A stretch of DNA of 64,000 bases, from positions 1 through 64,000 of the forward strand of contig NZ_JAHVAO010000003.1 in NCBI RefSeq assembly GCF_019264345.1, read 5' to 3'. Position 1 is the first letter of the stretch. Each line of letters opens with the position of its first letter. This DNA is from Marinobacter arenosus (GTDB taxonomy: Bacteria > Pseudomonadota > Gammaproteobacteria > Pseudomonadales > Oleiphilaceae). The translations under genes were made by a program, and so were the position numbers. The notes below the pieces were generated by a model, which was given only the letters and a program-made list of their open reading frames with translations, had not been told where the DNA came from and made no database searches. Positions 1-64,000 of the stretch are shown piece by piece.

Positions 1-21
1 TGGTTAATTTTTTAAAGAGCG
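1..21 (-). promoter_or_regulatory. rRNA leader boxA antitermination element
   Basis: Read on the minus strand the first bases are CGCTCTTTAAAAA followed by an AT stretch. This matches the boxA core (GCTCTTTAA) found in the leader upstream of 16S rRNA, where NusB/NusE load to form the antitermination complex. The element lies just downstream of three tandem promoters and points out of the window, so an rRNA operon should begin within a few hundred bases to the left. The rRNA genes themselves are not visible here. Confidence 0.8.
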
Positions 22-50
22 TTTGAGCCGTTGCTCAATCAAGGCCGCGT

Positions 51-78
51 ATTCTACATCGAACCGCCACCTTGTCAA
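51..78 (-). promoter_or_regulatory. rRNA operon promoter, proximal copy
   Basis: On the minus strand a perfect -35 TTGACA (78-73) is followed by a 16-nt spacer and -10 TAGAAT (56-51), then a GC-rich discriminator (ACGCGG). It is the copy closest to boxA. The 16-nt spacer and GC-rich discriminator are the usual marks of stringently controlled rrn promoters. AT-rich sequence just upstream of the -35 (79-100) could serve as an UP element; that last point is inference. Confidence 0.85.
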
Positions 79-155
79 CCGTTTATTTTTCGTTGTTTTC
101 CGTCTCCGGAAACCGCCGAAAAACCACCCGGCTTACTGCTTGTTTCGGGCTGCGC

Positions 156-183
156 ATTCTACGCTGAATCGCTACCCTGTCAA
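156..183 (-). promoter_or_regulatory. rRNA operon promoter, middle copy
   Basis: Second minus-strand promoter: -35 TTGACA (183-178), 16-nt spacer, -10 TAGAAT (161-156), discriminator GCGCAGC. Both hexamers and the spacer length are identical to the proximal copy, and the flanks (AAACGG before the -35) are shared too, so the copies appear to have arisen by duplication. The upstream tract 186-230 is rich in A/T runs, compatible with an UP element. Confidence 0.85.
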
Positions 184-287
184 CCGTTTTCTGAAGAAGT
201 TTGAAACTCATTTTCTTCAATACTTTCAAACGGTTATCCTTCGATTTCTGGCCCGCCTCAGTGGCGTTCCCCTCGAAAGAGATGCGC

Positions 288-315
288 ATTCTACAGACCT
301 GCTCGGAGGTGTCAA
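288..315 (-). promoter_or_regulatory. rRNA operon promoter, distal copy
   Basis: Third minus-strand promoter: -35 TTGACA (315-310), 16-nt spacer, -10 TAGAAT (293-288), discriminator GCGCATC. It lies about 75 nt from the end of purT, which is transcribed in the same direction, so read-through from purT could enter the rRNA operon unless a terminator intervenes; I see no strong hairpin with a T tract between them. Confidence 0.85.
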
Positions 316-397
316 CGGTTCGTTTCAGGTTTTTTCGAAAACTGTCATTTTGCCAACACCAGAGCCTGTCCAGAAACACCGTAGAGCACCGGAAAAA

Positions 398-1597
398 CTA
401 AAGCTCTACCTTCACCGCAGCCGCGGAATGCCGTGCTTTTTCCCGCGCCTTCTCAACGGTTTCACCGAGTGCCAGCGCCACCCCCATGCGCCGACGCCCT
501 TTGAGCTCCGGCTTGCCAAACAGCCGCAACTGGGTGTCTGGCTCAATCAGCGCGTGTTCAATACCACAGTACGAGACATTAGCAGAGTCACCCTCGGGCA
601 GGATCACGGCTGAAGCCGAGGGCCCGTTCTGCCGAATCGCGGGAATCGGCAATCCAAGGATCGCACGAGCATGTAGAGCGAATTCGGACAGGTCCTGGGA
701 AATCAGGGTTACAAGGCCGGTGTCATGAGGACGCGGGGATACCTCTGAGAACCAGACATCGTCTCCTTTTACAAACAGTTCGACGCCGTACAGACCGAAG
801 CCGCCGAGATTCTCCACCACAGCCCTCGCAATCTCCATGGATCGATCAAGGGCGGATGCCGACATTGGCTGCGGCTGCCAGGATTCGCGGTAATCGCCAT
901 CCTCCTGCCGGTGCCCAATTGGGTCACAGAACGAGACGCCATCACGGTGCTTAACTGTCAGCAGGGTGATTTCGTAATCGAAATCCACGAACCCTTCTAC
1001 GATGACCCGACCTTTACCCGCCCGTCCGCCGGACTGAGCGTAGTCCCAGGCGGACTCGATATCCGGATCGGAAGTGACCGTACTCTGCCCTTTACCGGAC
1101 GAACTCATCACCGGCTTGACGACCAGAGGCAATCCGATTTCATCGACCGCCGCCAGATATTCTTCGCGGTTACCAGCAAACCGGTACGGCGAGGTCGGCA
1201 ACCCGAGTTCTTCTGCCGCGAGCCGGCGTATGCCCTCACGATTCATGGTCAGGTTCACGGCACGAGCCGTCGGGATAACCCGGTAACCTTCCTCCTCCAG
1301 CTTCACAAGCTCGGGAGTCGCAATCGCCTCTATCTCGGGAACGATAAGATCCGGCCTTTCCTGTTCGATAACGCCACGAAGGCTTGCCGCATCCAACATG
1401 TCGATCACGTGACTGCGATGAGCCACCTGCATGGCCGGCGCATCGGCATACCGATCAACAGCAATGACCTCGACCCCAAAACGCTGCAGCTCAATGACCA
1501 CTTCTTTACCCAGCTCACCCGAGCCGCAAAACAATACCTTGAAGGCACCTCCCTTCAGGGGCGTGCCGATTCGAACTGTGTTGGTACCTGCTGTCAT
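398..1597 (-). CDS. purT: Formate-dependent phosphoribosylglycinamide formyltransferase (PurT)
   Basis: Converts GAR to formyl-GAR using formate and ATP, the folate-free alternative to PurN in purine synthesis; cytosolic. The 399-residue protein has the family length. The N-terminus carries a nucleotide-binding motif ([11 protein letters not shown], about residues 24-34), and the middle has the ATP-grasp signature ([14 protein letters not shown], about 158-171) and a late ATP-grasp motif ([22 protein letters not shown]). The ATG at 1597 is preceded by a weak AGG-containing ribosome site. It is the last gene of a minus-strand series (Nudix, carbonic anhydrase-like, DUF1289, purT). purL, another purine gene, lies about 2.7 kb further right. 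Identification is secure. Confidence 0.96.
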
Positions 1598-1649
1598 ATC
1601 ACTGCCTGCCTGAGTATCTGTTGTTGGGCGTCGTTACCGATGCGGGTCG

Positions 1650-1832
1650 TCAGAGCGCTACCTTTTCTTCGCGGATGGCGACCTGTCGCAGAACTTCCCT
1701 GCGCTCGTCATTGGTCATCTGGGTCCATCGAAGAATCTCATCGCCGGTGCGCTGACACCCAATGCACATATCATTTTCATCCAGGGCGCAAACCTGAACA
1801 CACGGCGACCGCACTTTATCTGACACGCTCAT
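1650..1832 (-). CDS. DUF1289 family small cysteine-rich protein
   Basis: A 60-residue protein with four cysteines in the pattern CxxxC...CxxC (CVQVC and CIGC), typical of the DUF1289 family, which is presumed to bind a metal; its function is not established. I place the start at 1832 because that ATG forms a 4-nt ATGA overlap with the stop of the upstream carbonic-anhydrase-like gene. A start at 1847 is also open but would lengthen the overlap. The arrangement implies translational coupling. The tail ([13 protein letters not shown]) matches the usual helical end of the family. Confidence 0.85.
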
Positions 1833-2362
1833 CTTTCGGGCTCGCACTCTGTCAACGTTTCGAGATAACGCGCGGCATTCTGCACATAGTGCTGCGCACT
1901 CATCTCCAACATCTTTCTCTGGCTGTCGTTGAGCTCCCGTTTGATCTTGCCCGGCGACCCAACCACCATGGAGCCATCGGGTATTTCCATACCTTCAGGA
2001 ATCAGCGTGTTAGCACCAATCAGGCAATGCTTGCCAATTTTTGCGCCATTGAGAACAACGGCATTAATCCCGATCAGACTGTAATCCCCGATGTCACAAC
2101 CATGCAGCATTGCCTTGTGGCCCACCGTCACGCCCCGCCCCAATGTCAGCGGGATGCCCGGATCGGTATGAAGCACGGATCCGTCCTGGACATTGCTCTC
2201 CGGACCGATGGTGATCAGGTCATTGTCACCACGAATGACCACGTTGAACCATACACTGGCCTTCTCCATCAGGCGCACACTGCCAATGACCGTCGCGTTC
2301 TCCGCAACAAACTGACCGTCGCCGTTCAACACAGGCTTTCGGTCTTCCAGCTTGTAAAACAT
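1829..2362 (-). CDS. Gamma-class carbonic anhydrase family protein (left-handed beta-helix)
   Basis: A 177-residue hexapeptide-repeat protein of the YrdA/PaaY/gamma-carbonic-anhydrase-like group. The candidate zinc-binding histidines are present: HTDPG in the middle and GHKAMLHGC (two histidines about five residues apart). The many [LIV]GxxA-type repeats build the trimeric beta-helix. Members bind Zn and some hydrate CO2; the actual substrate here is not known. The start at 2362 has a strong GAGGAGG site 7 nt upstream; a longer open frame to 2404 would overlap the Nudix gene. It begins one base after that gene's stop and overlaps the DUF1289 gene by 4 nt, so the three are very likely one transcript. 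Confidence 0.9.
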
Positions 2363-2363
2363 G

Positions 2364-2951
2364 TCAGCCTCCTCGGGGCGGTTCCAATAAATCGATTCCG
2401 GCATCGTACACAGCGTTCATGAAATCAACCAGAACCACGGCTGATAACCCCCAGATCTCGTAACGCTCCCACCGATAGCAGGGAACATAAAAGGTGTGAT
2501 TCAGGAAGTTCAGAGCGTCTGTGCGCTCCCTTCGATCTTCGTGGAAGAACGACAGGGGTACACGGAATACGCTTTCGATTTCATCCGGATTGGGCTCCAG
2601 GGGATGATCTACCGGAATAACGCCGACATACGGCGTGACCAATATACCGTACCGGGACATGACCTGGCTGAGAGGCGCGATGACCTCGACGTGCTCCGGC
2701 GGCAGGCCGATCTCTTCGTGGGTTTCGCGCAGTGCCGTAGCAGCCAGAGACGGATCCCCCGGGTCCCGCTTGCCACCCGGATAAGCAACCTGACCACGAT
2801 GAGTGCTCAGATTCGAGGATCTCAACGTAAACACCATTTCCGGGTTACGATGATCGTCGGTTACCGGAACAAGGACGCCAGCTTCGGGGTAATCCAACGC
2901 CAGTTGACGGGGTGCGTAGCCGGATAAACGCTCGGCGAGTAGATCGCGCAA
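2364..2951 (-). CDS. CoA pyrophosphatase-like Nudix hydrolase (NudL/YeaB type)
   Basis: A 195-residue Nudix hydrolase. The region [19 protein letters not shown] followed by [10 protein letters not shown] combines a Nudix box with the upstream LR(x)H(x)GQVAFPGG motif of the UPF0035/NudL family, whose members hydrolyse coenzyme A to phosphopantetheine and 3',5'-ADP. Assignment to NudL is by motif only. It is the first gene of the minus-strand set running to purT, and stands divergently from a second Nudix gene at 3050, with about 100 nt between the starts that should hold both promoters. Confidence 0.87.
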
Positions 2952-3049
2952 ATTTCAGCTCCGTGGAACATCACAATGTTGGATGAGACACAGGCAGCCA
3001 CGATGGTTAAACTGACTACCTAACCAATTTCCAGTATACGGGGAAACAC

Positions 3050-3607
3050 ATGAAGTACTGCAGCACATGCGGCCATCCGGTTGAACAACGCATCCCTGAG
3101 GGGGATAACCGCCACCGCTATGTATGCATCAGCTGCGAGACCATACATTACCAGAACCCGCGCATTGTCGCCGGCACGGTTCCGGTCTGGAACGGGAAAA
3201 TCCTGTTGTGCCGCCGAGCCATTGAACCCCGTTATGGCTACTGGACGCTGCCAGCCGGTTTCATGGAAAACGCCGAAACCACCATCGAAGCTGCCGCCCG
3301 GGAAACCATGGAAGAGGCGTTGGCCGAAGTACACATCGAAGGCCTGTATTCAATCATTGATGTGCCACACATCAACCAGGTTCACATGTTCTACCGGGCC
3401 ACCCTCAAGAACGGTCAATTCGGCGCTGGCGAAGAGTCCCTCGAAACCCAGCTGTTCGAGCTCGAAGACATTCCCTGGGATGAACTGTCATTCCCGACCG
3501 TCAGGAAGACGCTCGAGTTATTCATTGAGGATTTTCGCCGCGAATCTTTCGGCGTGCACGTACAGGATATTCGCCATCCGATGTCAGGCACTGCGGCCAG
3601 ACGCTGA
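3050..3607 (+). CDS. Nudix hydrolase with N-terminal zinc ribbon
   Basis: A 185-residue protein. Residues 1-35 form a zinc ribbon (CSTC at 4-7 and CISC at 26-29), followed by a Nudix domain with the box GFMENAETTIEAAARETMEEA (about residues 70-90), which keeps the REx2EE core. This two-part layout is shared with NADH pyrophosphatase-like and ADP-ribose pyrophosphatase-like proteins; substrate cannot be fixed from sequence. It ends one base before the stop codon of the convergent NIF3-like gene at 3608. The start ATG at 3050 follows a GGGGAAACACA leader. Confidence 0.9.
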   Translation: MKYCSTCGHPVEQRIPEGDNRHRYVCISCETIHYQNPRIVAGTVPVWNGKILLCRRAIEPRYGYWTLPAGFMENAETTIEAAARETMEEALAEVHIEGLYSIIDVPHINQVHMFYRATLKNGQFGAGEESLETQLFELEDIPWDELSFPTVRKTLELFIEDFRRESFGVHVQDIRHPMSGTAARR

Positions 3608-3919
3608 TCACATCTCTTCCATCCGGTACACTTCGTAAGCAGGCTCCTCATAGGGGTGAGCCTGCTTGAGCGCTTTAAGCGCCTCGCCCACCAGATTATC
3701 CTCGCAGACCAGCTCAACCTTGTACTCATCCACAACTTCCAGGGCACCCTTCTTGCCTAGAAACGGGTCACTGCCATCAAGCGGTCGAAACTGGCCCTGA
3801 CCCGCGCATTGCCAGGCACAACTGTCGTAATCGCCAATCCTGCCGGCGCCGGCTTCGAACAACGCACGCTTGGTCGTTTCAAGGTGAGATTCAGGCACGA
3901 AATAACACAGCTTGTACAT
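3608..3919 (-). CDS. NIF3/YqfO C-terminal (CutA1-like) domain protein
   Basis: A 103-residue stand-alone version of the CutA1-like domain inserted in YqfO/NIF3 proteins: YKLCYFVPESHLETTK at the start and the characteristic HPYEEPAYEVY near the end. Its function is not known. I set the start at 3919, where AGGAGG stands 7 nt upstream; the open frame extends to 3973 but that part has no better ribosome site. The gene is tail-to-tail with the zinc-ribbon Nudix gene, with stops 1 nt apart. Confidence 0.87.
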   Translation of the reverse strand: MYKLCYFVPESHLETTKRALFEAGAGRIGDYDSCAWQCAGQGQFRPLDGSDPFLGKKGALEVVDEYKVELVCEDNLVGEALKALKQAHPYEEPAYEVYRMEEM

Positions 3920-3973
3920 AATCATCCCTCCTTCAATACGGGTATTTTTTGTACAGATTAATGGCTTAGACAC

Positions 3974-3996
3974 TTACCCACAGAATCTGTGGATAA
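3974..3996. promoter_or_regulatory. Inverted pair of DnaA-box-like 9-mers
   Basis: TTACCCACA (3974-3982, one mismatch to consensus TTATCCACA) faces a perfect TGTGGATAA (3988-3996, the reverse complement of the consensus). Together they form a 10-bp inverted repeat with a 3-nt centre (AAT). It lies in the 416-nt stretch between the NIF3-like start and the end of purL; the rest of that stretch is AT-rich with no gene that I can support. It could be a DnaA-responsive site for the NIF3-like promoter or a titration site; this is inference. Confidence 0.55.
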
Positions 3997-4267
3997 CTCT
4001 GGGGAAAGTTTTGGGGAACACGGCTCCCGCCCCCGTAATCACTGTACTTCCGTTAAATTGGCGACAAAATCGCCCAATTACTTTTATCTTTATTTTTCAA
4101 ATAGTTATATATCGAGGACAAAAATTGAACCAAATTCTCATTCTTTGTACACAGAACGCACAACCAGGCACCAGGAATGTGCATAAAAATACTGAGTCAA
4201 GCTCAGATTGGCCGATTTTACGAATTTTCTCCTTTAAAAATCGCGCCGGAACCGGGCACACAGGAAC

Positions 4268-4322
4268 AAAAAAGCCGACCGTGAAAAATGCCTTGAACAG
4301 ACACCTTCCAGGGCCGGCTTTT
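4268..4322 (-). terminator. Rho-independent-like terminator of purL
   Basis: Minus-strand reading gives AAAAGCCGGCC, a loop of about 30 nt, then GGTCGGCTTTTTT, so the stem closes with complementary A/T runs and ends in a T tract. It begins 14 nt after the purL stop codon. The loop is longer than usual, which lowers certainty. Confidence 0.65.
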
Positions 4323-4335
4323 CAAGCCGAGGCGC

Positions 4336-7300
4336 TTAGCCGAACCACCGCCTCGCATTCCTGAACATACGAATCCAGGGGCCGTCTTCCTGCCAGCCCT
4401 CTGGACGCCAGGAATGCTGAACCGCCCGGAATACCCGCTCAGGGTGAGGCATCATGATGGTGACTCGACCATCGCGCGTCGTGACGCCGGTAATACCGCC
4501 TTCTGACCCGTTCGGGTTGAAGGGATAGCGAGTCGTCGCCTGGCCACTGTTGTCCACGTATCTCAGGGCAACCAGTTCATTGTCGGTGAGCTGAGCAGCA
4601 GAGCTTCCGCCCGCAAACTCGACCCGCCCCTCGCCATGAGCCACTGCAATCGGCATGCGTGACCCTGCCATACCGTCAAGGAATGCGGACGGCGAGGACA
4701 TCACCTCGGCCATCACCAGGCGCGCTTCAAACTGCTCCGACTGATTGCGGACAAACCGCGGCCAGCCCTCGCTGCCCGGAATCAGCTCGTGCAGATTGGA
4801 GAGCATCTGGCAGCCGTTACAGACCCCAAGTGCCAGGGTATCCTGACGATTAAAGAAGCCGGCAAACTGGTCGCGTACCCGATCGCTGAACAGAATTGAC
4901 TTGGCCCAACCCTCGCCGGCACCCAGAACGTCCCCGTAGGAGAAACCACCGCAAGCCACGAGACTATTGAAGCCCTCCAGAGTCACGCGACCGGACAACA
5001 GATCACTCATGTGGACGTCCACGGATTCGAATCCCGCACGATCAAACGCCGCGGCCATTTCGACCTGACCATTGACGCCCTGCTCCCGCAACACCGCAAC
5101 TTTTGGACGCGCGCCCTTACTGATGTAAGGCGCGGCCACATCGTCGTTGATGTCGTAGGTGAGGTCCGCACCAAGACCGGGATCGGAAGCATCCAGCAGA
5201 TTGTCGAACTCTTCCTGGGCGCAATCCGCGTTGTCGCGCAGGGATTGGATGCGATAGCTGGTTTCCGCCCACAGACGCTGCAGGGATACCCGGGATTCAT
5301 CAACCACCGTCTCCCCTTCAAAGGTCAGACGCAGCTGATCGTCTTCGTTCAGGGTACCGATCACGCTGGTATGGTCGCCCAGGCCAGCGGCAGAGAACTG
5401 CTGCAGAACAAAACCGGTGTCGTCACGGCGAACCTGAATGACAGCGCCCAGCTCCTCGTTGAACAGCTCTCGGGCGAACTGGGACGGATCTTCCGCCAGC
5501 CCATCCAGCTTGATGTCGACACCGGTGTGACCGGCAAAGCACATCTCGGCCAGGGTAACGAACAAGCCGCCGTCCGAGCGGTCGTGGTAGGCCAGTAGCT
5601 TGGCGTCGGCATTCAGGCCCTGGATCACCGCAAAGAACGCCTTGATGTCCTCGGGGTCGTCCAGATCCGGTGCCACCGCCCCCACCTGCCGATACACCTG
5701 AGCAAGCGCTGATCCACCAAGCCGATTCTGGCCGGCAGCCAGGTCAATCAAGATCAGATCGGTTTCACCGCCATCCTTGACCAACTGGGGGGTCAGGGTC
5801 CGGGCCACGTCCGTGACCGGTGCAAACCCACTCACGACCAGGGACAAGGGGGCAGTGACGCTCTTCTGCTCGCCATTATCCTCTTCCCACATGGTCTTCA
5901 TGGACATGGAGTCCTTGCCAACCGGGATGGTAATGCCCAGCGCCGGGCAGAGTTCCATACCCACGGCGCGCACGGTTTCGTAAAGATTCTCGTCTTCGCC
6001 GGGGTGCCCAGCAGCGGCCATCCAGTTGGCGGACAGCCGAATGTCAGAAAGCTTCGCGATGGATGCTGCTGCGAGGTTGGTAACCACCTCCCCAACCGCC
6101 ATTCGTCCGGAGGCCGGCGCATCAATCACCGCGACCGGGGTGCGCTCACCCATGGCCATGGCCTCGCCCGCCCGGACATCGAAAGAACTGGCCGTGACAG
6201 CAACGTCACTCACCGGCACCTGCCAGGGCCCCACCATTTGGTCCCGGGCAACCAGGCCCGTGATGGTGCGGTCCCCGATGGTGATCAGGAAACTCTTGGA
6301 GCCCACCGACGGCAAACGCAGGACACGGCGAATCGCGTCGTGCAGATCGATCTTGGTGGAATCGAAAATTGGCTTTGTGAAGGACGCGCGGCTCACACTG
6401 CGATGCATGCGCGGCGGCTTGCCGAACAGCACTTCCATCGGCAGATCCACCGGTTTGTCGTCAAAATACGAGTCGCCCAGCTCCAGATGGTGTGTTTCTG
6501 TCGCTTCGCCGATGACAGCGTAGGGGCAACGTTCGCGACGGCACAGCGCATCGAATTGCTCCAGGTTCTCCGGGGCAACCGCCATGACATAACGCTCCTG
6601 GGACTCGTTACACCAGATCTCCAGGGGCGACATACCAGGTTCATCGCTCGGAATATCGCGAAGCTCGAACTTGCCGCCCCGTCCGCCATCCTTGACCAGC
6701 TCCGGCATGGCATTGGACAGGCCGCCGGCACCCACGTCGTGGATGAAACAGATCGGGTTGCGCTCACCCATCTGCCAGCAACGGTCGATCACTTCCTGGC
6801 AGCGGCGTTCCATTTCCGGGTTGTCACGCTGGACCGAGGCAAAATCCAGGTTCTCGTTGCTTGAGCCGGAGTCCATGGAGGACGCCGCGCCGCCACCCAG
6901 TCCGATAAGCATCGAGGGGCCACCCAGAACGATCAGCTTGGCGCCGACGGGGATTGTGCCCTTTTCGACGTGCTCCTCACGGATGTTGCCCAGGCCACCT
7001 GCGATCATGATCGGCTTGTGGTACCCGCGCACTTCTTCGCCCGCGGCCCCCGGCACCTTCTCTTCGAAGGTCCGGAAGTAGCCGGCCAGATTCGGACGTC
7101 CAAATTCGTTGTTGAACGAAGCGCCCCCGATGGGACCTTCGATCATGATATCCAGCGCGGAGGCAATTCGCTCCGGCTTGCCGTATCCAATTTCCCACGG
7201 CTGGGGATCGCCGGGCAGATTCAGGTTCGACACGGTGAAACCGGTCAGACCGGCCTTGGGTTTGGAGCCGCGCCCCGTTGCGCCCTCATCCCGAATCTCA

Positions 7301-8241
7301 CCACCGGACCCCGTTGCCGAACCCGCAGCCGGTGCGATGGCCGTCGGATGGTTGTGGGTCTCCACTTTCATCAGGATGTGAATGTTTTCTTCGTTGTAGC
7401 CGTAGACGCCGGTTTCCGGATCCGGGTAGAAACGGCCGCCGCGACTGCCACGGATTACCGAGGCGTTGTCCTTGTAGGCCGAAAGCACCCCTTCGCTGTT
7501 CATCTCGAAGGTATTGCGGATCATGGCAAACAGGGACTTTTCCTGGCCCTCGCCATCGATATCCCAGGATGCATTGAAGATCTTGTGGCGACAGTGCTCC
7601 GAGTTGGCCTGCGCAAACATCATCAGCTCGACGTCGGTCGGATCCCGCTGGAGATCGGTAAACGATTTCGCGAGGTAGTCGATCTCATCCTCCGCGAGCG
7701 CCAGACCCAGCCGGGCATTGGCTTCCACCAGCGCCGAGCGACCGCCGGCCAGTACCGACACCCGACCCAGTGGGCGAGGCTCCTCATGGCTGAACAACAG
7801 CTCGGCGCCTCCCATTTCGTGAAACACCTTCTGGGTCATGCGGTCGTGCAGCAGAGCCGCAATTTTTTCACGCTGGGACAGGCTCAACTTGCGGTTGGCC
7901 CGCACATAAAACGCGGTACCGCGTTCAATCCGTTGAATCTGGCGCAGACCGCAGTTCCGTGCGATATCGGTGGCCTTGCTCGACCACGGGGACAAAGTGC
8001 CCGGCCGGGGAACGACCAGGAACAGAACACCGTCGGGGTCCTCCACCGGGACACTCGGGCCGTAGGTCAGAAGACGGTCGAGAATCGCCTGGTCGGATTC
8101 GGAAAGGCTATCCTCCAGATCCACAAAGTGCATGAACTCGGCATACACATGCTCGACTTCAGGCACAACATCCTGAATCCGGGTATGCAGTTTGCGGGAG
8201 CGGAAGGGCGAAAGCGCGGGAGCGCCGCGAAGTTCAAGCAT
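4336..8241 (-). CDS. purL: Phosphoribosylformylglycinamidine synthase (large single-chain PurL)
   Basis: Fourth step of purine synthesis: FGAR + glutamine + ATP to FGAM. The 1301-residue length is that of the single-chain gammaproteobacterial enzyme. Visible parts in order: N-terminal PurS-like region; synthase domain with [11 protein letters not shown] near 210-220 and [11 protein letters not shown] near 295; the glycine-rich [11 protein letters not shown] segment; and a C-terminal class I glutaminase with nucleophile LGVCNGCQM, then HGEGRVEF and the PHPERVFR catalytic histidine-glutamate. The start ATG at 8241 is followed by a normal PurL N-terminus. It is monocistronic, with its own promoter upstream and a hairpin terminator downstream. 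Confidence 0.98.
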
Positions 8242-8351
8242 GATATCAACCTGTATCGCGCGAAACGGGGAAGCCTGGGTGCAATTTGAAAGGCCGCCAT
8301 GATACTCGAAAGCGAGGTCGGGATACAGCGCCGGTCACCTTAAATCCATCC

Positions 8352-8380
8352 TGTATAATTGACATTGTTTTGCATGTTAA
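8352..8380 (-). promoter_or_regulatory. Candidate sigma70 promoter for purL
   Basis: On the minus strand TTAACA (8380-8375), a 17-nt spacer and TATACA (8357-8352) give a good sigma70 match about 110 nt before the purL start. I do not see a clear PurR operator near it. The site sits in the divergent region shared with mltF. Confidence 0.5.
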
Positions 8381-8523
8381 TTAACCAGCTTTATTGACCA
8401 ATGTAGCAACAGCGACGATCATATAAAGGTGGAAGCGGAAGCCACAGCCATGACACACCGGATGCGTCCAATCCCCACTGACTGACGTATCCCGACGATC
8501 CAGCGGTATTGGAGCCTAGGGAC

Positions 8524-10029
8524 TTGTCCAGATTTCTGACTGCTTTCGCGGCTGCGCCGACCCAGGCGGCACTGCTTTTCGGTGCCGTCATTGCGGTTGC
8601 CGGCTGCTCGCGCCCAAGCACATTGCAGGAGGTTCTCGCGGAGGACGTTCTGCACGTGATTACCCGCGAAGCGCCCTCTATCTATTACGAGGGTCGGGAC
8701 GGGGCAACCGGCTATGACTACGAGTTGGCAAAACTGTTTGCCGAAGAGCTCGGGGTCGAGCTTCGGGTGCGCGTGGCGAATGACAACACGGAAGTGCTGT
8801 CGGTCCTTTCAAGAAATTTCGCTCACATTGGCCTGGCCGGATTGTCTGGCCAACCCGGCATCGCTGGTCAGTACAAGATTCTGCCAACCGGCATTGCGGC
8901 CCAGTCCGTCGTGGTATACAACCGGGATGCCGCAAGACCGGGTTCGCTCGACGACCTCAGTGGCCAGACCCTCCACCTGGTTGCAGAGAGCAATCATGAG
9001 TACCTGCTTGAGGGCGAAGAAGCCGGTTTCGACTGGCAGGTACATCCCGGCCTTGACCCCGCGGGCGTCCTGGCGCGGGTGGAGTCCGGCGAATTCTCCT
9101 ATGCCGTGGTTTCCTCAAATGAGCTGGAACTGAATCACGTCTTCTTCCCCCAGGTAAAAGAGGCGTTCTACCTGGGGGAACCCGAAGAACTGGCCTGGCT
9201 GTTCCCTGATGAACAGGACGACACCCTGATCGAAGCTGCCAACGAATTCCTGGCCAAACTGCAGGCCGACGGTACGCTCGCACAACTCGCAGAGCGCTTC
9301 TATGGACACCTGGACCAACTGAATTACGTAGGCGCCCGGACGTTCATGCACCACGTAGAAAACCGCCTGCCAAAGTACGAGTCCCTGTTTAAGGATTACG
9401 CGGCCGAGTATGGAATCGACTGGCGCCTGCTTGCGGCCATTGGCTACCAGGAATCGCACTGGCGCCCGAACGCCGTATCGCCAACTGGCGTTCGTGGCCT
9501 GATGATGCTGACCCGGAACACCGCCAGCTACATCGGCATTAATAACCGGATGGACCCTGAAGAAAGTATCCAGGGCGGCGCCAAGTACTTCCGCATGGTG
9601 CACGAGAGAATCCCGGAACGTATTCCGGAGCCGGACCGGACCTGGTTTGCGCTCGCGTCCTACAACGTCGGCTTTGGTCATCTGGAAGATGCCCGCCGCC
9701 TTGCCGAGAGCGGTGGCAAGAGCCCCGATCGCTGGATGGATGTCAAAGAATTCCTGCCACTACTGGCCCAGAAAGAGTGGTACACCAAGACCCGTTTCGG
9801 ATATGCCCGCGGCCATGAACCGGTTCTGTACGTGCAGAATATCCGCCGCTATTACGATGTCCTGGCGCGGATCACCGAGCGCCCCGAGACGCCGGTCATC
9901 CAGCCGGGAGAGGTGGTCAACCTGGATTCCAAGTCACGGACTCCGGGTGCCGTTACGGATGGGGAGACTCTCCCGGATCTGAGAGCCGGCTTGCCCCGCG
10001 AGCTGGGCATGATTCCCCCGACCCTCTAG
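8524..10029 (+). CDS. mltF: Membrane-bound lytic murein transglycosylase F
   Basis: Cleaves peptidoglycan glycan strands to 1,6-anhydromuropeptides. About 500 residues: a hydrophobic leader ending in a lipobox-like VAGC suggests a lipoprotein. Then comes a periplasmic solute-binding-like domain (about 40-260) and a C-terminal SLT domain with catalytic glutamate in GYQESHWRP, then SPTGVRGLMMLT and ASYNVGFGHLEDAR. This two-domain layout is specific to MltF. No ATG is available. I prefer the TTG at 8524 because GGAG stands 9 nt upstream; the frame extends to another TTG at 8509. The gene is divergent from purL. Confidence 0.92.
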   Translation: MSRFLTAFAAAPTQAALLFGAVIAVAGCSRPSTLQEVLAEDVLHVITREAPSIYYEGRDGATGYDYELAKLFAEELGVELRVRVANDNTEVLSVLSRNFAHIGLAGLSGQPGIAGQYKILPTGIAAQSVVVYNRDAARPGSLDDLSGQTLHLVAESNHEYLLEGEEAGFDWQVHPGLDPAGVLARVESGEFSYAVVSSNELELNHVFFPQVKEAFYLGEPEELAWLFPDEQDDTLIEAANEFLAKLQADGTLAQLAERFYGHLDQLNYVGARTFMHHVENRLPKYESLFKDYAAEYGIDWRLLAAIGYQESHWRPNAVSPTGVRGLMMLTRNTASYIGINNRMDPEESIQGGAKYFRMVHERIPERIPEPDRTWFALASYNVGFGHLEDARRLAESGGKSPDRWMDVKEFLPLLAQKEWYTKTRFGYARGHEPVLYVQNIRRYYDVLARITERPETPVIQPGEVVNLDSKSRTPGAVTDGETLPDLRAGLPRELGMIPPTL

Positions 10030-10047
10030 AAGAGGCCCGGCACCTAT

Positions 10048-10524
10048 TCAACGATCCGGGGAGCGGGTTTCCAGAGCCCGCTCCACCTGCCCTGCCGAGA
10101 ACCCCCGACGATTAAGAAACCGCGCCTGGCGTACTTTCTCGTCCCAATCATCGTTGAGATCGGACAATCCGAAGCGCTTTTCCCGGAGCGCCACCGCCCG
10201 GCGACACCAGTCTTCGTCGCTCATGTCTGAAAGGCACGCCGGCTCGTGGTGCACACCGCGCTGCTGGAGCTCGCCGAGTATCCGCAAGGGGCCATAGCCG
10301 AGATCCATTCTCTGTCGGGCATAGACGTCCGCAAAGCGGTTATCGTCAAGCCAGCCCTCGCCCTCATAGTCGTCAAGCACCGCCTCAATAATGTCGGCCT
10401 CAATTTTGCGCTGCCGCAGCTTCAGCGACAGCTCCGTGCGGCTATGTTCCCGCCTTGCCAAAAGCCTGAGGGCAGTAGCGCGAGCCTTGTATTCCTGATC
10501 GTCCTGATTTTCCGGTTTTGCCAT
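10048..10524 (-). CDS. recX: Regulatory protein RecX
   Basis: A 158-residue RecX-family modulator of RecA filaments. It shows the three-helix repeats typical of the family: ALRLLARREHSRTELSLKL near the start, EGWLDDNRFADVYARQR, GPLRILGELQQRGV, and a final RFLNRRGFSAGQVERAL. RecX usually follows recA, but here it stands alone, tail-to-tail with mltF. I set the start at 10524 (MAKPEN), with GAAGGG upstream, rather than the longer frame at 10551. Confidence 0.9.
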   Translation of the reverse strand: MAKPENQDDQEYKARATALRLLARREHSRTELSLKLRQRKIEADIIEAVLDDYEGEGWLDDNRFADVYARQRMDLGYGPLRILGELQQRGVHHEPACLSDMSDEDWCRRAVALREKRFGLSDLNDDWDEKVRQARFLNRRGFSAGQVERALETRSPDR

Positions 10525-10692
10525 ACAGACCCTTCCCGCGTGCGCGTACAAAACGCTAGACTAGCCCCCGCATTCATTCTTGCCGGCGTGCCCGGCAACA
10601 GCACCCGGCTCGCCATTACGGTGAGCCGAAGGCCGGTGGCGGATAACTTTGCCCGACACCGAGGACTGGTTTCAATCCCAAAGGATACCTTT

Positions 10693-13155
10693 ATGGCGGC
10701 ATTCATCCAGAAACTCTTCAAATCCCGCAAGTCACCGGAACCAACGGGCAAGGCTCGAAACGAAGCACCGGCGGCCCAGCAGGAGGACACGCGCGCCAGC
10801 CTGCGGGACACTCAACTGGAAACGCTTAAAGGAGCGCCGGAGCAATCCAGGCTCGCGGAACTGGCCATCGAGGGTGTTACGGCTGACATTCGGCTTGAGG
10901 CCGCGGGTCGGCTGACCGAGACTGAAAACCTCCAGCACGTTCAGAAGAAAGCCAAAGGTCGGGATAAAACGGTGTACCAGACGGTCCGGCAGGCACTCCA
11001 GAAGCTGCGTGAAGAACAGGCGCGGCTGGACAGCCTGTCCCAAACCATCACCACACTGATCAATCACGCCAAGGACCAGGCCCGAAGCGACGACACCAAA
11101 CTCTACGAGGCGCGACTCGGGGCCCTCACCCGACAGTGGGCGGAGGTCGAATCCCACGCCAACGCAGAGCAGGCGCAAAGCTTTCTTGAAGCCATTCACC
11201 GGTGCAAGGAGCGCCTGGAAGCGATCCAGTCAGCGCAAGCGGATGAAGAACGCCAGAAAGAGCAACGGCTACAACGGGAAGAAACCCTGGCCCTGCTGTC
11301 AAACACCCTGGACGACCTGAAGGCTCAGGCGCCAGACACCCTGCCCTCCGTGGCATCTCTGGACGCTCTCCAGAAAACCCAGGAAAACCGCTGGCTGGAA
11401 GCGACACGGGACACCTCCGTGGACAAGCAACAGCAGAAGGCCTACGAGGCCAACATGCTGTCCCTGCGCAACTACATCAGCGCTGTGCGCCGCGCTGCCC
11501 AGGAAAAAGACACCCTTGCCGAGCTGGCAGCGGACGGCGCATCCGGGGATGACCACGCCAATGAAGGGCGCGAAAAGGCCAAGGCACTGCTGCGAGAAAT
11601 CAATTGGCCCGACGGTTTCCCGATGCCGGCACTGATGGAGCCGGTTCGACAGTTGGCGGGCAAGCCCGCGCCATCGCAACCGGCCAGGACGGAGGACCTC
11701 GAGAAGCAAAAGACCACCGCGGCGGAGCTGGAGAAGACCCTGGCCAGCCTGGAGGCGGCGCTTGAGGCCAAGCAGCTCAAGGAATCCCGGCAACTTCTGA
11801 AAACGGCACAGCAGCAGTTCAAATCCCTCGATCGTCGCCACGGCAAACCGTTCCAGGCCCGTCTGCAGTTATTGAACGGCCAGTTGCGGGAACTCAGTGA
11901 CTGGCTTGGTTTCGCAACCGAGCCCAAGCAGATTGAACTGTGCGAGCAGATGGAGTACCTCGCCGATCAGCCCATGGAGCCGGAAGCCAAGGCCGAACGG
12001 ATCAAGGAACTGCAGAACGAATGGCGCAACCTTGGGGGTTCCTCTGATCGCTCACTCTGGACTCGTTTCAAGGCGGCGTCGGATAAAGCCTACGAACCCT
12101 GCAAGGACTATTTTTCGGCAAAATCCGGCCTCAAACGCGCCAACCTGGAGAAGCGCAAGGCCATTTGCGCGGAGCTGGAAAATTTCCTGACCCACGCCGA
12201 CTGGTCCACCATGGACTGGAAAGCGGCCGAAAAGATCCATCTGACAGCCCGTCAGGAGTGGAAGGCGGCCTGGCCAGTGGAGTTTCGGGAAAATCGGCAG
12301 GTCCAGAAACAGTTTGATGACCTGCTGAAGAAACTTGAAGCCCCCCTCGACGAGGAACGCCAGAAAAACGAAGCTCTGAAACAGGAGATCGTTGACAAGG
12401 CCAATGCCCTGATTGACCACGAGCCGTTGCAGGAGGCCATGAACCAGGCGAAGAACCTGCAGGCGGACTGGAAAGTGATTGGCATCACCCGCCACCGGGA
12501 GGACCGCAAACTCTGGCAGGCCTTCCGGAAAGCCTGCGACCAGATTTTCGGCCGCCGCGATGCTCAGCGAAATGAGCAACAGCAGGCGGCTCAGGCAGCC
12601 GATGATGCGGCAACACCAGTGCTTGGGGAAATCGAGACGCTAACCAGCGCCGATGACGGGGCCACCCTGGCGGGTGCACTCACTCGGCTGAACGACCTTT
12701 CGGTGTCGGCGTTGTCACCGGTACTCAAAGACAAGGTGCAGAGCGAAAAGCGGCGACTGAAGCAAGCTCTGACGGATCAGCAATTGCGGGCGAATGTCAG
12801 TGCCTGGCAGTCACTGGTCATGGCACGCACGGACGGGCCCTCAGACGAAGCGCAGGTTCCCGATCACTGGCCGGCGCTGGCCGCAGGGCAAGATCCTCTC
12901 GACCACGGCGAGTTAGTTATTCGCGCCGAAATTCTCGCGGGCGTCACGTCACCGGATGCCGATCAGCAGCGCCGGATGGAGATTCAGGTCCAGCGCCTCG
13001 CGGAAGGCATGGGGTCGTCTGAACAGGCGAGCAACGGAATCCAGGAACTGGAGAAGCTGGTTGCGTGCTGGTGCCTCCTGGCCTCCGATTCCGCACCGGA
13101 TCAGGCCCTCGCCCAGCGTCTCAACAACGCTCTGGCTGCACTGGTACCGGCATAA
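10693..13155 (+). CDS. DUF349 domain coiled-coil protein
   Basis: An 820-residue, glutamine- and charge-rich helical protein with several DUF349 repeats (segments such as LQNEWRNLGG, RQEWKAAWPVEFRENR and LQADWKVIGITRHREDRKLWQAFRKACD). The long central part (about residues 100-330) is predicted coiled coil from heptad-like Leu/Ala/Glu patterning. Function is unknown in gammaproteobacteria. The open frame extends far upstream to 10246 antisense to recX, but ATG 10693 has AAAGGAT before it and starts coherent protein. It is followed 15 nt later by the stop of the convergent ComFB-like gene. Confidence 0.83.
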   Translation: MAAFIQKLFKSRKSPEPTGKARNEAPAAQQEDTRASLRDTQLETLKGAPEQSRLAELAIEGVTADIRLEAAGRLTETENLQHVQKKAKGRDKTVYQTVRQALQKLREEQARLDSLSQTITTLINHAKDQARSDDTKLYEARLGALTRQWAEVESHANAEQAQSFLEAIHRCKERLEAIQSAQADEERQKEQRLQREETLALLSNTLDDLKAQAPDTLPSVASLDALQKTQENRWLEATRDTSVDKQQQKAYEANMLSLRNYISAVRRAAQEKDTLAELAADGASGDDHANEGREKAKALLREINWPDGFPMPALMEPVRQLAGKPAPSQPARTEDLEKQKTTAAELEKTLASLEAALEAKQLKESRQLLKTAQQQFKSLDRRHGKPFQARLQLLNGQLRELSDWLGFATEPKQIELCEQMEYLADQPMEPEAKAERIKELQNEWRNLGGSSDRSLWTRFKAASDKAYEPCKDYFSAKSGLKRANLEKRKAICAELENFLTHADWSTMDWKAAEKIHLTARQEWKAAWPVEFRENRQVQKQFDDLLKKLEAPLDEERQKNEALKQEIVDKANALIDHEPLQEAMNQAKNLQADWKVIGITRHREDRKLWQAFRKACDQIFGRRDAQRNEQQQAAQAADDAATPVLGEIETLTSADDGATLAGALTRLNDLSVSALSPVLKDKVQSEKRRLKQALTDQQLRANVSAWQSLVMARTDGPSDEAQVPDHWPALAAGQDPLDHGELVIRAEILAGVTSPDADQQRRMEIQVQRLAEGMGSSEQASNGIQELEKLVACWCLLASDSAPDQALAQRLNNALAALVPA

Positions 13156-13170
13156 CGCACCACCGGGGAT

Positions 13171-13434
13171 TCAGCCCCGTTGATGCTCGCTGACAAAATC
13201 CCTGGCCGCCTTCACCTCGGCCAGGGATTTTTCTTTCATGCTCTTCAATTCCTCGTCGGGCAGAAAGAACATCATGTCAATGGAGTGCCGGTAATACCGG
13301 GCCGGCAGGTGATTCAGCGCAACACACATCACGTCGGTCAGGTAATCCGCGTTATCTGCGTCCTGCCGGGTTGCGTCGATGGCATCCAGCACCAGCCGTT
13401 CGTAAAAGTTGTCGATGGCATCTCTGAGGGACAT
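13171..13434 (-). CDS. ComFB-like (late competence development) protein
   Basis: An 87-residue protein with the ComFB pattern: a helical DAIDNFYERLVLDAID start, DVMCVALNHLPARYYRH in the middle, and a short charged tail. Family members in cyanobacteria have been reported as c-di-GMP-binding proteins linked to competence and pili; whether this protein binds c-di-GMP is inference. It is monocistronic and convergent with the DUF349 gene. Confidence 0.75.
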   Translation of the reverse strand: MSLRDAIDNFYERLVLDAIDATRQDADNADYLTDVMCVALNHLPARYYRHSIDMMFFLPDEELKSMKEKSLAEVKAARDFVSEHQRG

Positions 13435-13623
13435 AACACGGTGCCTCCCACATTCCCACGCCCTTATCTTTAACCATAGAAGTCGCCAGGTCGCTTGTCA
13501 TGGCGGCTGAGCAATTTTGCCAATGCAATTGGCAGCCGTCGTCATTACAACCGGTCCCTGCTACCGGCTATGGTTACGCCAACGGAAGTAATTTCTGAAC
13601 CAACCATCACCAGAGGACAGACA

Positions 13624-14832
<1,209 letters not shown>

Positions 14833-14864
14833 ACCCGACCCTTTTTCTGACAGGAGAACCGATT

Positions 14865-17015
14865 ATGAGTGCTATCCGTTACGACCTGGGTTCAGACCAG
14901 ATTCTGACCCTGACCATCGACATGCCCGGGCAATCCGCCAACACCATGAACGCAGCGTTCCGGGAAGCGCTGACAGACACAGCCGCAAAGGTGAAAGCCG
15001 ATCTGGACAAGATTCGCGGCATTGTCATCACTTCCGCCAAGAAAACCTTCTTTGCCGGTGGCGACCTGACCGAGCTGCACAAGGTCACCCGCGAGGATGC
15101 CCAAACGTTCGAAGACATGGTGAATGGCCTGAAAGCCGACATGCGATTCCTCGAGACCATTGGCAAGCCGGTGGTCGCGGCCATCAACGGCAGTGCGCTC
15201 GGCGGCGGGCTGGAGATCGCCCTGGCGTGCCATCACCGCGTTGTGCTGAATGATGAAAGCATTCAGTTGGGCCTGCCTGAGGTCACTCTGGGATTGCTGC
15301 CCGGCGGAGGCGGAACCCAGCGCCTGCCGCGCATGATTGGCCTTGAGGCGGCTTTCCCATATCTGATGGAAGGCAAAAAAGTGAACCCGAACGCCGCCCT
15401 CAAGGCGGGCATCGTTAATGAGCTGGCTGAGTCGCCGGACGAAATGATGGCCATGGCCCGGTCTTTCATCGAGGCCAACCCCACGTGCCAGCAACCCTGG
15501 GACCAGAAAGGCTTCAAATTTCCGGGGGGAGCGCCGCATCACCCGGCCATGGCCCAGAAACTGGCTATTGCACCGGCCATGCTCAAGCAAAAAACCCGGG
15601 GTTGCTATCCGGCGCCAGAGCGCATTCTTTCGGCTGCCGTTGAAGGTGCGCAGGTGGACTTCGACAACGGCAGCCTGATCGAGACCCGATATTTTGCGGA
15701 GCTGGTGATTGGCCAGGTGGCGAAGAACATGACCGGCACCTTCTGGTTCCAGCTAAACGCCATCAAAGCCGGCGGCAGCCGCCCCGAAGGCGTGGCCCGG
15801 GAAACCTTCCGCAAGGTCGGCGTGCTGGGCGCCGGCATGATGGGCGCGGGCATTGCCTACTCCACTGCCACCCGTGGTATTGAGGTGGTCCTGAAAGACG
15901 TTTCCGTCGAGAACGCCGAAAAAGGCAAACGTTACTCGGAGACACTGCTGGCCAAGAAAGTCAGCCGTGGCCGTATGACCGAGGAGCAAAAAGCCGACAT
16001 CCTCAGTCGCATCACCCCAACGGACAGCGCCGGGAATCTGGACGGTTGCGATCTGGTCATCGAAGCGGTCTTCGAGGACAGCGACCTGAAGGCGACCGTC
16101 ACCCGGGAGGCCGAGCCCAAACTGGCGCCCAATGGCATCTTCGCTTCCAACACCTCGACCATCCCCATCACCCAGTTGGCGGAAGCGTCAGCCCGGCCCG
16201 ATCACTTTATCGGCCTGCATTTCTTCTCCCCGGTGGACAAGATGCAGTTGGTCGAAATTATCGTGGGTGAAAAAACGTCCGATGACACTCTGGCGCGTGC
16301 CTTCGACTACGTGCAGCAGATTGGCAAGATCCCGATCGTGGTCAACGACAGCCGCGGCTTCTTCACCTCACGGGTGTTCGGCACCTTTGTCAATGAAGGC
16401 ATCAGCATGCTGGGAGAAGGCATCCACCCCGCCAGCATTGAAAACGCTGGACTGCTCGCCGGTATGCCCGTTGGCCCACTGGCCATCTCTGACGAAGTCA
16501 GCATGACGCTGATGCAGCACATTCGCGATCAGAGTAAAAAGGACACCGAAGCGGCGGGTGGCACCTGGCATCCACATCCGGCCGAGGCCGTGATCGACCA
16601 GATGGTCAATGAGCAGGGACGCAAGGGCAAGGCCGCGGGTGCCGGCTTCTACGACTACCCGGAAAACGGGAAAAAACACCTCTGGCCTGAGTTGGAGCGG
16701 CTTTATGTGGACACGGACAAGGCATCGTCGGTCGCCCTCCAGGACCTGAAAGATCGGATCCTGTTCATCCAGGCCATTGAGACCGTTCGCTGTCTCGAGG
16801 AGGGGGTTCTGCGCACCGTGGAGGATGCCAACATCGGCAGCATCTTCGGTATCGGTTACGCGCCCTGGACCGGCGGGGCCATCCAGTTCATCAATCAGTA
16901 CGGCGTGCGGGCATTTACCGAGCGCGCCCGGGAACTGGCCCAGCAGCACGGGGACCGCTTCGCGCCGCCCAGGCTACTGCTCGAAAAGGCCGAAGCCAAC
17001 GCGCTCTTTTCCTGA
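14865..17015 (+). CDS. Multifunctional fatty acid oxidation protein (enoyl-CoA hydratase / 3-hydroxyacyl-CoA dehydrogenase)
   Basis: A 716-residue alpha subunit of the beta-oxidation complex (FadB/FadJ type). The N-terminal half is a crotonase: oxyanion-hole segment KTFFAGGDLTEL, and GSALGGGLEIALACH with the LPEVTLGLLPGGGGTQRLPR signature holding the catalytic glutamates. The C-terminal half is a 3-hydroxyacyl-CoA dehydrogenase: Rossmann motif VGVLGAGMMGAGIA (about 314-327), SNTSTIPIT, and catalytic histidine in GLHFFSPVDKM. A good AGGAGAAC site precedes ATG 14865. With the preceding thiolase it forms a complete two-gene beta-oxidation unit. Confidence 0.95.
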   Translation: MSAIRYDLGSDQILTLTIDMPGQSANTMNAAFREALTDTAAKVKADLDKIRGIVITSAKKTFFAGGDLTELHKVTREDAQTFEDMVNGLKADMRFLETIGKPVVAAINGSALGGGLEIALACHHRVVLNDESIQLGLPEVTLGLLPGGGGTQRLPRMIGLEAAFPYLMEGKKVNPNAALKAGIVNELAESPDEMMAMARSFIEANPTCQQPWDQKGFKFPGGAPHHPAMAQKLAIAPAMLKQKTRGCYPAPERILSAAVEGAQVDFDNGSLIETRYFAELVIGQVAKNMTGTFWFQLNAIKAGGSRPEGVARETFRKVGVLGAGMMGAGIAYSTATRGIEVVLKDVSVENAEKGKRYSETLLAKKVSRGRMTEEQKADILSRITPTDSAGNLDGCDLVIEAVFEDSDLKATVTREAEPKLAPNGIFASNTSTIPITQLAEASARPDHFIGLHFFSPVDKMQLVEIIVGEKTSDDTLARAFDYVQQIGKIPIVVNDSRGFFTSRVFGTFVNEGISMLGEGIHPASIENAGLLAGMPVGPLAISDEVSMTLMQHIRDQSKKDTEAAGGTWHPHPAEAVIDQMVNEQGRKGKAAGAGFYDYPENGKKHLWPELERLYVDTDKASSVALQDLKDRILFIQAIETVRCLEEGVLRTVEDANIGSIFGIGYAPWTGGAIQFINQYGVRAFTERARELAQQHGDRFAPPRLLLEKAEANALFS

Positions 17016-17023
17016 TCGGACGT

Positions 17024-17048
17024 GCCGGAGGGGCGTCGCCTCTCCGGC
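17024..17048 (+). terminator. GC-rich hairpin after the beta-oxidation pair
   Basis: GCCGGAGGGG - CGTCG - CCTCTCCGGC forms a 10-bp stem (one G-T pair) starting 8 nt after the stop at 17015. There is no T tract after it, so it may be a weak terminator or a 3'-end stabilising structure. Confidence 0.4.
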
Positions 17049-17240
17049 CTCCACTCTCTCACCGCTTGACTGTCAGAAAACCATCCACACCTGACCATTT
17101 CATGGACAGATTGTCACGAACCGATACGTGCTGCCTATGGCAACGGTGGTAGCCCTTGCCTACAATAAATTTATTCGCCAACGGGAAAGTATGGTTCATT
17201 CCTCTTGAACTCTGTCCCCAGCACCGTCAGGTATGTATTT

Positions 17241-19412
17241 ATGACCATCGCGGAAAGAATTGTCGCCCAACGCGCACCCTCCAAAAATGCCCGGACAGGG
17301 ATCTGCAAGGCTTTGACCATCGCCCTGCTGGTTTCAACGCCCCTGGGCCTGAGTGCGAAGGTGGACGATTCACTGGTGTACGAACCGGTCGCGCCAACGA
17401 TTGATCAGGCCCGGGCCAATATCCTGATCGCCCGTCAGCTCCAGTTCACCCACTTCCGGGATCTTGGCATCAGTGACGAACTGTCAGGAGACGTGTTCGA
17501 CGCGTACCTGGAATACCTGGACGGTCAGCGCATCTATCTGACCCAGGAAGACCTGAACAAATTCAACCGGGTAAAAACCCAGCTGGGCGCCGCGCTGAAG
17601 ACCGGCCAGCTCCAGCCGGGCTTCGACATCTACAACCTGGTTCAGCAGCGGATCATTGAACGCCTGCAGTTCGCCCTCTCCCTGATCAACGATGGCATCG
17701 ACAAGCTCGACTTCGCTGCGAACGAGACCATTCTGCTGGATCGTTCAGAGACCAGCTGGGAAGCTGACAAGGCGGCTCTGGATGCGCTTTGGGTGAAACG
17801 CATCAAGAACGCGGTGTTGGCACAGCGCCTGAACGGCACTGAAGACGAAACCATCGAAGAGAACTTGCGCCGTCGGTACGAGGGCCAGTTGAAACGGGCC
17901 TATCAGGCCCGCAGCGAGGACGCGTTCCAGGCCTACATGAATGCCTTCACCGGCATGTGGGATCCGCACACCTCTTATTTTTCCCCGCGCACGTCGGAAA
18001 ACTTCAACATCAACATGAGTCTCTCGCTGGAAGGCATCGGTGCCGTCCTGCAGTCCGACAACGAGTACACCAAGGTGGTGCGCCTGGTTCCCGGTGGGCC
18101 CGCCTCCAAGCAGGGCCAGCTCCAGCCGGCAGACCGGATTGTCTCCGTGGCCCAGGGTGAGGAAAAGCCAGTCAATGTCATTGGCTGGCGCCTGGACGAG
18201 GTCGTCGATCTCATTCGGGGCCCGCGCAATTCCGTGGTCACCCTTGAGGTGATCCCGGCCAACGCCAGTGACGAAACCATCACCAAGGCCATCGCCATCA
18301 AGCGCGACGAAGTGAAGCTTGAGGAACAGAGCGCCAGCAAGGACGTGATTGAGCTGGAACGCAGCGGAACTGACTACACCGTCGGGGTGATCACCATTCC
18401 CACGTTCTACGCCGATTTCCAGGCGATGCAGGCGGGTGATCCGAACTACAAGAGCACCACCCGGGATGTCCGGAACCTGATCACCGAACTCGAGCAAGAC
18501 GGTGTGGATGGCCTGGTTATCGACCTGCGCAACAACGGCGGCGGCGCCCTGCACGAAGCCAACGATTTGGTTGGCCTGTTTATCGACGAGGGCCCAACCG
18601 TCCAGATTCGCAACGCCAACAACGACGTTCAGGTTCTCAACGACGAGGATCCCTCCGTGGCCTACGACGGTCCGCTGGTTGTGCTGACCAACCGCATGAG
18701 CGCCTCAGCCTCGGAGATCTTTGCCGGTGCCATCCAGGATTACGGCCGTGGCCTCGTGGTGGGCTCACAAACCTTCGGCAAGGGGACGGTCCAGGCCGTT
18801 CGGCCCCTGAATCACGGCCAGTTGAAAATCACCCAATCCAAGTTCTATCGGGTTTCCGGCGGTTCCACCCAGCACAAAGGGGTGATTCCGGACATCGAGA
18901 TTCCGTCGCGGATCGACAAGAGCCGCATCGGCGAGGACGCTCTTGAACATGCCCTGCCCTGGGACCAGATTGAAGCCGTTCCCCACGAGCGCTATTTCGA
19001 CTTCAGCGGCATCATTGACGAGCTGAGGAAACGCCACGAAGAGCGGTTTTCCGCCAGCCCGGAATTCAGCCTGCTGCAACAGGAAATCGACTTCCTCAAG
19101 AAGCAACGTGAGATGGAAACGGTCAGCCTGAACTTTGACAGCCGAAAATCCCAGCACGAGCAGATTGAGCGGACTCGACTGACGATCGCCAACGCGCGCC
19201 GGGAGCTGCGGGGCGAAGAGCCGTTTGCGACCCTGGAAGACCTTGAAGATTGGCAAGACCAGCAGGCCGCGGACCTGGATACCACCGATGACGAACTCGA
19301 TTTCGTCATTCGCGAGGGTGGCCACATCATGGCCGATATGCTCGAACTGGACCGGCAAATGGCCTCCATCATGTCTCCCCGGCATTTAGCGGCCCAGGCG
19401 CCGACTCCATAG
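17241..19412 (+). CDS. prc: Carboxy-terminal (tail-specific) processing protease
   Basis: A periplasmic S41 serine protease of 723 residues that trims or degrades proteins from the C-terminus (in E. coli it processes FtsI and degrades MepS). A signal peptide covers about residues 1-38 (hydrophobic ALTIALLVSTPLGLSA). It is followed by the N-terminal Prc region, a PDZ domain (LEGIGAVLQS to VPGGPASKQGQL), and the catalytic core with the serine in RMSASASEIFAGA and the lysine in GSQTFGKGTVQ, then the C-terminal DUF3340-type helical region. ATG 17241 has an AGG upstream; a TTG at 17205 is the alternative. Confidence 0.94.
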   Translation: MTIAERIVAQRAPSKNARTGICKALTIALLVSTPLGLSAKVDDSLVYEPVAPTIDQARANILIARQLQFTHFRDLGISDELSGDVFDAYLEYLDGQRIYLTQEDLNKFNRVKTQLGAALKTGQLQPGFDIYNLVQQRIIERLQFALSLINDGIDKLDFAANETILLDRSETSWEADKAALDALWVKRIKNAVLAQRLNGTEDETIEENLRRRYEGQLKRAYQARSEDAFQAYMNAFTGMWDPHTSYFSPRTSENFNINMSLSLEGIGAVLQSDNEYTKVVRLVPGGPASKQGQLQPADRIVSVAQGEEKPVNVIGWRLDEVVDLIRGPRNSVVTLEVIPANASDETITKAIAIKRDEVKLEEQSASKDVIELERSGTDYTVGVITIPTFYADFQAMQAGDPNYKSTTRDVRNLITELEQDGVDGLVIDLRNNGGGALHEANDLVGLFIDEGPTVQIRNANNDVQVLNDEDPSVAYDGPLVVLTNRMSASASEIFAGAIQDYGRGLVVGSQTFGKGTVQAVRPLNHGQLKITQSKFYRVSGGSTQHKGVIPDIEIPSRIDKSRIGEDALEHALPWDQIEAVPHERYFDFSGIIDELRKRHEERFSASPEFSLLQQEIDFLKKQREMETVSLNFDSRKSQHEQIERTRLTIANARRELRGEEPFATLEDLEDWQDQQAADLDTTDDELDFVIREGGHIMADMLELDRQMASIMSPRHLAAQAPTP

Positions 19413-19428
19413 AGGAACGAGCCTGAGC

Positions 19429-20202
19429 ATGACGGAGCGTACCAGGGACCAGGAACCCCGACAGAAAACCCGCATGCTGCAGGACATGCTGTTGGATGCC
19501 CTGCACGCCATGCGGTCCATGGAAGAAATTGAGGGGCTGGAGGAAGCCGACACCAGCACGAGCAGGAATCCGGATGGCCTGCTCGACCGGCTGGCCAACC
19601 TGACAGGATCCGCCCTTCGGTTCGGCGTCAGGGCCACCGACACATCCATGAGAGTCGGTCGCGCCCTGATCAACTCCCAGGATCAGCTCCGCGCCATGCT
19701 GACCGCCGGTCAGTCCCTCAAGGACATTCGCGAGGTGGCGGGACTGACACTCTCAGAAATGAGCGAAGCGCTGAACCTGCGTGACAAGTCGGTGCTCGAG
19801 GCCATCGAGAACGGCACCGCCACCCTCTCCTTCGAACTGATTCTGCGCCTTGCGGCACTGATTGCCCGCAACGATCCGATACCGTTCATCATGCGCACCA
19901 CGCGCAATTACAATCCCGAAGTCTGGCAACTTCTGAACGATTGGGGCGTCGGGCGTCTGCCTCTGCAGTTTGAACGGGAACGGGAATTCATCAACATCTT
20001 CCGCCGGCACGACGACGCACGGAACCTCTCCGACGAGGGCTTCCGGAAGGTGCTGGACTTTACCCGCCAGAGTTTCGAGATGTCCCTGCATTTCGTGGAA
20101 GAACAGGAAAGGCAGGTTGCCGACCTGGAAGCCCGCTATGGGGACAAGGCGGGGGCGGCCGGCAAGCCCTCTAATGGAGGCCGGAAGCCCTCAACCAAAT
20201 AA
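19429..20202 (+). CDS. XRE-type helix-turn-helix domain protein
   Basis: A 257-residue protein, 16 nt after prc and probably co-transcribed. Residues about 93-150 form an XRE/Cro-like HTH ([21 protein letters not shown], then [19 protein letters not shown] and [12 protein letters not shown]), so it is a likely DNA-binding regulator. The N-terminal third contains a leucine/methionine-rich helix. The C-terminal part is helical with a charged tail. No target is known. Its last 12 nt overlap tail-to-tail with mtnA on the other strand. Confidence 0.8.
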
Positions 20203-21255
20203 CTCGCGCATCCCGGTGATGTCGGGGTTATGGACCACGCCTTTTTCCGTCACGATGGCGTCGATCAGACTCGCCGGAGTGACGTCAAAAACCGGATTGA
20301 ATACCTTGACGCCCGCGGGTGCCAGCGGCACACCTCGAATCTCCCGAATTTCCGTGCCTTCACGCTCTTCGATCGGTATGTCCTGCCCGGAGGCCAGCGA
20401 CATGTCGACGGTGCTGGACGGTGCCACCACCATAAATCCGACATTGTGATGGCGAGCCAGAACCGCGAGGCTGTAGGTACCGATCTTGTTGGCGACATCC
20501 CCGTTGGCGGTAATCCGGTCGGCACCCACCACCACCCAGCGTACCTGGCCATCCGCCAGAATGGCCGCTGCGGCGCCATCGGCGTTGAGCGTCACCGGGA
20601 TACCCTCCTGCGCCAGCTCCCAGGCCGTCAGGCGACTGCCCTGCAGCCAGGGGCGGGTCTCATCGGCGTATACCGTTTGCAGCATCTTTTCCTCGTGGAG
20701 ACGACGGATAACGCCCAGGGCGGTGCCATACCCTCCGGTTGCCAGGGCGCCAGTATTGCAGTGAGTGAGCACCGACATGGGCTTCTCCGGCCGCATGACG
20801 TCCAGGGCATGATCGGCCATGGCGAGGTTGGCCGCCAGATCCTCCTCGTGGATGCGAACGGCCTCGGCGGACAGGCGCTTCACGGCTTCGTCAAGTGAAT
20901 GGCATTCGTGAAAGACCCGTTCCATGCGCTGCAATGCCCAGAACAGGTTTACTGCCGTGGGCCGAGAAGCCGCCAGTTCGCGGATGGCCTGCTTGATTTC
21001 GGCTTTCCAGTCGCCCCCGCCAGCGTGCCGGGCCGCCAAAGCAACGCCATAGGCTGCGCTGATACCGATGGCCGGTGCACCGCGAACCACCATATCGCGA
21101 ATACACTGGGCCACGCCCGAAGCGCCCTCCAGGGTTATCCAATGTTCTTCCACCGGCAACAGGCGCTGATCCAACAACTCCAGGGTGTCGCCATGCCAAC
21201 GAATGGCCACCGTGCCAACGGCCCGGGAGGATGGATGTGTGGGGGATTTCGCCAT
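20191..21255 (-). CDS. mtnA: S-methyl-5-thioribose-1-phosphate isomerase
   Basis: Methylthioadenosine (MTA) salvage: isomerises methylthioribose-1-phosphate to methylthioribulose-1-phosphate. The 354-residue protein has [16 protein letters not shown] near the N-terminus, the catalytic-cysteine segment [15 protein letters not shown], and the catalytic-aspartate segment [20 protein letters not shown]. It is divergent from the MTA/SAH deaminase gene at 21364, which acts earlier in the same pathway. The same neighbours (mtnA, deaminase, ubiG, HAD phosphatase, yciK) occur in Pseudomonas aeruginosa. Confidence 0.95.
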
Positions 21256-21290
21256 AAGTCAGCTCTGCCTCTCAAACGCTGAAAACCGCC

Positions 21291-21307
21291 AGTATAACGT
21301 TTATACT
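21291..21307. promoter_or_regulatory. Perfect 7-bp inverted repeat between mtnA and mtaD
   Basis: AGTATAA-CGT-TTATACT, a perfect palindrome with a 3-nt centre, in the 108-nt region between the divergent starts. Each arm contains a TATACT hexamer in one orientation, so it could be a pair of overlapping divergent -10 elements or an operator serving both genes. I find no convincing -35 for either, so the role is open. Confidence 0.45.
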
Positions 21308-21363
21308 TCGGCCCTACATTTTCAATGCGCGCGTTTTACGCGCCCGGCCCTGAAGGCAGGTAC

Positions 21364-22704
21364 ATGACGGCAGACACCATCACCGCAGCTGATATCCGCA
21401 TCAACGCCCGGTGGCTGATTCCCATCGAACCGGATGCAGTCGTCCTGGACAACCAGGCGGTCATTATCCAGGGCAACCGAATAGCCGCGGTGGTTTCACA
21501 ACGGGAAGCCGACCAACGTTTCCGGACACGGGAGACGGTGGACCTGCCCCATCATGTGGTGATGCCCGGCCTGATCAACGTTCATGGGCACGCCGCCATG
21601 TCGCTGTTCCGGGGCATGGCCGATGACCTGCCGTTGATGTCCTGGCTGAATGACCACATCTGGCCGGCGGAAGGCGCCTTTATCAGCGAAGCCTTCATCG
21701 CCGACGGCACCCAGCTCGCCATGGCCGAAATGCTGCGCACCGGCACCACCACCTTCTCGGACATGTATTTCTTCCCCGAGATTGCGGCCCAGTGCGCCCA
21801 CGACGCCGGCATGCGTGCCCAGATTGCTTTTCCGCTACTGGATTTCCCGACGCCTTGGGGAACAGGGCCTGACGACTACCTCGAAAAGGGTGAAGCATTC
21901 ATCCGAGACTGGCAGGACGACCCGTACATTACCCCCGCCATAGGCCCGCATGCCCCTTACACGGTGTCCGATGCACCTCTGAAGCGTGCGATCCAGCTGT
22001 CCGCCGATACGGGCGCCCCGATCCAGATCCACCTGCACGAAACCGAATTCGAAGTTAACGAAGCCACCGAAAAGCTGGGGCAGCGCCCGGTCGCGCGCAT
22101 GGCTGAGCTGGGGCTATTGGGCCCGAACACCCAGTGTGTCCACATGACCCAGGTAAACGACGCCGATCTTGAGACGGTCACCACGTCCGGCGCCCACGTC
22201 ATTCACTGTCCGGAATCCAACCTCAAACTGGCGAGTGGCCTTTGCCCGGTGCAGAAACTGATGGACGCCGGCGTGAACGTCGCCATCGGCACCGACGGGG
22301 CCGCCAGCAACAACGACCTGGATCTCTTCGGGGAGCTGCGTACGGCCGCCATGATCGCCAAGGTGGTCTCGGGCGATGCCGCGGCCCTCTCGGCACATGG
22401 GGCACTGACCATGGCCACCCTGAATGGCGCCAGGGCGTTGGGTCGCGACCACGAACTCGGTTCACTGGTGGCAGGCAAACTGGCCGACATCATCGCCGTG
22501 GACCTGAGCGATCCTTTCCTGCAACCGGTCTACGACCCGATCTCGCACCTGGTGTACAGCAACCATGGCCGGGCAGTAAGCCATAGCTGGATTAACGGCG
22601 TACCTCAGTTACAGGACGGCCGACTCACCCGCATCGATGTCGCGGACCTGATGTTGCGCGTCGATGCCTGGAAGGAACGTATTCGCAACCAGCAGGCTCA
22701 ATAA
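21364..22704 (+). CDS. mtaD: TRZ/ATZ amidohydrolase: 5-methylthioadenosine/S-adenosylhomocysteine deaminase
   Basis: A 446-residue metal-dependent amidohydrolase. Metal ligands are visible: HGH in the motif [22 protein letters not shown], histidine in [23 protein letters not shown], and the aspartate in [14 protein letters not shown]. Family members deaminate MTA to methylthioinosine, or SAH to S-inosylhomocysteine. In Pseudomonas this deamination feeds MtnP/MtnA, and mtnA is the divergent neighbour here, so MTA is the likely substrate (inference from context). ATG 21364 has AGGCAGG upstream. It is the first gene of a dense plus-strand run. Confidence 0.9.
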
Positions 22705-22739
22705 CCGAATTCCGACAGATTGATCAGGCAGCACAGACC

Positions 22740-23456
22740 ATGACAAACCAGAACGTAGACCGGAATGAAATTGCTAAGTTTGAGGCACTGGCCAGTCGCT
22801 GGTGGGACCCCACCAGTGAATTCCGCCCCCTGCATGACATCAACCCGCTTCGGTTGAACTACATTGATGAGCGGGTTTCTCTCGCAGGCAAACGGGTCCT
22901 GGACGTGGGCTGTGGTGGTGGCCTGCTGTCGGAGGGCATGGCCCAGCGCGGCGCCCATGTGACCGGGATCGATATGGGCGAAGCGCCCCTGTCCGTCGCG
23001 AAACTGCATGGTCTGGAAAGCGGTATCAAAGTGGACTATCGCCAAACCACCGTCGAGGACCTCGCCCAGGACGCTGACCACGCCGGCCAGTACGATGTGG
23101 TCACCTGCCTCGAGATGCTCGAACACGTACCCGACCCGGCGTCGGTGATCCGGGCCTGCTCCACCATGCTCAAGCCCGGCGGCCACCTATTTGTGTCTAC
23201 GATCAACCGGAACCCCAAGTCGTTCCTGTTCGCCATCGTGGGCGCCGAGTATGTCCTGAACATGTTGCCCAAGGGCACGCACGAGTGGAAAAAGTTCATC
23301 CGTCCCTCGGAAATGTCCGACCACCTGCGCCACGCCGGGCTTGAGATTCTGGAGCTGACCGGGATGACCTACAACCCCATTACCAAGATCTACAAGCTGG
23401 GTCGCGATGTTGACGTGAATTACCTGATGCACGCCCGAGATGCCCGTGAAGCCTGA
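22740..23456 (+). CDS. ubiG: Ubiquinone biosynthesis O-methyltransferase UbiG
   Basis: A 238-residue SAM-dependent methyltransferase performing both O-methylations of ubiquinone biosynthesis. It starts with the conserved [19 protein letters not shown]. The SAM motif I is [20 protein letters not shown] (about residues 49-68), then [12 protein letters not shown], and the end has [10 protein letters not shown] and GMTYNP. The stop overlaps the start of the next gene by 17 nt, so translation is probably coupled. Confidence 0.96.
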
Positions 23457-24111
23457 AACCTTACCCTCGGCCGTGCTGTTTGATCTTGACGGCACACTGA
23501 TCGATACCGCGCCGGATTTCATCCGCTGCCTGAATCAGCTCCGCGAGCAGCATGGTCTGCCACCACTGCCGGCTGACCACATCCGGCGCTCGGTCTCCAA
23601 TGGCGCGCGAGCCATGATCCGGGTCGGGTTCGGACTGGAACCGGACCATCCGGATTACCTGTCCAAGCACACCGAGTTTCTCGATCTCTACGAGGCCGGT
23701 GTCGCCATCGAAACGGCCCTGTTTGAGGGCATGGATCCGATTCTCGAGACACTGGAAGCACGCGGAATTCCCTGGGGCATCGTCACCAACAAACCGGTGC
23801 GCTTTGCCGCTCCGCTGGTGGACGCGCTGGGTCTGGCTCAACGCTGCGCCGTTGTTGTCTGTCCCGATCACGTCGCCGAGCGCAAACCCCATCCCGAAGC
23901 CCTGTTCCTGGCGTGCAAACAGATCGGCGCCGATCCCGCCAGCGCGGTGTACGTGGGCGATCACGAGCGCGATATCGAAGCGGGACGCAATGCTGGCATG
24001 CGGACCATTGCCGTGCGCTATGGCTACATCGAGGAGCCGGAATCGGTTGACCGTTGGCAAGCAGACCTCGTGGCCGACACCGTCGCTGACCTGGCAAAGC
24101 TGTTACAATAA
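23440..24111 (+). CDS. mupP: HAD-family phosphatase, N-acetylmuramic acid 6-phosphate phosphatase type (MupP)
   Basis: A 223-residue HAD hydrolase: nucleophile motif [15 protein letters not shown] (about 13-27), motif II ...GIVTNKP, lysine in ERKPHPE, and motif [20 protein letters not shown]. It is annotated as phosphoglycolate phosphatase-like in many genomes. The same position, between ubiG and yciK, holds mupP in Pseudomonas, where it dephosphorylates MurNAc-6-P in the cell-wall recycling route that bypasses MurA. I favour that role from context. It overlaps ubiG by 17 nt. Confidence 0.85.
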
Positions 24112-24162
24112 AAACCAGATTCGAATTCCTACCCGGTAACCGCCTGACACGGAGAACAGGTT

Positions 24163-24912
24163 ATGCATGACTACCAAGCCCCCGCCGATTTGCTGCGCGA
24201 CCGGATCGTTATGGTGACCGGCGCCGGTAGTGGCATTGGCCGGGCCGCAGCCATTGCGTACGCCGCCCATGGCGCGACCGTAATCCTGCTGGGCCGTACC
24301 GTTTCCAAACTGGAATCGGTGTACGACGAAATCGAAGCCGCCGGGTACCCCAAGCCCGCCATCGTACCAATGAACTTCGAAGGGGCCGCGGTTAAGGAGT
24401 ACGAGGAACTGGCCATGACGCTGGAGGAAAACTTCGAGCGACTGGACGGCATTCTGCATAATGCCGCGATTCTCGGCGATCGCAGCCCGGTCGAGCTGTA
24501 CGACCCCGAAGTCTGGAACAAGGTGCTTCACGTCAACGCGACGGCGCCCTTCCTGCTGAGCCGGGCCATGATCCCACTGCTGCGCAAATCCACCGATGCC
24601 TCGGTGATCTTCACGTCCTCGGGCGTGGGCCGCAAAGCCAAGGCTTACTGGGGCGCCTACGCGGTGTCCAAGTTTGCGGTTGAGGGTCTGAGCCAGCTGA
24701 TGGCCGACGAGCTGGATGACGAACGCCACAATGTGCGTGTGAACAGTCTGAATCCAGGTGCGACCCGTACCAACATGAGGGCACGCGCGTACCCTGCTGA
24801 AAATCCGCAACAGAATCCCGCGCCGGAAGACCTGATGCCGATCTACCTGTATCTCATGGGCAAAGACAGCCATGGGGTTACCGGTCAGCAACTGGACGCA
24901 CAGCCCAAGTAA
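24163..24912 (+). CDS. yciK: YciK family short-chain oxidoreductase
   Basis: A 249-residue classical SDR: cofactor motif VTGAGSGIGRA (about 18-28), NAAIL motif, catalytic serine in FTSSGVGR and Y-x3-K in GAYAVSKFAVEG. The N-terminus MHDYQAPADLLRDRI is characteristic of YciK. The substrate is not established. Its stop codon shares a base with the next ATG (TAATG), so the glutaredoxin-like gene is translationally coupled. Confidence 0.92.
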   Translation: MHDYQAPADLLRDRIVMVTGAGSGIGRAAAIAYAAHGATVILLGRTVSKLESVYDEIEAAGYPKPAIVPMNFEGAAVKEYEELAMTLEENFERLDGILHNAAILGDRSPVELYDPEVWNKVLHVNATAPFLLSRAMIPLLRKSTDASVIFTSSGVGRKAKAYWGAYAVSKFAVEGLSQLMADELDDERHNVRVNSLNPGATRTNMRARAYPAENPQQNPAPEDLMPIYLYLMGKDSHGVTGQQLDAQPK

Positions 24913-25145
24913 TGGAATTGCTGTTTTACACCACGACCCAATGCCACCTTTGCGAACTGGCCGAAGCCCTGCTGGTGAATACACCCATGCCAGCGCCGAT
25001 ACCGGTCGATGTGGTGGATATTGCCCAGTCCGAAAAGCTGGTCGAGCGTTACGGCACACGCATCCCGGTGCTGCGCCGCAACGATACCGGTGCGGAGCTG
25101 GACTGGCCATTTACCAGGGATCAGTTACTCACGTTTCTCCAATGA
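24912..25145 (+). CDS. Glutaredoxin-family small thiol protein
   Basis: A 77-residue thioredoxin-fold protein of the glutaredoxin-like (DUF836) type: CxxC motif in TTQCHLCELAEALL at residues 11-14, and the cis-proline in GTRIPVLRR. A redox role is likely but partners are unknown. It starts within the yciK stop codon and is followed 12 nt later by yaaA. Confidence 0.85.
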   Translation: MELLFYTTTQCHLCELAEALLVNTPMPAPIPVDVVDIAQSEKLVERYGTRIPVLRRNDTGAELDWPFTRDQLLTFLQ

Positions 25146-25157
25146 GGATTGCCTGAC

Positions 25158-25931
25158 ATGCTAATGGTCATCTCCCCCGCCAAGACCCTCGACTACGAGA
25201 GTCCCCTGGCCACGAAAACCTACACCCAACCGGATTTTCTGGATGACGCCTGCGAGCTGATCGATCAGCTTAAAGAGCTGGAACCTCATCAGGTCAGCAA
25301 CCTGATGAGCATCAGCGACAAGCTGGGCCAACTCAACGCCGAGCGGTTCCGGACCTGGCACACGCCGTTCACGCCAGACAACGCCCGCCAGGCGGTCCTG
25401 GCATTCAAGGGCGATGTCTACACCGGCCTCGATGCCGAGAGCTTCAGTGAGGACGAGTTCGCGTTCGCCCAGAAGCACCTGCGGATGCTGTCCGGGCTGT
25501 ATGGCATCCTTAAGCCACTGGACCTGATGCAACCCTACCGGCTGGAGATGGGTACCCGATTCGAGAATCGCCGGGGCAAAGATCTCTATGCGTTCTGGGG
25601 CAATCGGATTACCGATGAGATTAACCGTCTGCTGGCCGAAGACGACGGCGTACTGGTCAACCTGGCGTCCAATGAGTACTTCAAGAGCGTCCGGAAGAAG
25701 GACCTCGACGCGCGACTGATCACCCCCCAGTTCAAGGACTGGAAAAACGGCCAGTACAAGATGATCAGTTTCTACGCCAAGAAAGCCCGTGGCCTGATGT
25801 GCCGGTTTGCTATCCAGAACCGGATTACCCAGGCCGACGACCTCAAGGGCTTTAACCTTGAGGGCTACTACTTCAGCGAAGACCAATCCGACAAGAACAA
25901 CTGGGTTTTCCTGCGGGACGAACAACCGTAA
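25158..25931 (+). CDS. yaaA: Peroxide stress protein YaaA
   Basis: A 257-residue DUF328 protein; YaaA lowers intracellular free iron and protects DNA during peroxide stress in E. coli. Family signatures are clear: [14 protein letters not shown] at the N-terminus, [31 protein letters not shown] and [10 protein letters not shown]. The start is ATG 25158 with GAGGA 10 nt upstream; a TTG at 25149 is open but weaker. Placement after a glutaredoxin-like gene fits an oxidative-stress theme. Confidence 0.95.
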
Positions 25932-25960
25932 ATCCCCGTAAAACCAGGATCCTGTTTAAA

Positions 25961-26161
25961 ATGAACGAAGCAGTCTTTTCTCAGATCGCCATGCTGGTGC
26001 TTCTGACCGGGCTAATTGTCTGGATGGGCATCATTGTGTGGGATCTTGCCAAGAAATCCAGGGCGGGCAAGTTTGGCACCCTCGCCCTGTTTATCGTGCT
26101 CGGTGCCGGCGTGGTGGGCTTTATCGTCAAGACGGTTATGGTAGAGATCATGAACCTCTGA
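25961..26161 (+). CDS. DUF2788 small membrane protein
   Basis: A 66-residue protein with two predicted transmembrane helices (about residues 8-28 and 40-62) joined by a short basic loop, VWDLAKKSRAGKFG, the pattern of DUF2788 proteins. Function is unknown. It follows yaaA by 29 nt on the same strand. Confidence 0.8.
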   Translation: MNEAVFSQIAMLVLLTGLIVWMGIIVWDLAKKSRAGKFGTLALFIVLGAGVVGFIVKTVMVEIMNL

Positions 26162-26258
26162 CGCCTGTGTAGCCACTTTACGGTCACCAACCGGTGGCCG
26201 TATCATCCCCGCCTCTCTACGTTTCCTGAACCGTCTACAACAGCAAGGATCAAACCTG

Positions 26259-27185
26259 ATGTGGTTTCGTAATGCCCGTGTCTTCCGTTTCACCAAACCG
26301 TTTGATATCTCAGCCGAAGAGCTGGAAGAAAAACTCCAGGCCGACGCCTTCAAGCCCTGCGGCCCCCAGGAAACCAGTCGCCAGGGCTGGGTCCCGCCAC
26401 TGGGTAAGCACGGCGAGCAACTGGTTCACAGCGCCGGCGGCTACCACCTGATCGCCCTGCGCAAGGAAGAAAAAATTCTGCCTGGCGCCGTGGTGAAGGA
26501 AGCGGTGGAAGAGAAAGCCGAGGCCATCGAGATCGATCAGGGTCGCAAGGTCCGCCGCAAGGAAAAGGACGAGATCAAGGAACAGGTTATGCTGGAAATG
26601 CTGCCCCAGGCCTTTTCCAAAAATCGCCGCGGTTTTGCTTACCTTGCCCCGAAGGACGGCGTTATGGTTGTGGACGCAGGTTCTGCCAAGCAGGCTGAAG
26701 ACCTTGCCTCTACCCTGCGTAAGAGCCTGGGCTCACTGCCCGTCCGGCCACCGGCGGTGGAACAGGCACCGGCGTTCACCTTTACCGGCTGGCTGAACGA
26801 GACCATTGACCTGCCCAGCCAGGTGGTACTTGGCAACGAGTGCGAACTGAAGGATCCGTCCGAGGATGGCGGTGTGGTGCGCTGTAAGGGATTGGACCTG
26901 AAGGCGGGCGAAATCCGGAACCATCTGGACGCCGGCATGCAGGTCACCAAGCTGTCCCTGACCTGGGATGACAACGTGTCCTTCGTGCTGGACGAGGAAC
27001 TGGGCATTCGCCGTCTGAAATTCGGGGAAACCCTGCAGGACCAACTCGATGACGTCGACGTGGATGACGCCGTCGCCAAGTTCGACGCCGCGTTCACCCT
27101 GATGACCCTTGAGCTTTCCCGCCTGATTCCTGGCCTGCTGGAGGCCATGGGTGGCGAAGACCGCTCGGCAATCGTCGAGGAATAA
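26259..27185 (+). CDS. rdgC: Recombination-associated protein RdgC
   Basis: A 308-residue protein with the RdgC N-terminus MWFRNARVFRFTKPF. RdgC forms a ring around double-stranded DNA and restrains RecA-dependent recombination. The middle segments RRGFAYLAPKDGVMVVDAGS and SLPVRPP, and the length, fit the family (about 300). The start ATG has AAGGATC upstream. The gene converges on the PatZ-like gene with a hairpin between them. Confidence 0.95.
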   Translation: MWFRNARVFRFTKPFDISAEELEEKLQADAFKPCGPQETSRQGWVPPLGKHGEQLVHSAGGYHLIALRKEEKILPGAVVKEAVEEKAEAIEIDQGRKVRRKEKDEIKEQVMLEMLPQAFSKNRRGFAYLAPKDGVMVVDAGSAKQAEDLASTLRKSLGSLPVRPPAVEQAPAFTFTGWLNETIDLPSQVVLGNECELKDPSEDGGVVRCKGLDLKAGEIRNHLDAGMQVTKLSLTWDDNVSFVLDEELGIRRLKFGETLQDQLDDVDVDDAVAKFDAAFTLMTLELSRLIPGLLEAMGGEDRSAIVEE

Positions 27186-27193
27186 GCAATCAA

Positions 27194-27224
27194 GGCAAGA
27201 GCGTTCCTAGTGGACGCTCTTGCC
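27194..27224. terminator. Perfect hairpin between convergent rdgC and the PatZ-like gene
   Basis: GGCAAGAGCGT - 9-nt loop - ACGCTCTTGCC, a perfect 11-bp stem. It begins 8 nt after the rdgC stop, and its right side overlaps the last codons of the minus-strand gene, whose stop lies in the loop (27207-27209). There is no T tract, so it may be a bidirectional end structure rather than a classical intrinsic terminator. Confidence 0.45.
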
Positions 27225-29951
27225 CAGCCGTTCCCGCTGCCAGTCTTTCTCCGGCTCATTGAGCACCAGCCGCAGGTCCATCACTTCCTCGTCCGGGTTG
27301 TACTTGATCTCGAAACCAAGGTGCTCCGCCAACTGCAGCATGGGCCGATTGTCAGGCAGCACGTCACCAACCATTTCCACCGTACCCCGGGCACGGCAAT
27401 AGTCGATCATCTTCTGCATCAACGCGCCCCCCAGACCCTCGCCTTTCATTTTGTCGTGCACCATCACAGCAAACTCGCATTGCAGGTTATCGGCGTCGGT
27501 CCAGGTCCGCACGGTGCCGAGGGTTTCTTCCCCTTCGCCATCTTCACGGGGGGCGTTGGCAATGAACACCATCTCCCGGTCGTAATCGATCTGCACCATC
27601 TGGGCCACGTCTTCCCGTGAGAAGTGCTTACGGTACTGGAAGAACCGGTAGCGGATGGACTCCGGCGACTGCAGCTCATGAAACGCCCGGTGGGCAGGCT
27701 CATCCTCGGCCAACACCGGGCGGATGATGACCCGGCGCCCGGACTTTGGCAGTACGATCCATTCCTCCAGTTCCCTCGGATACGGCTGAATGATGGGTTT
27801 ACCCGGCTTGTCGGCCAGGTTAATGGCAATGTTGACCGCTACCGCGCCCTGCTCGTTGAAGAGGAGGGGCGCAATTTCCAGCCCCTCAATCTCAGGAATA
27901 TCAATCACGATCTGGGACAGGGTCACCAGCGTTTCGGACACGGCCCGGATGTCTTCCTCGGGTTTGAGACTGTGCTCTTTCAGTAACTTGTACATGTAGG
28001 TCCGGCGCAGGAGTTCCCGGGCCAGCACCATGTTCAGTGGCGGCAGTGCAATCTGGCGATCGGTCATCACATTGATCTGGGCGCCAGCCGCGCCACACAC
28101 GACCAGCGGACCGAAGAGCGAATCCCGGGTGATGCCAACGCTGAACTCGATCCCCCCGACATGCTGGTAGGAACGTTGCACCGCGAACCCCAGGAAACCG
28201 CTTTGCGGGAAATGCGACTGATACTCCTCCATCAAATAGCGACAGGCGTCCATGATGGCGGCTTCACTGTTCAGCTTCTGAATGGTCCCCTTGTACCGTC
28301 GCTGGGTCGGGCTGAGATCCAGGAAAGGGTGACAGCCCTGCTCATGGATGATGGTGATATCCACCGGACGACGCTCCACTGAAAAGACCTCCAGCACCTC
28401 TTCCATGTCGTCACAGTACATGGTGTCGATGGTACTGATGCCGTAATCGTCGATCAGGTCCCGGGCCTCCCGGTTGGACAGGTGCTTGCGACCGTTCCGC
28501 AGGGCTTTCATGACCACGCGGCGGGTGTGGCTTCGATCGGCAAAATGATCGGTAAAGGACTCGGGCGTTTCCGTGAGCAGGCGCTGGACCCGCTGATGCC
28601 TCACATGCTGCATGAACGCCATGACCGCCTTTTCCGGGTTGAAGAACGACGGCAATCCAGCCCGGTAGAATTCTTCCCGGGCGTCCATGACCGTGCTTTG
28701 GCCGAGCCAGCAGGTAAACACGTTCAGGCGCGTCCCCTTGGATGCCTGCACCACGGCGTCGGCAATCTGCAGGCTGTCTTCCGTCAGACTCGGCGCATAC
28801 ATCACCAGCACGTTGGCCACCTCCGGATCCTTGGCAAGAATCCGGATCGCATTGGCGTAGAGTTCCGGCGACGCGTCGTAGTTGAGGTCGATGGGGTTGC
28901 GGCGGGTCCAGTACGGCGGCAACAACTCCGCCAGCGCCTCGATGCTCTGCTCGGACAATTCCGCCAGTTCCCCGCCCAAATCGGCCAGGCGATCAACGGC
29001 GAGCACACCGGGGCCGACCCCGTTCGCCATGATCGCCAGCGTCTCCCGGCGCAATGGCCGCATCCGCGTGAGGGTTTCCAAGGCATCGAACATCTGGCCC
29101 AGACCATCCACCCGCAACACACCGGCCCGCTGGAGCATGGCGTCGTAAATGGGATCGCTGCGGGTCAGGCCGTCCGGCAGTTCATGGGGAAACCATTCCG
29201 ATTCCGGCACCCGACCGGATTTGACCGCGATCACTGGCTTGGTTCGGGAAGCGACCCGGACCGCCGACATGAAGCGGCGGGGGTTGGGGATGTTCTCTAT
29301 GTGCAGCAGGATGGCCCGGGTGTGGGTGTCCTGGGCGAGATAATCGATCAAATCGTCGTGGTCGATGTCCATGCCGTCGCCGAGGGTCAGGAAGTAGGAA
29401 AACCCCACGCCCCGGGCAAAGGCCCAATCAATCACAGAACTGGCGATGGTGCCGGACTGGCCAACAAACGCGACCCGCCCCGGAATGGCACCCATGTGGG
29501 CATAGGTGGCGTTCAGGCTCCGGGCCGGCACCATGAGCCCGATGGTATTTGGGCCCAGTACCCGAATGCCGGTTTCCCGGGCCGCTTCGCGCACCGAATA
29601 CATCAGCGGCTGCCCGGTCTTGCTGTGGGTCCGGGACATACCGCCCGTCATCACGATCGCGGTTCGAACGCCCGCCTCGCCAAGGCGCTTGATGGTTTTG
29701 GCCACGGTGTCCGGGGGCGTACAGACAATCGCGAGATCCGGCGAGAAATCCATCTTGGATACTTTTCTGACGCAGGGAACCCCGTGCACGTTGTCATAAT
29801 CGTTCTGATTCACCACCAACAGCTTGCCGGGGTAGCCGCCGCCCATCAGGTTCCGAAGCACCATACCACCGAGGCTGTCCGCCCGCTCAGACGCACCGAT
29901 AACCACGATGGAGTCGGGATTAAACAGACTTTCCAGATAACGGGTGCTCAA
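27207..29951 (-). CDS. Bifunctional acyl-CoA synthetase-like / GNAT protein acetyltransferase (PatZ/Pat type)
   Basis: A 914-residue fusion. The N-terminal half is an ADP-forming acyl-CoA-synthetase-like region (CoA-binding VVIGASERADSLGG at about 15-28, VAFVGQSGTIASSV and MANGVGPGVLAVD). It is followed by an ATP-grasp-like subdomain and a C-terminal GNAT domain (MKGEGLGGALMQKMID, then LPDNRPMLQLAEHLGF). E. coli PatZ and Salmonella Pat with this layout acetylate lysines of acetyl-CoA synthetase and other enzymes. The start is TTG 29951 with GGAGAG upstream. It stands divergent from a deacetylase-family gene. Confidence 0.88.
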   Translation of the reverse strand: MSTRYLESLFNPDSIVVIGASERADSLGGMVLRNLMGGGYPGKLLVVNQNDYDNVHGVPCVRKVSKMDFSPDLAIVCTPPDTVAKTIKRLGEAGVRTAIVMTGGMSRTHSKTGQPLMYSVREAARETGIRVLGPNTIGLMVPARSLNATYAHMGAIPGRVAFVGQSGTIASSVIDWAFARGVGFSYFLTLGDGMDIDHDDLIDYLAQDTHTRAILLHIENIPNPRRFMSAVRVASRTKPVIAVKSGRVPESEWFPHELPDGLTRSDPIYDAMLQRAGVLRVDGLGQMFDALETLTRMRPLRRETLAIMANGVGPGVLAVDRLADLGGELAELSEQSIEALAELLPPYWTRRNPIDLNYDASPELYANAIRILAKDPEVANVLVMYAPSLTEDSLQIADAVVQASKGTRLNVFTCWLGQSTVMDAREEFYRAGLPSFFNPEKAVMAFMQHVRHQRVQRLLTETPESFTDHFADRSHTRRVVMKALRNGRKHLSNREARDLIDDYGISTIDTMYCDDMEEVLEVFSVERRPVDITIIHEQGCHPFLDLSPTQRRYKGTIQKLNSEAAIMDACRYLMEEYQSHFPQSGFLGFAVQRSYQHVGGIEFSVGITRDSLFGPLVVCGAAGAQINVMTDRQIALPPLNMVLARELLRRTYMYKLLKEHSLKPEEDIRAVSETLVTLSQIVIDIPEIEGLEIAPLLFNEQGAVAVNIAINLADKPGKPIIQPYPRELEEWIVLPKSGRRVIIRPVLAEDEPAHRAFHELQSPESIRYRFFQYRKHFSREDVAQMVQIDYDREMVFIANAPREDGEGEETLGTVRTWTDADNLQCEFAVMVHDKMKGEGLGGALMQKMIDYCRARGTVEMVGDVLPDNRPMLQLAEHLGFEIKYNPDEEVMDLRLVLNEPEKDWQRERLGKSVH

Positions 29952-30163
29952 GCTGGCTCTCTCCTTGGACGCCGGCCGCGTGGCCGTGCGGATGATAATG
30001 TAACTAAATCAGGTGACTTATGAGTGTATACCTTATCTTAGGCGGAGATGAGTTGATGTGAAACGACGATCACCGCCATTACGACCAAAGAAACACGGCA
30101 GCCGGTATTGTTCCCTGATAACATTGTTGAAAATAAAAGCAGATCCAGGGCGTTCAGAGGCGT

Positions 30164-31090
30164 ATGACCACGGCATTCTTTTCTCATGATGACTGCATGA
30201 AACACAACATGGGTCCGGAACATCCGGAGAGTCCCGAGCGAATCACAGCCATCCTCAGTCACATCGCAGAAACCAATCTCGAGCAGGACCTGGACTGGGT
30301 CCGCCCGGAAGAAATCACCCGTGATCAGCTGCTGACCGTTCACCCGGAAAAATACCTGCACCAGCTCGACCTGATGCAACCCACCCGGGGCCGGGTATTC
30401 ACCGATCCCGACACCGCCATGATGCCGGATACCCTGCGCGCTGCCCGCCTGGCCGCTGGCGCCAACATCCAGGCGGTGGATATGGTCATGAGCAGCCAGG
30501 TTACCAACGCCTTTGTCTGCGCCCGCCCGCCTGGGCACCACGCCGAGCGGAGCAAATCCATGGGATTCTGCTTCTACAACAACGTGGCCCTGGCCGCGAT
30601 GCGCGCCCTCACCTTTCATCAGTTGGACCGGGTGGCCATCATCGATTTTGATGTGCACCAGGGCAATGGCACGGTGGATATCGTGGGCGGGGATGAGCGC
30701 ATTCTCATGTGCTCCAGCTTTCAGCACCCGTTCTATCCGCACTCGCACGTGCACCGGCAGGCACCAAACATTATCAACGCCCCGATTGAGGCGGGCTGCG
30801 CCGCGATTGAATACCGTAAGGCGGTGGAGTCGGCCTGGGTCAAAAAACTGCAGGACTTCAAACCCCAGGTGATCCTGATCTCGGCCGGGTTCGATGGCCA
30901 CCGGCTGGACCCGATGGCCGAATTGAATCTGGAAGTGGATGACTATCGCTGGTTAACGGAAATGATTGTCAGCGTAGCCAATGACCACGCCAATGACCGG
31001 ATCATTTCGACGCTGGAGGGAGGCTACAACCTGAAAGCCCTGGGCGAGAGCGTGACGGCCCATCTTGAGGTACTGAACGCCGTCTACTAG
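30164..31090 (+). CDS. Histone deacetylase family protein (acetyl-lysine/acetylpolyamine deacylase)
   Basis: A 308-residue zinc deacetylase of the class II HDAC / acetylpolyamine amidohydrolase superfamily. Motifs are intact: RPPGHHAERSKSMGFCFYNN with the catalytic histidine pair, zinc ligands in IDFDVHQGNGT and SAGFDGHRLDP, and STLEGGYNL near the end. Substrate is not determinable from sequence. Its divergent neighbour is a PatZ-like acetyltransferase, which suggests protein lysine deacetylation (inference). Confidence 0.9.
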   Translation: MTTAFFSHDDCMKHNMGPEHPESPERITAILSHIAETNLEQDLDWVRPEEITRDQLLTVHPEKYLHQLDLMQPTRGRVFTDPDTAMMPDTLRAARLAAGANIQAVDMVMSSQVTNAFVCARPPGHHAERSKSMGFCFYNNVALAAMRALTFHQLDRVAIIDFDVHQGNGTVDIVGGDERILMCSSFQHPFYPHSHVHRQAPNIINAPIEAGCAAIEYRKAVESAWVKKLQDFKPQVILISAGFDGHRLDPMAELNLEVDDYRWLTEMIVSVANDHANDRIISTLEGGYNLKALGESVTAHLEVLNAVY

Positions 31091-31097
31091 GCGAACC

Positions 31098-32009
31098 TCA
31101 GCCGGCGGAGTCACCGCCATAGCCGTTGGCCTGCTGGAATTCCGGACGTTCGCCCTCACGCTGGAGCCGGATGTTGGTGCGACGGTTGTCGGCAGGTCGC
31201 CGGGATACCGGGTACTGGTCACCATGGGCCCGCACCGTAATCATGTCCTCGGAAATCCCTCGCGCCTTCAGATAGTCCGCCACCACGTTCGCCCGCTCCT
31301 CCGACAGCGCGCGGTTGTCGATACGGCTACCCAACCGATCACTGTGCCCGTCCACGAAAATGCGCTCCACCGTTGAATCCGCCAGCACATAGGTGACCAG
31401 GTTATCCAGCAACTGCCGGTCGGCTTCGGAGAGGCTGGTACTGCCACTGGCGAAGGGAATGCGCGAGCGTCGCACCTGGTCGTAGTTCACCGGCAACAGA
31501 TTCGCCGCGCACCTCCGGTAACTCTGGAACTGGCCGGCGAAATTGACATTGGACACCTGAACCCGAACCGGGCGGCCATCAAACCAGGATTCCCGGGTGA
31601 CCGTCGGGCGCATGCCCTCAAGCAGTCCCTGAACGAGCACCATGGCCTGGCGGGTTTCGAGCAGCACCGGCCGATGACCGTCCGACACGGTGACTTTGCC
31701 CAGCGGCCTGGGGGCTACGCCCGGGCGCCATGCCGGTGCTTCAACAACAAGTTCCCCACGGCCCGGCCGCATGAGCGGCGATGCCGACTCCAGAAAGAAG
31801 GTAAGCCTTTCGCCGGCCCGATGCCGAAACACCGCTTTGCCATAGCCTGGCACTTCGTGCACCAACGAGCACTCAAAAACCGACTCTGCCAGATACCACT
31901 GGCTGTTTTCGATGCCCGCACCGTAACTCGAAGCCCCTGACGGTGCTGCCAGACCGAGCGCCAGAGCGCTCATCAGACCAAGAGACAATGTTCGGAAGCT
32001 GGATGCCAT
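31098..32009 (-). CDS. motY: Sodium-type flagellar motor protein MotY
   Basis: A 303-residue periplasmic protein with a signal peptide (residues 1 to about 26, cut after PSGA). It has a MotY-type N-terminal beta domain and a C-terminal OmpA-like peptidoglycan-binding domain (FVDGHSDRLGS, RALSEERANVVADYL and RRTNIRL). MotY forms the T ring that stabilises the stator at the flagellar motor. The neighbours pyrC and rnt are the same as in Pseudomonas, where this position is motY, which supports the call over a generic OmpA protein. Confidence 0.9.
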   Translation of the reverse strand: MASSFRTLSLGLMSALALGLAAPSGASSYGAGIENSQWYLAESVFECSLVHEVPGYGKAVFRHRAGERLTFFLESASPLMRPGRGELVVEAPAWRPGVAPRPLGKVTVSDGHRPVLLETRQAMVLVQGLLEGMRPTVTRESWFDGRPVRVQVSNVNFAGQFQSYRRCAANLLPVNYDQVRRSRIPFASGSTSLSEADRQLLDNLVTYVLADSTVERIFVDGHSDRLGSRIDNRALSEERANVVADYLKARGISEDMITVRAHGDQYPVSRRPADNRRTNIRLQREGERPEFQQANGYGGDSAG

Positions 32010-32173
32010 AGCGAATGACCAACGCGTTTAACTGATTCGGTAGTTACTCCGGTTAACGGCCCTGTCCCTCCTTACTTTAGGGTCGGATACAAAAACAAAC
32101 ACGCTCCCCTTCTGGTATAATTCGCAAAATTTTTCAGGGCCACGGCCCACCGATGGAACCGCGGAAACCGCTC

Positions 32174-33205
32174 ATGACCGATCAGATTACCCTTACCCGT
32201 CCGGACGACTGGCACCTGCACGTTCGCGACGGCGATATCCTCAAGGATGTCGTCCCGGCCACCGCCGCGTGCTTCGGACGCGCGATCATCATGCCCAACC
32301 TGGTTCCGCCCGTGACCACCGCCGCGGACGCGATGGCCTACAAAGAGCGCATTCTGGACGCCGCCAAGGATACCGGATTCGAGCCGTTGATGACGCTGTA
32401 TCTCACCGAAAGTACCAGCCCGCAGACCATCCGCGAGGCCAAGGCCGCTGGCGTGGTCGCCGCCAAACTCTACCCGGCCGGTGCAACTACCAACTCGGCA
32501 TCCGGTGTCAAAGACATTCGCAATATCTACCCGGTACTGGACGCGATGGCCGACTGCGGCATGCTGTTGCTGGTGCATGGCGAAGTGACCGATGCCGACA
32601 TCGATATTTTCGATCGCGAGAAAGTGTTCCTCGATCGGGTGCTCGGCCCCACCATGGAGGCCTTTCCCAACCTGAAGGTGGTTCTGGAGCACATCACCAC
32701 GGCCGACTCGGCAGAGTTCGTCCAGCGGCATGGCGGCGACAACCTGGCCGCCACCCTGACGCCCCAGCACCTGATGTACAATCGCAATCACATGCTGGTC
32801 GGTGGCATTCGTCCGCACCTGTACTGCCTGCCCATCCTCAAGCGTAACCGCCACCAGCAGGCGCTGCGCGATGCCATCACAAGTGGCAACCCAAGGTTCT
32901 TCCTGGGCACCGATTCCGCGCCTCATGCCCGGGACCGCAAGGAAGCCGCCTGCGGCTGTGCCGGATGCTACTCAGCCTATGGGGCCATTGCCCTGTATGC
33001 GGAGATCTTCGAAGAGCTGGGCATTCTGGACAAACTGGAAGCGTTCGCCAGCTTCAACGGCGCGGATTTCTACGGGCTGCCGAGAAATACCGATACCATT
33101 ACCCTGGTTCGGGACCCCTGGACCATGCCGGAGCAGCTGCCTCTGGCGGATGGCAACATCGTGCCATTGAAAGCGGGTGAAACCGTTAACTGGCGCCTGG
33201 CGTAA
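32174..33205 (+). CDS. pyrC: Dihydroorotase (PyrC)
   Basis: Third step of pyrimidine synthesis. The 343-residue class II dihydroorotase has zinc ligands HLH in [10 protein letters not shown], the carboxylated lysine in VAAKLYPAG, histidines in LLVHGEV and VLEHITT, and the catalytic aspartate in [12 protein letters not shown] start at ATG 32174 (MTDQITL) because known PyrC proteins begin there; ATG 32153 is seven codons upstream. A TATAAT hexamer at 32116-32121 is a likely -10 but I see no good -35. Confidence 0.96.
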
Positions 33206-33246
33206 TCACCCTGACCTTTCATAACACGGCTAAGACCGGAGTTTGA

Positions 33247-33900
33247 GTGACTGACGAAAACAAAGAACCGCATCCTATGTCCCGCCGCTTCCGCGGTTTC
33301 CTGCCTGTCGTTGTCGACGTCGAAACCGCCGGCTTCAACCCGGAGCGGGACGCCCTGCTGGAAGTCGCCGCGGTACTGCTGACCATGGACGAAGACGGCT
33401 ACCTCCTGCGCGGTGAGACCCACGTGCAACAGATCGATCCGTTCGAGGGGGCGAACCTTGAACAATCCGCCCTGGACTTCACCGGCATTGATCCCTGGAA
33501 TCCGGAGCGGGAAGCGGTTCCCGAACGCGAGGGCCTGAGCGAAATCTTCACCCCCATTCGCAAGGCGGTAAAGGCTTTTGACTGCAAGCGCGCGGTCCTG
33601 GTCGGTCACAACGCCACGTTTGATCACAACTTCGTGTTTGCCGCTGCCATGCGGGCCGACATCAAGCGCAACCCGTTCCACCCGTTTTCCACCTTCGATA
33701 CCGCCACCCTGGCGGGTCTGGCCTACGGCCACACCGTTCTGGCCCAGGCCTGCAAACTGGCTGGTATCCCGTTCAGCAACAAAGAAGCGCACTCTGCGGC
33801 CTACGACGCGGAGAAAACGGCGGACCTGTTCTGCGGGATTGTCAATCGCTGGAAGGATCTGGGCGGATTTCCCCCGCCTCTGGTTGAAGAAACCGAGTGA
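33247..33900 (+). CDS. rnt: Ribonuclease T
   Basis: A 217-residue DEDD-type 3'-5' exoribonuclease that matures tRNA and other stable RNA 3' ends. Exo I motif VVDVETAGFNPERD, Exo II HNATFDHNF and Exo III HSAAYDAEKTADLF are intact. The start is GTG 33247 with CCGGAG 5 nt upstream. It follows pyrC by 41 nt, an order shared with Pseudomonas, and ends at a strong terminator. Confidence 0.95.
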   Translation: MTDENKEPHPMSRRFRGFLPVVVDVETAGFNPERDALLEVAAVLLTMDEDGYLLRGETHVQQIDPFEGANLEQSALDFTGIDPWNPEREAVPEREGLSEIFTPIRKAVKAFDCKRAVLVGHNATFDHNFVFAAAMRADIKRNPFHPFSTFDTATLAGLAYGHTVLAQACKLAGIPFSNKEAHSAAYDAEKTADLFCGIVNRWKDLGGFPPPLVEETE

Positions 33901-33907
33901 CCGACAC

Positions 33908-33935
33908 AAAAAACCCCGCCAAGGCGGGGTTTTTT
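33908..33935. terminator. Bidirectional intrinsic terminator
   Basis: AAAAAACCCCGCC-AA-GGCGGGGTTTTTT: a perfect palindrome with GC-rich core and A/T runs on both sides, so it can terminate rnt on the plus strand and the fatty acyl-CoA reductase gene on the minus strand, whose stops lie 8 nt and 19 nt away. Confidence 0.93.
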
Positions 33936-33953
33936 GATCTCAAGGGGGACCGT

Positions 33954-35939
33954 TTACCAGTAGATGCCCCGCATGATTGCCGCAAAGGCCACCTGCTCGC
34001 TGGACACCTTGGGCTTCTGGCCGGACTTGCTGCCCGCCGCTGCCGGGGAATCCGGGAACATGCGGTAACCGGTGTTCATGACGATCTCGCCCATCTTCGG
34101 CGCCAGGGCATGCAACACCTGAGCGAAGATGCCCAGTCGGGTCGCAATGCGCTTCGGACGATAGACGATGGCTTCGGCCACCATGTCGGCGGCTTCCTCC
34201 GGCGTCAGCGTTGGCACTGAATCGTAGATCTTGGTCGGCGCAATCATGGGCGTCTTCACCAGCGGCATGTTGATGGTGGTGAAGGTCACGTTGCGATCCG
34301 ACCACTCGGCCGCCGCACAGCGACTGAACGCGTCCAGTGCCGACTTGGATGCCACGTAGGCGGAGAACCGGGGAGCGTTGGTCAGCACGCCGATGGAGGA
34401 GATGTTGACCACGTGACCGCGGCGATTTTCCAGCATCTTTGGCGCAAAGCCCATGATCAGGCGCACGGAGCCGAAGTAGTTCAGCTGCATGGTGCGCTCG
34501 AAATCGTGGAACCGATCGAACGACAGGTCGAGAGAGCGGCGGATGGAGCGACCGGCATTGTTCACCAGCACATCCACGTGACCGTGGTTGTCGAGGACCG
34601 TCTCCACAAAGCGGTCGGCGTCTTCCATGTCGGAGAAGTCACACTGGTAGGCGTGCACGCTGGCGCCCCTGGATTCCAGCTCAGCCGCCACTTCTTTCAG
34701 GCGCTCCGGCTTACGGGCACCAATAACCAGGATCGCACCGGCGTCGGCCAGTTTCTGCGCGGTTGCCAGGCCAATGCCTGAGGTTGCACCAGTCACCACG
34801 CACACGCGGCCTTCTACGGTGCCACGCAGGGTGCGGTCCTTGAACAGGTCCGGGTCCAGATTGCGCTCCCAGTAGTCCCAAATCACGGCGGAATAATCGG
34901 TCAACCGTGGGACTTCGATGCCGGTGTCTTTGAGCACACGTTCCGTTTCACGGGCATCGAACCGGGTCGGGTAGTTCACGAACGACATGACCGAGGGCGG
35001 AATCCCCATGTCGTCGAGCACGGCGGTCGTGAGTCGCTTCACCGGGGGCAGGTTCTTCAGGCTCTGACGAATGAACGGCGGAATGAACCCAAACATGCGG
35101 GAATCGATCCGCATCCCCATCTTGGGCGCATGGCCAGCCTCGGAGAAGATGTTGAGGATCTCGCCAACCTTGTAAGGGTCGGAATCCACCAGATGGAAGC
35201 AATTGCCGTCCTCGCCGTCGAGGTGGGCGATGTGATCCATGGCGTTCACCACGAAATCCACCGGCACGATGTTCAGGCGACCACCTTCGATACCGATGGT
35301 CGGTACCCACTGTGGCAGTGCGTGGCGGATTTTCTGGATCATCTTGAAGAAGTAATAGGGGCCGTCGACCTTGTCCATCTCACCAGTCTTGGAGTGGCCG
35401 ATGACCATGCCGGGACGGTAGATCCGGAACGGGACCTTGCACTCCTCGCGGACGACTTTTTCGGACTCGTGCTTGGTCAGCAGGTACGGGTGGTCCAGCT
35501 TTTCGGCTTCCTCGAACATGTCCTCGCGGAACGTGCCTTTGAACAGACCGGCCGCAGCAATGGAGGACACGTGATGGAAATGCTTGGCGCCCATGGCTTC
35601 CGCTGCATTGACGGCAGCGCGGGTGCCTTCGATGTTGGTTGCCTGCTGGGCTTCCTCGTCTGCGCCCATGTCATAAACCGCGGCGAGGTGAAAGAAATGA
35701 TCAATAGTGCCTTCGAGGGACTTCATGGTCTTGGCGTCGATACCAAGATTCTTGCTGGTCAGGTCACCAATCACCGCCTTGACCCGGGACTCATCAGCGC
35801 CCCAGCGCTCCCTCAGGACGTCAAGCTTACCCTGGGACTGCTCGCGCACCAGCACGTATACCGTACCGCCGCGGGCCAACAGTTTTTCAACGAGAAAACG
35901 GCCAATAAATCCGGTGCCACCCGTCAGGAAATAGTTCAT
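33954..35939 (-). CDS. Two-domain fatty acyl-CoA reductase (alcohol-forming, Marinobacter type)
   Basis: A 661-residue fusion. The N-terminal extended SDR domain (NYFLTGGTGFIGRF, active-site Y-x3-K in YLLTKHESEK) is followed from about residue 375 by a classical SDR (VVTGATSGIGLATA, NNAGRSIRRS, YVASKSALDAF). The length, order and many motifs match the Marinobacter enzyme that reduces long-chain acyl-CoA through the aldehyde to the fatty alcohol, the alcohol supply for wax esters. The start is ATG 35939 with GGTGGA upstream; a TTG lies one codon earlier. Two inverted repeats about 130-180 nt upstream may be regulatory. Confidence 0.92.
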   Translation of the reverse strand: MNYFLTGGTGFIGRFLVEKLLARGGTVYVLVREQSQGKLDVLRERWGADESRVKAVIGDLTSKNLGIDAKTMKSLEGTIDHFFHLAAVYDMGADEEAQQATNIEGTRAAVNAAEAMGAKHFHHVSSIAAAGLFKGTFREDMFEEAEKLDHPYLLTKHESEKVVREECKVPFRIYRPGMVIGHSKTGEMDKVDGPYYFFKMIQKIRHALPQWVPTIGIEGGRLNIVPVDFVVNAMDHIAHLDGEDGNCFHLVDSDPYKVGEILNIFSEAGHAPKMGMRIDSRMFGFIPPFIRQSLKNLPPVKRLTTAVLDDMGIPPSVMSFVNYPTRFDARETERVLKDTGIEVPRLTDYSAVIWDYWERNLDPDLFKDRTLRGTVEGRVCVVTGATSGIGLATAQKLADAGAILVIGARKPERLKEVAAELESRGASVHAYQCDFSDMEDADRFVETVLDNHGHVDVLVNNAGRSIRRSLDLSFDRFHDFERTMQLNYFGSVRLIMGFAPKMLENRRGHVVNISSIGVLTNAPRFSAYVASKSALDAFSRCAAAEWSDRNVTFTTINMPLVKTPMIAPTKIYDSVPTLTPEEAADMVAEAIVYRPKRIATRLGIFAQVLHALAPKMGEIVMNTGYRMFPDSPAAAGSKSGQKPKVSSEQVAFAAIMRGIYW

Positions 35940-36068
35940 CAATTATCCACCCTGCCTGTTGCTCATTTGTTGTCTATCCATGCCGGCACCCAATTAGACT
36001 AAAGTCGTAGAGTCTTCCGGGAACGACGGCATTGTACTTAATTGCAACTCTCATGTATCGAACTTTTT

Positions 36069-36117
36069 TAGAGCTTTTACTCTGTAACCTCTTGTTTTTA
36101 ATAGAGCTAATACTCTA
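36069..36117. promoter_or_regulatory. Two spaced inverted repeats (TAGAG-N6-CTCT) upstream of the acyl-CoA reductase
   Basis: TAGAG-CTTTTA-CTCTG (36069-36084) and TAGAG-CTAATA-CTCTA (36102-36117) repeat the same palindromic pattern with starts 33 bp apart, about three helical turns. A further half-site TAGAG is at 36008-36012. They lie in the 388-nt region between the reductase start and the gene at 36328, and could bind a dimeric repressor. No regulator is known from this sequence; the rest of the region shows no gene. Confidence 0.45.
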
Positions 36118-36327
36118 ACTCAGGATACGATCCGCAGCCGGACGCCTGTCCCATATGTCGACACAATGATTTTGAGACTAGCACAGGAATTGGACTGTGC
36201 CTGCCCTCTCACCTGATTACTGGAAAGCAATGAAACACCCTGCAAGCAATGACATAATCAGGAACTTATTGCGCCATCCGGCGTCATCATTGTTCAAAGA
36301 AATTCTGGATTTTTCGGAAGCCACACC

Positions 36328-36627
36328 ATGCCCAAAGACAACCCGAACACCGAACGCTACATCACCATTGCCCGCGCCTGCCTCAAGGCCATCAACGACA
36401 CCGCCGAAACATCCGGCAGCCGTGAGGAAAAAATCCAGGCCGTCTACGAGGCAATCGACTCGGCGTTTCAGGCAGAGTTTGCCGATTACCGACAATCCGT
36501 TGCCATCATGGCGACGGTGCTTGAGCGCATCGCCTCCGGGCAGATGGAGGCCGACAAGGCGGTGGATCTCGCCCGCAAGACTCTGGAACAGCAACCCGAA
36601 AGTACCCGCAACGCCCTGATGCACTGA
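36328..36627 (+). CDS. Small conserved-looking hypothetical protein
   Basis: A 99-residue soluble, mostly helical and acidic protein that I do not recognise. It starts at ATG 36328 with GGAAG upstream, shows codon use like its neighbours, and ends 35 nt before the M16 protease gene on the same strand, so the two may be co-transcribed. It has no cysteines, signal peptide or membrane segment. It is supported by start context, not by a known family. Confidence 0.65.
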   Translation: MPKDNPNTERYITIARACLKAINDTAETSGSREEKIQAVYEAIDSAFQAEFADYRQSVAIMATVLERIASGQMEADKAVDLARKTLEQQPESTRNALMH

Positions 36628-36662
36628 TAACGCCCGAACTCTCAACGGATGAACGAGGCCCT

Positions 36663-39515
36663 ATGAGCACTGGTACCCCCCGGAACGCACACCTACGCCA
36701 TGTGATCGCCACCACGCTGGTCATGCTCACACTGTTGTTGAGCAGCGCCTTTACTCTGGCGGCACAACCGCCGGTCAAGAGTCCGGCCGATGACAACGAC
36801 TACCGATTCATCGAGCTGGACAACGGGCTCCGGGCAATCCTGGTATCGGACCGTGACGCGGATAAGGCCGCGGCCTCCATGAACGTGGCGGTGGGCAGTG
36901 GCGATGATCCGGCCGACCGGGAGGGGCTCGCACACTTCCTCGAGCACATGCTGTTCCTCGGCACGGAAAAATACCCGGAGCCCGGCGAGTACCAGCAGTT
37001 CATCAAAAGCCACGGCGGTAGCCACAACGCCTACACGGCGTTTCAGGACACCAACTATTTTTTCGACGTCGAAGCGCCCTACCTTGAGCCAGCGCTGGAC
37101 CGGTTCGCCGAGCAGTTTGCCGCTCCGCTGTTTACCGCCGAGCTGGTCGACCGGGAACGCAACGCCGTGCACTCGGAATTCAGCTCCAAGCAGAAAGAAG
37201 ATGGCCGCCGGTTCTACTCGGTCAAGAAAGCGGCCAGCAATCCCGAGCACGCTTTCAATCAGTTTGCGGTGGGCAACCTCAGCACCCTGGAGAATACCGA
37301 AGAGAACCCGCTTCGACCCGACCTCATCCAGTTCTGGAAAGACCGTTATTCCGCCAACCTGATGACGCTCGCGGTGTATGGCCCCCAGACCCTGGACGAG
37401 CTTGAGCAGATGGTGCAAAGCCGCTTTGGCGCCATCGAGAATCGAGAGCTGGAGCCAAAGCAACATACAGCCGCCGTCTACCAGGATGACAGGCTTCCAG
37501 CCAAGGTCACGGTGGATGCCATCAAGGACGTTCGCAGCCTGACCCTGTCGTTCCCGATTCCCTCGCAGGAGAAGAACTACCGCACCAAACCCGCGGGTTA
37601 CGTTGCCAACCTGCTGGGGCACGAAGGCCCCGGCAGCCTGTTCGATGTGCTGAAGCGTGCCGGACTGGTGGAGAGCCTCTCTGCCGGCCTGGGCTTGGAC
37701 ACGGGTGAAGGTGCCACGCTGGACATCAGTATGTCCCTGACACCTGAGGGTCTGCGCCGCCAGGATGACATCCTGCCGCTGGTGTTCGCCTACATCGACA
37801 GAATCCGCAGCAATGGCATCACCGAACAGCGCTTCAAGGAAATGCAGCAGTTGGCCCGCATTGATTTTCGTTTCCGTGAGCAGGGCGAACCGGTGCATGA
37901 AGCCATGGCGCTGGCCAGTCAGCTCCAACACTACCCGGCCGAAGATATTCTCAGCGCGCCCTGGCTGCTGGAACGCTATGCGCCGGAGCAATACCAGACC
38001 ATCCTGGACCACCTCACCCCAGACAACCTGATGGCATTCGTTCTGGCGCCGGAGCCGGCGCTCGAGAATCCGGAACAAACCCAGTGGTACGGCGCGGAGT
38101 GGCAATGGGAATCGCTTGATCCGGAAAACCTGACGCGCAACTCGTTGCCCGAACTGGCGGCGCAGCTCAAGCTGCCCCAACCCAACCCCTTTGTTCCGGA
38201 AGAACTTGCGATGGTCGCGGGTTCAACCATGGAGCAGCCTACACTGCTGGGTAGCCAGGACGGTCTGGAAATCTGGTTTGCGCGGGACACCCGGTTCGAC
38301 ACTCCCAAAGCGAACGTGCTTATCAGCCTGCGCACACCCGCCGCACGGGTTTCTGCCCGCAGTAGCGTCCTGACCCAGTTGCTGGTGGATGCGGTAAATA
38401 CCAATCTGAACGCCTGGGCCTACTCGGCACGCCTTGCCGGCCTGGATTACAGCATTTATCCACACCTGCGTGGCATAACCGTTCGGGTGGGCGGCTACAG
38501 CGACAAGCTGCACACCTTGATTAACCGAATCCTGATGCAGGTCGCGGAACCGGACCTGACGCAACAGCGGTTCGACATCGCCCGCCAGAACCTGGTCGAC
38601 AGCCTCGGGAACAAGGCCAAGAATCCTCCGGTGGAACAGACGTCCGAATTCATCCAGACCGCCCTGATCGAGGGCGCCTGGAGCTCTGAAGACAAGCTCG
38701 AGGCGGCGCAACAGGTCACCCTGGATGAACTGAAGTCCTTCTCCCGGGCCCTGCTCTCGGAGGTGGATCCGGTCATGCTGGCTCACGGCAACCTCAGCCG
38801 CGCCTATGCCCTCAACCTGGCCCAGCAGATCCGGGCCATTGTGCTGGATGAGAGCAGCTTTGCCGACGTCGAGCGCAGCCGTGTACGCCAGTTGCCGCCG
38901 GACGAAACCCAGGTATCCCTGGACGTCAATCATCCGGATACCGGCTACACCCTGTACATGCAGGGCGACAATACCAGCTTTGAAGAGCGGGCCCGCTTCC
39001 GGCTGCTGGCGCAAATCATCAGCAGCCCCTTCTACGAGAACATCCGTACAACCCGACAACTGGGTTACATCGTCTACGCGACCCCGTTTGAAATCCTGGA
39101 AACCCCGGCGCTCGGCTTCGTGGTTCAGTCCCCCGGCGCCAGCCCGGAACAGATTGACCAGGCCGTTCAACAATTCTCAGCGAACTTTGAGGCGCAACTG
39201 GCCAATATGGACGAGACCGGCCTGAACCGGGAAAAACAGGCGGTGATCAGCAAACTGCTGGAACGGGACCGTCAACTCGGGGACATCTCCAGCCGGTACT
39301 GGCGGGAGATTGATCGCAACGCCACCGACTTCGATTCGCGGGAAAAACTGGCCAAGGCGGTCCAGGGCGTGAGCCGACAGGCGCTGCTTGAAACATTTAG
39401 AAAGGCGGTCCTAAACCGGGAACAGGCACTGAGAGTGGTCACAGGCGAGGACGGTCTGAATGCAGACAGTGCCCTGACCCGCCTGATGGCGAGGCCGCCC
39501 GTTCCGGCGACCTGA
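36663..39515 (+). CDS. M16 zinc metalloprotease, pitrilysin/insulinase type
   Basis: A 950-residue protein with a signal peptide (hydrophobic residues 15-33, cut near AAQ), so periplasmic. The inverted zinc motif HFLEH is at 91-95 with the third ligand glutamate at 172 (NAVHSEFSSK), and the GGSHNAYTAFQDTNYFF signature follows. The C-terminal non-catalytic M16 domain ends with RQLGYIVYATP and related segments. Length and layout match protease III (E. coli PtrA, about 960 residues), which degrades small peptides in the periplasm. GAGG precedes ATG 36663. Confidence 0.93.
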   Translation: MSTGTPRNAHLRHVIATTLVMLTLLLSSAFTLAAQPPVKSPADDNDYRFIELDNGLRAILVSDRDADKAAASMNVAVGSGDDPADREGLAHFLEHMLFLGTEKYPEPGEYQQFIKSHGGSHNAYTAFQDTNYFFDVEAPYLEPALDRFAEQFAAPLFTAELVDRERNAVHSEFSSKQKEDGRRFYSVKKAASNPEHAFNQFAVGNLSTLENTEENPLRPDLIQFWKDRYSANLMTLAVYGPQTLDELEQMVQSRFGAIENRELEPKQHTAAVYQDDRLPAKVTVDAIKDVRSLTLSFPIPSQEKNYRTKPAGYVANLLGHEGPGSLFDVLKRAGLVESLSAGLGLDTGEGATLDISMSLTPEGLRRQDDILPLVFAYIDRIRSNGITEQRFKEMQQLARIDFRFREQGEPVHEAMALASQLQHYPAEDILSAPWLLERYAPEQYQTILDHLTPDNLMAFVLAPEPALENPEQTQWYGAEWQWESLDPENLTRNSLPELAAQLKLPQPNPFVPEELAMVAGSTMEQPTLLGSQDGLEIWFARDTRFDTPKANVLISLRTPAARVSARSSVLTQLLVDAVNTNLNAWAYSARLAGLDYSIYPHLRGITVRVGGYSDKLHTLINRILMQVAEPDLTQQRFDIARQNLVDSLGNKAKNPPVEQTSEFIQTALIEGAWSSEDKLEAAQQVTLDELKSFSRALLSEVDPVMLAHGNLSRAYALNLAQQIRAIVLDESSFADVERSRVRQLPPDETQVSLDVNHPDTGYTLYMQGDNTSFEERARFRLLAQIISSPFYENIRTTRQLGYIVYATPFEILETPALGFVVQSPGASPEQIDQAVQQFSANFEAQLANMDETGLNREKQAVISKLLERDRQLGDISSRYWREIDRNATDFDSREKLAKAVQGVSRQALLETFRKAVLNREQALRVVTGEDGLNADSALTRLMARPPVPAT

Positions 39516-39516
39516 G

Positions 39517-40155
39517 CTAGGCCTCGGGCAGGCGCTGGAAGCGCGCCCAGTCCTCCGGCTCGTCCACATCCCATCGGGGCTCCAGCAGACTGACACGGAG
39601 CCCCGATTTCTCCATACGGGCCAACGTCTGAATCAGGACATCCTCGGTGCCCCAGTCAATGTCGTCCAGCATCCCCGGAACCGCCCGGCTTGCGCCAATC
39701 AGAACGTACCCCCCGTCGTCGGACGGTCCAAGAACCACATCGAACTCTTTCAGCCGGTCGATGGCCTGGCGGACGTACTGGGGATCCACCGAGGGACAGT
39801 CACTGCCGATCACCACGGCACGCGAATAGTGCTGCAGCGACTCACGCAAGGCCGCCTGCATCCTGTCGCCAAGGGTTTCTCCCTGCTGGACTTTCTGCTC
39901 CAGACCCGCGCTCTCAAGGTTCCGCACAATGACCTCGGCTTCTTCGGGCACCGTCTTCAGCCCACGATCCCACCAGAACTCAACGGGATACCCGGTGGCG
40001 CAGAGGTTATCGAGGACTGCCAGGGTAAGCGTGACGTGGGCCCGAAGCGCACCGCCTGCCCCGAGTGCAGGCATCAGGCGGGTCTTGACCCGCCCTTCCT
40101 CGGGCCATTTGGCGAACTGCATCAATATTGCGCTTGCAGGGGTATGGTCAAGCAT
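39517..40155 (-). CDS. TIGR04282-family glycosyltransferase (DUF2064)
   Basis: A 212-residue GT-A-like protein: MQFAKWPEEGRVKTRLMP near the N-terminus and SDCPSVDPQYVRQAI, then GPSDDGGYVLIG, which are the core motifs of the DUF2064/TIGR04282 family. Family members are paired with TIGR04283 glycosyltransferases, as here, and some are linked to arsenosugar biosynthesis; there is no arsM or radical SAM partner in view, so that link is only by name. I choose ATG 40155, which overlaps the upstream gene by 8 nt; starts at 40164 and 40203 are possible. Confidence 0.88.
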   Translation of the reverse strand: MLDHTPASAILMQFAKWPEEGRVKTRLMPALGAGGALRAHVTLTLAVLDNLCATGYPVEFWWDRGLKTVPEEAEVIVRNLESAGLEQKVQQGETLGDRMQAALRESLQHYSRAVVIGSDCPSVDPQYVRQAIDRLKEFDVVLGPSDDGGYVLIGASRAVPGMLDDIDWGTEDVLIQTLARMEKSGLRVSLLEPRWDVDEPEDWARFQRLPEA

Positions 40156-40849
40156 TGCGAACATCCGAGCGATAGGCCTGGGCCAGGGATTCCGGCGATT
40201 CACCGCGCCAATATCGCCAGCGCAACCGCCACATCAGGAAAATCGTACGCCAGGGGCCGTGCCTTTCCCAGCGGCGACTGTCGGTAATCACCGGTGATTG
40301 GATGCAATAAGGGCGAGATACCAGACACAAACGCCGCGAGAATTCGACGTCCTCCATGAGGGGCTGCGCCCGAAAACCGCCGAGGGCTTCAAACGCATCC
40401 CGGCGCACGAACATGGCCTGATCGCCGGTGCAAACGCCGGTGATCCAGGACCGCTTGTTCATGAACCAGGCAATGACCCGGAACAGCGGCCGATGCCCAC
40501 TCAGCCGAACATCAAAACGCCCCCAGGCACAACGGCTCGCCGTGAAGTGTTCCAGTTGTGCGAGGGCATCGGCAGGCAAGCGCGTATCAGCGTGCAGGAA
40601 CAACAGGAGATTGCCACCGGCAGCCGCCGCGCCCGCATTCATCTGGACACCACGCCCTTTCTCGGAGTCCACAACCCGGTCACACAGGGGGCGTGCCATC
40701 GCGGCCGTACCGTCGTCGCTGCCTGCATCCACCACAATGACTTCGTGACCGGCCCTACGAAGGGGGGCCAGGGCTTCCAGCGTACTCTGAATGCCTGCAG
40801 CTTCCCGCCACACGGGGACAACGACACTCAATGAAAAGGGGTCAGGCAA
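40148..40849 (-). CDS. TIGR04283-family glycosyltransferase (GT2)
   Basis: A 233-residue family-2 glycosyltransferase: SVVVPVWREAAGIQ at the start, DAGSDDGTAA, the DxD-type motif in LLFLHADTRLP and TGDQAMFVRRDAFEALGGF. It overlaps the TIGR04282 gene by 8 nt, and the two form a pair seen in many proteobacteria. The acceptor sugar or lipid is unknown. It is the last core gene before the tRNA-Arg. Confidence 0.9.
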   Translation of the reverse strand: MPDPFSLSVVVPVWREAAGIQSTLEALAPLRRAGHEVIVVDAGSDDGTAAMARPLCDRVVDSEKGRGVQMNAGAAAAGGNLLLFLHADTRLPADALAQLEHFTASRCAWGRFDVRLSGHRPLFRVIAWFMNKRSWITGVCTGDQAMFVRRDAFEALGGFRAQPLMEDVEFSRRLCLVSRPYCIQSPVITDSRRWERHGPWRTIFLMWRLRWRYWRGESPESLAQAYRSDVRNA

Positions 40850-40935
40850 CGCTCACTCCGGAAAACCGTGGAATCGGGGCAACACCTTGAGCCATCAGCT
40901 CCAGACCGCTATCATACCGCCCTTCCTGAGGAATT

Positions 40936-41012
40936 GCCCCCGTAGCTCATCTGGATAGAGCGTCCCCCTCCTAAGGGGAAGGTAGCAGGTTCGAGTCCTG
41001 CCGGGGGTACCA
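40936..41012 (+). tRNA. tRNA-Arg (anticodon CCT)
   Basis: A 77-nt cloverleaf: acceptor GCCCCCG pairs with CGGGGGT (41002-41008), discriminator A and encoded CCA (41010-41012). The D arm is GCTC...GAGC and the anticodon arm TCCCC-CTCCTAA-GGGGA gives CCT, reading AGG. The T arm GCAGG-TTCGAGT-CCTGC is intact. AGG is a rare codon and this tRNA is a common integration target; base composition changes right after it, so its 3' end is a likely attachment site of the island. Confidence 0.97.
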
Positions 41013-41352
41013 ACTTACCAATAACATCAGTTATTTAGCTCTACGAAATCAGAATACCTACCGACCTACCCCTCAACCCAAAAACGATCAAATTCTCGCC
41101 TCAACCTTAGGTGATTGGTCCTCGGCGATGTGAAACTGATCGTCGGTGCCCGCGGCTGACTGAGTTGACATCGAAAATCACCCGCAATAATCTCGTCGTT
41201 GGAGGATGTTGAAAAACATCTGAGGGTGATTCGTTCTCCTAGGCAGTGACTGGCCTGCAACTCGAAAATATTATCACTTAGACTCACGATCAACATTTTT
41301 AATCAGTGTGGGACCGCTCTAACAGTCACCAGATTCCCGCAGGAGATTGAAA
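41013..41352. other. Gene-free left edge of the island
   Basis: About 340 nt between the tRNA-Arg and the first island gene. A 76-codon minus-strand frame (41066-41296) is open but has no recognisable content. The stretch is AT-richer than the core and has no repeat of the tRNA 3' end. It should hold the promoter of the gene at 41353, but I cannot point to a clear one. Confidence 0.5.
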
Positions 41353-42273
41353 ATGTTTTTAGTTTTCTCTGCAGATAGCTTCTACAAAACGGGTGAAAAT
41401 TTCCGTCGATACACAGCGAAATGTGGCGTCGGATTTAGCCGGACGAACACCGCTCACAACATTTGGTCTGAAATCGTTGCCGGTGAAAACCAGTATGCAA
41501 GGGTGATGGGCAGATTAAATGCAGGTAGCAAGCTCGAATCTTGCTTCAGACCCGAGTCGTTCATATCAATCATGCGGTCGCATCACAGAGATAGCATTGA
41601 TGAAGAAAAATCTGCTGAAATATTCGCAGAATCAATCTATCCACAACTTGAACAACTTTCTCCCCTTCTTTATTCCACCCTATCGCAGTATTCAGACCCC
41701 CAAAAATACTGTTTTTTTGGATCAGATGGCAGTTTGGGAGTTTTCGAAAATGGTCTTCCTGGTTATGTAAAAATCGTAGAAAGTTCAAGCATTGACTATG
41801 ACGAAACGAAAGCAGCAGCCGCGCTCTTGAACTATATGCTGGGACATGACGCTCAACGCTGTTTTGAATTTTTTGCGAACGCCCGCCGGGAAGCTGATAA
41901 AACGGCCGAATTTGAGTTAGAGGTCATGTTTAGAACAAATCGAAAACGGCTAGTACCAAGATTGGCTATCGAGATTTTCGACACGGTGACTGACACGTCT
42001 GATTTTGAAGAAATACGAGATTCGGTCTATGAGGCTATATTAGATTCCATTGAAGAATACAGAGCCAATGGTGGCCCTTTCGCCTGTTTTCTTGATATTG
42101 ACAAAAATATTGTTGCTGATTTGATCGATCTACTCGCTGGCGGTCTCGTAAGCGAATCAAAATGGATCATTGACAATGAGGACGAAGAAGCTAACTTGCG
42201 CCAAATCGAATTCACTGTAGAAAGCGCTTTCGAAAGACTATTACCTAAAAGTTTTGAAAACGTTATAAGTTGA
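41353..42273 (+). CDS. Unrecognised island protein
   Basis: A 306-residue soluble acidic protein of no family I can name. ATG 41353 has CAGGAG 8 nt upstream; a TTG two codons earlier is the alternative. It is rich in Phe, Asp and Glu, has no membrane segment or signal peptide, and no catalytic motif that I recognise. Base composition is lower in GC than the core genes. Its position directly after the tRNA-Arg marks it as part of the acquired region. It is the first of three plus-strand genes that face the large minus-strand defence-like run. Confidence 0.75.
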   Translation: MFLVFSADSFYKTGENFRRYTAKCGVGFSRTNTAHNIWSEIVAGENQYARVMGRLNAGSKLESCFRPESFISIMRSHHRDSIDEEKSAEIFAESIYPQLEQLSPLLYSTLSQYSDPQKYCFFGSDGSLGVFENGLPGYVKIVESSSIDYDETKAAAALLNYMLGHDAQRCFEFFANARREADKTAEFELEVMFRTNRKRLVPRLAIEIFDTVTDTSDFEEIRDSVYEAILDSIEEYRANGGPFACFLDIDKNIVADLIDLLAGGLVSESKWIIDNEDEEANLRQIEFTVESAFERLLPKSFENVIS

Positions 42274-42407
42274 CAGATAAAAATTCTTAGGCAAGGAAAC
42301 ACTTTTAACGAAATAGCAGGTGCAGCTCGGATCACTTCCAATTCATCCACTTTACATATGAATTTGAGATTTTCTGGCTGTTCCTAACAAGAAAAGTAGT
42401 TAATGGG

Positions 42408-42434
42408 TGGACTTCCCCCAATTCAGTGGACACG
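42408..42434. mobile_element. Possible insertion-sequence end remnant
   Basis: TGGACTTCCCCCA followed by ATTCAGTGGACACG resembles the termini of IS3-like elements (TGGAC/GTGGACA repeated with a C-rich run). It sits about 30 nt upstream of an unusually strong AGGAGGAGC ribosome site. No transposase follows, so if this is an IS end the element has been lost or replaced. This is a resemblance from memory, not a search result. Confidence 0.3.
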
Positions 42435-42464
42435 CATCGATAACTCCGTAGGAGGAGCAAACCG

Positions 42465-42773
42465 ATGCCGGAAATGAAATTGTTTTGGGGAATATTCAGG
42501 TCGGATATCGAGAGAATGACAAGCGAAAAGCATCGAGCACCTCACTCTTGCGTGGCCACAGCTTTAAGCTCGGGCCCTCTTACGTCAAAGGAGAAGCGCG
42601 TTTTAGTCGACGGCGGAGCCCGTGTCTCCGTTCCTGAATTGTGCCCTTACGTGCAGAAAGTCCTCGGTACTCCGGTGACTGATGTGCTTTGGATTAACTC
42701 AGCAGTGGCTCCTCCGCTCCGATCGACAAAACCTAAACGTACCCCGCCGAAACGTCGAAAGCTTAAAGAGTAG
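42465..42773 (+). CDS. Small basic hypothetical protein
   Basis: A 102-residue protein that I do not recognise, with a strong AGGAGG site 10 nt before ATG 42465. The C-terminus is strongly basic (KPKRTPPKRRKLKE), as in nucleic-acid-binding or nuclear-like tails. The start region lies just after a possible IS end, so the ribosome site may derive from a lost transposase gene and the frame may be fortuitous. Confidence 0.4.
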   Translation: MPEMKLFWGIFRSDIERMTSEKHRAPHSCVATALSSGPLTSKEKRVLVDGGARVSVPELCPYVQKVLGTPVTDVLWINSAVAPPLRSTKPKRTPPKRRKLKE

Positions 42774-42909
42774 TGAACAAGTTGTAATCCCCCATCGGTG
42801 CACCTAAAACGGGGATGTTTACAATTAGGGCGTTACGCACCTACAAATCAGTTACGATAGACCTGCAATCTTAATTTCAGCGCTGTAGACCCCTAGAGAT
42901 TCTCAGTTT

Positions 42910-43437
42910 ATGCACTCTCCCACCGAGGTCCGGTCGATCAAGGAGATTTGCTCGGGCAACAAGATAGACCTACCACACGAGGCTGGCCTGTATGCCTTTT
43001 GGTGGATTGGGGACCGCGACAAGCTAATGAACTCAAACCGATCAATTATTCTCAAGGGGCCAGGGGGCCGCTTAGTTAAGGTCAGTTACGGAGACTGGTG
43101 GCCAACTGAGTTGGCCTATCCTTGCCTATACGTAGGGAAAACCACCAACTTAAGAAGAAGGTTTTCGCTTCACTTAAAACGCGGCTGTGGCGGACGATTG
43201 CACGATTACCATCCCGAAAACCACAAAACACCGCCCAAAACGACATCCTGCCAAGTCCGCTGGGGCATCGAACATATATTTCCGGAAGTGAAGGCGCCAC
43301 TAAACATTATCGAGAATTCCGTTGGCTTCTCTTATCGCACTGACTTCGGTGAAAACGACGTTGCAGAACGTTTTTTTCAAGAGGACCTTTTAATTGGCAC
43401 TTGGCGGCCATGGTTCAATATCGACTCGGAGCGATAA
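42910..43437 (+). CDS. GIY-YIG nuclease-like protein
   Basis: A 175-residue protein with a GIY-YIG-type core: GLYAFW (26-31), then after an insertion LYVGKTTNLRRRF (73-85) with the conserved arginine region. A C-terminal glutamate (E153 or E158) and asparagine N170 in RPWFN match the usual order GIY, YIG, R, E, N. Such domains occur in homing, repair and restriction nucleases. It lies beside the reverse-transcriptase module but on the opposite strand, 70 nt tail-to-tail, so it has its own promoter. The insertion between GLY and YVG is longer than in typical members. Confidence 0.75.
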   Translation: MHSPTEVRSIKEICSGNKIDLPHEAGLYAFWWIGDRDKLMNSNRSIILKGPGGRLVKVSYGDWWPTELAYPCLYVGKTTNLRRRFSLHLKRGCGGRLHDYHPENHKTPPKTTSCQVRWGIEHIFPEVKAPLNIIENSVGFSYRTDFGENDVAERFFQEDLLIGTWRPWFNIDSER

Positions 43438-43507
43438 AAAATACGCGCCGCCTTTGTCAGTAGGTGCGGCGGAAATACCAATTTCCCTACTGCCAAGGTT
43501 ACCTACC

Positions 43508-45226
43508 TCAAAAATAGCTCGACTCCTGCAACTGCGTGATCACGTCAAAGGCGAGCTGCTCATCCCTATCGAATGCTGTATCGAGCATCTGGGTGTGTCG
43601 CGAATCCGGATGAACTCCATGTAAACAAGCTAGCTCTTGGACAAATGGGTCATCACTTCTCATTAGCTCGGAGCCCGATCTCCACTCTGCAAAATCGTTG
43701 ATTGGAGCACGATGAACTTCGATCCCATCAAGTCTGAGCCCATTTATCACTAGCATCGCGGCGCCTTGACTTTGCACCTCATCCAATCGTTCAGTTTTAC
43801 AACTGATTTGAGCTTTTCCAGTCCGCAGTACCTGAGCTGCTGCATTGACTGCATTCGTGCCAAGATTCAAAACATCTGTCACATCCTTGGTGGCAATAGC
43901 TCTACTGACCCGGGAGATGAGAAATAACTCGGGGTGTTCTTCCAGCTTCCCAGCCATTGCTAACAGCTGGTCGTCCGGGAGAAGGTAAATCAGTCTGCCT
44001 GCAAAATAGCGAAGCTTTGGGATCGCCCGTTTTCGTCCAAAGCCACTAACAGGCACGTGTTCCAAATGGCTATCGAGAGCTTCGGTATAATTACTCCGTG
44101 CCAGCAATGCTTGGCGCACCAGGGATGCTACCGAGATTTCCTGAATCCGCCTTCTTGCCCAACTATATCGACGAGCCCAGTCGCGTGTCCGTTCAACAAA
44201 AGATGACTCGGCAACGGCGCTTTCGTAATCCAAGAGTGGGAGGCGAATTCCATTGTCTGAAAAGGCCCGATGAAGCTCAGCTTTCAGTCCTGGCTTATAA
44301 AGGAGCAGCTTTTTTATATTCGAGACGAGCTCCATCCAAAGACGGCTGTCTGAATTCGTGAAATCATTCTCGCCTTCTAACCAGGTCGAGGCTGAAACCT
44401 CAAAGTCTTTATCCCCGGTATGAAGTTCGAGCTCAAGCTCGCCCATTAACTCAGAGAGGCGACGCCTACCATCCGCGATTCTTCCCTTCGTACCAGCTAT
44501 TACAACATCATCAACGTAACGCCAGTAATGACCGGGAAACTCTGACTCCATCTTTTGGTCGATATCATCCATCACCAAGTTCGCAACAAAATGGCTGAAG
44601 GCAGGCCCAGTTAGGAGCCCCTGCGCGCCTGAACGGTCTGAGATCAAACCGTGGTCATGGATTATTCTTTCCCCTAACTCAATCCAATCCCGCTCAAGTC
44701 CTCCCAGTTCACTACGCTTCTTCCATACTTGCAGTGCCCTATCTATCTTTATTGATGGGTAGAACTTCCTGATATCTGTGTACAAAAGAGAGTCGACGTC
44801 GTCACCGTGGCTGGCTGCTGCAATTGATCGGTGTCGCTCACGAAAGCCATTGAAGTAAGGCTCAAATATGCCGTCTTCAGAACCGTTTTGAGGAAGGCGA
44901 TAGCTGTATACACAAGACCGAGCTTGAAAGGGAGCTTCCGCAGCACATCGGTTGATCAGAGCAGCTTCGGCGTACATCTCTGTGGGAGAGGGTATATCTA
45001 TTCGTCTATGCAGAACTTCCCCTTCGTCATCAACCTCCTTGAAATGCTGGGATCCGAAGTAAGGGGTGTTGCTCCGAGTCCGGACCAAATGCGTCGCTAT
45101 CTCATCCGCCCACCGATCTCTGCGAGCACACCGGTTATTTAGAAAATAACGCAGCCCAACATAGGCTAGCGTATCTCTCCGTCGATACTGGTTGATCGCC
45201 CGCAGTGCCAGAGTCTGAGCCCTCAT
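43508..45226 (-). CDS. Reverse transcriptase (non-mobile, defence-type candidate)
   Basis: A 572-residue RNA-directed DNA polymerase. Motif A TDIRKFYPSI (D151), motif B QGLLTGPAFSH (202-212) and motif C YVDD (237-240) are all intact, so the polymerase should be active. The C-terminal 300 residues are helical with no recognisable maturase or endonuclease (no HNH), which argues against a group II intron and suggests an Abi-like or unknown-group RT. Its ATG overlaps the stop of the upstream 354-residue gene by 4 nt (ATGA), so the two are translationally coupled. I see no retron msr/msd-type structure next to it. Confidence 0.88.
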   Translation of the reverse strand: MRAQTLALRAINQYRRRDTLAYVGLRYFLNNRCARRDRWADEIATHLVRTRSNTPYFGSQHFKEVDDEGEVLHRRIDIPSPTEMYAEAALINRCAAEAPFQARSCVYSYRLPQNGSEDGIFEPYFNGFRERHRSIAAASHGDDVDSLLYTDIRKFYPSIKIDRALQVWKKRSELGGLERDWIELGERIIHDHGLISDRSGAQGLLTGPAFSHFVANLVMDDIDQKMESEFPGHYWRYVDDVVIAGTKGRIADGRRRLSELMGELELELHTGDKDFEVSASTWLEGENDFTNSDSRLWMELVSNIKKLLLYKPGLKAELHRAFSDNGIRLPLLDYESAVAESSFVERTRDWARRYSWARRRIQEISVASLVRQALLARSNYTEALDSHLEHVPVSGFGRKRAIPKLRYFAGRLIYLLPDDQLLAMAGKLEEHPELFLISRVSRAIATKDVTDVLNLGTNAVNAAAQVLRTGKAQISCKTERLDEVQSQGAAMLVINGLRLDGIEVHRAPINDFAEWRSGSELMRSDDPFVQELACLHGVHPDSRHTQMLDTAFDRDEQLAFDVITQLQESSYF

Positions 45227-46287
45227 TCCGCACCACCTACTTCCGGCAAATCGAATCGAACAACGGTTAGATTGGAACGAACGTCATGGTCTTTCAGCGG
45301 ATGCTTAAACTGACTCGTCGAGGAAGCAAAACCAATGTCCTTCGCGTTCCTGCCATTGCCGAAGACAACTTGGAAATTATCCTTGAACCACTTCGTTACT
45401 TTGCCAAAAAAGCCGGATTCACTAGTGACATCGTTTTTTCCTGGTTCGATCCAAATTGCTGTACTAAAGATTTCGTCGGTGCTGTGCCGGAAAATCTCTT
45501 CGAACTGAGGTTTGGCTTTCTTCCAATTACCACTCGAATTCAGAAAGCCGGAAAAATTGGCCAAAATAACCATTCGGGCAGCTGCGTTTTGAGAGTGGAG
45601 GGTCATTTTTCGAACCAAGTTCGTCGTCGAGAATGCATCCAAGGCATTCCATGGCAGTATGTGAGGCTCAATGGTGATAGCCTGATCTGCCAGATCTTTT
45701 TTGACACTCTGCAGCATCGAGTTCGCGTAACCTCTGGAGAACTCTGAAAGCTCTCCAGCAAGGATCACCACTGTCAGAGGGTTCCTCGGAATACGTTCTT
45801 GCTTGCGAAGCTCTGCGAGAGTTGTAAGTACCGTGAGGATGGACGCCCCTGCACCTGCGGGAATATCAGCGATAAAAACGCGATTACCGGAAAACGTTTG
45901 ATAAAAAGCGTCAGAAATATCATCTAATTTTCCTTTTGGATCGAGCATTAGCATCGATACCCTCGCTGACGAACCGGTGAATCGCCACGTCAAATGATCT
46001 TTAGATTCCTTCTCAGTCAAACCACCGATTAACTTTTTTGGCGCAGGTTGTCTGGCCTTATCGAGCAGTCCATGCTTCTTGAGGAGGCCTGTCCATGAAG
46101 AAATCAACATGGGAGGCAGGTGAATCATTGAGGATACTGAACACCAGAGCTCTTCCGGTATATCGTCGCGCCCAACAAGCCGTCTTTTACCCCGCTTGAA
46201 CAATTCCATGCGTACTGCCTTACCTATCCGTTTGTATCCATTAACATCAAGCAGAAGCAGACTGCTTGGAATGAGCGCTAATAACAT
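45223..46287 (-). CDS. Unrecognised protein coupled to the reverse transcriptase
   Basis: A protein of about 354 residues with no family I can name. Its segment DISDAFYQTFSGNRVFIADIPAGAGASILTVLTTLAELRKQ looks like an ATP- or nucleotide-binding lead-in (hydrophobic strand, PAGAGAS loop, helix), and VVILAGELSEF follows, so a P-loop-like or other alpha/beta fold is possible, but there is no GKT/GKS. The start is uncertain: ATG 46287 overlaps the restriction gene by 41 nt, while ATG 46209 has AAGG 8 nt upstream and no overlap. The 4-nt ATGA junction to the RT shows they are one functional pair. Confidence 0.75.
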   Translation of the reverse strand: MLLALIPSSLLLLDVNGYKRIGKAVRMELFKRGKRRLVGRDDIPEELWCSVSSMIHLPPMLISSWTGLLKKHGLLDKARQPAPKKLIGGLTEKESKDHLTWRFTGSSARVSMLMLDPKGKLDDISDAFYQTFSGNRVFIADIPAGAGASILTVLTTLAELRKQERIPRNPLTVVILAGELSEFSRGYANSMLQSVKKDLADQAITIEPHILPWNALDAFSTTNLVRKMTLHSQNAAARMVILANFSGFLNSSGNWKKAKPQFEEIFRHSTDEIFSTAIWIEPGKNDVTSESGFFGKVTKWFKDNFQVVFGNGRNAKDIGFASSTSQFKHPLKDHDVRSNLTVVRFDLPEVGGAE

Positions 46288-49093
46288 CCCGAACCTGGCT
46301 AGGATCGAACACGGTATCAAAGCACCAGGAACCGAACCCTCCCTGCTCGTTAACCGCCTTGATCCATGTATCCATCGCTGCACGCTTGGTCCGGTTCTGC
46401 TCTGAATCCTGGCCCTTTACTTCAAGAACCAGAGTCTGTCCGTTCTTAAGTCGAATCAGATAGTCGGGCACAAAGTTACGGGATGAGCCATTCCAGAGAT
46501 ATCGAACTTTAAAGCCGAGATGATCATTTTTAGCCCAAGCCTGAATCGACTCATCCTTCTCACAGATGTCCGCCACCGGTTTTTCCCAGGTACTGTCATA
46601 CACTACATGGCTGATCTGTGAACGCTCGGTCGGCCGACAGGGTTTGGTAGTCAGCCACGGACGCATTTGTGAGGTCGCGCCAATAGGCTGGTGCTCATCG
46701 AACAACGCCTCCAGGCGCTCAACGTTCTGCTTGCTCACGAAGCGGTTTACATGGGTAACCACGTTGTCCATATTCAGAGCAAACAACAATCTGCGACGCA
46801 CCGGGTTCTGGTGCCAGAGGCTTGGGATATCGAGTTTGTCGGACTCCAAGAATTGCTCAACAATTCGAATCAGCTGCACCGCCAGATACTGCTTGTCTCC
46901 TTCAAAACCGTCACTACTACTCAGGAACAGTTTTCGTGCGGCCCGGAAGATCAGGTGCTGTAAGCGGAAGTCTTCTACAGCCTTCTCAAGGTCGATCTGA
47001 GAGACCTGCGCAAGGTTTGGGATACCAGTCAGCGCAGGGGCAATCTCAGCGTTGAGCGGTGTTTGAGCGGGATCCAGCGTCAGAGGCTCAACCGCGTTCC
47101 AATCAATCTTTAGTTCAGGTTTCAGAACGGTCTGAACGCGGTCAATATTGGGCCAGCGTATTTCGAAGTGGTTTCTGCCTGGCTCCACTTCAACACGCAC
47201 ACTCGGTTTCGGCGGAGGAGGTGTTTCGCCACCCTCACCGACCTCCTGAAATATCGAAAGCGGCACACCGAACACATTCACGTACTCCGGAATAAACTTA
47301 CCGCTCTCGTCCATGTCGTGAGCGACACGCCGAAGGCCTCGACCAATCACCTGCTCACATAAAAGCTGGCTACTAAACGCTCTCAGGCCCATGATGTGAG
47401 TTACGTTGGCTGCATCCCAACCTTCGGACAGCATGGCCACTGAAATCACGTTCTCAAGGTTCTGGCCAGGCTTGCCACGCTTCCCTACCGTGTCAACCAA
47501 CGCCCGTAGCTGGTCCTCTTGTTTTTCCGCCAGCAGGGCCTCTTTCTTGTCTGCGGGCAAACCGGATGCCTCTATAATTTCCTCAAGCCGAGCAACGTAA
47601 TCTTTATCCTTCGTGATGCTCTCGCCTCGCTCTGCTTTTTCCAGAACCTTTGAGTCCACGCGTAAGGCTGCCTTTGGGTTCTGGGTGCCAGAAATCAGGC
47701 AATCACCGCTGTTAAAGAAGTGCTCAATACGAGAAGCGGTTTCCGTCCTGTTGCAAACAGTGAGCAGTACCGGTGGAATAGTGTGCCCGTTTTCCTCCCA
47801 GCTCTTCGCAGTCTCCCTCCAATCATAGGCCAGAATGGCATAGGCTTTCTGGACCAGATCTGGAAGCGGATCGGTGGGCTGAGCCTTCCTCGCCAGGTCC
47901 TGTTTTACGGCCGCGTCGCGATACAGATGGTAGAGCTTGCTGGCATAGGTCTTCGCATCAGGCAAGGCATCATCCCTGACTACGATTCGAGGCGTTTTGA
48001 CCAACCCCGCCTCAATCGCATCGTTCAACCCAAAGTCCGAGATGATCCACTCGAAGAGCCCTTTCTCAGTATTCTTTTTCCCGGTCGGCGAAAAAGGCGT
48101 CGCCGTCACGTCGAAGCAGCGACGAATACGGCGGGTTTTATGGATACGGTCCAGCCCCTCGATCCATCGAGTCGCTTCCTCCAGATCGATCCCCATTTCC
48201 TCCGCTTCTTTCTTACTGACCTTCACTTCAGCTTTCTGGCGGTAGGCGTGATGGGCTTCATCATTGATGACCAGAATGTCTTTGAAGGAGGCCAGCTTGC
48301 CCAATACCCGGCGGGTGAAAGCTTCATCGCTTTCCTTGCCTTTTTTCACCACTGAGCGAGTTTGTTCCTTCAGGGGCATCAGGCTATGCCAGTTCTCAAT
48401 CACCAACGCTACCTGGTTCAGCTTTTGGCGCATTGCTTCGTTAGGGCACAACACAAACTCGTCGTAGACGTTGCTTTCGTTGCCTGGGTTCAGAACCTGA
48501 AGTCGACTTTTAACCGTCAGACCCGGTGCCACGACGAAAATGGCTTTGGAGTAACGCTTGTCTTTCGGATAGGTGACGGCATTGAGGGTTTGCCAGGTAA
48601 TAATCAACGCCATCAAGGAAGTCTTGCCAGACCCGGTGGCCATCTTGTTGCAGATACGCTCCCACGGCCCACCATCGCCTTGCAGGAATATACCTTGACG
48701 ATATTCCTCCGGAGCCTCCAACCACCAGATCAAGGACTCGATGGCTTCGAGCTGACAATAGTAAAACGGGTATGGTCTCGGACCACCGTTCCATCGTTTC
48801 GAATCGGGATCCCACTCACCTCTAGAATACCAGTGGTTGAGCAACTCCCGGGATACGCTAGTTACACCAGGCCAACCGGCATCGCGCCAGTCATCTACTC
48901 GCTGGCGGATTCGGTTGACCGTTTCCAGTTCCTCTACCCGTCTTGTGTTGTTACGGGGGTCATAAAGCTCGTAGGCGGCAGGCCTGCGACCCTCAGCTAC
49001 CCCAGCAACCCGACCATTATCGTCCTGAGACCAGTATTGGTTGGGTTTGTCATAAGGTGAATTGATCACCAGGGAATTCGGTTTATCAGCCAT
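46247..49093 (-). CDS. Type III-like restriction endonuclease subunit (DEAD/DEAH helicase-nuclease)
   Basis: A 948-residue Res-type protein. Superfamily 2 helicase motifs: Walker A ATGSGKT (152-158), DEAH (278-281), DVTATPFSPTGK, and the motif VI-like QVIGRGLRR. The C-terminus has a PD-(D/E)xK nuclease signature (PDYLIRL, D877, then LEVKG with E891 and K893). In type III systems Res translocates or diffuses after Mod recognition and cuts DNA. It begins 9 nt after the Mod gene stop, so mod-res are one unit. Both motor and nuclease residues are intact. Confidence 0.9.
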   Translation of the reverse strand: MADKPNSLVINSPYDKPNQYWSQDDNGRVAGVAEGRRPAAYELYDPRNNTRRVEELETVNRIRQRVDDWRDAGWPGVTSVSRELLNHWYSRGEWDPDSKRWNGGPRPYPFYYCQLEAIESLIWWLEAPEEYRQGIFLQGDGGPWERICNKMATGSGKTSLMALIITWQTLNAVTYPKDKRYSKAIFVVAPGLTVKSRLQVLNPGNESNVYDEFVLCPNEAMRQKLNQVALVIENWHSLMPLKEQTRSVVKKGKESDEAFTRRVLGKLASFKDILVINDEAHHAYRQKAEVKVSKKEAEEMGIDLEEATRWIEGLDRIHKTRRIRRCFDVTATPFSPTGKKNTEKGLFEWIISDFGLNDAIEAGLVKTPRIVVRDDALPDAKTYASKLYHLYRDAAVKQDLARKAQPTDPLPDLVQKAYAILAYDWRETAKSWEENGHTIPPVLLTVCNRTETASRIEHFFNSGDCLISGTQNPKAALRVDSKVLEKAERGESITKDKDYVARLEEIIEASGLPADKKEALLAEKQEDQLRALVDTVGKRGKPGQNLENVISVAMLSEGWDAANVTHIMGLRAFSSQLLCEQVIGRGLRRVAHDMDESGKFIPEYVNVFGVPLSIFQEVGEGGETPPPPKPSVRVEVEPGRNHFEIRWPNIDRVQTVLKPELKIDWNAVEPLTLDPAQTPLNAEIAPALTGIPNLAQVSQIDLEKAVEDFRLQHLIFRAARKLFLSSSDGFEGDKQYLAVQLIRIVEQFLESDKLDIPSLWHQNPVRRRLLFALNMDNVVTHVNRFVSKQNVERLEALFDEHQPIGATSQMRPWLTTKPCRPTERSQISHVVYDSTWEKPVADICEKDESIQAWAKNDHLGFKVRYLWNGSSRNFVPDYLIRLKNGQTLVLEVKGQDSEQNRTKRAAMDTWIKAVNEQGGFGSWCFDTVFDPSQVRDVISAHSKQSASA

Positions 49094-49102
49094 GCCCCCT
49101 CC

Positions 49103-52100
49103 TCAATCCAGCCTGATGACTTTCAGTGACTCAATACCGCGATCGTCGACAATCTTGACTGCGATGCAGCGATTCTCACCTGGCTCGAAAGGGATGGACT
49201 TGGTGCCATGAAATTTGTCCAGCAAGTCTTCATTGAGCTCTGCACGAATATCTTTCTTGAGCTTGTACCAACCATCCTTCTTGCTAGCCATGGGGAAGAA
49301 AACCTGACGGGCGTAGAGTGAACGGTTGTCGTAATCCGTATCAAGCTGCCACATGGCGATATTCTTCTTGCCGCCTGATTTCAGCTCACCGGTTTTGGTG
49401 TCGAAATAGTCAAAGCCATGAACCTCGACCTGCAATTTACCACCCTTAAGTTCATGGACTTCAATATCTGGCTGCCCCATGAGCCAGAAAGACTGGTTGC
49501 TCGCCCGCCCCTTTTTAAGGTCGTCGGTGAGCAGGTCCGTGTTCATCTGAACTTTAAGCGCCTGGATACCTTTGATGTTATCTATATCTTTCGCTGCTTC
49601 AGGATCAAAATTAAAAGCACAGAAGATTAATATCTTTGGAAGTGGAAAAAGGTCGCCTGCATCTCGCATAGCAATTTCCACTTGCCGCTGCTCAAGAGCC
49701 GCGTGCTCAGGACCAAAGCTAACCGCAACGCGCTCTCCACTGTCGGCCACCGTACCAATCGCGTGAATGTAGTGAGCCCCCGGTAGTGTTTCCAAATCCT
49801 GGAGTTTAATTTGTTGCCCACCTTTACCCCGAATGCCTGAGTTGAGTAACTCTTCTCGCCACTGCGATTGACGCGACGTCGCTCCAGATCTTGCCAATGC
49901 AACATCCGCTTCGACAGGCTGATCGCCTTCGTCTAATCCCAGTACGGTCGCAAACGGGACCGCTTCAACAGTAAAGGGTCCGGTAATTCGCACTTTGTCT
50001 TTACTTACCTCAGGACGGTCATAGAGTACCTCTTGGCCAGAATGAGCAGCTATGCTCGCATCGATTCTTTCTTTCATGGCAGAGCGGCTTGCATGAAATT
50101 CTTCAAAAGCTTTTCTCGCACTCTCGGGCCAGTTTTCTGGCCATACTGAGGGCACTTCCCATTCCAAAAGTGCGTTTGAGTAGGCGACTTCCCCGCTTGG
50201 CATGGTCTCTTGCGAACAATCTTTATCCAGAAACGTCAATACTTGGCCGGATCTCGCTCCTTCTCTGACCTCAAAAGAAGTTCCAGCATTGCTCAACTTC
50301 TGATTTAAATTTACAAGCGCTCGGTCCACATTTGGATGCATGCTAGCAGCGATTTCGTCTATTTCTGAGTTGTTAGCAATTGCTTTCAGTCCAATGTGCG
50401 GAACGGTCTTGTATATGAACCCCCCACTCAGCCCCTCTTGGGGATACTTTAGTTCGTAGAAATCAAAGCTTGCCGTCATCAGCCGCTGTTTCGCCAGAGC
50501 AATCGCAACTCTAGACGTATCGCACGTCAGCCAACGCCTACCCCATTTTTCCGCCGCATATGCGGTTGTTCCAGAGCCACAGGTTGGGTCGAAAACAAGG
50601 TCCCCTGGGTCCGTTGTCATTAACAAACAACGCTCAACCGCTTTCACAGAGGTTTCGACTACATATCTTTTATCGGAAGCAAAGCCTGCAACACCAGTAT
50701 CGGTCCAACTGTTATTTATGGGATAAACTGGGAAGTCTTCAAAGTTTCTTACGTAATAAATAGATGTCTTTGTAGATTCGATACGGGATGCAATGCTAAG
50801 CCGGTTGAACCCGTTTTCGTGCGTCTTCCAGTATCCTTTTCCTGGGGTATATACGTCCCCATTAAATTTGACAGGGAAGCTTCCAGGCGGCCTTTGACTT
50901 GTAAAATTATCGATCCGATATATGCATGCTCCAGCCGGGAGAACCTTAGGATCAAACTTTTCATTCTTTGTTAACGGACGCTTTCTTCCGTCTGGAAGCC
51001 TAACTTTAGAGTATGCAGTTCCACCAGCACCGCCCAAAACCTTTTCAGAGTATAACGAGTTAAATTTTATTCTAGACCGATCTTTGGAGTACCAAACAAT
51101 GTAGTCGGCAACATTAGCTAATAAATCACTAGTTGCACTAGATGTTTTTGCAAAAGAAATCACTGATATGAAATTATCATCGCCAAACACCTCATCCATT
51201 AATTCACGTACATGATGTAAATTTTCGTCCGAGATCTGAACGAAGATACTTCCAGAGTCAGAAAGTAAATCTTTTGCAAGTAGCAACCGATCCCTCAAGT
51301 ATGTTAAGTAGGAATGGATACCAAGCTCCCAAGTATCACGGAATGCCTTAATCATTTCAGGTTCTTGGGTTAAGTCTTCATCCTTCTTGTCCTTAACATC
51401 CCTTTTATTTACGAAAGGTTGGAAGTTAGACCCGTACTTGATTCCATATGGAGGATCGATAAATATCGTCTGCACCTGCCCTGCCATACCCTCCTTCTGC
51501 AGCAGGGAGTTCATAACCAGCAACGAATCCCCCGCAATCATGCGGTTGGCCCAGTCCCTCTCATGCTTGTAGAAGTCGATGGCATCCCGGAGCGGCAGAT
51601 TCTCAAACGGAGCATGAAACAGGTCAGGCTGCAAAGCGGGAGAGGACTTTCCCTTTGCGTCTTTAATTCGTTTCTGGACAGCAGCCAGTATTGTTGCCGG
51701 ATCAATTCGCTCATGAACATGAAGCGAGACGGTATCCACTTCGAAACTGGTGCGCTCCGCTTTACCAGTCCAATTCAGATAGGGAGCCTGCATACGCTTA
51801 AGCTCAGAAAGATCCTCTCGCTCCCGTTCCAGGAATTCCTTATCAGCCACCCTTTTGCGAAGATTCGCTACTACCTCACGAATAGCAGCTTCGTTATCAG
51901 CCGCCAGCGCATGGTCCAGCCACGTCAACAGATCATCTTTCGCCTGTTTTGCTTCGACTTCTCGGGCGTGTAGCGCGTCCTCAATCAGATCTTCGACTTG
52001 CGACCTGCTTGAATCGAATTGCAGCTCTGGAGAGAGGTGCGGGTCATACTGCCAGGTCGTTTTTTGCTCCTCACCGTCAGAATGGGTATCCACCATGCCC

Positions 52101-52513
52101 ACATGCGGGTTGTTCTTCCGCTTCTCGTCATATCGGTACGACAAAACCTGACTGTGCTCTCCCTTTTTCTTTGCCGGCTGGCGAGGCGATTTCGGAGAGG
52201 CTGGCTTCTGACTGGAATAGACGAGATCTTCCTGTGAAGGCGCTTGCTGAGCTTGCAACTCAAAACCATCAGGTATCGCCTGCTCGCCTGCGACAGGCTG
52301 GTTTAGGAAGGTTGCACCACCGCGTCCACGCCCTTTCCCAATAGCCCCCTCATCGAGGAGCTGGTTTCGAGCCGCGTCAAAATCCTCGTCGCTGATGGCA
52401 AGTTGATGGTCGTCGCGAATCTGGTCTTTGAGGCTCATGTTGCCGACGGTTGATCCATCCTTGGGTAGCAAGGAAAGCAACAGGGATTTGATCTGCTCGA
52501 TATTGGTGCTCAT
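49103..52513 (-). CDS. Type III-like site-specific DNA adenine methyltransferase (Mod)
   Basis: A 1136-residue N6-adenine methyltransferase. The catalytic motif IV DPPYGIKYG is at about 353-361, and the SAM motif I DPTCGSGTTAYAAEKWGRRW lies later at about 642, the beta-class order used by type III Mod proteins. The segment between them (370-600) should contain the target recognition region. The protein is longer than a typical Mod (about 600-700), with extra N-terminal (winged-helix-like, residues 1-70) and C-terminal regions. It is followed 9 nt later by Res. The 233-nt gap on its 5' side has no gene and may hold an internal promoter. Confidence 0.9.
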   Translation of the reverse strand: MSTNIEQIKSLLLSLLPKDGSTVGNMSLKDQIRDDHQLAISDEDFDAARNQLLDEGAIGKGRGRGGATFLNQPVAGEQAIPDGFELQAQQAPSQEDLVYSSQKPASPKSPRQPAKKKGEHSQVLSYRYDEKRKNNPHVGMVDTHSDGEEQKTTWQYDPHLSPELQFDSSRSQVEDLIEDALHAREVEAKQAKDDLLTWLDHALAADNEAAIREVVANLRKRVADKEFLEREREDLSELKRMQAPYLNWTGKAERTSFEVDTVSLHVHERIDPATILAAVQKRIKDAKGKSSPALQPDLFHAPFENLPLRDAIDFYKHERDWANRMIAGDSLLVMNSLLQKEGMAGQVQTIFIDPPYGIKYGSNFQPFVNKRDVKDKKDEDLTQEPEMIKAFRDTWELGIHSYLTYLRDRLLLAKDLLSDSGSIFVQISDENLHHVRELMDEVFGDDNFISVISFAKTSSATSDLLANVADYIVWYSKDRSRIKFNSLYSEKVLGGAGGTAYSKVRLPDGRKRPLTKNEKFDPKVLPAGACIYRIDNFTSQRPPGSFPVKFNGDVYTPGKGYWKTHENGFNRLSIASRIESTKTSIYYVRNFEDFPVYPINNSWTDTGVAGFASDKRYVVETSVKAVERCLLMTTDPGDLVFDPTCGSGTTAYAAEKWGRRWLTCDTSRVAIALAKQRLMTASFDFYELKYPQEGLSGGFIYKTVPHIGLKAIANNSEIDEIAASMHPNVDRALVNLNQKLSNAGTSFEVREGARSGQVLTFLDKDCSQETMPSGEVAYSNALLEWEVPSVWPENWPESARKAFEEFHASRSAMKERIDASIAAHSGQEVLYDRPEVSKDKVRITGPFTVEAVPFATVLGLDEGDQPVEADVALARSGATSRQSQWREELLNSGIRGKGGQQIKLQDLETLPGAHYIHAIGTVADSGERVAVSFGPEHAALEQRQVEIAMRDAGDLFPLPKILIFCAFNFDPEAAKDIDNIKGIQALKVQMNTDLLTDDLKKGRASNQSFWLMGQPDIEVHELKGGKLQVEVHGFDYFDTKTGELKSGGKKNIAMWQLDTDYDNRSLYARQVFFPMASKKDGWYKLKKDIRAELNEDLLDKFHGTKSIPFEPGENRCIAVKIVDDRGIESLKVIRLD

Positions 52514-52746
52514 GGAATACTCGCTGCGAAAACTTGGTTCCGTCCTCCCCGTCGTTGCGACAGGGCTGGCAAGTGGCCGAGCTGATGGGCTCAGGCTTCG
52601 ACCACGCTCTTGAATGTTGTCAGCTGGTAAAAGTAGCAGAAAGAGACATAAACATCAGTTGTTTATCTCATCTACCCAGAGCGCTGGAGACAGCATGCGG
52701 ATCGATATTCAGTACGCTCAAAGTTCTGTCAGCTATTACCTACATA

Positions 52747-54483
52747 CTACGAACTTAACCCATCCTCCGAAGTGCGAGGTCCCATGGAGATCTCAGAGTC
52801 TATGGATGTGTTCCGGAAAAGCTCTTTGACAAGGTTTGCTAGACGCGGAGATGAGGAGTCATTCGCTATAGACCGGCAAGCTTTTACAAAATGCTCCGTA
52901 GCGGTACCGAAGTGGGGATCGTAAGCCGACCGATTAATACGCATTTTGATCATCTGTCGCATGAATTTGCCAAGGATTCGCAAGTCTTTCATATCGCGTA
53001 TAGCAGCCTCAAAGTCCTGAACCGATGCTCTACTGAGAGCGACTTCTTCCAACGTTCCCCAACCACTATGGTCAACAATGTGTATACAGGCATCGACTAG
53101 ATTGGTGTCATTCTGAGCCGCTGACTCTGCCTTATCGAGCTCTGCTTGGATTCTGTGATCTATTGGATTTCCAAATGGATTTTCGAAAGAGATCTGTAGT
53201 CGACCCTCCCGATAAGCTTTAATCCAAGCATCGATGATCAAGGTGGCTTTTGCTGCGCCCCCAGTCATCCGGGAAAGCTCTGCACTCAACTGGCTCACAA
53301 TGAAAGGGTCAAGAAGGCCTGCAATTTTTGGGAAGCCAGCCGCTTCCTCCACCAACTGGTTTTCGTCGGCTCGATGGTCCCAAAAAGATCGAAAAAGGAA
53401 ATCCTGGATCGTTTTCCTTGCTTCCATGGCCTCAGTCTCAGAGGCATAACGGCTAATGATGGCTTCTATTTTGACTGGCTCGAATAGACCCGACTCCAAA
53501 AACTCGACCAATCGCTCCTCAAACTCGTCGCATCCATGGATGCCCAGTTCTTGCATAAGCATCCTCCAGCCATCCTCCCTTTTTTCCTGAACAGTAGGCT
53601 CATCATCATTGTCCCTTCCAAAGTTGGCCCAGTCAGGGTTACCAATATTCAGCGCGAATTTGAAATCCGGACCGTCCTCCAAACCCCGATGGTAGATAGA
53701 TGAAAATAAGACGATAGATGGCACCACCCGATCCAGAATAGGCTTGTCCAAATCCCTACCTGCCAGAATCTGATTAGTCGCCTTGATGACCCGCGTGACG
53801 ATGCGAATGTTGGTCAACCCGCATATCACAGACGCTCGCTGAATCGCTTCTGCGTACTTGGATGGCTTAAGGGCAATTGCTATCGAGAAGGCTTCCTCAG
53901 GCGTGGTGGATAGCTTTATTTCGTGATCAATGATCTTTTCCCTGAAGGTTGCCCACAGTTCAGCCTGGTCCTCCTTGGTTGAAAGCTGATCATCATTAAG
54001 AACGAGGATGAACCGCGAACCATGCTGCTTTGAATATTCATCGATGAAACCAAGGACCTCATTGATACCAAGCGTCTCATATTTGCGTTCGATGTCATCA
54101 ATAACGATCAGCTTATTGCGTAATACAGCAGGCGCCATTAACAACAAATTCAAATTATTTATGGCAGCCAGTGCTTTGTAATGCTTGGAGGCAGCCTCTA
54201 CACCCGAATTGAACAGATTCTTTAACCCGTCGAACACCCCACCGTGAGACTCCACTCCGGGTACCGATGCCTCAATAAGTTTGCGCTTCAGCTGATCAAT
54301 GCCCGATAAGCCAAAGAGTGAGACGTAAAGGGCATTCCTTACCTTATCATCACGAGCCTCAGCCTGGACCTCAGTCCAGAGATGGGTTTTACCTGTTCCC
54401 CATTTGCCCGACAGCGCAATCACCTTGTTATCTGATTCGCTGAGCGATTGGATCATTTGTTCCTTTGCTTTCTTTAACGACAC
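52747..54483 (-). CDS. KAP-like P-loop NTPase
   Basis: A 578-residue AAA+/STAND-like ATPase: Walker A GKWGTGKT (26-33), Walker B LIVIDDIERK (125-134), then a sensor-like FILVLNDD and a long helical C-terminus. The IDDIER form and layout resemble KAP family NTPases and other defence-associated P-loop proteins; members are often membrane-linked but I see no clear transmembrane pair here. The start is GTG 54483 with GGAG 5 nt upstream. It lies between the SNF2 helicase and the methyltransferase, with gaps of about 200 and 233 nt on either side. Confidence 0.8.
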   Translation of the reverse strand: MSLKKAKEQMIQSLSESDNKVIALSGKWGTGKTHLWTEVQAEARDDKVRNALYVSLFGLSGIDQLKRKLIEASVPGVESHGGVFDGLKNLFNSGVEAASKHYKALAAINNLNLLLMAPAVLRNKLIVIDDIERKYETLGINEVLGFIDEYSKQHGSRFILVLNDDQLSTKEDQAELWATFREKIIDHEIKLSTTPEEAFSIAIALKPSKYAEAIQRASVICGLTNIRIVTRVIKATNQILAGRDLDKPILDRVVPSIVLFSSIYHRGLEDGPDFKFALNIGNPDWANFGRDNDDEPTVQEKREDGWRMLMQELGIHGCDEFEERLVEFLESGLFEPVKIEAIISRYASETEAMEARKTIQDFLFRSFWDHRADENQLVEEAAGFPKIAGLLDPFIVSQLSAELSRMTGGAAKATLIIDAWIKAYREGRLQISFENPFGNPIDHRIQAELDKAESAAQNDTNLVDACIHIVDHSGWGTLEEVALSRASVQDFEAAIRDMKDLRILGKFMRQMIKMRINRSAYDPHFGTATEHFVKACRSIANDSSSPRLANLVKELFRNTSIDSEISMGPRTSEDGLSS

Positions 54484-54681
54484 GCTGTCTCCAACGATAG
54501 ATTGACGCCTATTACGTCCATTTCGGACCGTTAACTTGTGAACAATATCTAGCCAACGTCGATGTGTATGTCAGCTTCTGCAATTAACCTCAAATCATCT
54601 AGCTATTCATCTTATCTAGCTCACCAAAGCGGACGGACGAGAGTCCCAGTTGGTTCTGTGTCTGCGTTTCAGAGAGGAGCT

Positions 54682-57600
54682 TCAAAACTGATCTTCCTCG
54701 CAAACCAGGAACTCCAACCGGTCACTCTCCACCGCAAGCACATGAGCGCAGTAGACGAATTCCCGCCAATGCAGGCTATCAACCGGATGAACGCAGCGGC
54801 CAACAATCTCCCGGTGGTCATTCAGCATGAACTCAACCACGTCGGTAGATCGATTCCGCTCCCAGGTTAGCTCTACAATTTTCTCAACAGGCATTGCGCT
54901 GACGGCGTTTGAAGGCACTGCCGGGCTGATGAAAATACACTGCCCGTCGCACTCCGATAGGAGGACGGTCTGGGAGCGCTGCAATTCGCCCTCTTTGAAC
55001 CAAAACCGGAGTCCGATCGTTTTCCCGGAATCGACCACATCGACCTTCAGGGCCTGTTGACCGACTTGAATTTCTTGGTCCTGCCGAAGTCGTTCGAGAT
55101 GCTGAGAAACGACAGAGCCTGGCGGTCGGTATTGCTTCGGGTCGTGTCTTTCATGAAACCGAGCAAGAAGCGCCGTCATATCCCTCTCGACCGTTACGAT
55201 CTCATCCCCCACCAGCATTTCGGCATCGTAGGCCAATCGCCAAACATTCCTGGCAGTTTGATAAGCAAAGGTTCTATGGAGCGTGGTCCAGGAGTGTTGG
55301 TGCATCAACATGGCCAATTCACTGTGAGAGCCTATCTGAACTTGCGTTCCACGACAGTCCTGATGATCAACCACAACTCGGGCAAGGATTTCTCCAGATG
55401 CCCTGGCTGTCGTCAGACGAACTTCCGCAATATCGGATACCTGTTCGACCAAGTCGCTTACCTTCAGGTTAACTCTCAACGGCCAGCGAATGCGTTCACT
55501 AACGCCGAGCGCGGTGGCGATCAGTTGCTTCGCTTGAGTGACGTTCGCCTGCACTTGTTTCTGCGTTTCCTTAATCTGCTGCTTGAGAAAACTCAGGTGT
55601 TCCAGATCCGATCTCGGATCTGCTGGATCAAAAGGACTTTCCAGGAAATCTCTTATCTGGGGCTCTATTCGGGTGCGATCGGCGATTTCGGATTCGGCGA
55701 TTTCCTCCTTGTCTGAAGCGACGGTGCTTCCAATCTCATGGAGCGAGGCCATGTAACGATTGATGCTTTCCGAGAGTCGACGAATCTGAACGCGCTCAAT
55801 GCTCTCTTTCACGTGGGGGAAACTGACCTGTATTAAGTCATCCTCTTCCGGATCACTGAAGCCTCCACGAGTGAGCCGACGCTGTGCCAACGAGCCAACA
55901 CGATCAACCCGACCGTTCTTCTGTTCGATGCTTACTGGCGAGCCTGATACGCCATAGTGGACAACGCTATCGCAGAAGAGGTGCAGATCTTCACCTTCCT
56001 GAAACACATTCGTGCTCACAAGTACCAATGGATACCCTGGCATACGAAACTTGCGGGCCTGGGCTGAACGCTGTCCCGGCGCATTGGTCTCGCCCGTCGC
56101 ACCAATGATCGGGGCGATCGGGTTAAGCTGATTACTCAGGTAGCGGCGATATTCGTTGGTACCCAGGTCGAAAATGCCAGGAAGGTTGGCTTTCAGTATC
56201 GCCGGCAGCTCATCCGCCAGCCCTTTTAGCTCACGATAGGTGGAAAACCCTTGAACCTGGGATTGTCGAGTCAGCTCCGTGACGAAATCTTTAATCCAGT
56301 CAGTGAGGACGCGGCTACTGAGATCTCCCTCTCCCTGCCTCAGGCGCGACACGTACAGATCAATCATGCCGTGGCCCGTGCGTAGCACTGTCGATACAAT
56401 TGCTGTGTGTATATCAACGGTTCTCAGCAGCGCTTTTATGTCATCACGGTTAGTGCAAACAGGCGTTTCAGTGAGCCGACGAAACAGCTCTCCTATACTT
56501 GGGAGGATTTGCCCCTTCAGCTCATCACTGACTTCCAGTTCAGAAAACAATGTTGGTAAGCAGAGCTGCTCTCGAACGTCCTGGGGGCTTAGTGGAACAC
56601 CCTCGCCCTGCGCGTTCTGGTGACTGAGAAAAGCTTGTAGATGATCTCTAAGTGGCGCAAAAGCTCTGTGTCCGAGCTGATTGACCCAGGCGTCCAGAAA
56701 GAACAATTGCGACAGCCTGAATTTCCGAAGGTACTCTTGTGCCTGAACCTTTCCAAGATCGGCAAGGGACGCTTCAGTATCAGCGGCTAAGCATTGCTCG
56801 ATAACTTGGCGCAGGTCCACACCGCTGAAAAAACACATGAGCTGCGCCCAATTCACCTCTAAAAGAGGGCTAGCCAGGCGCGTGGGTTGGGAAAGGCTTT
56901 GCCTCACCTGATCCGGCGTTAAAAGATCCCCCCAGTTCTTCCGTTTTTGAGGCTTTGGCGCGTCGCCTCGGAAGAACCAGTTGAAAAAGTTGTCGTTCTT
57001 GGGTGGCTGCCGGAGTTCGGCCTCTCCAGTGCTGTCCTCCTCCGCGAGGCCTTCATCTATGCGCTCGTCCCTGAATCGGCTGATTTCACCGTATTCGCTG
57101 ATCACGCCTTGCACAGAACTCAGTGCTTTCGGGCGATCTTGCAGGCGGAAATTCAGGTAATTGATCAGCCAATCGTCATAGCATTCATCGAGTTTCTGCT
57201 TGAGTTCTTTGACGCTTTTCACCCGACGCACGAATACAAGCTGTTTGCGATTCTCCTGAACAACCGCATTGGCCAACTGCTTTGCAACGGTGTCCATTTT
57301 AGGGTGTGGCAGTGAGCGCCCGAGGTTTGCATTTACATAACTGTCGACAATAGCACCAACCACGTTCCGGTCCTGCGCATCGCGTCCTCTATCATCGGGA
57401 TCTTCACTATCGAACTCCACCCGGGGTGAACGAGTGGTTTCACCATAGCTCTCGAAGGATGCAAGCATTCCCATTTGGAAGGACGGAGAGCCATGCTTGT
57501 GCCCCAATGCATCGCCAACCTTCTTCTGAACCAGGGCGGTGACCAGCTTCTGTTCATCCGTTTCCAGTTCAATCGCTGCCTTGTGCCCATCGCGCCACTC

Positions 57601-58575
57601 CGCACGGTACATATTACGGGTGTATTCCCTGTCTCCGATTTTCAACCGGTTGAGGCGGCGGACCATAAACCGGGCGATCTCTGCTTTGTCCGTTACAGAC
57701 TTGGCGTTCCTCAGAAGGCCGTCCTTTCCTACCAGAGCAAGCTGGTTCCGTAGTTGTTCCAGGTTACGATCGTAAGGCGTGGCGGAGAGCAGCAAGGCAT
57801 TGCGTACGCGACGCTGAAAAGGTCTGACCTTAGCGTTTTGGTTTTGATAGAAACCCAAGACCTGAGAAAGTACTCGGTTTCGGTCGCTACTATCCGCGTC
57901 ATGCTTAAAGTTATGCGCTTCATCGATCACTACGAGGTCAAACGTGGGCAATAGGTAGTTCAATGCTCTTGCGAACTCATCTTTTACCCCTTGATGCGTC
58001 GGGGGTCCACCAGGTACTGCAAACGCGGGAACCAATCCTTTAAGCTTTTCACGCTGTTTCTTCCAGCTTTCGATCGCTCTCTGCCCGTCATCTCCATCTG
58101 CTTTTTGAAGCCCAAAACTGAAACTCCCATTGCGAACGAAAAAGTCAGCATAGAAGCCCGAGGCTGCTGTGCGGATGAGATCTTCCAGGCTACCGCATTT
58201 GGCCACAGGGGCAGCCGGCTTGCCCTCCGGAGTACGCACTCGGTAGCTAGCAGTACATACGTTTCTGTCGATAAAGCTGGCTTGTTCCCGCAGCCATTTG
58301 TCCTGAACATTGGCACTTGGGCAGATATAGAGAACCCGCAGAGCCGGGTTGAAATACCGCATCAGCGAAACAACTCCGAGCGCTATGTAGGTTTTTCCCA
58401 TTCCGACTTCATCGGCGAGATAACCTAACCCGATATTCTCGGTGTTGATCATGTTGTAGAGAGCAACCGCGCCACGGAGCTGGACCTCGCCGAGCGATTT
58501 GAGCTCATCCCTACCACCACTGAAATCAAGAATATGGCGTGCAGAGTCCAGGTCGAGGATAGGGTAAGGTTTCAT
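54682..58575 (-). CDS. SNF2-type DEAH helicase
   Basis: A 1297-residue SNF2/HepA-like ATPase: Walker A DEVGMGKT (55-62), DEAH (218-221), LLLSATPYD motif III, a helicase C-terminal part with STNVFQEGEDL and motif VI EQKNGRVDRVGS. A long insertion separates the two RecA lobes, as in DISARM DrmD and related defence helicases. ATG 58575 forms an ATGA overlap with the PLD gene stop, so the two are translationally coupled. It lacks any nuclease motif I can see; DNA cleavage would come from the PLD partner (inference). Confidence 0.9.
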   Translation of the reverse strand: MKPYPILDLDSARHILDFSGGRDELKSLGEVQLRGAVALYNMINTENIGLGYLADEVGMGKTYIALGVVSLMRYFNPALRVLYICPSANVQDKWLREQASFIDRNVCTASYRVRTPEGKPAAPVAKCGSLEDLIRTAASGFYADFFVRNGSFSFGLQKADGDDGQRAIESWKKQREKLKGLVPAFAVPGGPPTHQGVKDEFARALNYLLPTFDLVVIDEAHNFKHDADSSDRNRVLSQVLGFYQNQNAKVRPFQRRVRNALLLSATPYDRNLEQLRNQLALVGKDGLLRNAKSVTDKAEIARFMVRRLNRLKIGDREYTRNMYRAEWRDGHKAAIELETDEQKLVTALVQKKVGDALGHKHGSPSFQMGMLASFESYGETTRSPRVEFDSEDPDDRGRDAQDRNVVGAIVDSYVNANLGRSLPHPKMDTVAKQLANAVVQENRKQLVFVRRVKSVKELKQKLDECYDDWLINYLNFRLQDRPKALSSVQGVISEYGEISRFRDERIDEGLAEEDSTGEAELRQPPKNDNFFNWFFRGDAPKPQKRKNWGDLLTPDQVRQSLSQPTRLASPLLEVNWAQLMCFFSGVDLRQVIEQCLAADTEASLADLGKVQAQEYLRKFRLSQLFFLDAWVNQLGHRAFAPLRDHLQAFLSHQNAQGEGVPLSPQDVREQLCLPTLFSELEVSDELKGQILPSIGELFRRLTETPVCTNRDDIKALLRTVDIHTAIVSTVLRTGHGMIDLYVSRLRQGEGDLSSRVLTDWIKDFVTELTRQSQVQGFSTYRELKGLADELPAILKANLPGIFDLGTNEYRRYLSNQLNPIAPIIGATGETNAPGQRSAQARKFRMPGYPLVLVSTNVFQEGEDLHLFCDSVVHYGVSGSPVSIEQKNGRVDRVGSLAQRRLTRGGFSDPEEDDLIQVSFPHVKESIERVQIRRLSESINRYMASLHEIGSTVASDKEEIAESEIADRTRIEPQIRDFLESPFDPADPRSDLEHLSFLKQQIKETQKQVQANVTQAKQLIATALGVSERIRWPLRVNLKVSDLVEQVSDIAEVRLTTARASGEILARVVVDHQDCRGTQVQIGSHSELAMLMHQHSWTTLHRTFAYQTARNVWRLAYDAEMLVGDEIVTVERDMTALLARFHERHDPKQYRPPGSVVSQHLERLRQDQEIQVGQQALKVDVVDSGKTIGLRFWFKEGELQRSQTVLLSECDGQCIFISPAVPSNAVSAMPVEKIVELTWERNRSTDVVEFMLNDHREIVGRCVHPVDSLHWREFVYCAHVLAVESDRLEFLVCEEDQF

Positions 58576-60608
58576 GCGCTGGCCTCCGTTCCTTCGACCC
58601 GGTACTGCTCCAGGAATTGCGCCTCAAACCAATCGAAGAACCGGTCTCTATCAGCCTCACGCTCACTGGACAGTTTGATCAATTTGCTCTCGCGTATCTG
58701 TTGAAGAAGCGTTTCGATAAACTCCAACTGCTCTGTGACATAGGGGCGACCTGCAAATTCGGCTGATCGATAGATTTCCTTGGCACTGAGTAATAAAAGA
58801 TACGCACTGACCGGATGGAGCGGCTGATCACTCTCCTCAGCGGGTTCGAGTACAGCCGCAGCTCGGCCTACTAATGTTGGTAGGCTATCCACGCCAGTGC
58901 CGGTGAGGTAGTAATCCTGCTTCTTAGTTGTGGATTGCTCATTGCTGAGGTCACGTCGCAACATGCGAAATGCGTGGAACAATTCGGCATACTCGGAGAA
59001 GAATTCATTCTCCAGAGGTGCCTCCTCGATCAGGCTGGTTTCCCCTCGCTCGCCGAGTTCAAAAAGCCGTTTGACCCTTGCGTCGGTCAGCAGCAGCTGA
59101 CGGCGCTCCGGAGACATCCCGGCATAAATCGCCAGGATCTGTTGAGGAGACAGTGTGGCAAGCTCAGGTTGCGGTTTGTGCGACCAGTGCGTTTGCTGAA
59201 GTAAAACACGGTGCGGGGCGATTAATTCATCGGAATCACAAACTCGTCCAGACACGAGGATCAGCGAGCCGTTGGCTAGCGCCTTCTCCAAAGCTTGAGT
59301 ATCGCCAGTGTAGTCGCTCAAACAGTTGCCAAGAGGCCAGCCCTTCACTGCCGTGCCATCTACCCCGTCAGGGCCGATTAAATCAATTTCGATCGGGCTT
59401 TCAGAGTCCACTCGTCCGCTCAGGGTTTTGGTCAGCCAATCAAACGTGAGGGAGATCTGAGGCATGCTGCCCCGAGCTTCGTGGTCCAATTCGCCAGGTG
59501 CCAAGTCAAGCGATCTTTGGCTAACTTCCGGCAGGTCTTCGGAGATAGTTTTCAACAACGACTCCGGATCTGTAGCTACTAGAAAACCGGCTTCGACATT
59601 CTCATTGAGCGCTTTGTACGTGAAATTCACTGACCCAACAAAGGTAAGAGCCCGATTAGCGCCAATGAAATTGAAAATCTTAGCGTGCAGTTCTCGATGA
59701 GGCTCTTTTCCTACTCCCAATGGGTCCGATGTTGTTTTCACCCAATCAGCCCAGGAGACGTTCTCCAAACTATCAATGTGAGTTAAATAATCGAGGTTAC
59801 AGAGCGCTTCTTGCTTATCATCGCGCGGCAACAATAGGCGCATATTACCGACGCCCAGATTCTGAAATGCCTCATGCAGATTACTCTTAGAGTCGTCGGC
59901 GAAAAATGGCGAGATAATCTCCAGTTCAACGGGCTTTTTAAGCTGGCTGGTCTCTGCCGATAGAAAATCCAGAAACCGCGTTGTACTGGACAATCCGAAG
60001 TAGTGGACTGGTGCTGCTGCAGGATCTGCTACGCACTTACCCAAAAATCTCTGAATTTCAAAAACAGCGCCGTTCTTCGACTGGACTATCCGCTTCTTTT
60101 GCAGGTAGTCCAGATCCCGTTTCAGTACCCGCAGAAACTCCCCGTCACCACCGCGTAGGCCAATTTCCTCCCAGTGCTGGCATTCAATGTTATCCCACCA
60201 ACCAGCCTTCGTGAGGTTATTGGAGCCGGCGGATATCAGTAAGGAGTCACTTTCCCCAACGCCGTTACCTACAAGCAGAAACGATAGCTTCGGGTGGAAA
60301 GCACGATTTCCTTCAGAAACACCGTGACAGCCGTATTCCATTCCAGGTGAGCTTTCACCCTGAATACGGAAAATGTTCTGATCGTAAAAGACATCAATCG
60401 GCAGTTCGGCTTCCCTAAGGGATTCTCGCACCTGGAACTGCTTCACCCGCTCATCAATCGAGAACGAGCTGTTTTCTGGTAATAGAAGAGGAACAACTTC
60501 CAGCTCAAAAAATGCGGGATCGAAGGTGTAGGTGGTAAAGACAGCGGCTTTAACCGGGCGCCCTCCCAGACGTTCTTCAAGGTATTGGGATATCTGCGCA
60601 TTATCCAT
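58572..60608 (-). CDS. Phospholipase D-like (HKD) nuclease
   Basis: A 678-residue PLD-superfamily protein with two HKD-like half motifs: HPK (105-107) with GSNNLT (128-133), and HAK (308-310) with GSVNFT (325-330). Both sites keep the catalytic histidine and lysine, so a single chain could form one active site. Family members in defence loci (for example DrmC) are presumed nucleases. The start is ATG 60608 with GGAGG 6 nt upstream; the open frame extends to 60677. It overlaps the upstream unknown gene by 8 nt and the SNF2 gene by 4 nt, which makes a coupled three-gene block. Confidence 0.87.
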   Translation of the reverse strand: MDNAQISQYLEERLGGRPVKAAVFTTYTFDPAFFELEVVPLLLPENSSFSIDERVKQFQVRESLREAELPIDVFYDQNIFRIQGESSPGMEYGCHGVSEGNRAFHPKLSFLLVGNGVGESDSLLISAGSNNLTKAGWWDNIECQHWEEIGLRGGDGEFLRVLKRDLDYLQKKRIVQSKNGAVFEIQRFLGKCVADPAAAPVHYFGLSSTTRFLDFLSAETSQLKKPVELEIISPFFADDSKSNLHEAFQNLGVGNMRLLLPRDDKQEALCNLDYLTHIDSLENVSWADWVKTTSDPLGVGKEPHRELHAKIFNFIGANRALTFVGSVNFTYKALNENVEAGFLVATDPESLLKTISEDLPEVSQRSLDLAPGELDHEARGSMPQISLTFDWLTKTLSGRVDSESPIEIDLIGPDGVDGTAVKGWPLGNCLSDYTGDTQALEKALANGSLILVSGRVCDSDELIAPHRVLLQQTHWSHKPQPELATLSPQQILAIYAGMSPERRQLLLTDARVKRLFELGERGETSLIEEAPLENEFFSEYAELFHAFRMLRRDLSNEQSTTKKQDYYLTGTGVDSLPTLVGRAAAVLEPAEESDQPLHPVSAYLLLLSAKEIYRSAEFAGRPYVTEQLEFIETLLQQIRESKLIKLSSEREADRDRFFDWFEAQFLEQYRVEGTEASA

Positions 60609-61821
60609 TACGCTCCTCCAGATTCGCTTTGGCAATGCGAAAATAGGAGCCCAGAAAGTAATCGTAATCCCAGTCATCCAGGAGAGCTTCCCTGGACCGA
60701 AGAACCGCCGTTTCAGACTTTACTTTCACATTTAGCGTGTCGCCGTCACAGGTTACCCATGGAGCACCACCCCTCGCTTTCATCACGTCCGCATTTAACT
60801 TGGCGACGGCCTTCACCGCTCCCCAATGGTTGCCAGTTCTAAGATTATCGTTAATTTCGCAAAGCGCATCCCTGCGTGTCATCCCTTGGGGCAGTGTCTC
60901 TGGCAGGTGATCATACTGATACGCTTGTCTGTCGAGCTGTTCTACGACTGAAGAAACCGGTCGATGGTCCTGTGTGAGCAGGTAATAGAACACGTTGTTG
61001 GCAGCGACCAGTACACGCTCTACTCGCTGGATTTCATCAAGAGCCTTCTGCAGCTCAGGTGACGCAACGCTTTGGACCTCATTTATCTTCCCGGCAAACT
61101 CACCGGTTAGCCTGCCAGCCCTCACAAGTTTCTCGGTCGCGGATAAAAGGTCTACTTGAACCGAGGCATTCTGATTCTGGCGACCGCGAAGCAGTATATG
61201 AGTGAGCCTTTGTCGGACAACGTCCTTATGAGTGGCCTGCCAAAATTCGGGAGCCAAGCGCTCACATTCATCTCTTGAGAGATGTCCATCGACTTTGAAC
61301 AGCTGAAAGAATTCATTGGCGTTCAGATCCCTCGCGATTGTTTCAGCAAGCGTCTTCCCTTCAGCTGTAAGCTTCCGATCGCTCCCTTCTGCAAGCCCTG
61401 AATCTTTCAAGGCCGAACTGTACAGGCCCCACAATCCATAGCTTGCCTGATTGCTCAGAATCTGCGCTTTCAAGCTAATAGCTAACGACTCCGCCTGAGC
61501 AGTCATATTTTTGTGGACGCGGGTAATACCCATGATTTCTTTGCTACCGGCCTGGTGCCGGAGGTAGGCGGCAAGCTGCTCGTAGCGGAGGAACGTCTCC
61601 CTAATGAGCCGCTCGCGACTGTCTTTGTCGGCATTCCCATGGATCTGGTGTGCCCAATAAAAGCCGAGCAGCGCAACGGTGAAGTTTTCGACGGAACTGG
61701 TGATGGTGGTCAGGTTGCCAACCACCTTTCGGCCGAAATGGGTCCATACCAGCTCGAAACCCAGTGGGTCACGTGAACCTTTGGGTTTGGCCCGGTCATC
61801 AAGGAGTGAAAGAAAAGGCAT
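60601..61821 (-). CDS. Unrecognised operon partner of the PLD/SNF2 genes
   Basis: A 406-residue soluble, mainly helical protein with no family I can name (MPFLSLLDDRAKPKGSRDPL at the N-terminus). It has no catalytic motif, signal peptide or membrane segment. It overlaps the PLD gene by 8 nt, so the products probably act together. It may be the targeting or assembly subunit of the helicase-nuclease; this is inference from coupling. It is preceded by a broken metallopeptidase-like gene. Confidence 0.8.
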   Translation of the reverse strand: MPFLSLLDDRAKPKGSRDPLGFELVWTHFGRKVVGNLTTITSSVENFTVALLGFYWAHQIHGNADKDSRERLIRETFLRYEQLAAYLRHQAGSKEIMGITRVHKNMTAQAESLAISLKAQILSNQASYGLWGLYSSALKDSGLAEGSDRKLTAEGKTLAETIARDLNANEFFQLFKVDGHLSRDECERLAPEFWQATHKDVVRQRLTHILLRGRQNQNASVQVDLLSATEKLVRAGRLTGEFAGKINEVQSVASPELQKALDEIQRVERVLVAANNVFYYLLTQDHRPVSSVVEQLDRQAYQYDHLPETLPQGMTRRDALCEINDNLRTGNHWGAVKAVAKLNADVMKARGGAPWVTCDGDTLNVKVKSETAVLRSREALLDDWDYDYFLGSYFRIAKANLEERNG

Positions 61822-61867
61822 AACGTTTCAGATCCATCTGCTTATTATTCTGGGACCCCGTTTTTCA

Positions 61868-62354
61868 TCAGAGGGTCGCGACTACTTTCTTCTCCACGTC
61901 GAAGGGGGCTACGCCCTTTTCGAACGTTTTCTGCAGACCATACGCCATCCCCTCAAGCGGTGCCTGGTCGCCGTAGCCAAACCTTTGTATTTCTTCCATA
62001 TAGCGCTGAATAAAGTTTCGCGCGCCGAGCGTTCGCCATTGATTGGATGACGTACACAAGTTCATGAAAGTGGATGCCTACATCTCTGGCTGCATCCGGA
62101 ACAAGGTAGTAAGTGTCTTTGTAGGTGATACCACCGAGCTGGTCCTGAATATCAATAAAGTCACCCAGCCCTGCTTCTCTGAGCTCCGGCATTTTCGGCA
62201 TGGGGAGAGCCTTTACGATCACGAAATAGGATGAGCGGAGAAGCTCCGGGCTATAGAAACCGTCAAACTGATGCTGCAAAACTGTGCAGGATTGGCGATA
62301 CGGCTTGTGCGCTTCGTTTACCTCATCAATCCATGATTTCACGAGCTCAATCAT
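61868..62354 (-). pseudogene. Frameshifted HExxH metallopeptidase-like protein
   Basis: Two overlapping frames together describe one protein of about 160 residues. The N-terminal frame (starting 62354) runs through LGGITYKDTYYLVPDAAR and FHELVYVIQ; the second frame continues with WRTLGARNFIQRYMEEIQRFGYG and PLEGMAYGLQKTF. The join sits at a tandem CAATCAAT (62038-62045); removing one CAAT restores HELVYVIQWRTLG. The zinc motif is HELVY, where HELVH would be expected (codon TAC at 62052-62054 instead of CAC). A third-ligand glutamate lies in PLEGMA. It is the first gene of the minus-strand run, 46 nt before the 406-residue gene. Confidence 0.8.
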
Positions 62355-62614
62355 GTGCCCTCCTTAAGCGCTGAACCATTCATTTCATTCAGAAACTGCA
62401 CCAAAATCTGCCGAAAAATAGTTAGCCTGCAAACGCTGGTCGACCCTTCAATACTGCTTGAACTAATGAAGTTTTCCAATAGACCCAGATAATCCCTTTG
62501 CCGGTGCGAACCAGGAGAGTCAGGTTTGATGCGTGTTCCTGACGGCCGTGCTTTACTATCTCGTGTTGACTGACAAAAAAGACGGCAGGCACTTTAGTCA
62601 GGTGGAAAATTCCG

Positions 62615-62833
62615 ATGACAAACCAGAAGACTGAGATTGAAAATTTGCTTGGCCAAGTGAAATCCGCTGCGCTGGAGCTTTTTGAGGGAGACCAGCAGAT
62701 GGCTGAGAGTTGGCTTTCGAGTCCACTGCCGATTATCGGTAACGAAACTCCTTACCACTACATGGACTCTCCTGAACGGGCGAGGCAACTACTCGCCATC
62801 ATCAATCGATTCGAGCACGGTGTTTGGACGTAG
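62615..62833 (+). CDS. MbcA/ParS/Xre-type toxin-binding domain protein (DUF2384), orphan
   Basis: A 72-residue protein consisting almost only of the C-terminal DUF2384 domain of Xre/MbcA/ParS antitoxins: ALELFEGDQQMAESWLSSPLP, then SPERARQLLAIINRFEHGVW. The usual N-terminal HTH is missing, and no RES-domain toxin follows, so it is an orphan or a remnant. ATG 62615 has AGGTGG upstream. It is transcribed away from the minus-strand run, sharing the 260-nt divergent region. Confidence 0.8.
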   Translation: MTNQKTEIENLLGQVKSAALELFEGDQQMAESWLSSPLPIIGNETPYHYMDSPERARQLLAIINRFEHGVWT

Positions 62834-63791
62834 AGATTTTCGTTCACCTGCTTCCCTGCATGCACCAAGCTGATCGCTGTCAAACTCTCCCCAGTTGCAC
62901 CGTAGTGTCCTCCAAGTCGCCCTGCAGTGGACTTAACTGGCAGATGTACTCGCTGCTACACACGGGTAGCGCCCCAAAAGTCCACTTAGAGTCCACTTAG
63001 AGGCCATTAACCAATTCAAGAGTCTATCCGCAAACCACTTAATGCCGCGTGGTGGCGAAGATCGTGTTCGTCTTATTGCCAGAATTCCGCGTTTACCCGA
63101 GTAGACAAGCCCATTTTCGCTTCTGATAATGAAGGCTCAATCCGGGTGGAGACACTCGGCGAGGTAGCTGGCCTCGTTAAATCTCAAACAGCACACGCCT
63201 TACCGTCGATTCTCGACTGGTATCCTTCAATACTCAAAATGCTCAAATGCAGCACCCTAGCGAACTCAGGGTTCGCTCATCCAACAGCCCCTTTTTGGGC
63301 CCCTCATCTCTGCAAGCGAATTCCGAACGTTAGAGAGATGCACTGACCTGGAACTGGGAACCGAGTATTTCCAATGCCTCCAAGCCGATCCTCGGACTAG
63401 AACTGGTCGAAAACCCTGACTAAAACCAGATTCGTGCGGATTCGCTCCCCCGGTGCGTCACCACCGGTATGCTCGATTCGATCTGTTCAAGCTCAAGCCT
63501 AATTCATGTTTAGGCACCCATCTTTTGCAACGTCTCGCTGACTGCCTGACGACTCCGGTACCCCAACGAACGGCATTCGCTGATTCGTCCACCACGGTTC
63601 GCAATTGACATAACTGTGCCTGCAGCGGCACGAACAACACCCCACGATCAGAGGAGAATTCCAATGGTTTTGTATCTGACTGCGGCAATGGGGCAGAGGT
63701 GTTAGCGAGGTGGCCAGGCTCTGGAAGTCGCAGGGTTGGCCTCGCATTAGCTGCATTCGATTTCAACTCTTCAGCCACAGGGAATTTGCAT
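62834..63791. other. Gene-poor stretch before the integrase
   Basis: About 960 nt with only short open frames, none of which look like protein. It contains a perfect 11-bp tandem repeat and fragments of unclear origin. The 124-codon minus frame at 63458-63832 overlaps the integrase start and has no family features. I see no copy of the tRNA-Arg 3' end here. Confidence 0.5.
62979..63000. repeat. Tandem 11-bp repeat (AGTCCACTTAG x2)
   Basis: Two perfect adjacent copies of AGTCCACTTAG. An inverted partial copy (AGTGGACTT) lies 43-53 nt upstream at about 62926-62934. The layout could be a recombinase or regulator binding array near the integrase gene, but two copies are little evidence. Confidence 0.5.
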
Positions 63792-64000
63792 ATGAAACGA
63801 AGACAGAGGGCCCAGCGCGGCAAACAGCGCAATTTTGGCTATGGCAAGCAAATGCTATATGCCTTCAGCATGGCTTTAAACGCACTCTTTGGGCAGCGCG
63901 ATCATTACGGGACCCGCAGAACCCATAAGATTCGAGTCAGGATCTTCTCCGAATTCTGCCGGGAGCATGGTGTTCGGGATGCTCGAAACATCGATCTGGA
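63792..64000 (+). CDS. Integrase-domain protein (N-terminal part, runs off the window)
   Basis: An open frame from ATG 63792 to the window end (69 full codons, no stop). The basic start (MKRRQRAQRGKQ), FGYGKQM, HYGTRRTHKIRVRIFSEFCREHG and VRDARNIDL fit the N-terminal SAM-like domain of the integrase-domain proteins found in proteobacterial integrative elements. The catalytic tyrosine recombinase domain would lie beyond 64000. The ribosome site is weak (AGGGA, 10 nt upstream). If it belongs to this island it is far from the tRNA end, so it could also be a second element. Confidence 0.65.
   Translation, partial: MKRRQRAQRGKQRNFGYGKQMLYAFSMALNALFGQRDHYGTRRTHKIRVRIFSEFCREHGVRDARNIDL

What the first reader, a model, noticed from the sequence alone, without database searches (positions are those of the whole stretch)
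46247..62354. Composite locus: broken HExxH protein, unknown, PLD, SNF2, KAP NTPase, Mod, Res
The order is unusual: a coupled unknown-PLD-SNF2 block, a KAP-like NTPase, then an oversized type III-like methyltransferase with its restriction helicase, all on one strand. SNF2 + PLD + adenine methylase recalls class 1 DISARM, but I find no DrmB (DUF1998) or DrmA, and a Res nuclease and KAP NTPase are present instead. This may be a distinct modification-dependent defence system or two systems merged into one operon.
Basis: partly seen in the sequence, partly recalled or inferred. Interest (0 to 1): 0.8.

Follow-up and report, generated by a model that had tools for sequence, protein, structure and literature searches.

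The report
Mobile island with stacked phage-defence modules
A stretch of a marine bacterium's genome that looked like one new multi-gene defence system is a mobile DNA island carrying several separate, mostly known kinds of phage-defence module side by side.

Summary
The genes are real and in the order described, all on the minus strand, but they are not one system. They are cargo of a 29-kb integrative element (41013-70013) at tRNA-Arg(CCT), with integrase and 16-bp att repeats. Homology between related islands breaks at gene ends: HExxH + unknown-PLD-SNF2 (54682-62383) and Mod-Res (46247-52690) are separate cassettes; KAP is in 1 of 124 genus genomes. The unknown-PLD-SNF2 triad is complete in 71 of 80 loci from other genomes, always in one order, and its subunits co-diverge; Mod and Res both flank it in 2 of 80. 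It is a divergent member of PADLOC candidate PDC-M27, not DISARM. Mod-Res is type III-like with a BPTD_3080-family Res. Beside it, partly outside the coordinates, a methyltransferase-fold protein is paired with a UG36 reverse transcriptase. Likeliest triad mechanism (inferred): DNA recognition by the unknown, SNF2 motor, two-HKD nuclease, no linked methylase. Verdict: a modular defence island of known kinds; the untested triad and the RT pair are its interesting parts.

The parts
40936..41012 (+). tRNA-Arg(CCT), integration site; its last 16 bases (40997-41012) are the left att repeat
   Evidence: second copy at contig position 69998-70013, beyond the window
42910..43437 (+). GIY-YIG-like ORF (175 aa), found near Mod-Res in five other genus genomes (G094, G069, G018, G093, G056)
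   Evidence: (PF01541, 19.9 bits, below the cut-off of 22.6)
43508..45226 (-). reverse transcriptase, group UG36, YVDD motif at residue 237
   Evidence: (RT_UG36, 657 bits, residues 3-570)
45223..46209 (-). Y: partner of the UG36 RT, SAM-methyltransferase-like fold; the ORF as listed runs to 46383, the start near 46209 is read from the sequence and from relatives
   Evidence: next to the RT in G000, G069, G071, G123 and G697
46247..49093 (-). Res, BPTD_3080 family: GSGKT 154, DEAHH 278, GRGLRR 584, PDYL 876 ... EVKG 891
49103..52513 (-). Mod, type III-like: DPPYG 353 before DPTCGSGT 642; residues about 451-600 and 701-800 hypervariable against six genus relatives
52747..54483 (-). KAP-family NTPase (GKWGTGKT 26, VIDDIE 127); no other of 124 genus genomes searched has it at E <= 1e-60
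54682..58575 (-). triad subunit C: SNF2-type ATPase (GMGKT 58, DEAHN 218, SATP 264, GRVDR 888); its C-terminal part is a separate small gene in 34 of 80 related loci
58572..60677 (-). triad subunit B: PLD-type nuclease with two HxK motifs (H128/K130, H331/K333), invariant in 71 of 71 aligned relatives
60601..61821 (-). triad subunit A (PDC-M27A): confident, mostly helical model; weak resemblance to winged-helix DNA-recognition modules
61953..62354 (-). frameshifted HExxH (metallopeptidase-like by motif) gene; one ORF in relatives, part of the conserved cassette 54682-62383
62615..62833 (+). 72-aa antitoxin-like ORF, divergent from the HExxH gene; its relative in L013 matches Xre_MbcA_ParS_C
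   Evidence: read; Pfam run on the L013 relative only
41013..64000 (.). body of the integrative element inside the window (continues to contig position 70013, integrase at 68463-69818)

Best explanation
The locus is a multi-module defence island, not one composite system. Cassette 1 is HExxH gene + A-PLD-SNF2 (divergent PDC-M27). Cassette 2 is a single KAP NTPase. Cassette 3 is a type III-like Mod-Res pair. Cassette 4 is the Y-UG36 RT pair. They sit in one integrative element at tRNA-Arg(CCT) whose cargo differs between strains. Mod-Res: Mod marks its own motif and Res cuts unmarked DNA with ATP (established for type III systems; here shown only as gene pair, motifs and a variable recognition region). 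Triad: A-PLD-SNF2 most likely act as one complex in which A recognises DNA, the SNF2 ATPase moves along or remodels it, and the two-HKD PLD subunit cuts it. Lacking its own methylase, it must tell foreign DNA by something other than linked methylation. Shown: modularity, conserved order, intact active-site motifs, co-divergence. Inferred: complex formation, DNA as target, and what A senses.
For: Same tRNA-Arg(CCT), integrase (85-86% identity) and 16-bp att at both ends in all 4 genus genomes with an intact close triad (the four, 124 genomes, E <= 1e-60). The left chromosomal flank is shared in all, the right one in G067 and G094 but not seen in G015. Homology ends at the SNF2 stop (54682) and just upstream of the HExxH gene (62383) in G015 and G067, and at the Res stop (46246-46247) in G018, G093 and G056. 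Cargo after SNF2 differs in each island: KAP/Mod-Res/Y-RT; Mod-Res/NERD-UvrD helicase; 569-aa ORF/SNF2 helicase/Res-Mod; type I R-M. Res is closest (99%) to that of G069, which has no close triad. 71 of 80 loci carry the whole triad and 71 of 71 keep strand and order, with median gaps -3 and -7 nt. Subunit distances correlate, Mantel r 0.935-0.953 against at most 0.127 in 500 permutations. Both HxK motifs are invariant in 71 of 71 aligned PLD relatives, and the Walker A lysine is kept in 0.99 of 74 SNF2 relatives. Mod hypervariability sits in its middle.
Confidence: 0.8

Rival explanations
1. One composite modification-dependent system: Mod protects host DNA, and both Res and the PLD-SNF2 triad restrict unmodified DNA, with KAP as a regulator.
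For: All genes on one strand; in G094 the same two blocks are adjacent without KAP; three of four genus islands have a Mod-Res-type pair on the same side of the triad, and the fourth has a type I R-M there.
Against: Mod- and Res-like genes both flank the triad in 2 of 80 loci, L004 and L030 (opposite strand). 54 of 71 full triads had at least 5 kb on both sides, so absence is mostly real. Such pairs occur without a triad in three annotated plasmid regions looked at, and Res without a close triad in six genus genomes, five of which were looked at and have Mod beside it. Cassette borders coincide with gene ends.
Confidence: 0.07
2. Two cassettes in functional contact: any neighbouring R-M system supplies self-marking that the triad reads, so the triad settles next to varied R-M systems.
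For: In 4 of 4 Marinobacter islands with the close triad, the genes after SNF2 include an R-M system, of different kinds.
Against: Outside Marinobacter a methylase-like gene (profile hit or motif IV) is seen in the flanks of 10 of 77 loci plus two doubtful motif hits, scattered in place and strand (flanks vary in length and no matched control set was run).
Confidence: 0.1
3. Divergent class 1 DISARM that lost DrmA/DrmB.
For: SNF2 and PLD subunits score weakly against DrmD (73.5 bits) and DrmC (25.3 bits) models.
Against: Far below the NCBIfam cut-offs (89.9 against 610 for DrmD, 30.8 against 133 for DrmC) and below PDC-M27C (242 bits); no MZB (PF09369; that this is the former DUF1998 is recalled) match anywhere in the genome while controls ring; the triad is a complete unit in 71 of 80 loci.
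Confidence: 0.02

Closest known systems
PDC-M27 (PADLOC phage-defence candidate, genes A, B, C)
   Same: Same three genes in the same order; 66 of 66 A subunits scanned match PDC-M27A; C scores 242 bits against PDC-M27C
   Different: Divergent branch: A 52.6 and B 44.8 bits here, against 627 and 845 bits in the Pseudomonas relative L074; SNF2 carries its tail domain fused
Azaca (ZacA, ZacB, ZacC)
   Same: PLD-like protein and helicase: ZacB 76.5 bits, ZacC 104 bits
   Different: None of 66 A subunits matches the ZacA model at E 0.1. Azaca's mechanism is listed as unknown in a 2026 review (PMC12926258, passages seen)
Class 1 DISARM
   Same: SNF2 helicase, PLD protein and an adenine methylase nearby
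   Different: No DrmA or DrmB; the methylase belongs to another cassette
Type III restriction-modification, BPTD_3080-family Res
   Same: Adjacent Mod-Res, motif IV before motif I, SF2 helicase motifs and PD-ExK-like end; Mod resembles solved type III Mods (6k0w; EcoP15I 4zcf)
   Different: Mod nearly twice as long as EcoP15I Mod (1136 against 644 aa)
UG36 defence-associated reverse transcriptase
   Same: RT_UG36 model, 657 bits over nearly the whole protein
   Different: Here paired with a methyltransferase-fold protein, also in G069, G071, G123 and the distant G697; in PADLOC that partner only weakly matches an RT_UG35 model (16.7 bits)
BREX-related (BR) systems
   Same: HKD nuclease + Swi2/Snf2 effector in type 2 (PMC12839542: passages and section 29 seen)
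   Different: Those have a DUF499 ATPase and a DUF1156 methylase; no such Pfam match among the 10 proteins scanned

Membership tests
PDC-M27 | A, B and C proteins match the PADLOC models | tested here: met
   A 52.6, B 44.8, C 242.3 bits; B scores higher with ZacB (76.5); PADLOC's own system thresholds were not run
PDC-M27 | genes adjacent, same strand, order A-B-C | tested here: met
   window, and 71 of 71 full loci
Azaca | ZacA subunit | tested here: not met
   0 of 66 A subunits match a ZacA model at E 0.1; the genome search found none, but no control rang there
Azaca | ZacB and ZacC subunits | tested here: inconclusive
   partial profile matches, 76.5 and 104 bits
Class 1 DISARM | DrmB (MZB, formerly DUF1998) | tested here: not met
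   0 matches in the genome, controls ring in 8 of 14
Class 1 DISARM | DrmA helicase | tested here: not met
   only a 56.7-bit partial match inside the SNF2 protein among the 10 proteins scanned
Class 1 DISARM | DrmD and DrmC above NCBIfam cut-off | tested here: not met
   89.9 of 610 and 30.8 of 133 bits
Type III R-M | adjacent Mod with methylase motifs IV then I, and Res with SF2 motifs and a nuclease end | tested here: met
Type III R-M | cleavage needs ATP and paired asymmetric sites | not testable with these tools
   needs biochemistry
PDC-S49 (KAP) | full-length match to the model | tested here: inconclusive
   best model covers residues 22-202 of 578 only
DRT, group UG36 | full-length UG36 RT with YxDD | tested here: met
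   657 bits, residues 3-570 of 572; YVDD 237
BREX-related (BR) system | DUF499 ATPase and DUF1156 methylase | tested here: not met
   no such Pfam match at E 0.1 among the 10 island proteins scanned

The most novel reading that the evidence does not exclude
The A-PLD-SNF2 triad (with its YbjN/CesT-like fourth part, fused here and separate in many others) is a widespread, methylase-free DNA-cutting defence machine distinct from DISARM and Azaca: A reads a feature of invading DNA, SNF2 drives it, and the double-HKD protein cuts. Beside it, Y-UG36 is a two-gene defence in which a methyltransferase-fold protein works with a reverse transcriptase.
Probability: 0.3. Interest if true: 0.6.

Novelty: new member of a known kind. 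Interest (0 to 1): 0.35.

Why it matters
It shows how a string of apparently linked defence genes can be taken apart by comparing islands at one integration site: borders fall at gene ends and the modules have different histories. It gives a set of natural cassettes to test one at a time: a widespread PLD-SNF2 triad whose mechanism I found described nowhere in the held papers searched, a type III-like system with a variable recognition region, and an RT paired with a methyltransferase-fold protein.

Tried and rejected
DISARM: rejected by missing DrmA/DrmB and sub-threshold DrmC/DrmD. A conserved linked methylase for the triad: not seen outside Marinobacter. Conserved accessory genes: clustering of flanking ORFs in the 80 loci gave only the split-off SNF2 tail as a widely recurring family (a 31-locus cluster that also holds other SNF2-type helicases); the next clusters span 6 loci or fewer. 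HExxH gene as a general component: tblastn matches at E 1e-3 in 2 of the 80 loci, both Marinobacter, and no Pfam match for the relatives' ORFs. Solved relative of the SNF2 family by sequence: none at E 0.001. Foldseek for A: no match with E below 0.001; the fold is not claimed to be new. Y in viral contigs: none confirmed. Y in the order: own genome only, 1 of 293. RT on plasmids: none at E 1e-30. SNF2 on plasmids: 28 records, none covering 80% of the query. KAP on plasmids: 2 records, neighbourhoods of one annotated. Promoter/terminator scan: fewer sites than shuffles, not used. Rfam: only the tRNA. A 188-aa gene beyond the right end was tried as a chromosomal marker and found to be accessory (4 of 124), so other flank genes were used. 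Viral scan for SNF2: 74 loci, of which I examined four (L111, L112, L114, L116); two hold the triad, and these two score almost as L030 does and may not be independent of it. The genus count of triads used E <= 1e-60: a distant PDC-M27 relative in Marinobacter litoralis (L082, 26% identity) is outside it. Literature: no held paper contains PDC-M27, BPTD_3080 or RT_UG36; PDC-M27 does not occur in the 13 papers listed; the UG36 term search gave only unrelated papers; one search listed none. Subscription papers and preprints are mostly not held, so this is no proof of novelty. That PDC-M and PDC-S stand for multi-gene and single-gene candidates of a 2024 preprint is recalled, not seen.

Full report
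What is there. Profile scans identify a PLD protein, an SNF2-type ATPase, a KAP NTPase, a type III-like Mod and a BPTD_3080-family Res. The HExxH gene is broken by a frameshift in this genome, while the relatives L004 and L013 carry it as one ORF. Left of Res, partly outside the given range, lie two more coupled genes: an unknown protein (Y) and a reverse transcriptase of group UG36.

The element. The window is the start of contig 3 of a 4.11-Mb genome of the same genus as Marinobacter sp. S6332 (G094 has the contig length and coordinates of locus L004). GC falls from 0.595 before tRNA-Arg(CCT) at 40936-41012 to 0.506 in the element and is 0.577 after contig position 70013. A 16-base copy of the tRNA end lies at 69998-70013, next to a tyrosine integrase at 68463-69818. 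Among 124 genus genomes four have an intact close triad and a fifth a remnant (E <= 1e-60; a distant PDC-M27 relative in M. litoralis, L082, is not in this count). In all four the island sits in the same tRNA-Arg(CCT) with the same integrase and the same att at both ends. The left chromosomal flank was seen in all three others, the right flank in G067 and G094; 13 kb beyond the G015 island showed no right-flank match.

Module borders. Nucleotide alignment of the islands gives sharp cassettes. The block 54682-62383, from the SNF2 stop to just upstream of the HExxH gene, is shared at 89% with G015 and G067. The block from the Res stop (46246-46247) to 52690 or 52549, upstream of Mod, is shared in pieces with G018, G093 and G056, none of which has a close triad. 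In G069 homology runs without break from within Mod through Res, Y and RT to the GIY-YIG-like gene. What follows SNF2 differs in every island: KAP, Mod-Res and Y-RT here; Mod-Res and a NERD-UvrD helicase in G094; a 569-aa ORF, a second SNF2 helicase and a divergent Res-Mod pair in G015; a type I R-M system with a PDC-S23 gene in G067. The KAP gene is found in 1 of 124 genus genomes, although its family is large elsewhere: 707 proteins, the 120 listed being 61-92% identical. The Res here is 99% identical to that of G069, which has no close triad. So the order that looked unusual reads as stacked cargo.

The triad elsewhere. 71 of the 80 hold all three genes above 100 bits. Eight of the other nine are cut upstream by a contig end; the ninth, L053, has only an SNF2 fragment at its contig end and no A or PLD in about 8.2 kb upstream. 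All 71 keep strand and order, with median gaps of -3 and -7 nt. Distances of the three subunits over 72 taxa correlate at r = 0.935-0.953, against at most 0.127 in 500 permutations. Record titles span Proteobacteria, Acidobacteria, Planctomycetes, Chlorobi, Actinobacteria, Firmicutes, Spirochaetes and others. Mod- and Res-like genes both lie in the flanks of 2 of the 80 (L004, L030). 54 of the 71 full loci had at least 5 kb on both sides. In 34 of the 80 loci the last part of SNF2 is a separate ORF of 90-240 aa (a few of these may be frameshifts); one such protein weakly matches YbjN and CesT, both below cut-off. The triad also occurs on two plasmids (L187 Vibrio nigripulchritudo, L188 Rhodoferax antarcticus) and in a 'Bacteriophage sp.' record, L199.

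What it is. PADLOC models place the three proteins in PDC-M27, as a divergent branch. They resemble Azaca in two subunits but not in ZacA. DISARM is excluded by missing DrmA/DrmB and sub-threshold DrmC/DrmD.

Mod-Res. Mod has motif IV (DPPYG 353) before motif I (DPTCGSGT 642). Against six genus relatives its 50-residue blocks average 85-95% identity over residues 1-400 and 80-98% over 851-1136, but 30-43% over 451-600 and 43-51% over 701-800. This is what target-recognition exchange under a nearly fixed Res (90-99% identical; broken in G071) would give. Res has SF2 motifs and a PD-ExK-like end. Related pairs stand without a triad in the three annotated plasmid regions I looked at; in the Thermus one a DUF3800 gene lies between Mod and Res.

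Against this reading. In the genus the close triad and a BPTD_3080-type Res co-occur beyond chance (3 of 4 triad genomes, one with a Res of only 34% identity; 9 of 124 have Res; p = 0.001), and 4 of 4 islands carry some R-M system after SNF2. One element family with a shared cargo slot explains this, but a functional benefit of having an R-M neighbour is not excluded.

Verdict. The parts are known kinds or listed candidates. The triad's mechanism and the Y-RT pair are the worthwhile open questions.

Noticed in passing
window 43508-46209 (-): A UG36 reverse transcriptase is paired with a methyltransferase-fold protein (best structural match: mitochondrial ribosome assembly factor); the pair recurs in G069, G071, G123 and the distant G697.
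   Followed up: partly
window 49103-52513 (-), Mod residues about 451-600 and 701-800: Two hypervariable blocks in Mod against six genus relatives whose Res proteins are 90-99% identical to the window's: looks like specificity switching.
   Followed up: partly
L022 13377-13847, L024 13551-13979, L026 13470-13844 and others: The C-terminal part of the SNF2 protein is a separate small gene, weakly YbjN/CesT-like in the one tested, in 34 of 80 loci.
   Followed up: partly
window 62615-62833 (+): Small ORF divergent from the HExxH gene; its L013 relative matches the Xre_MbcA_ParS_C antitoxin domain. A partner gene was not looked for.
   Followed up: partly
contig 3 positions 63699-65167 (starts at window 63699), L098, L100, L101: A pair of recombinase-like genes (Integrase_1 match; sub-threshold Phage_int_SAM_2 match) is conserved beside the triad cassette in all four islands, besides the main integrase.
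   Followed up: partly
L098 12076-19868 and L099 77-2728 (G015): A 569-aa ORF, a BrxHI/HmaA/DrmD-like SNF2 helicase and a divergent Res-Mod pair fill the cargo slot of another island; possibly another multi-gene system.
   Followed up: no
L199 11938-18936 (MT835507.1): An unannotated 'Bacteriophage sp.' record from human faecal samples carries a complete A-PLD-SNF2 triad.
   Followed up: partly
G114:C2:571910-572245: Only the last 112 residues of the SNF2 gene were matched in this genus genome: probably a remnant of a lost triad.
   Followed up: no
   Followed up: no
L053 8209-8985: An SNF2 fragment of this family at a contig end of an Oleiphilus MAG without A or PLD in the ~8.2 kb upstream: an exception to the triad rule or a binning or remnant effect.
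   Followed up: no
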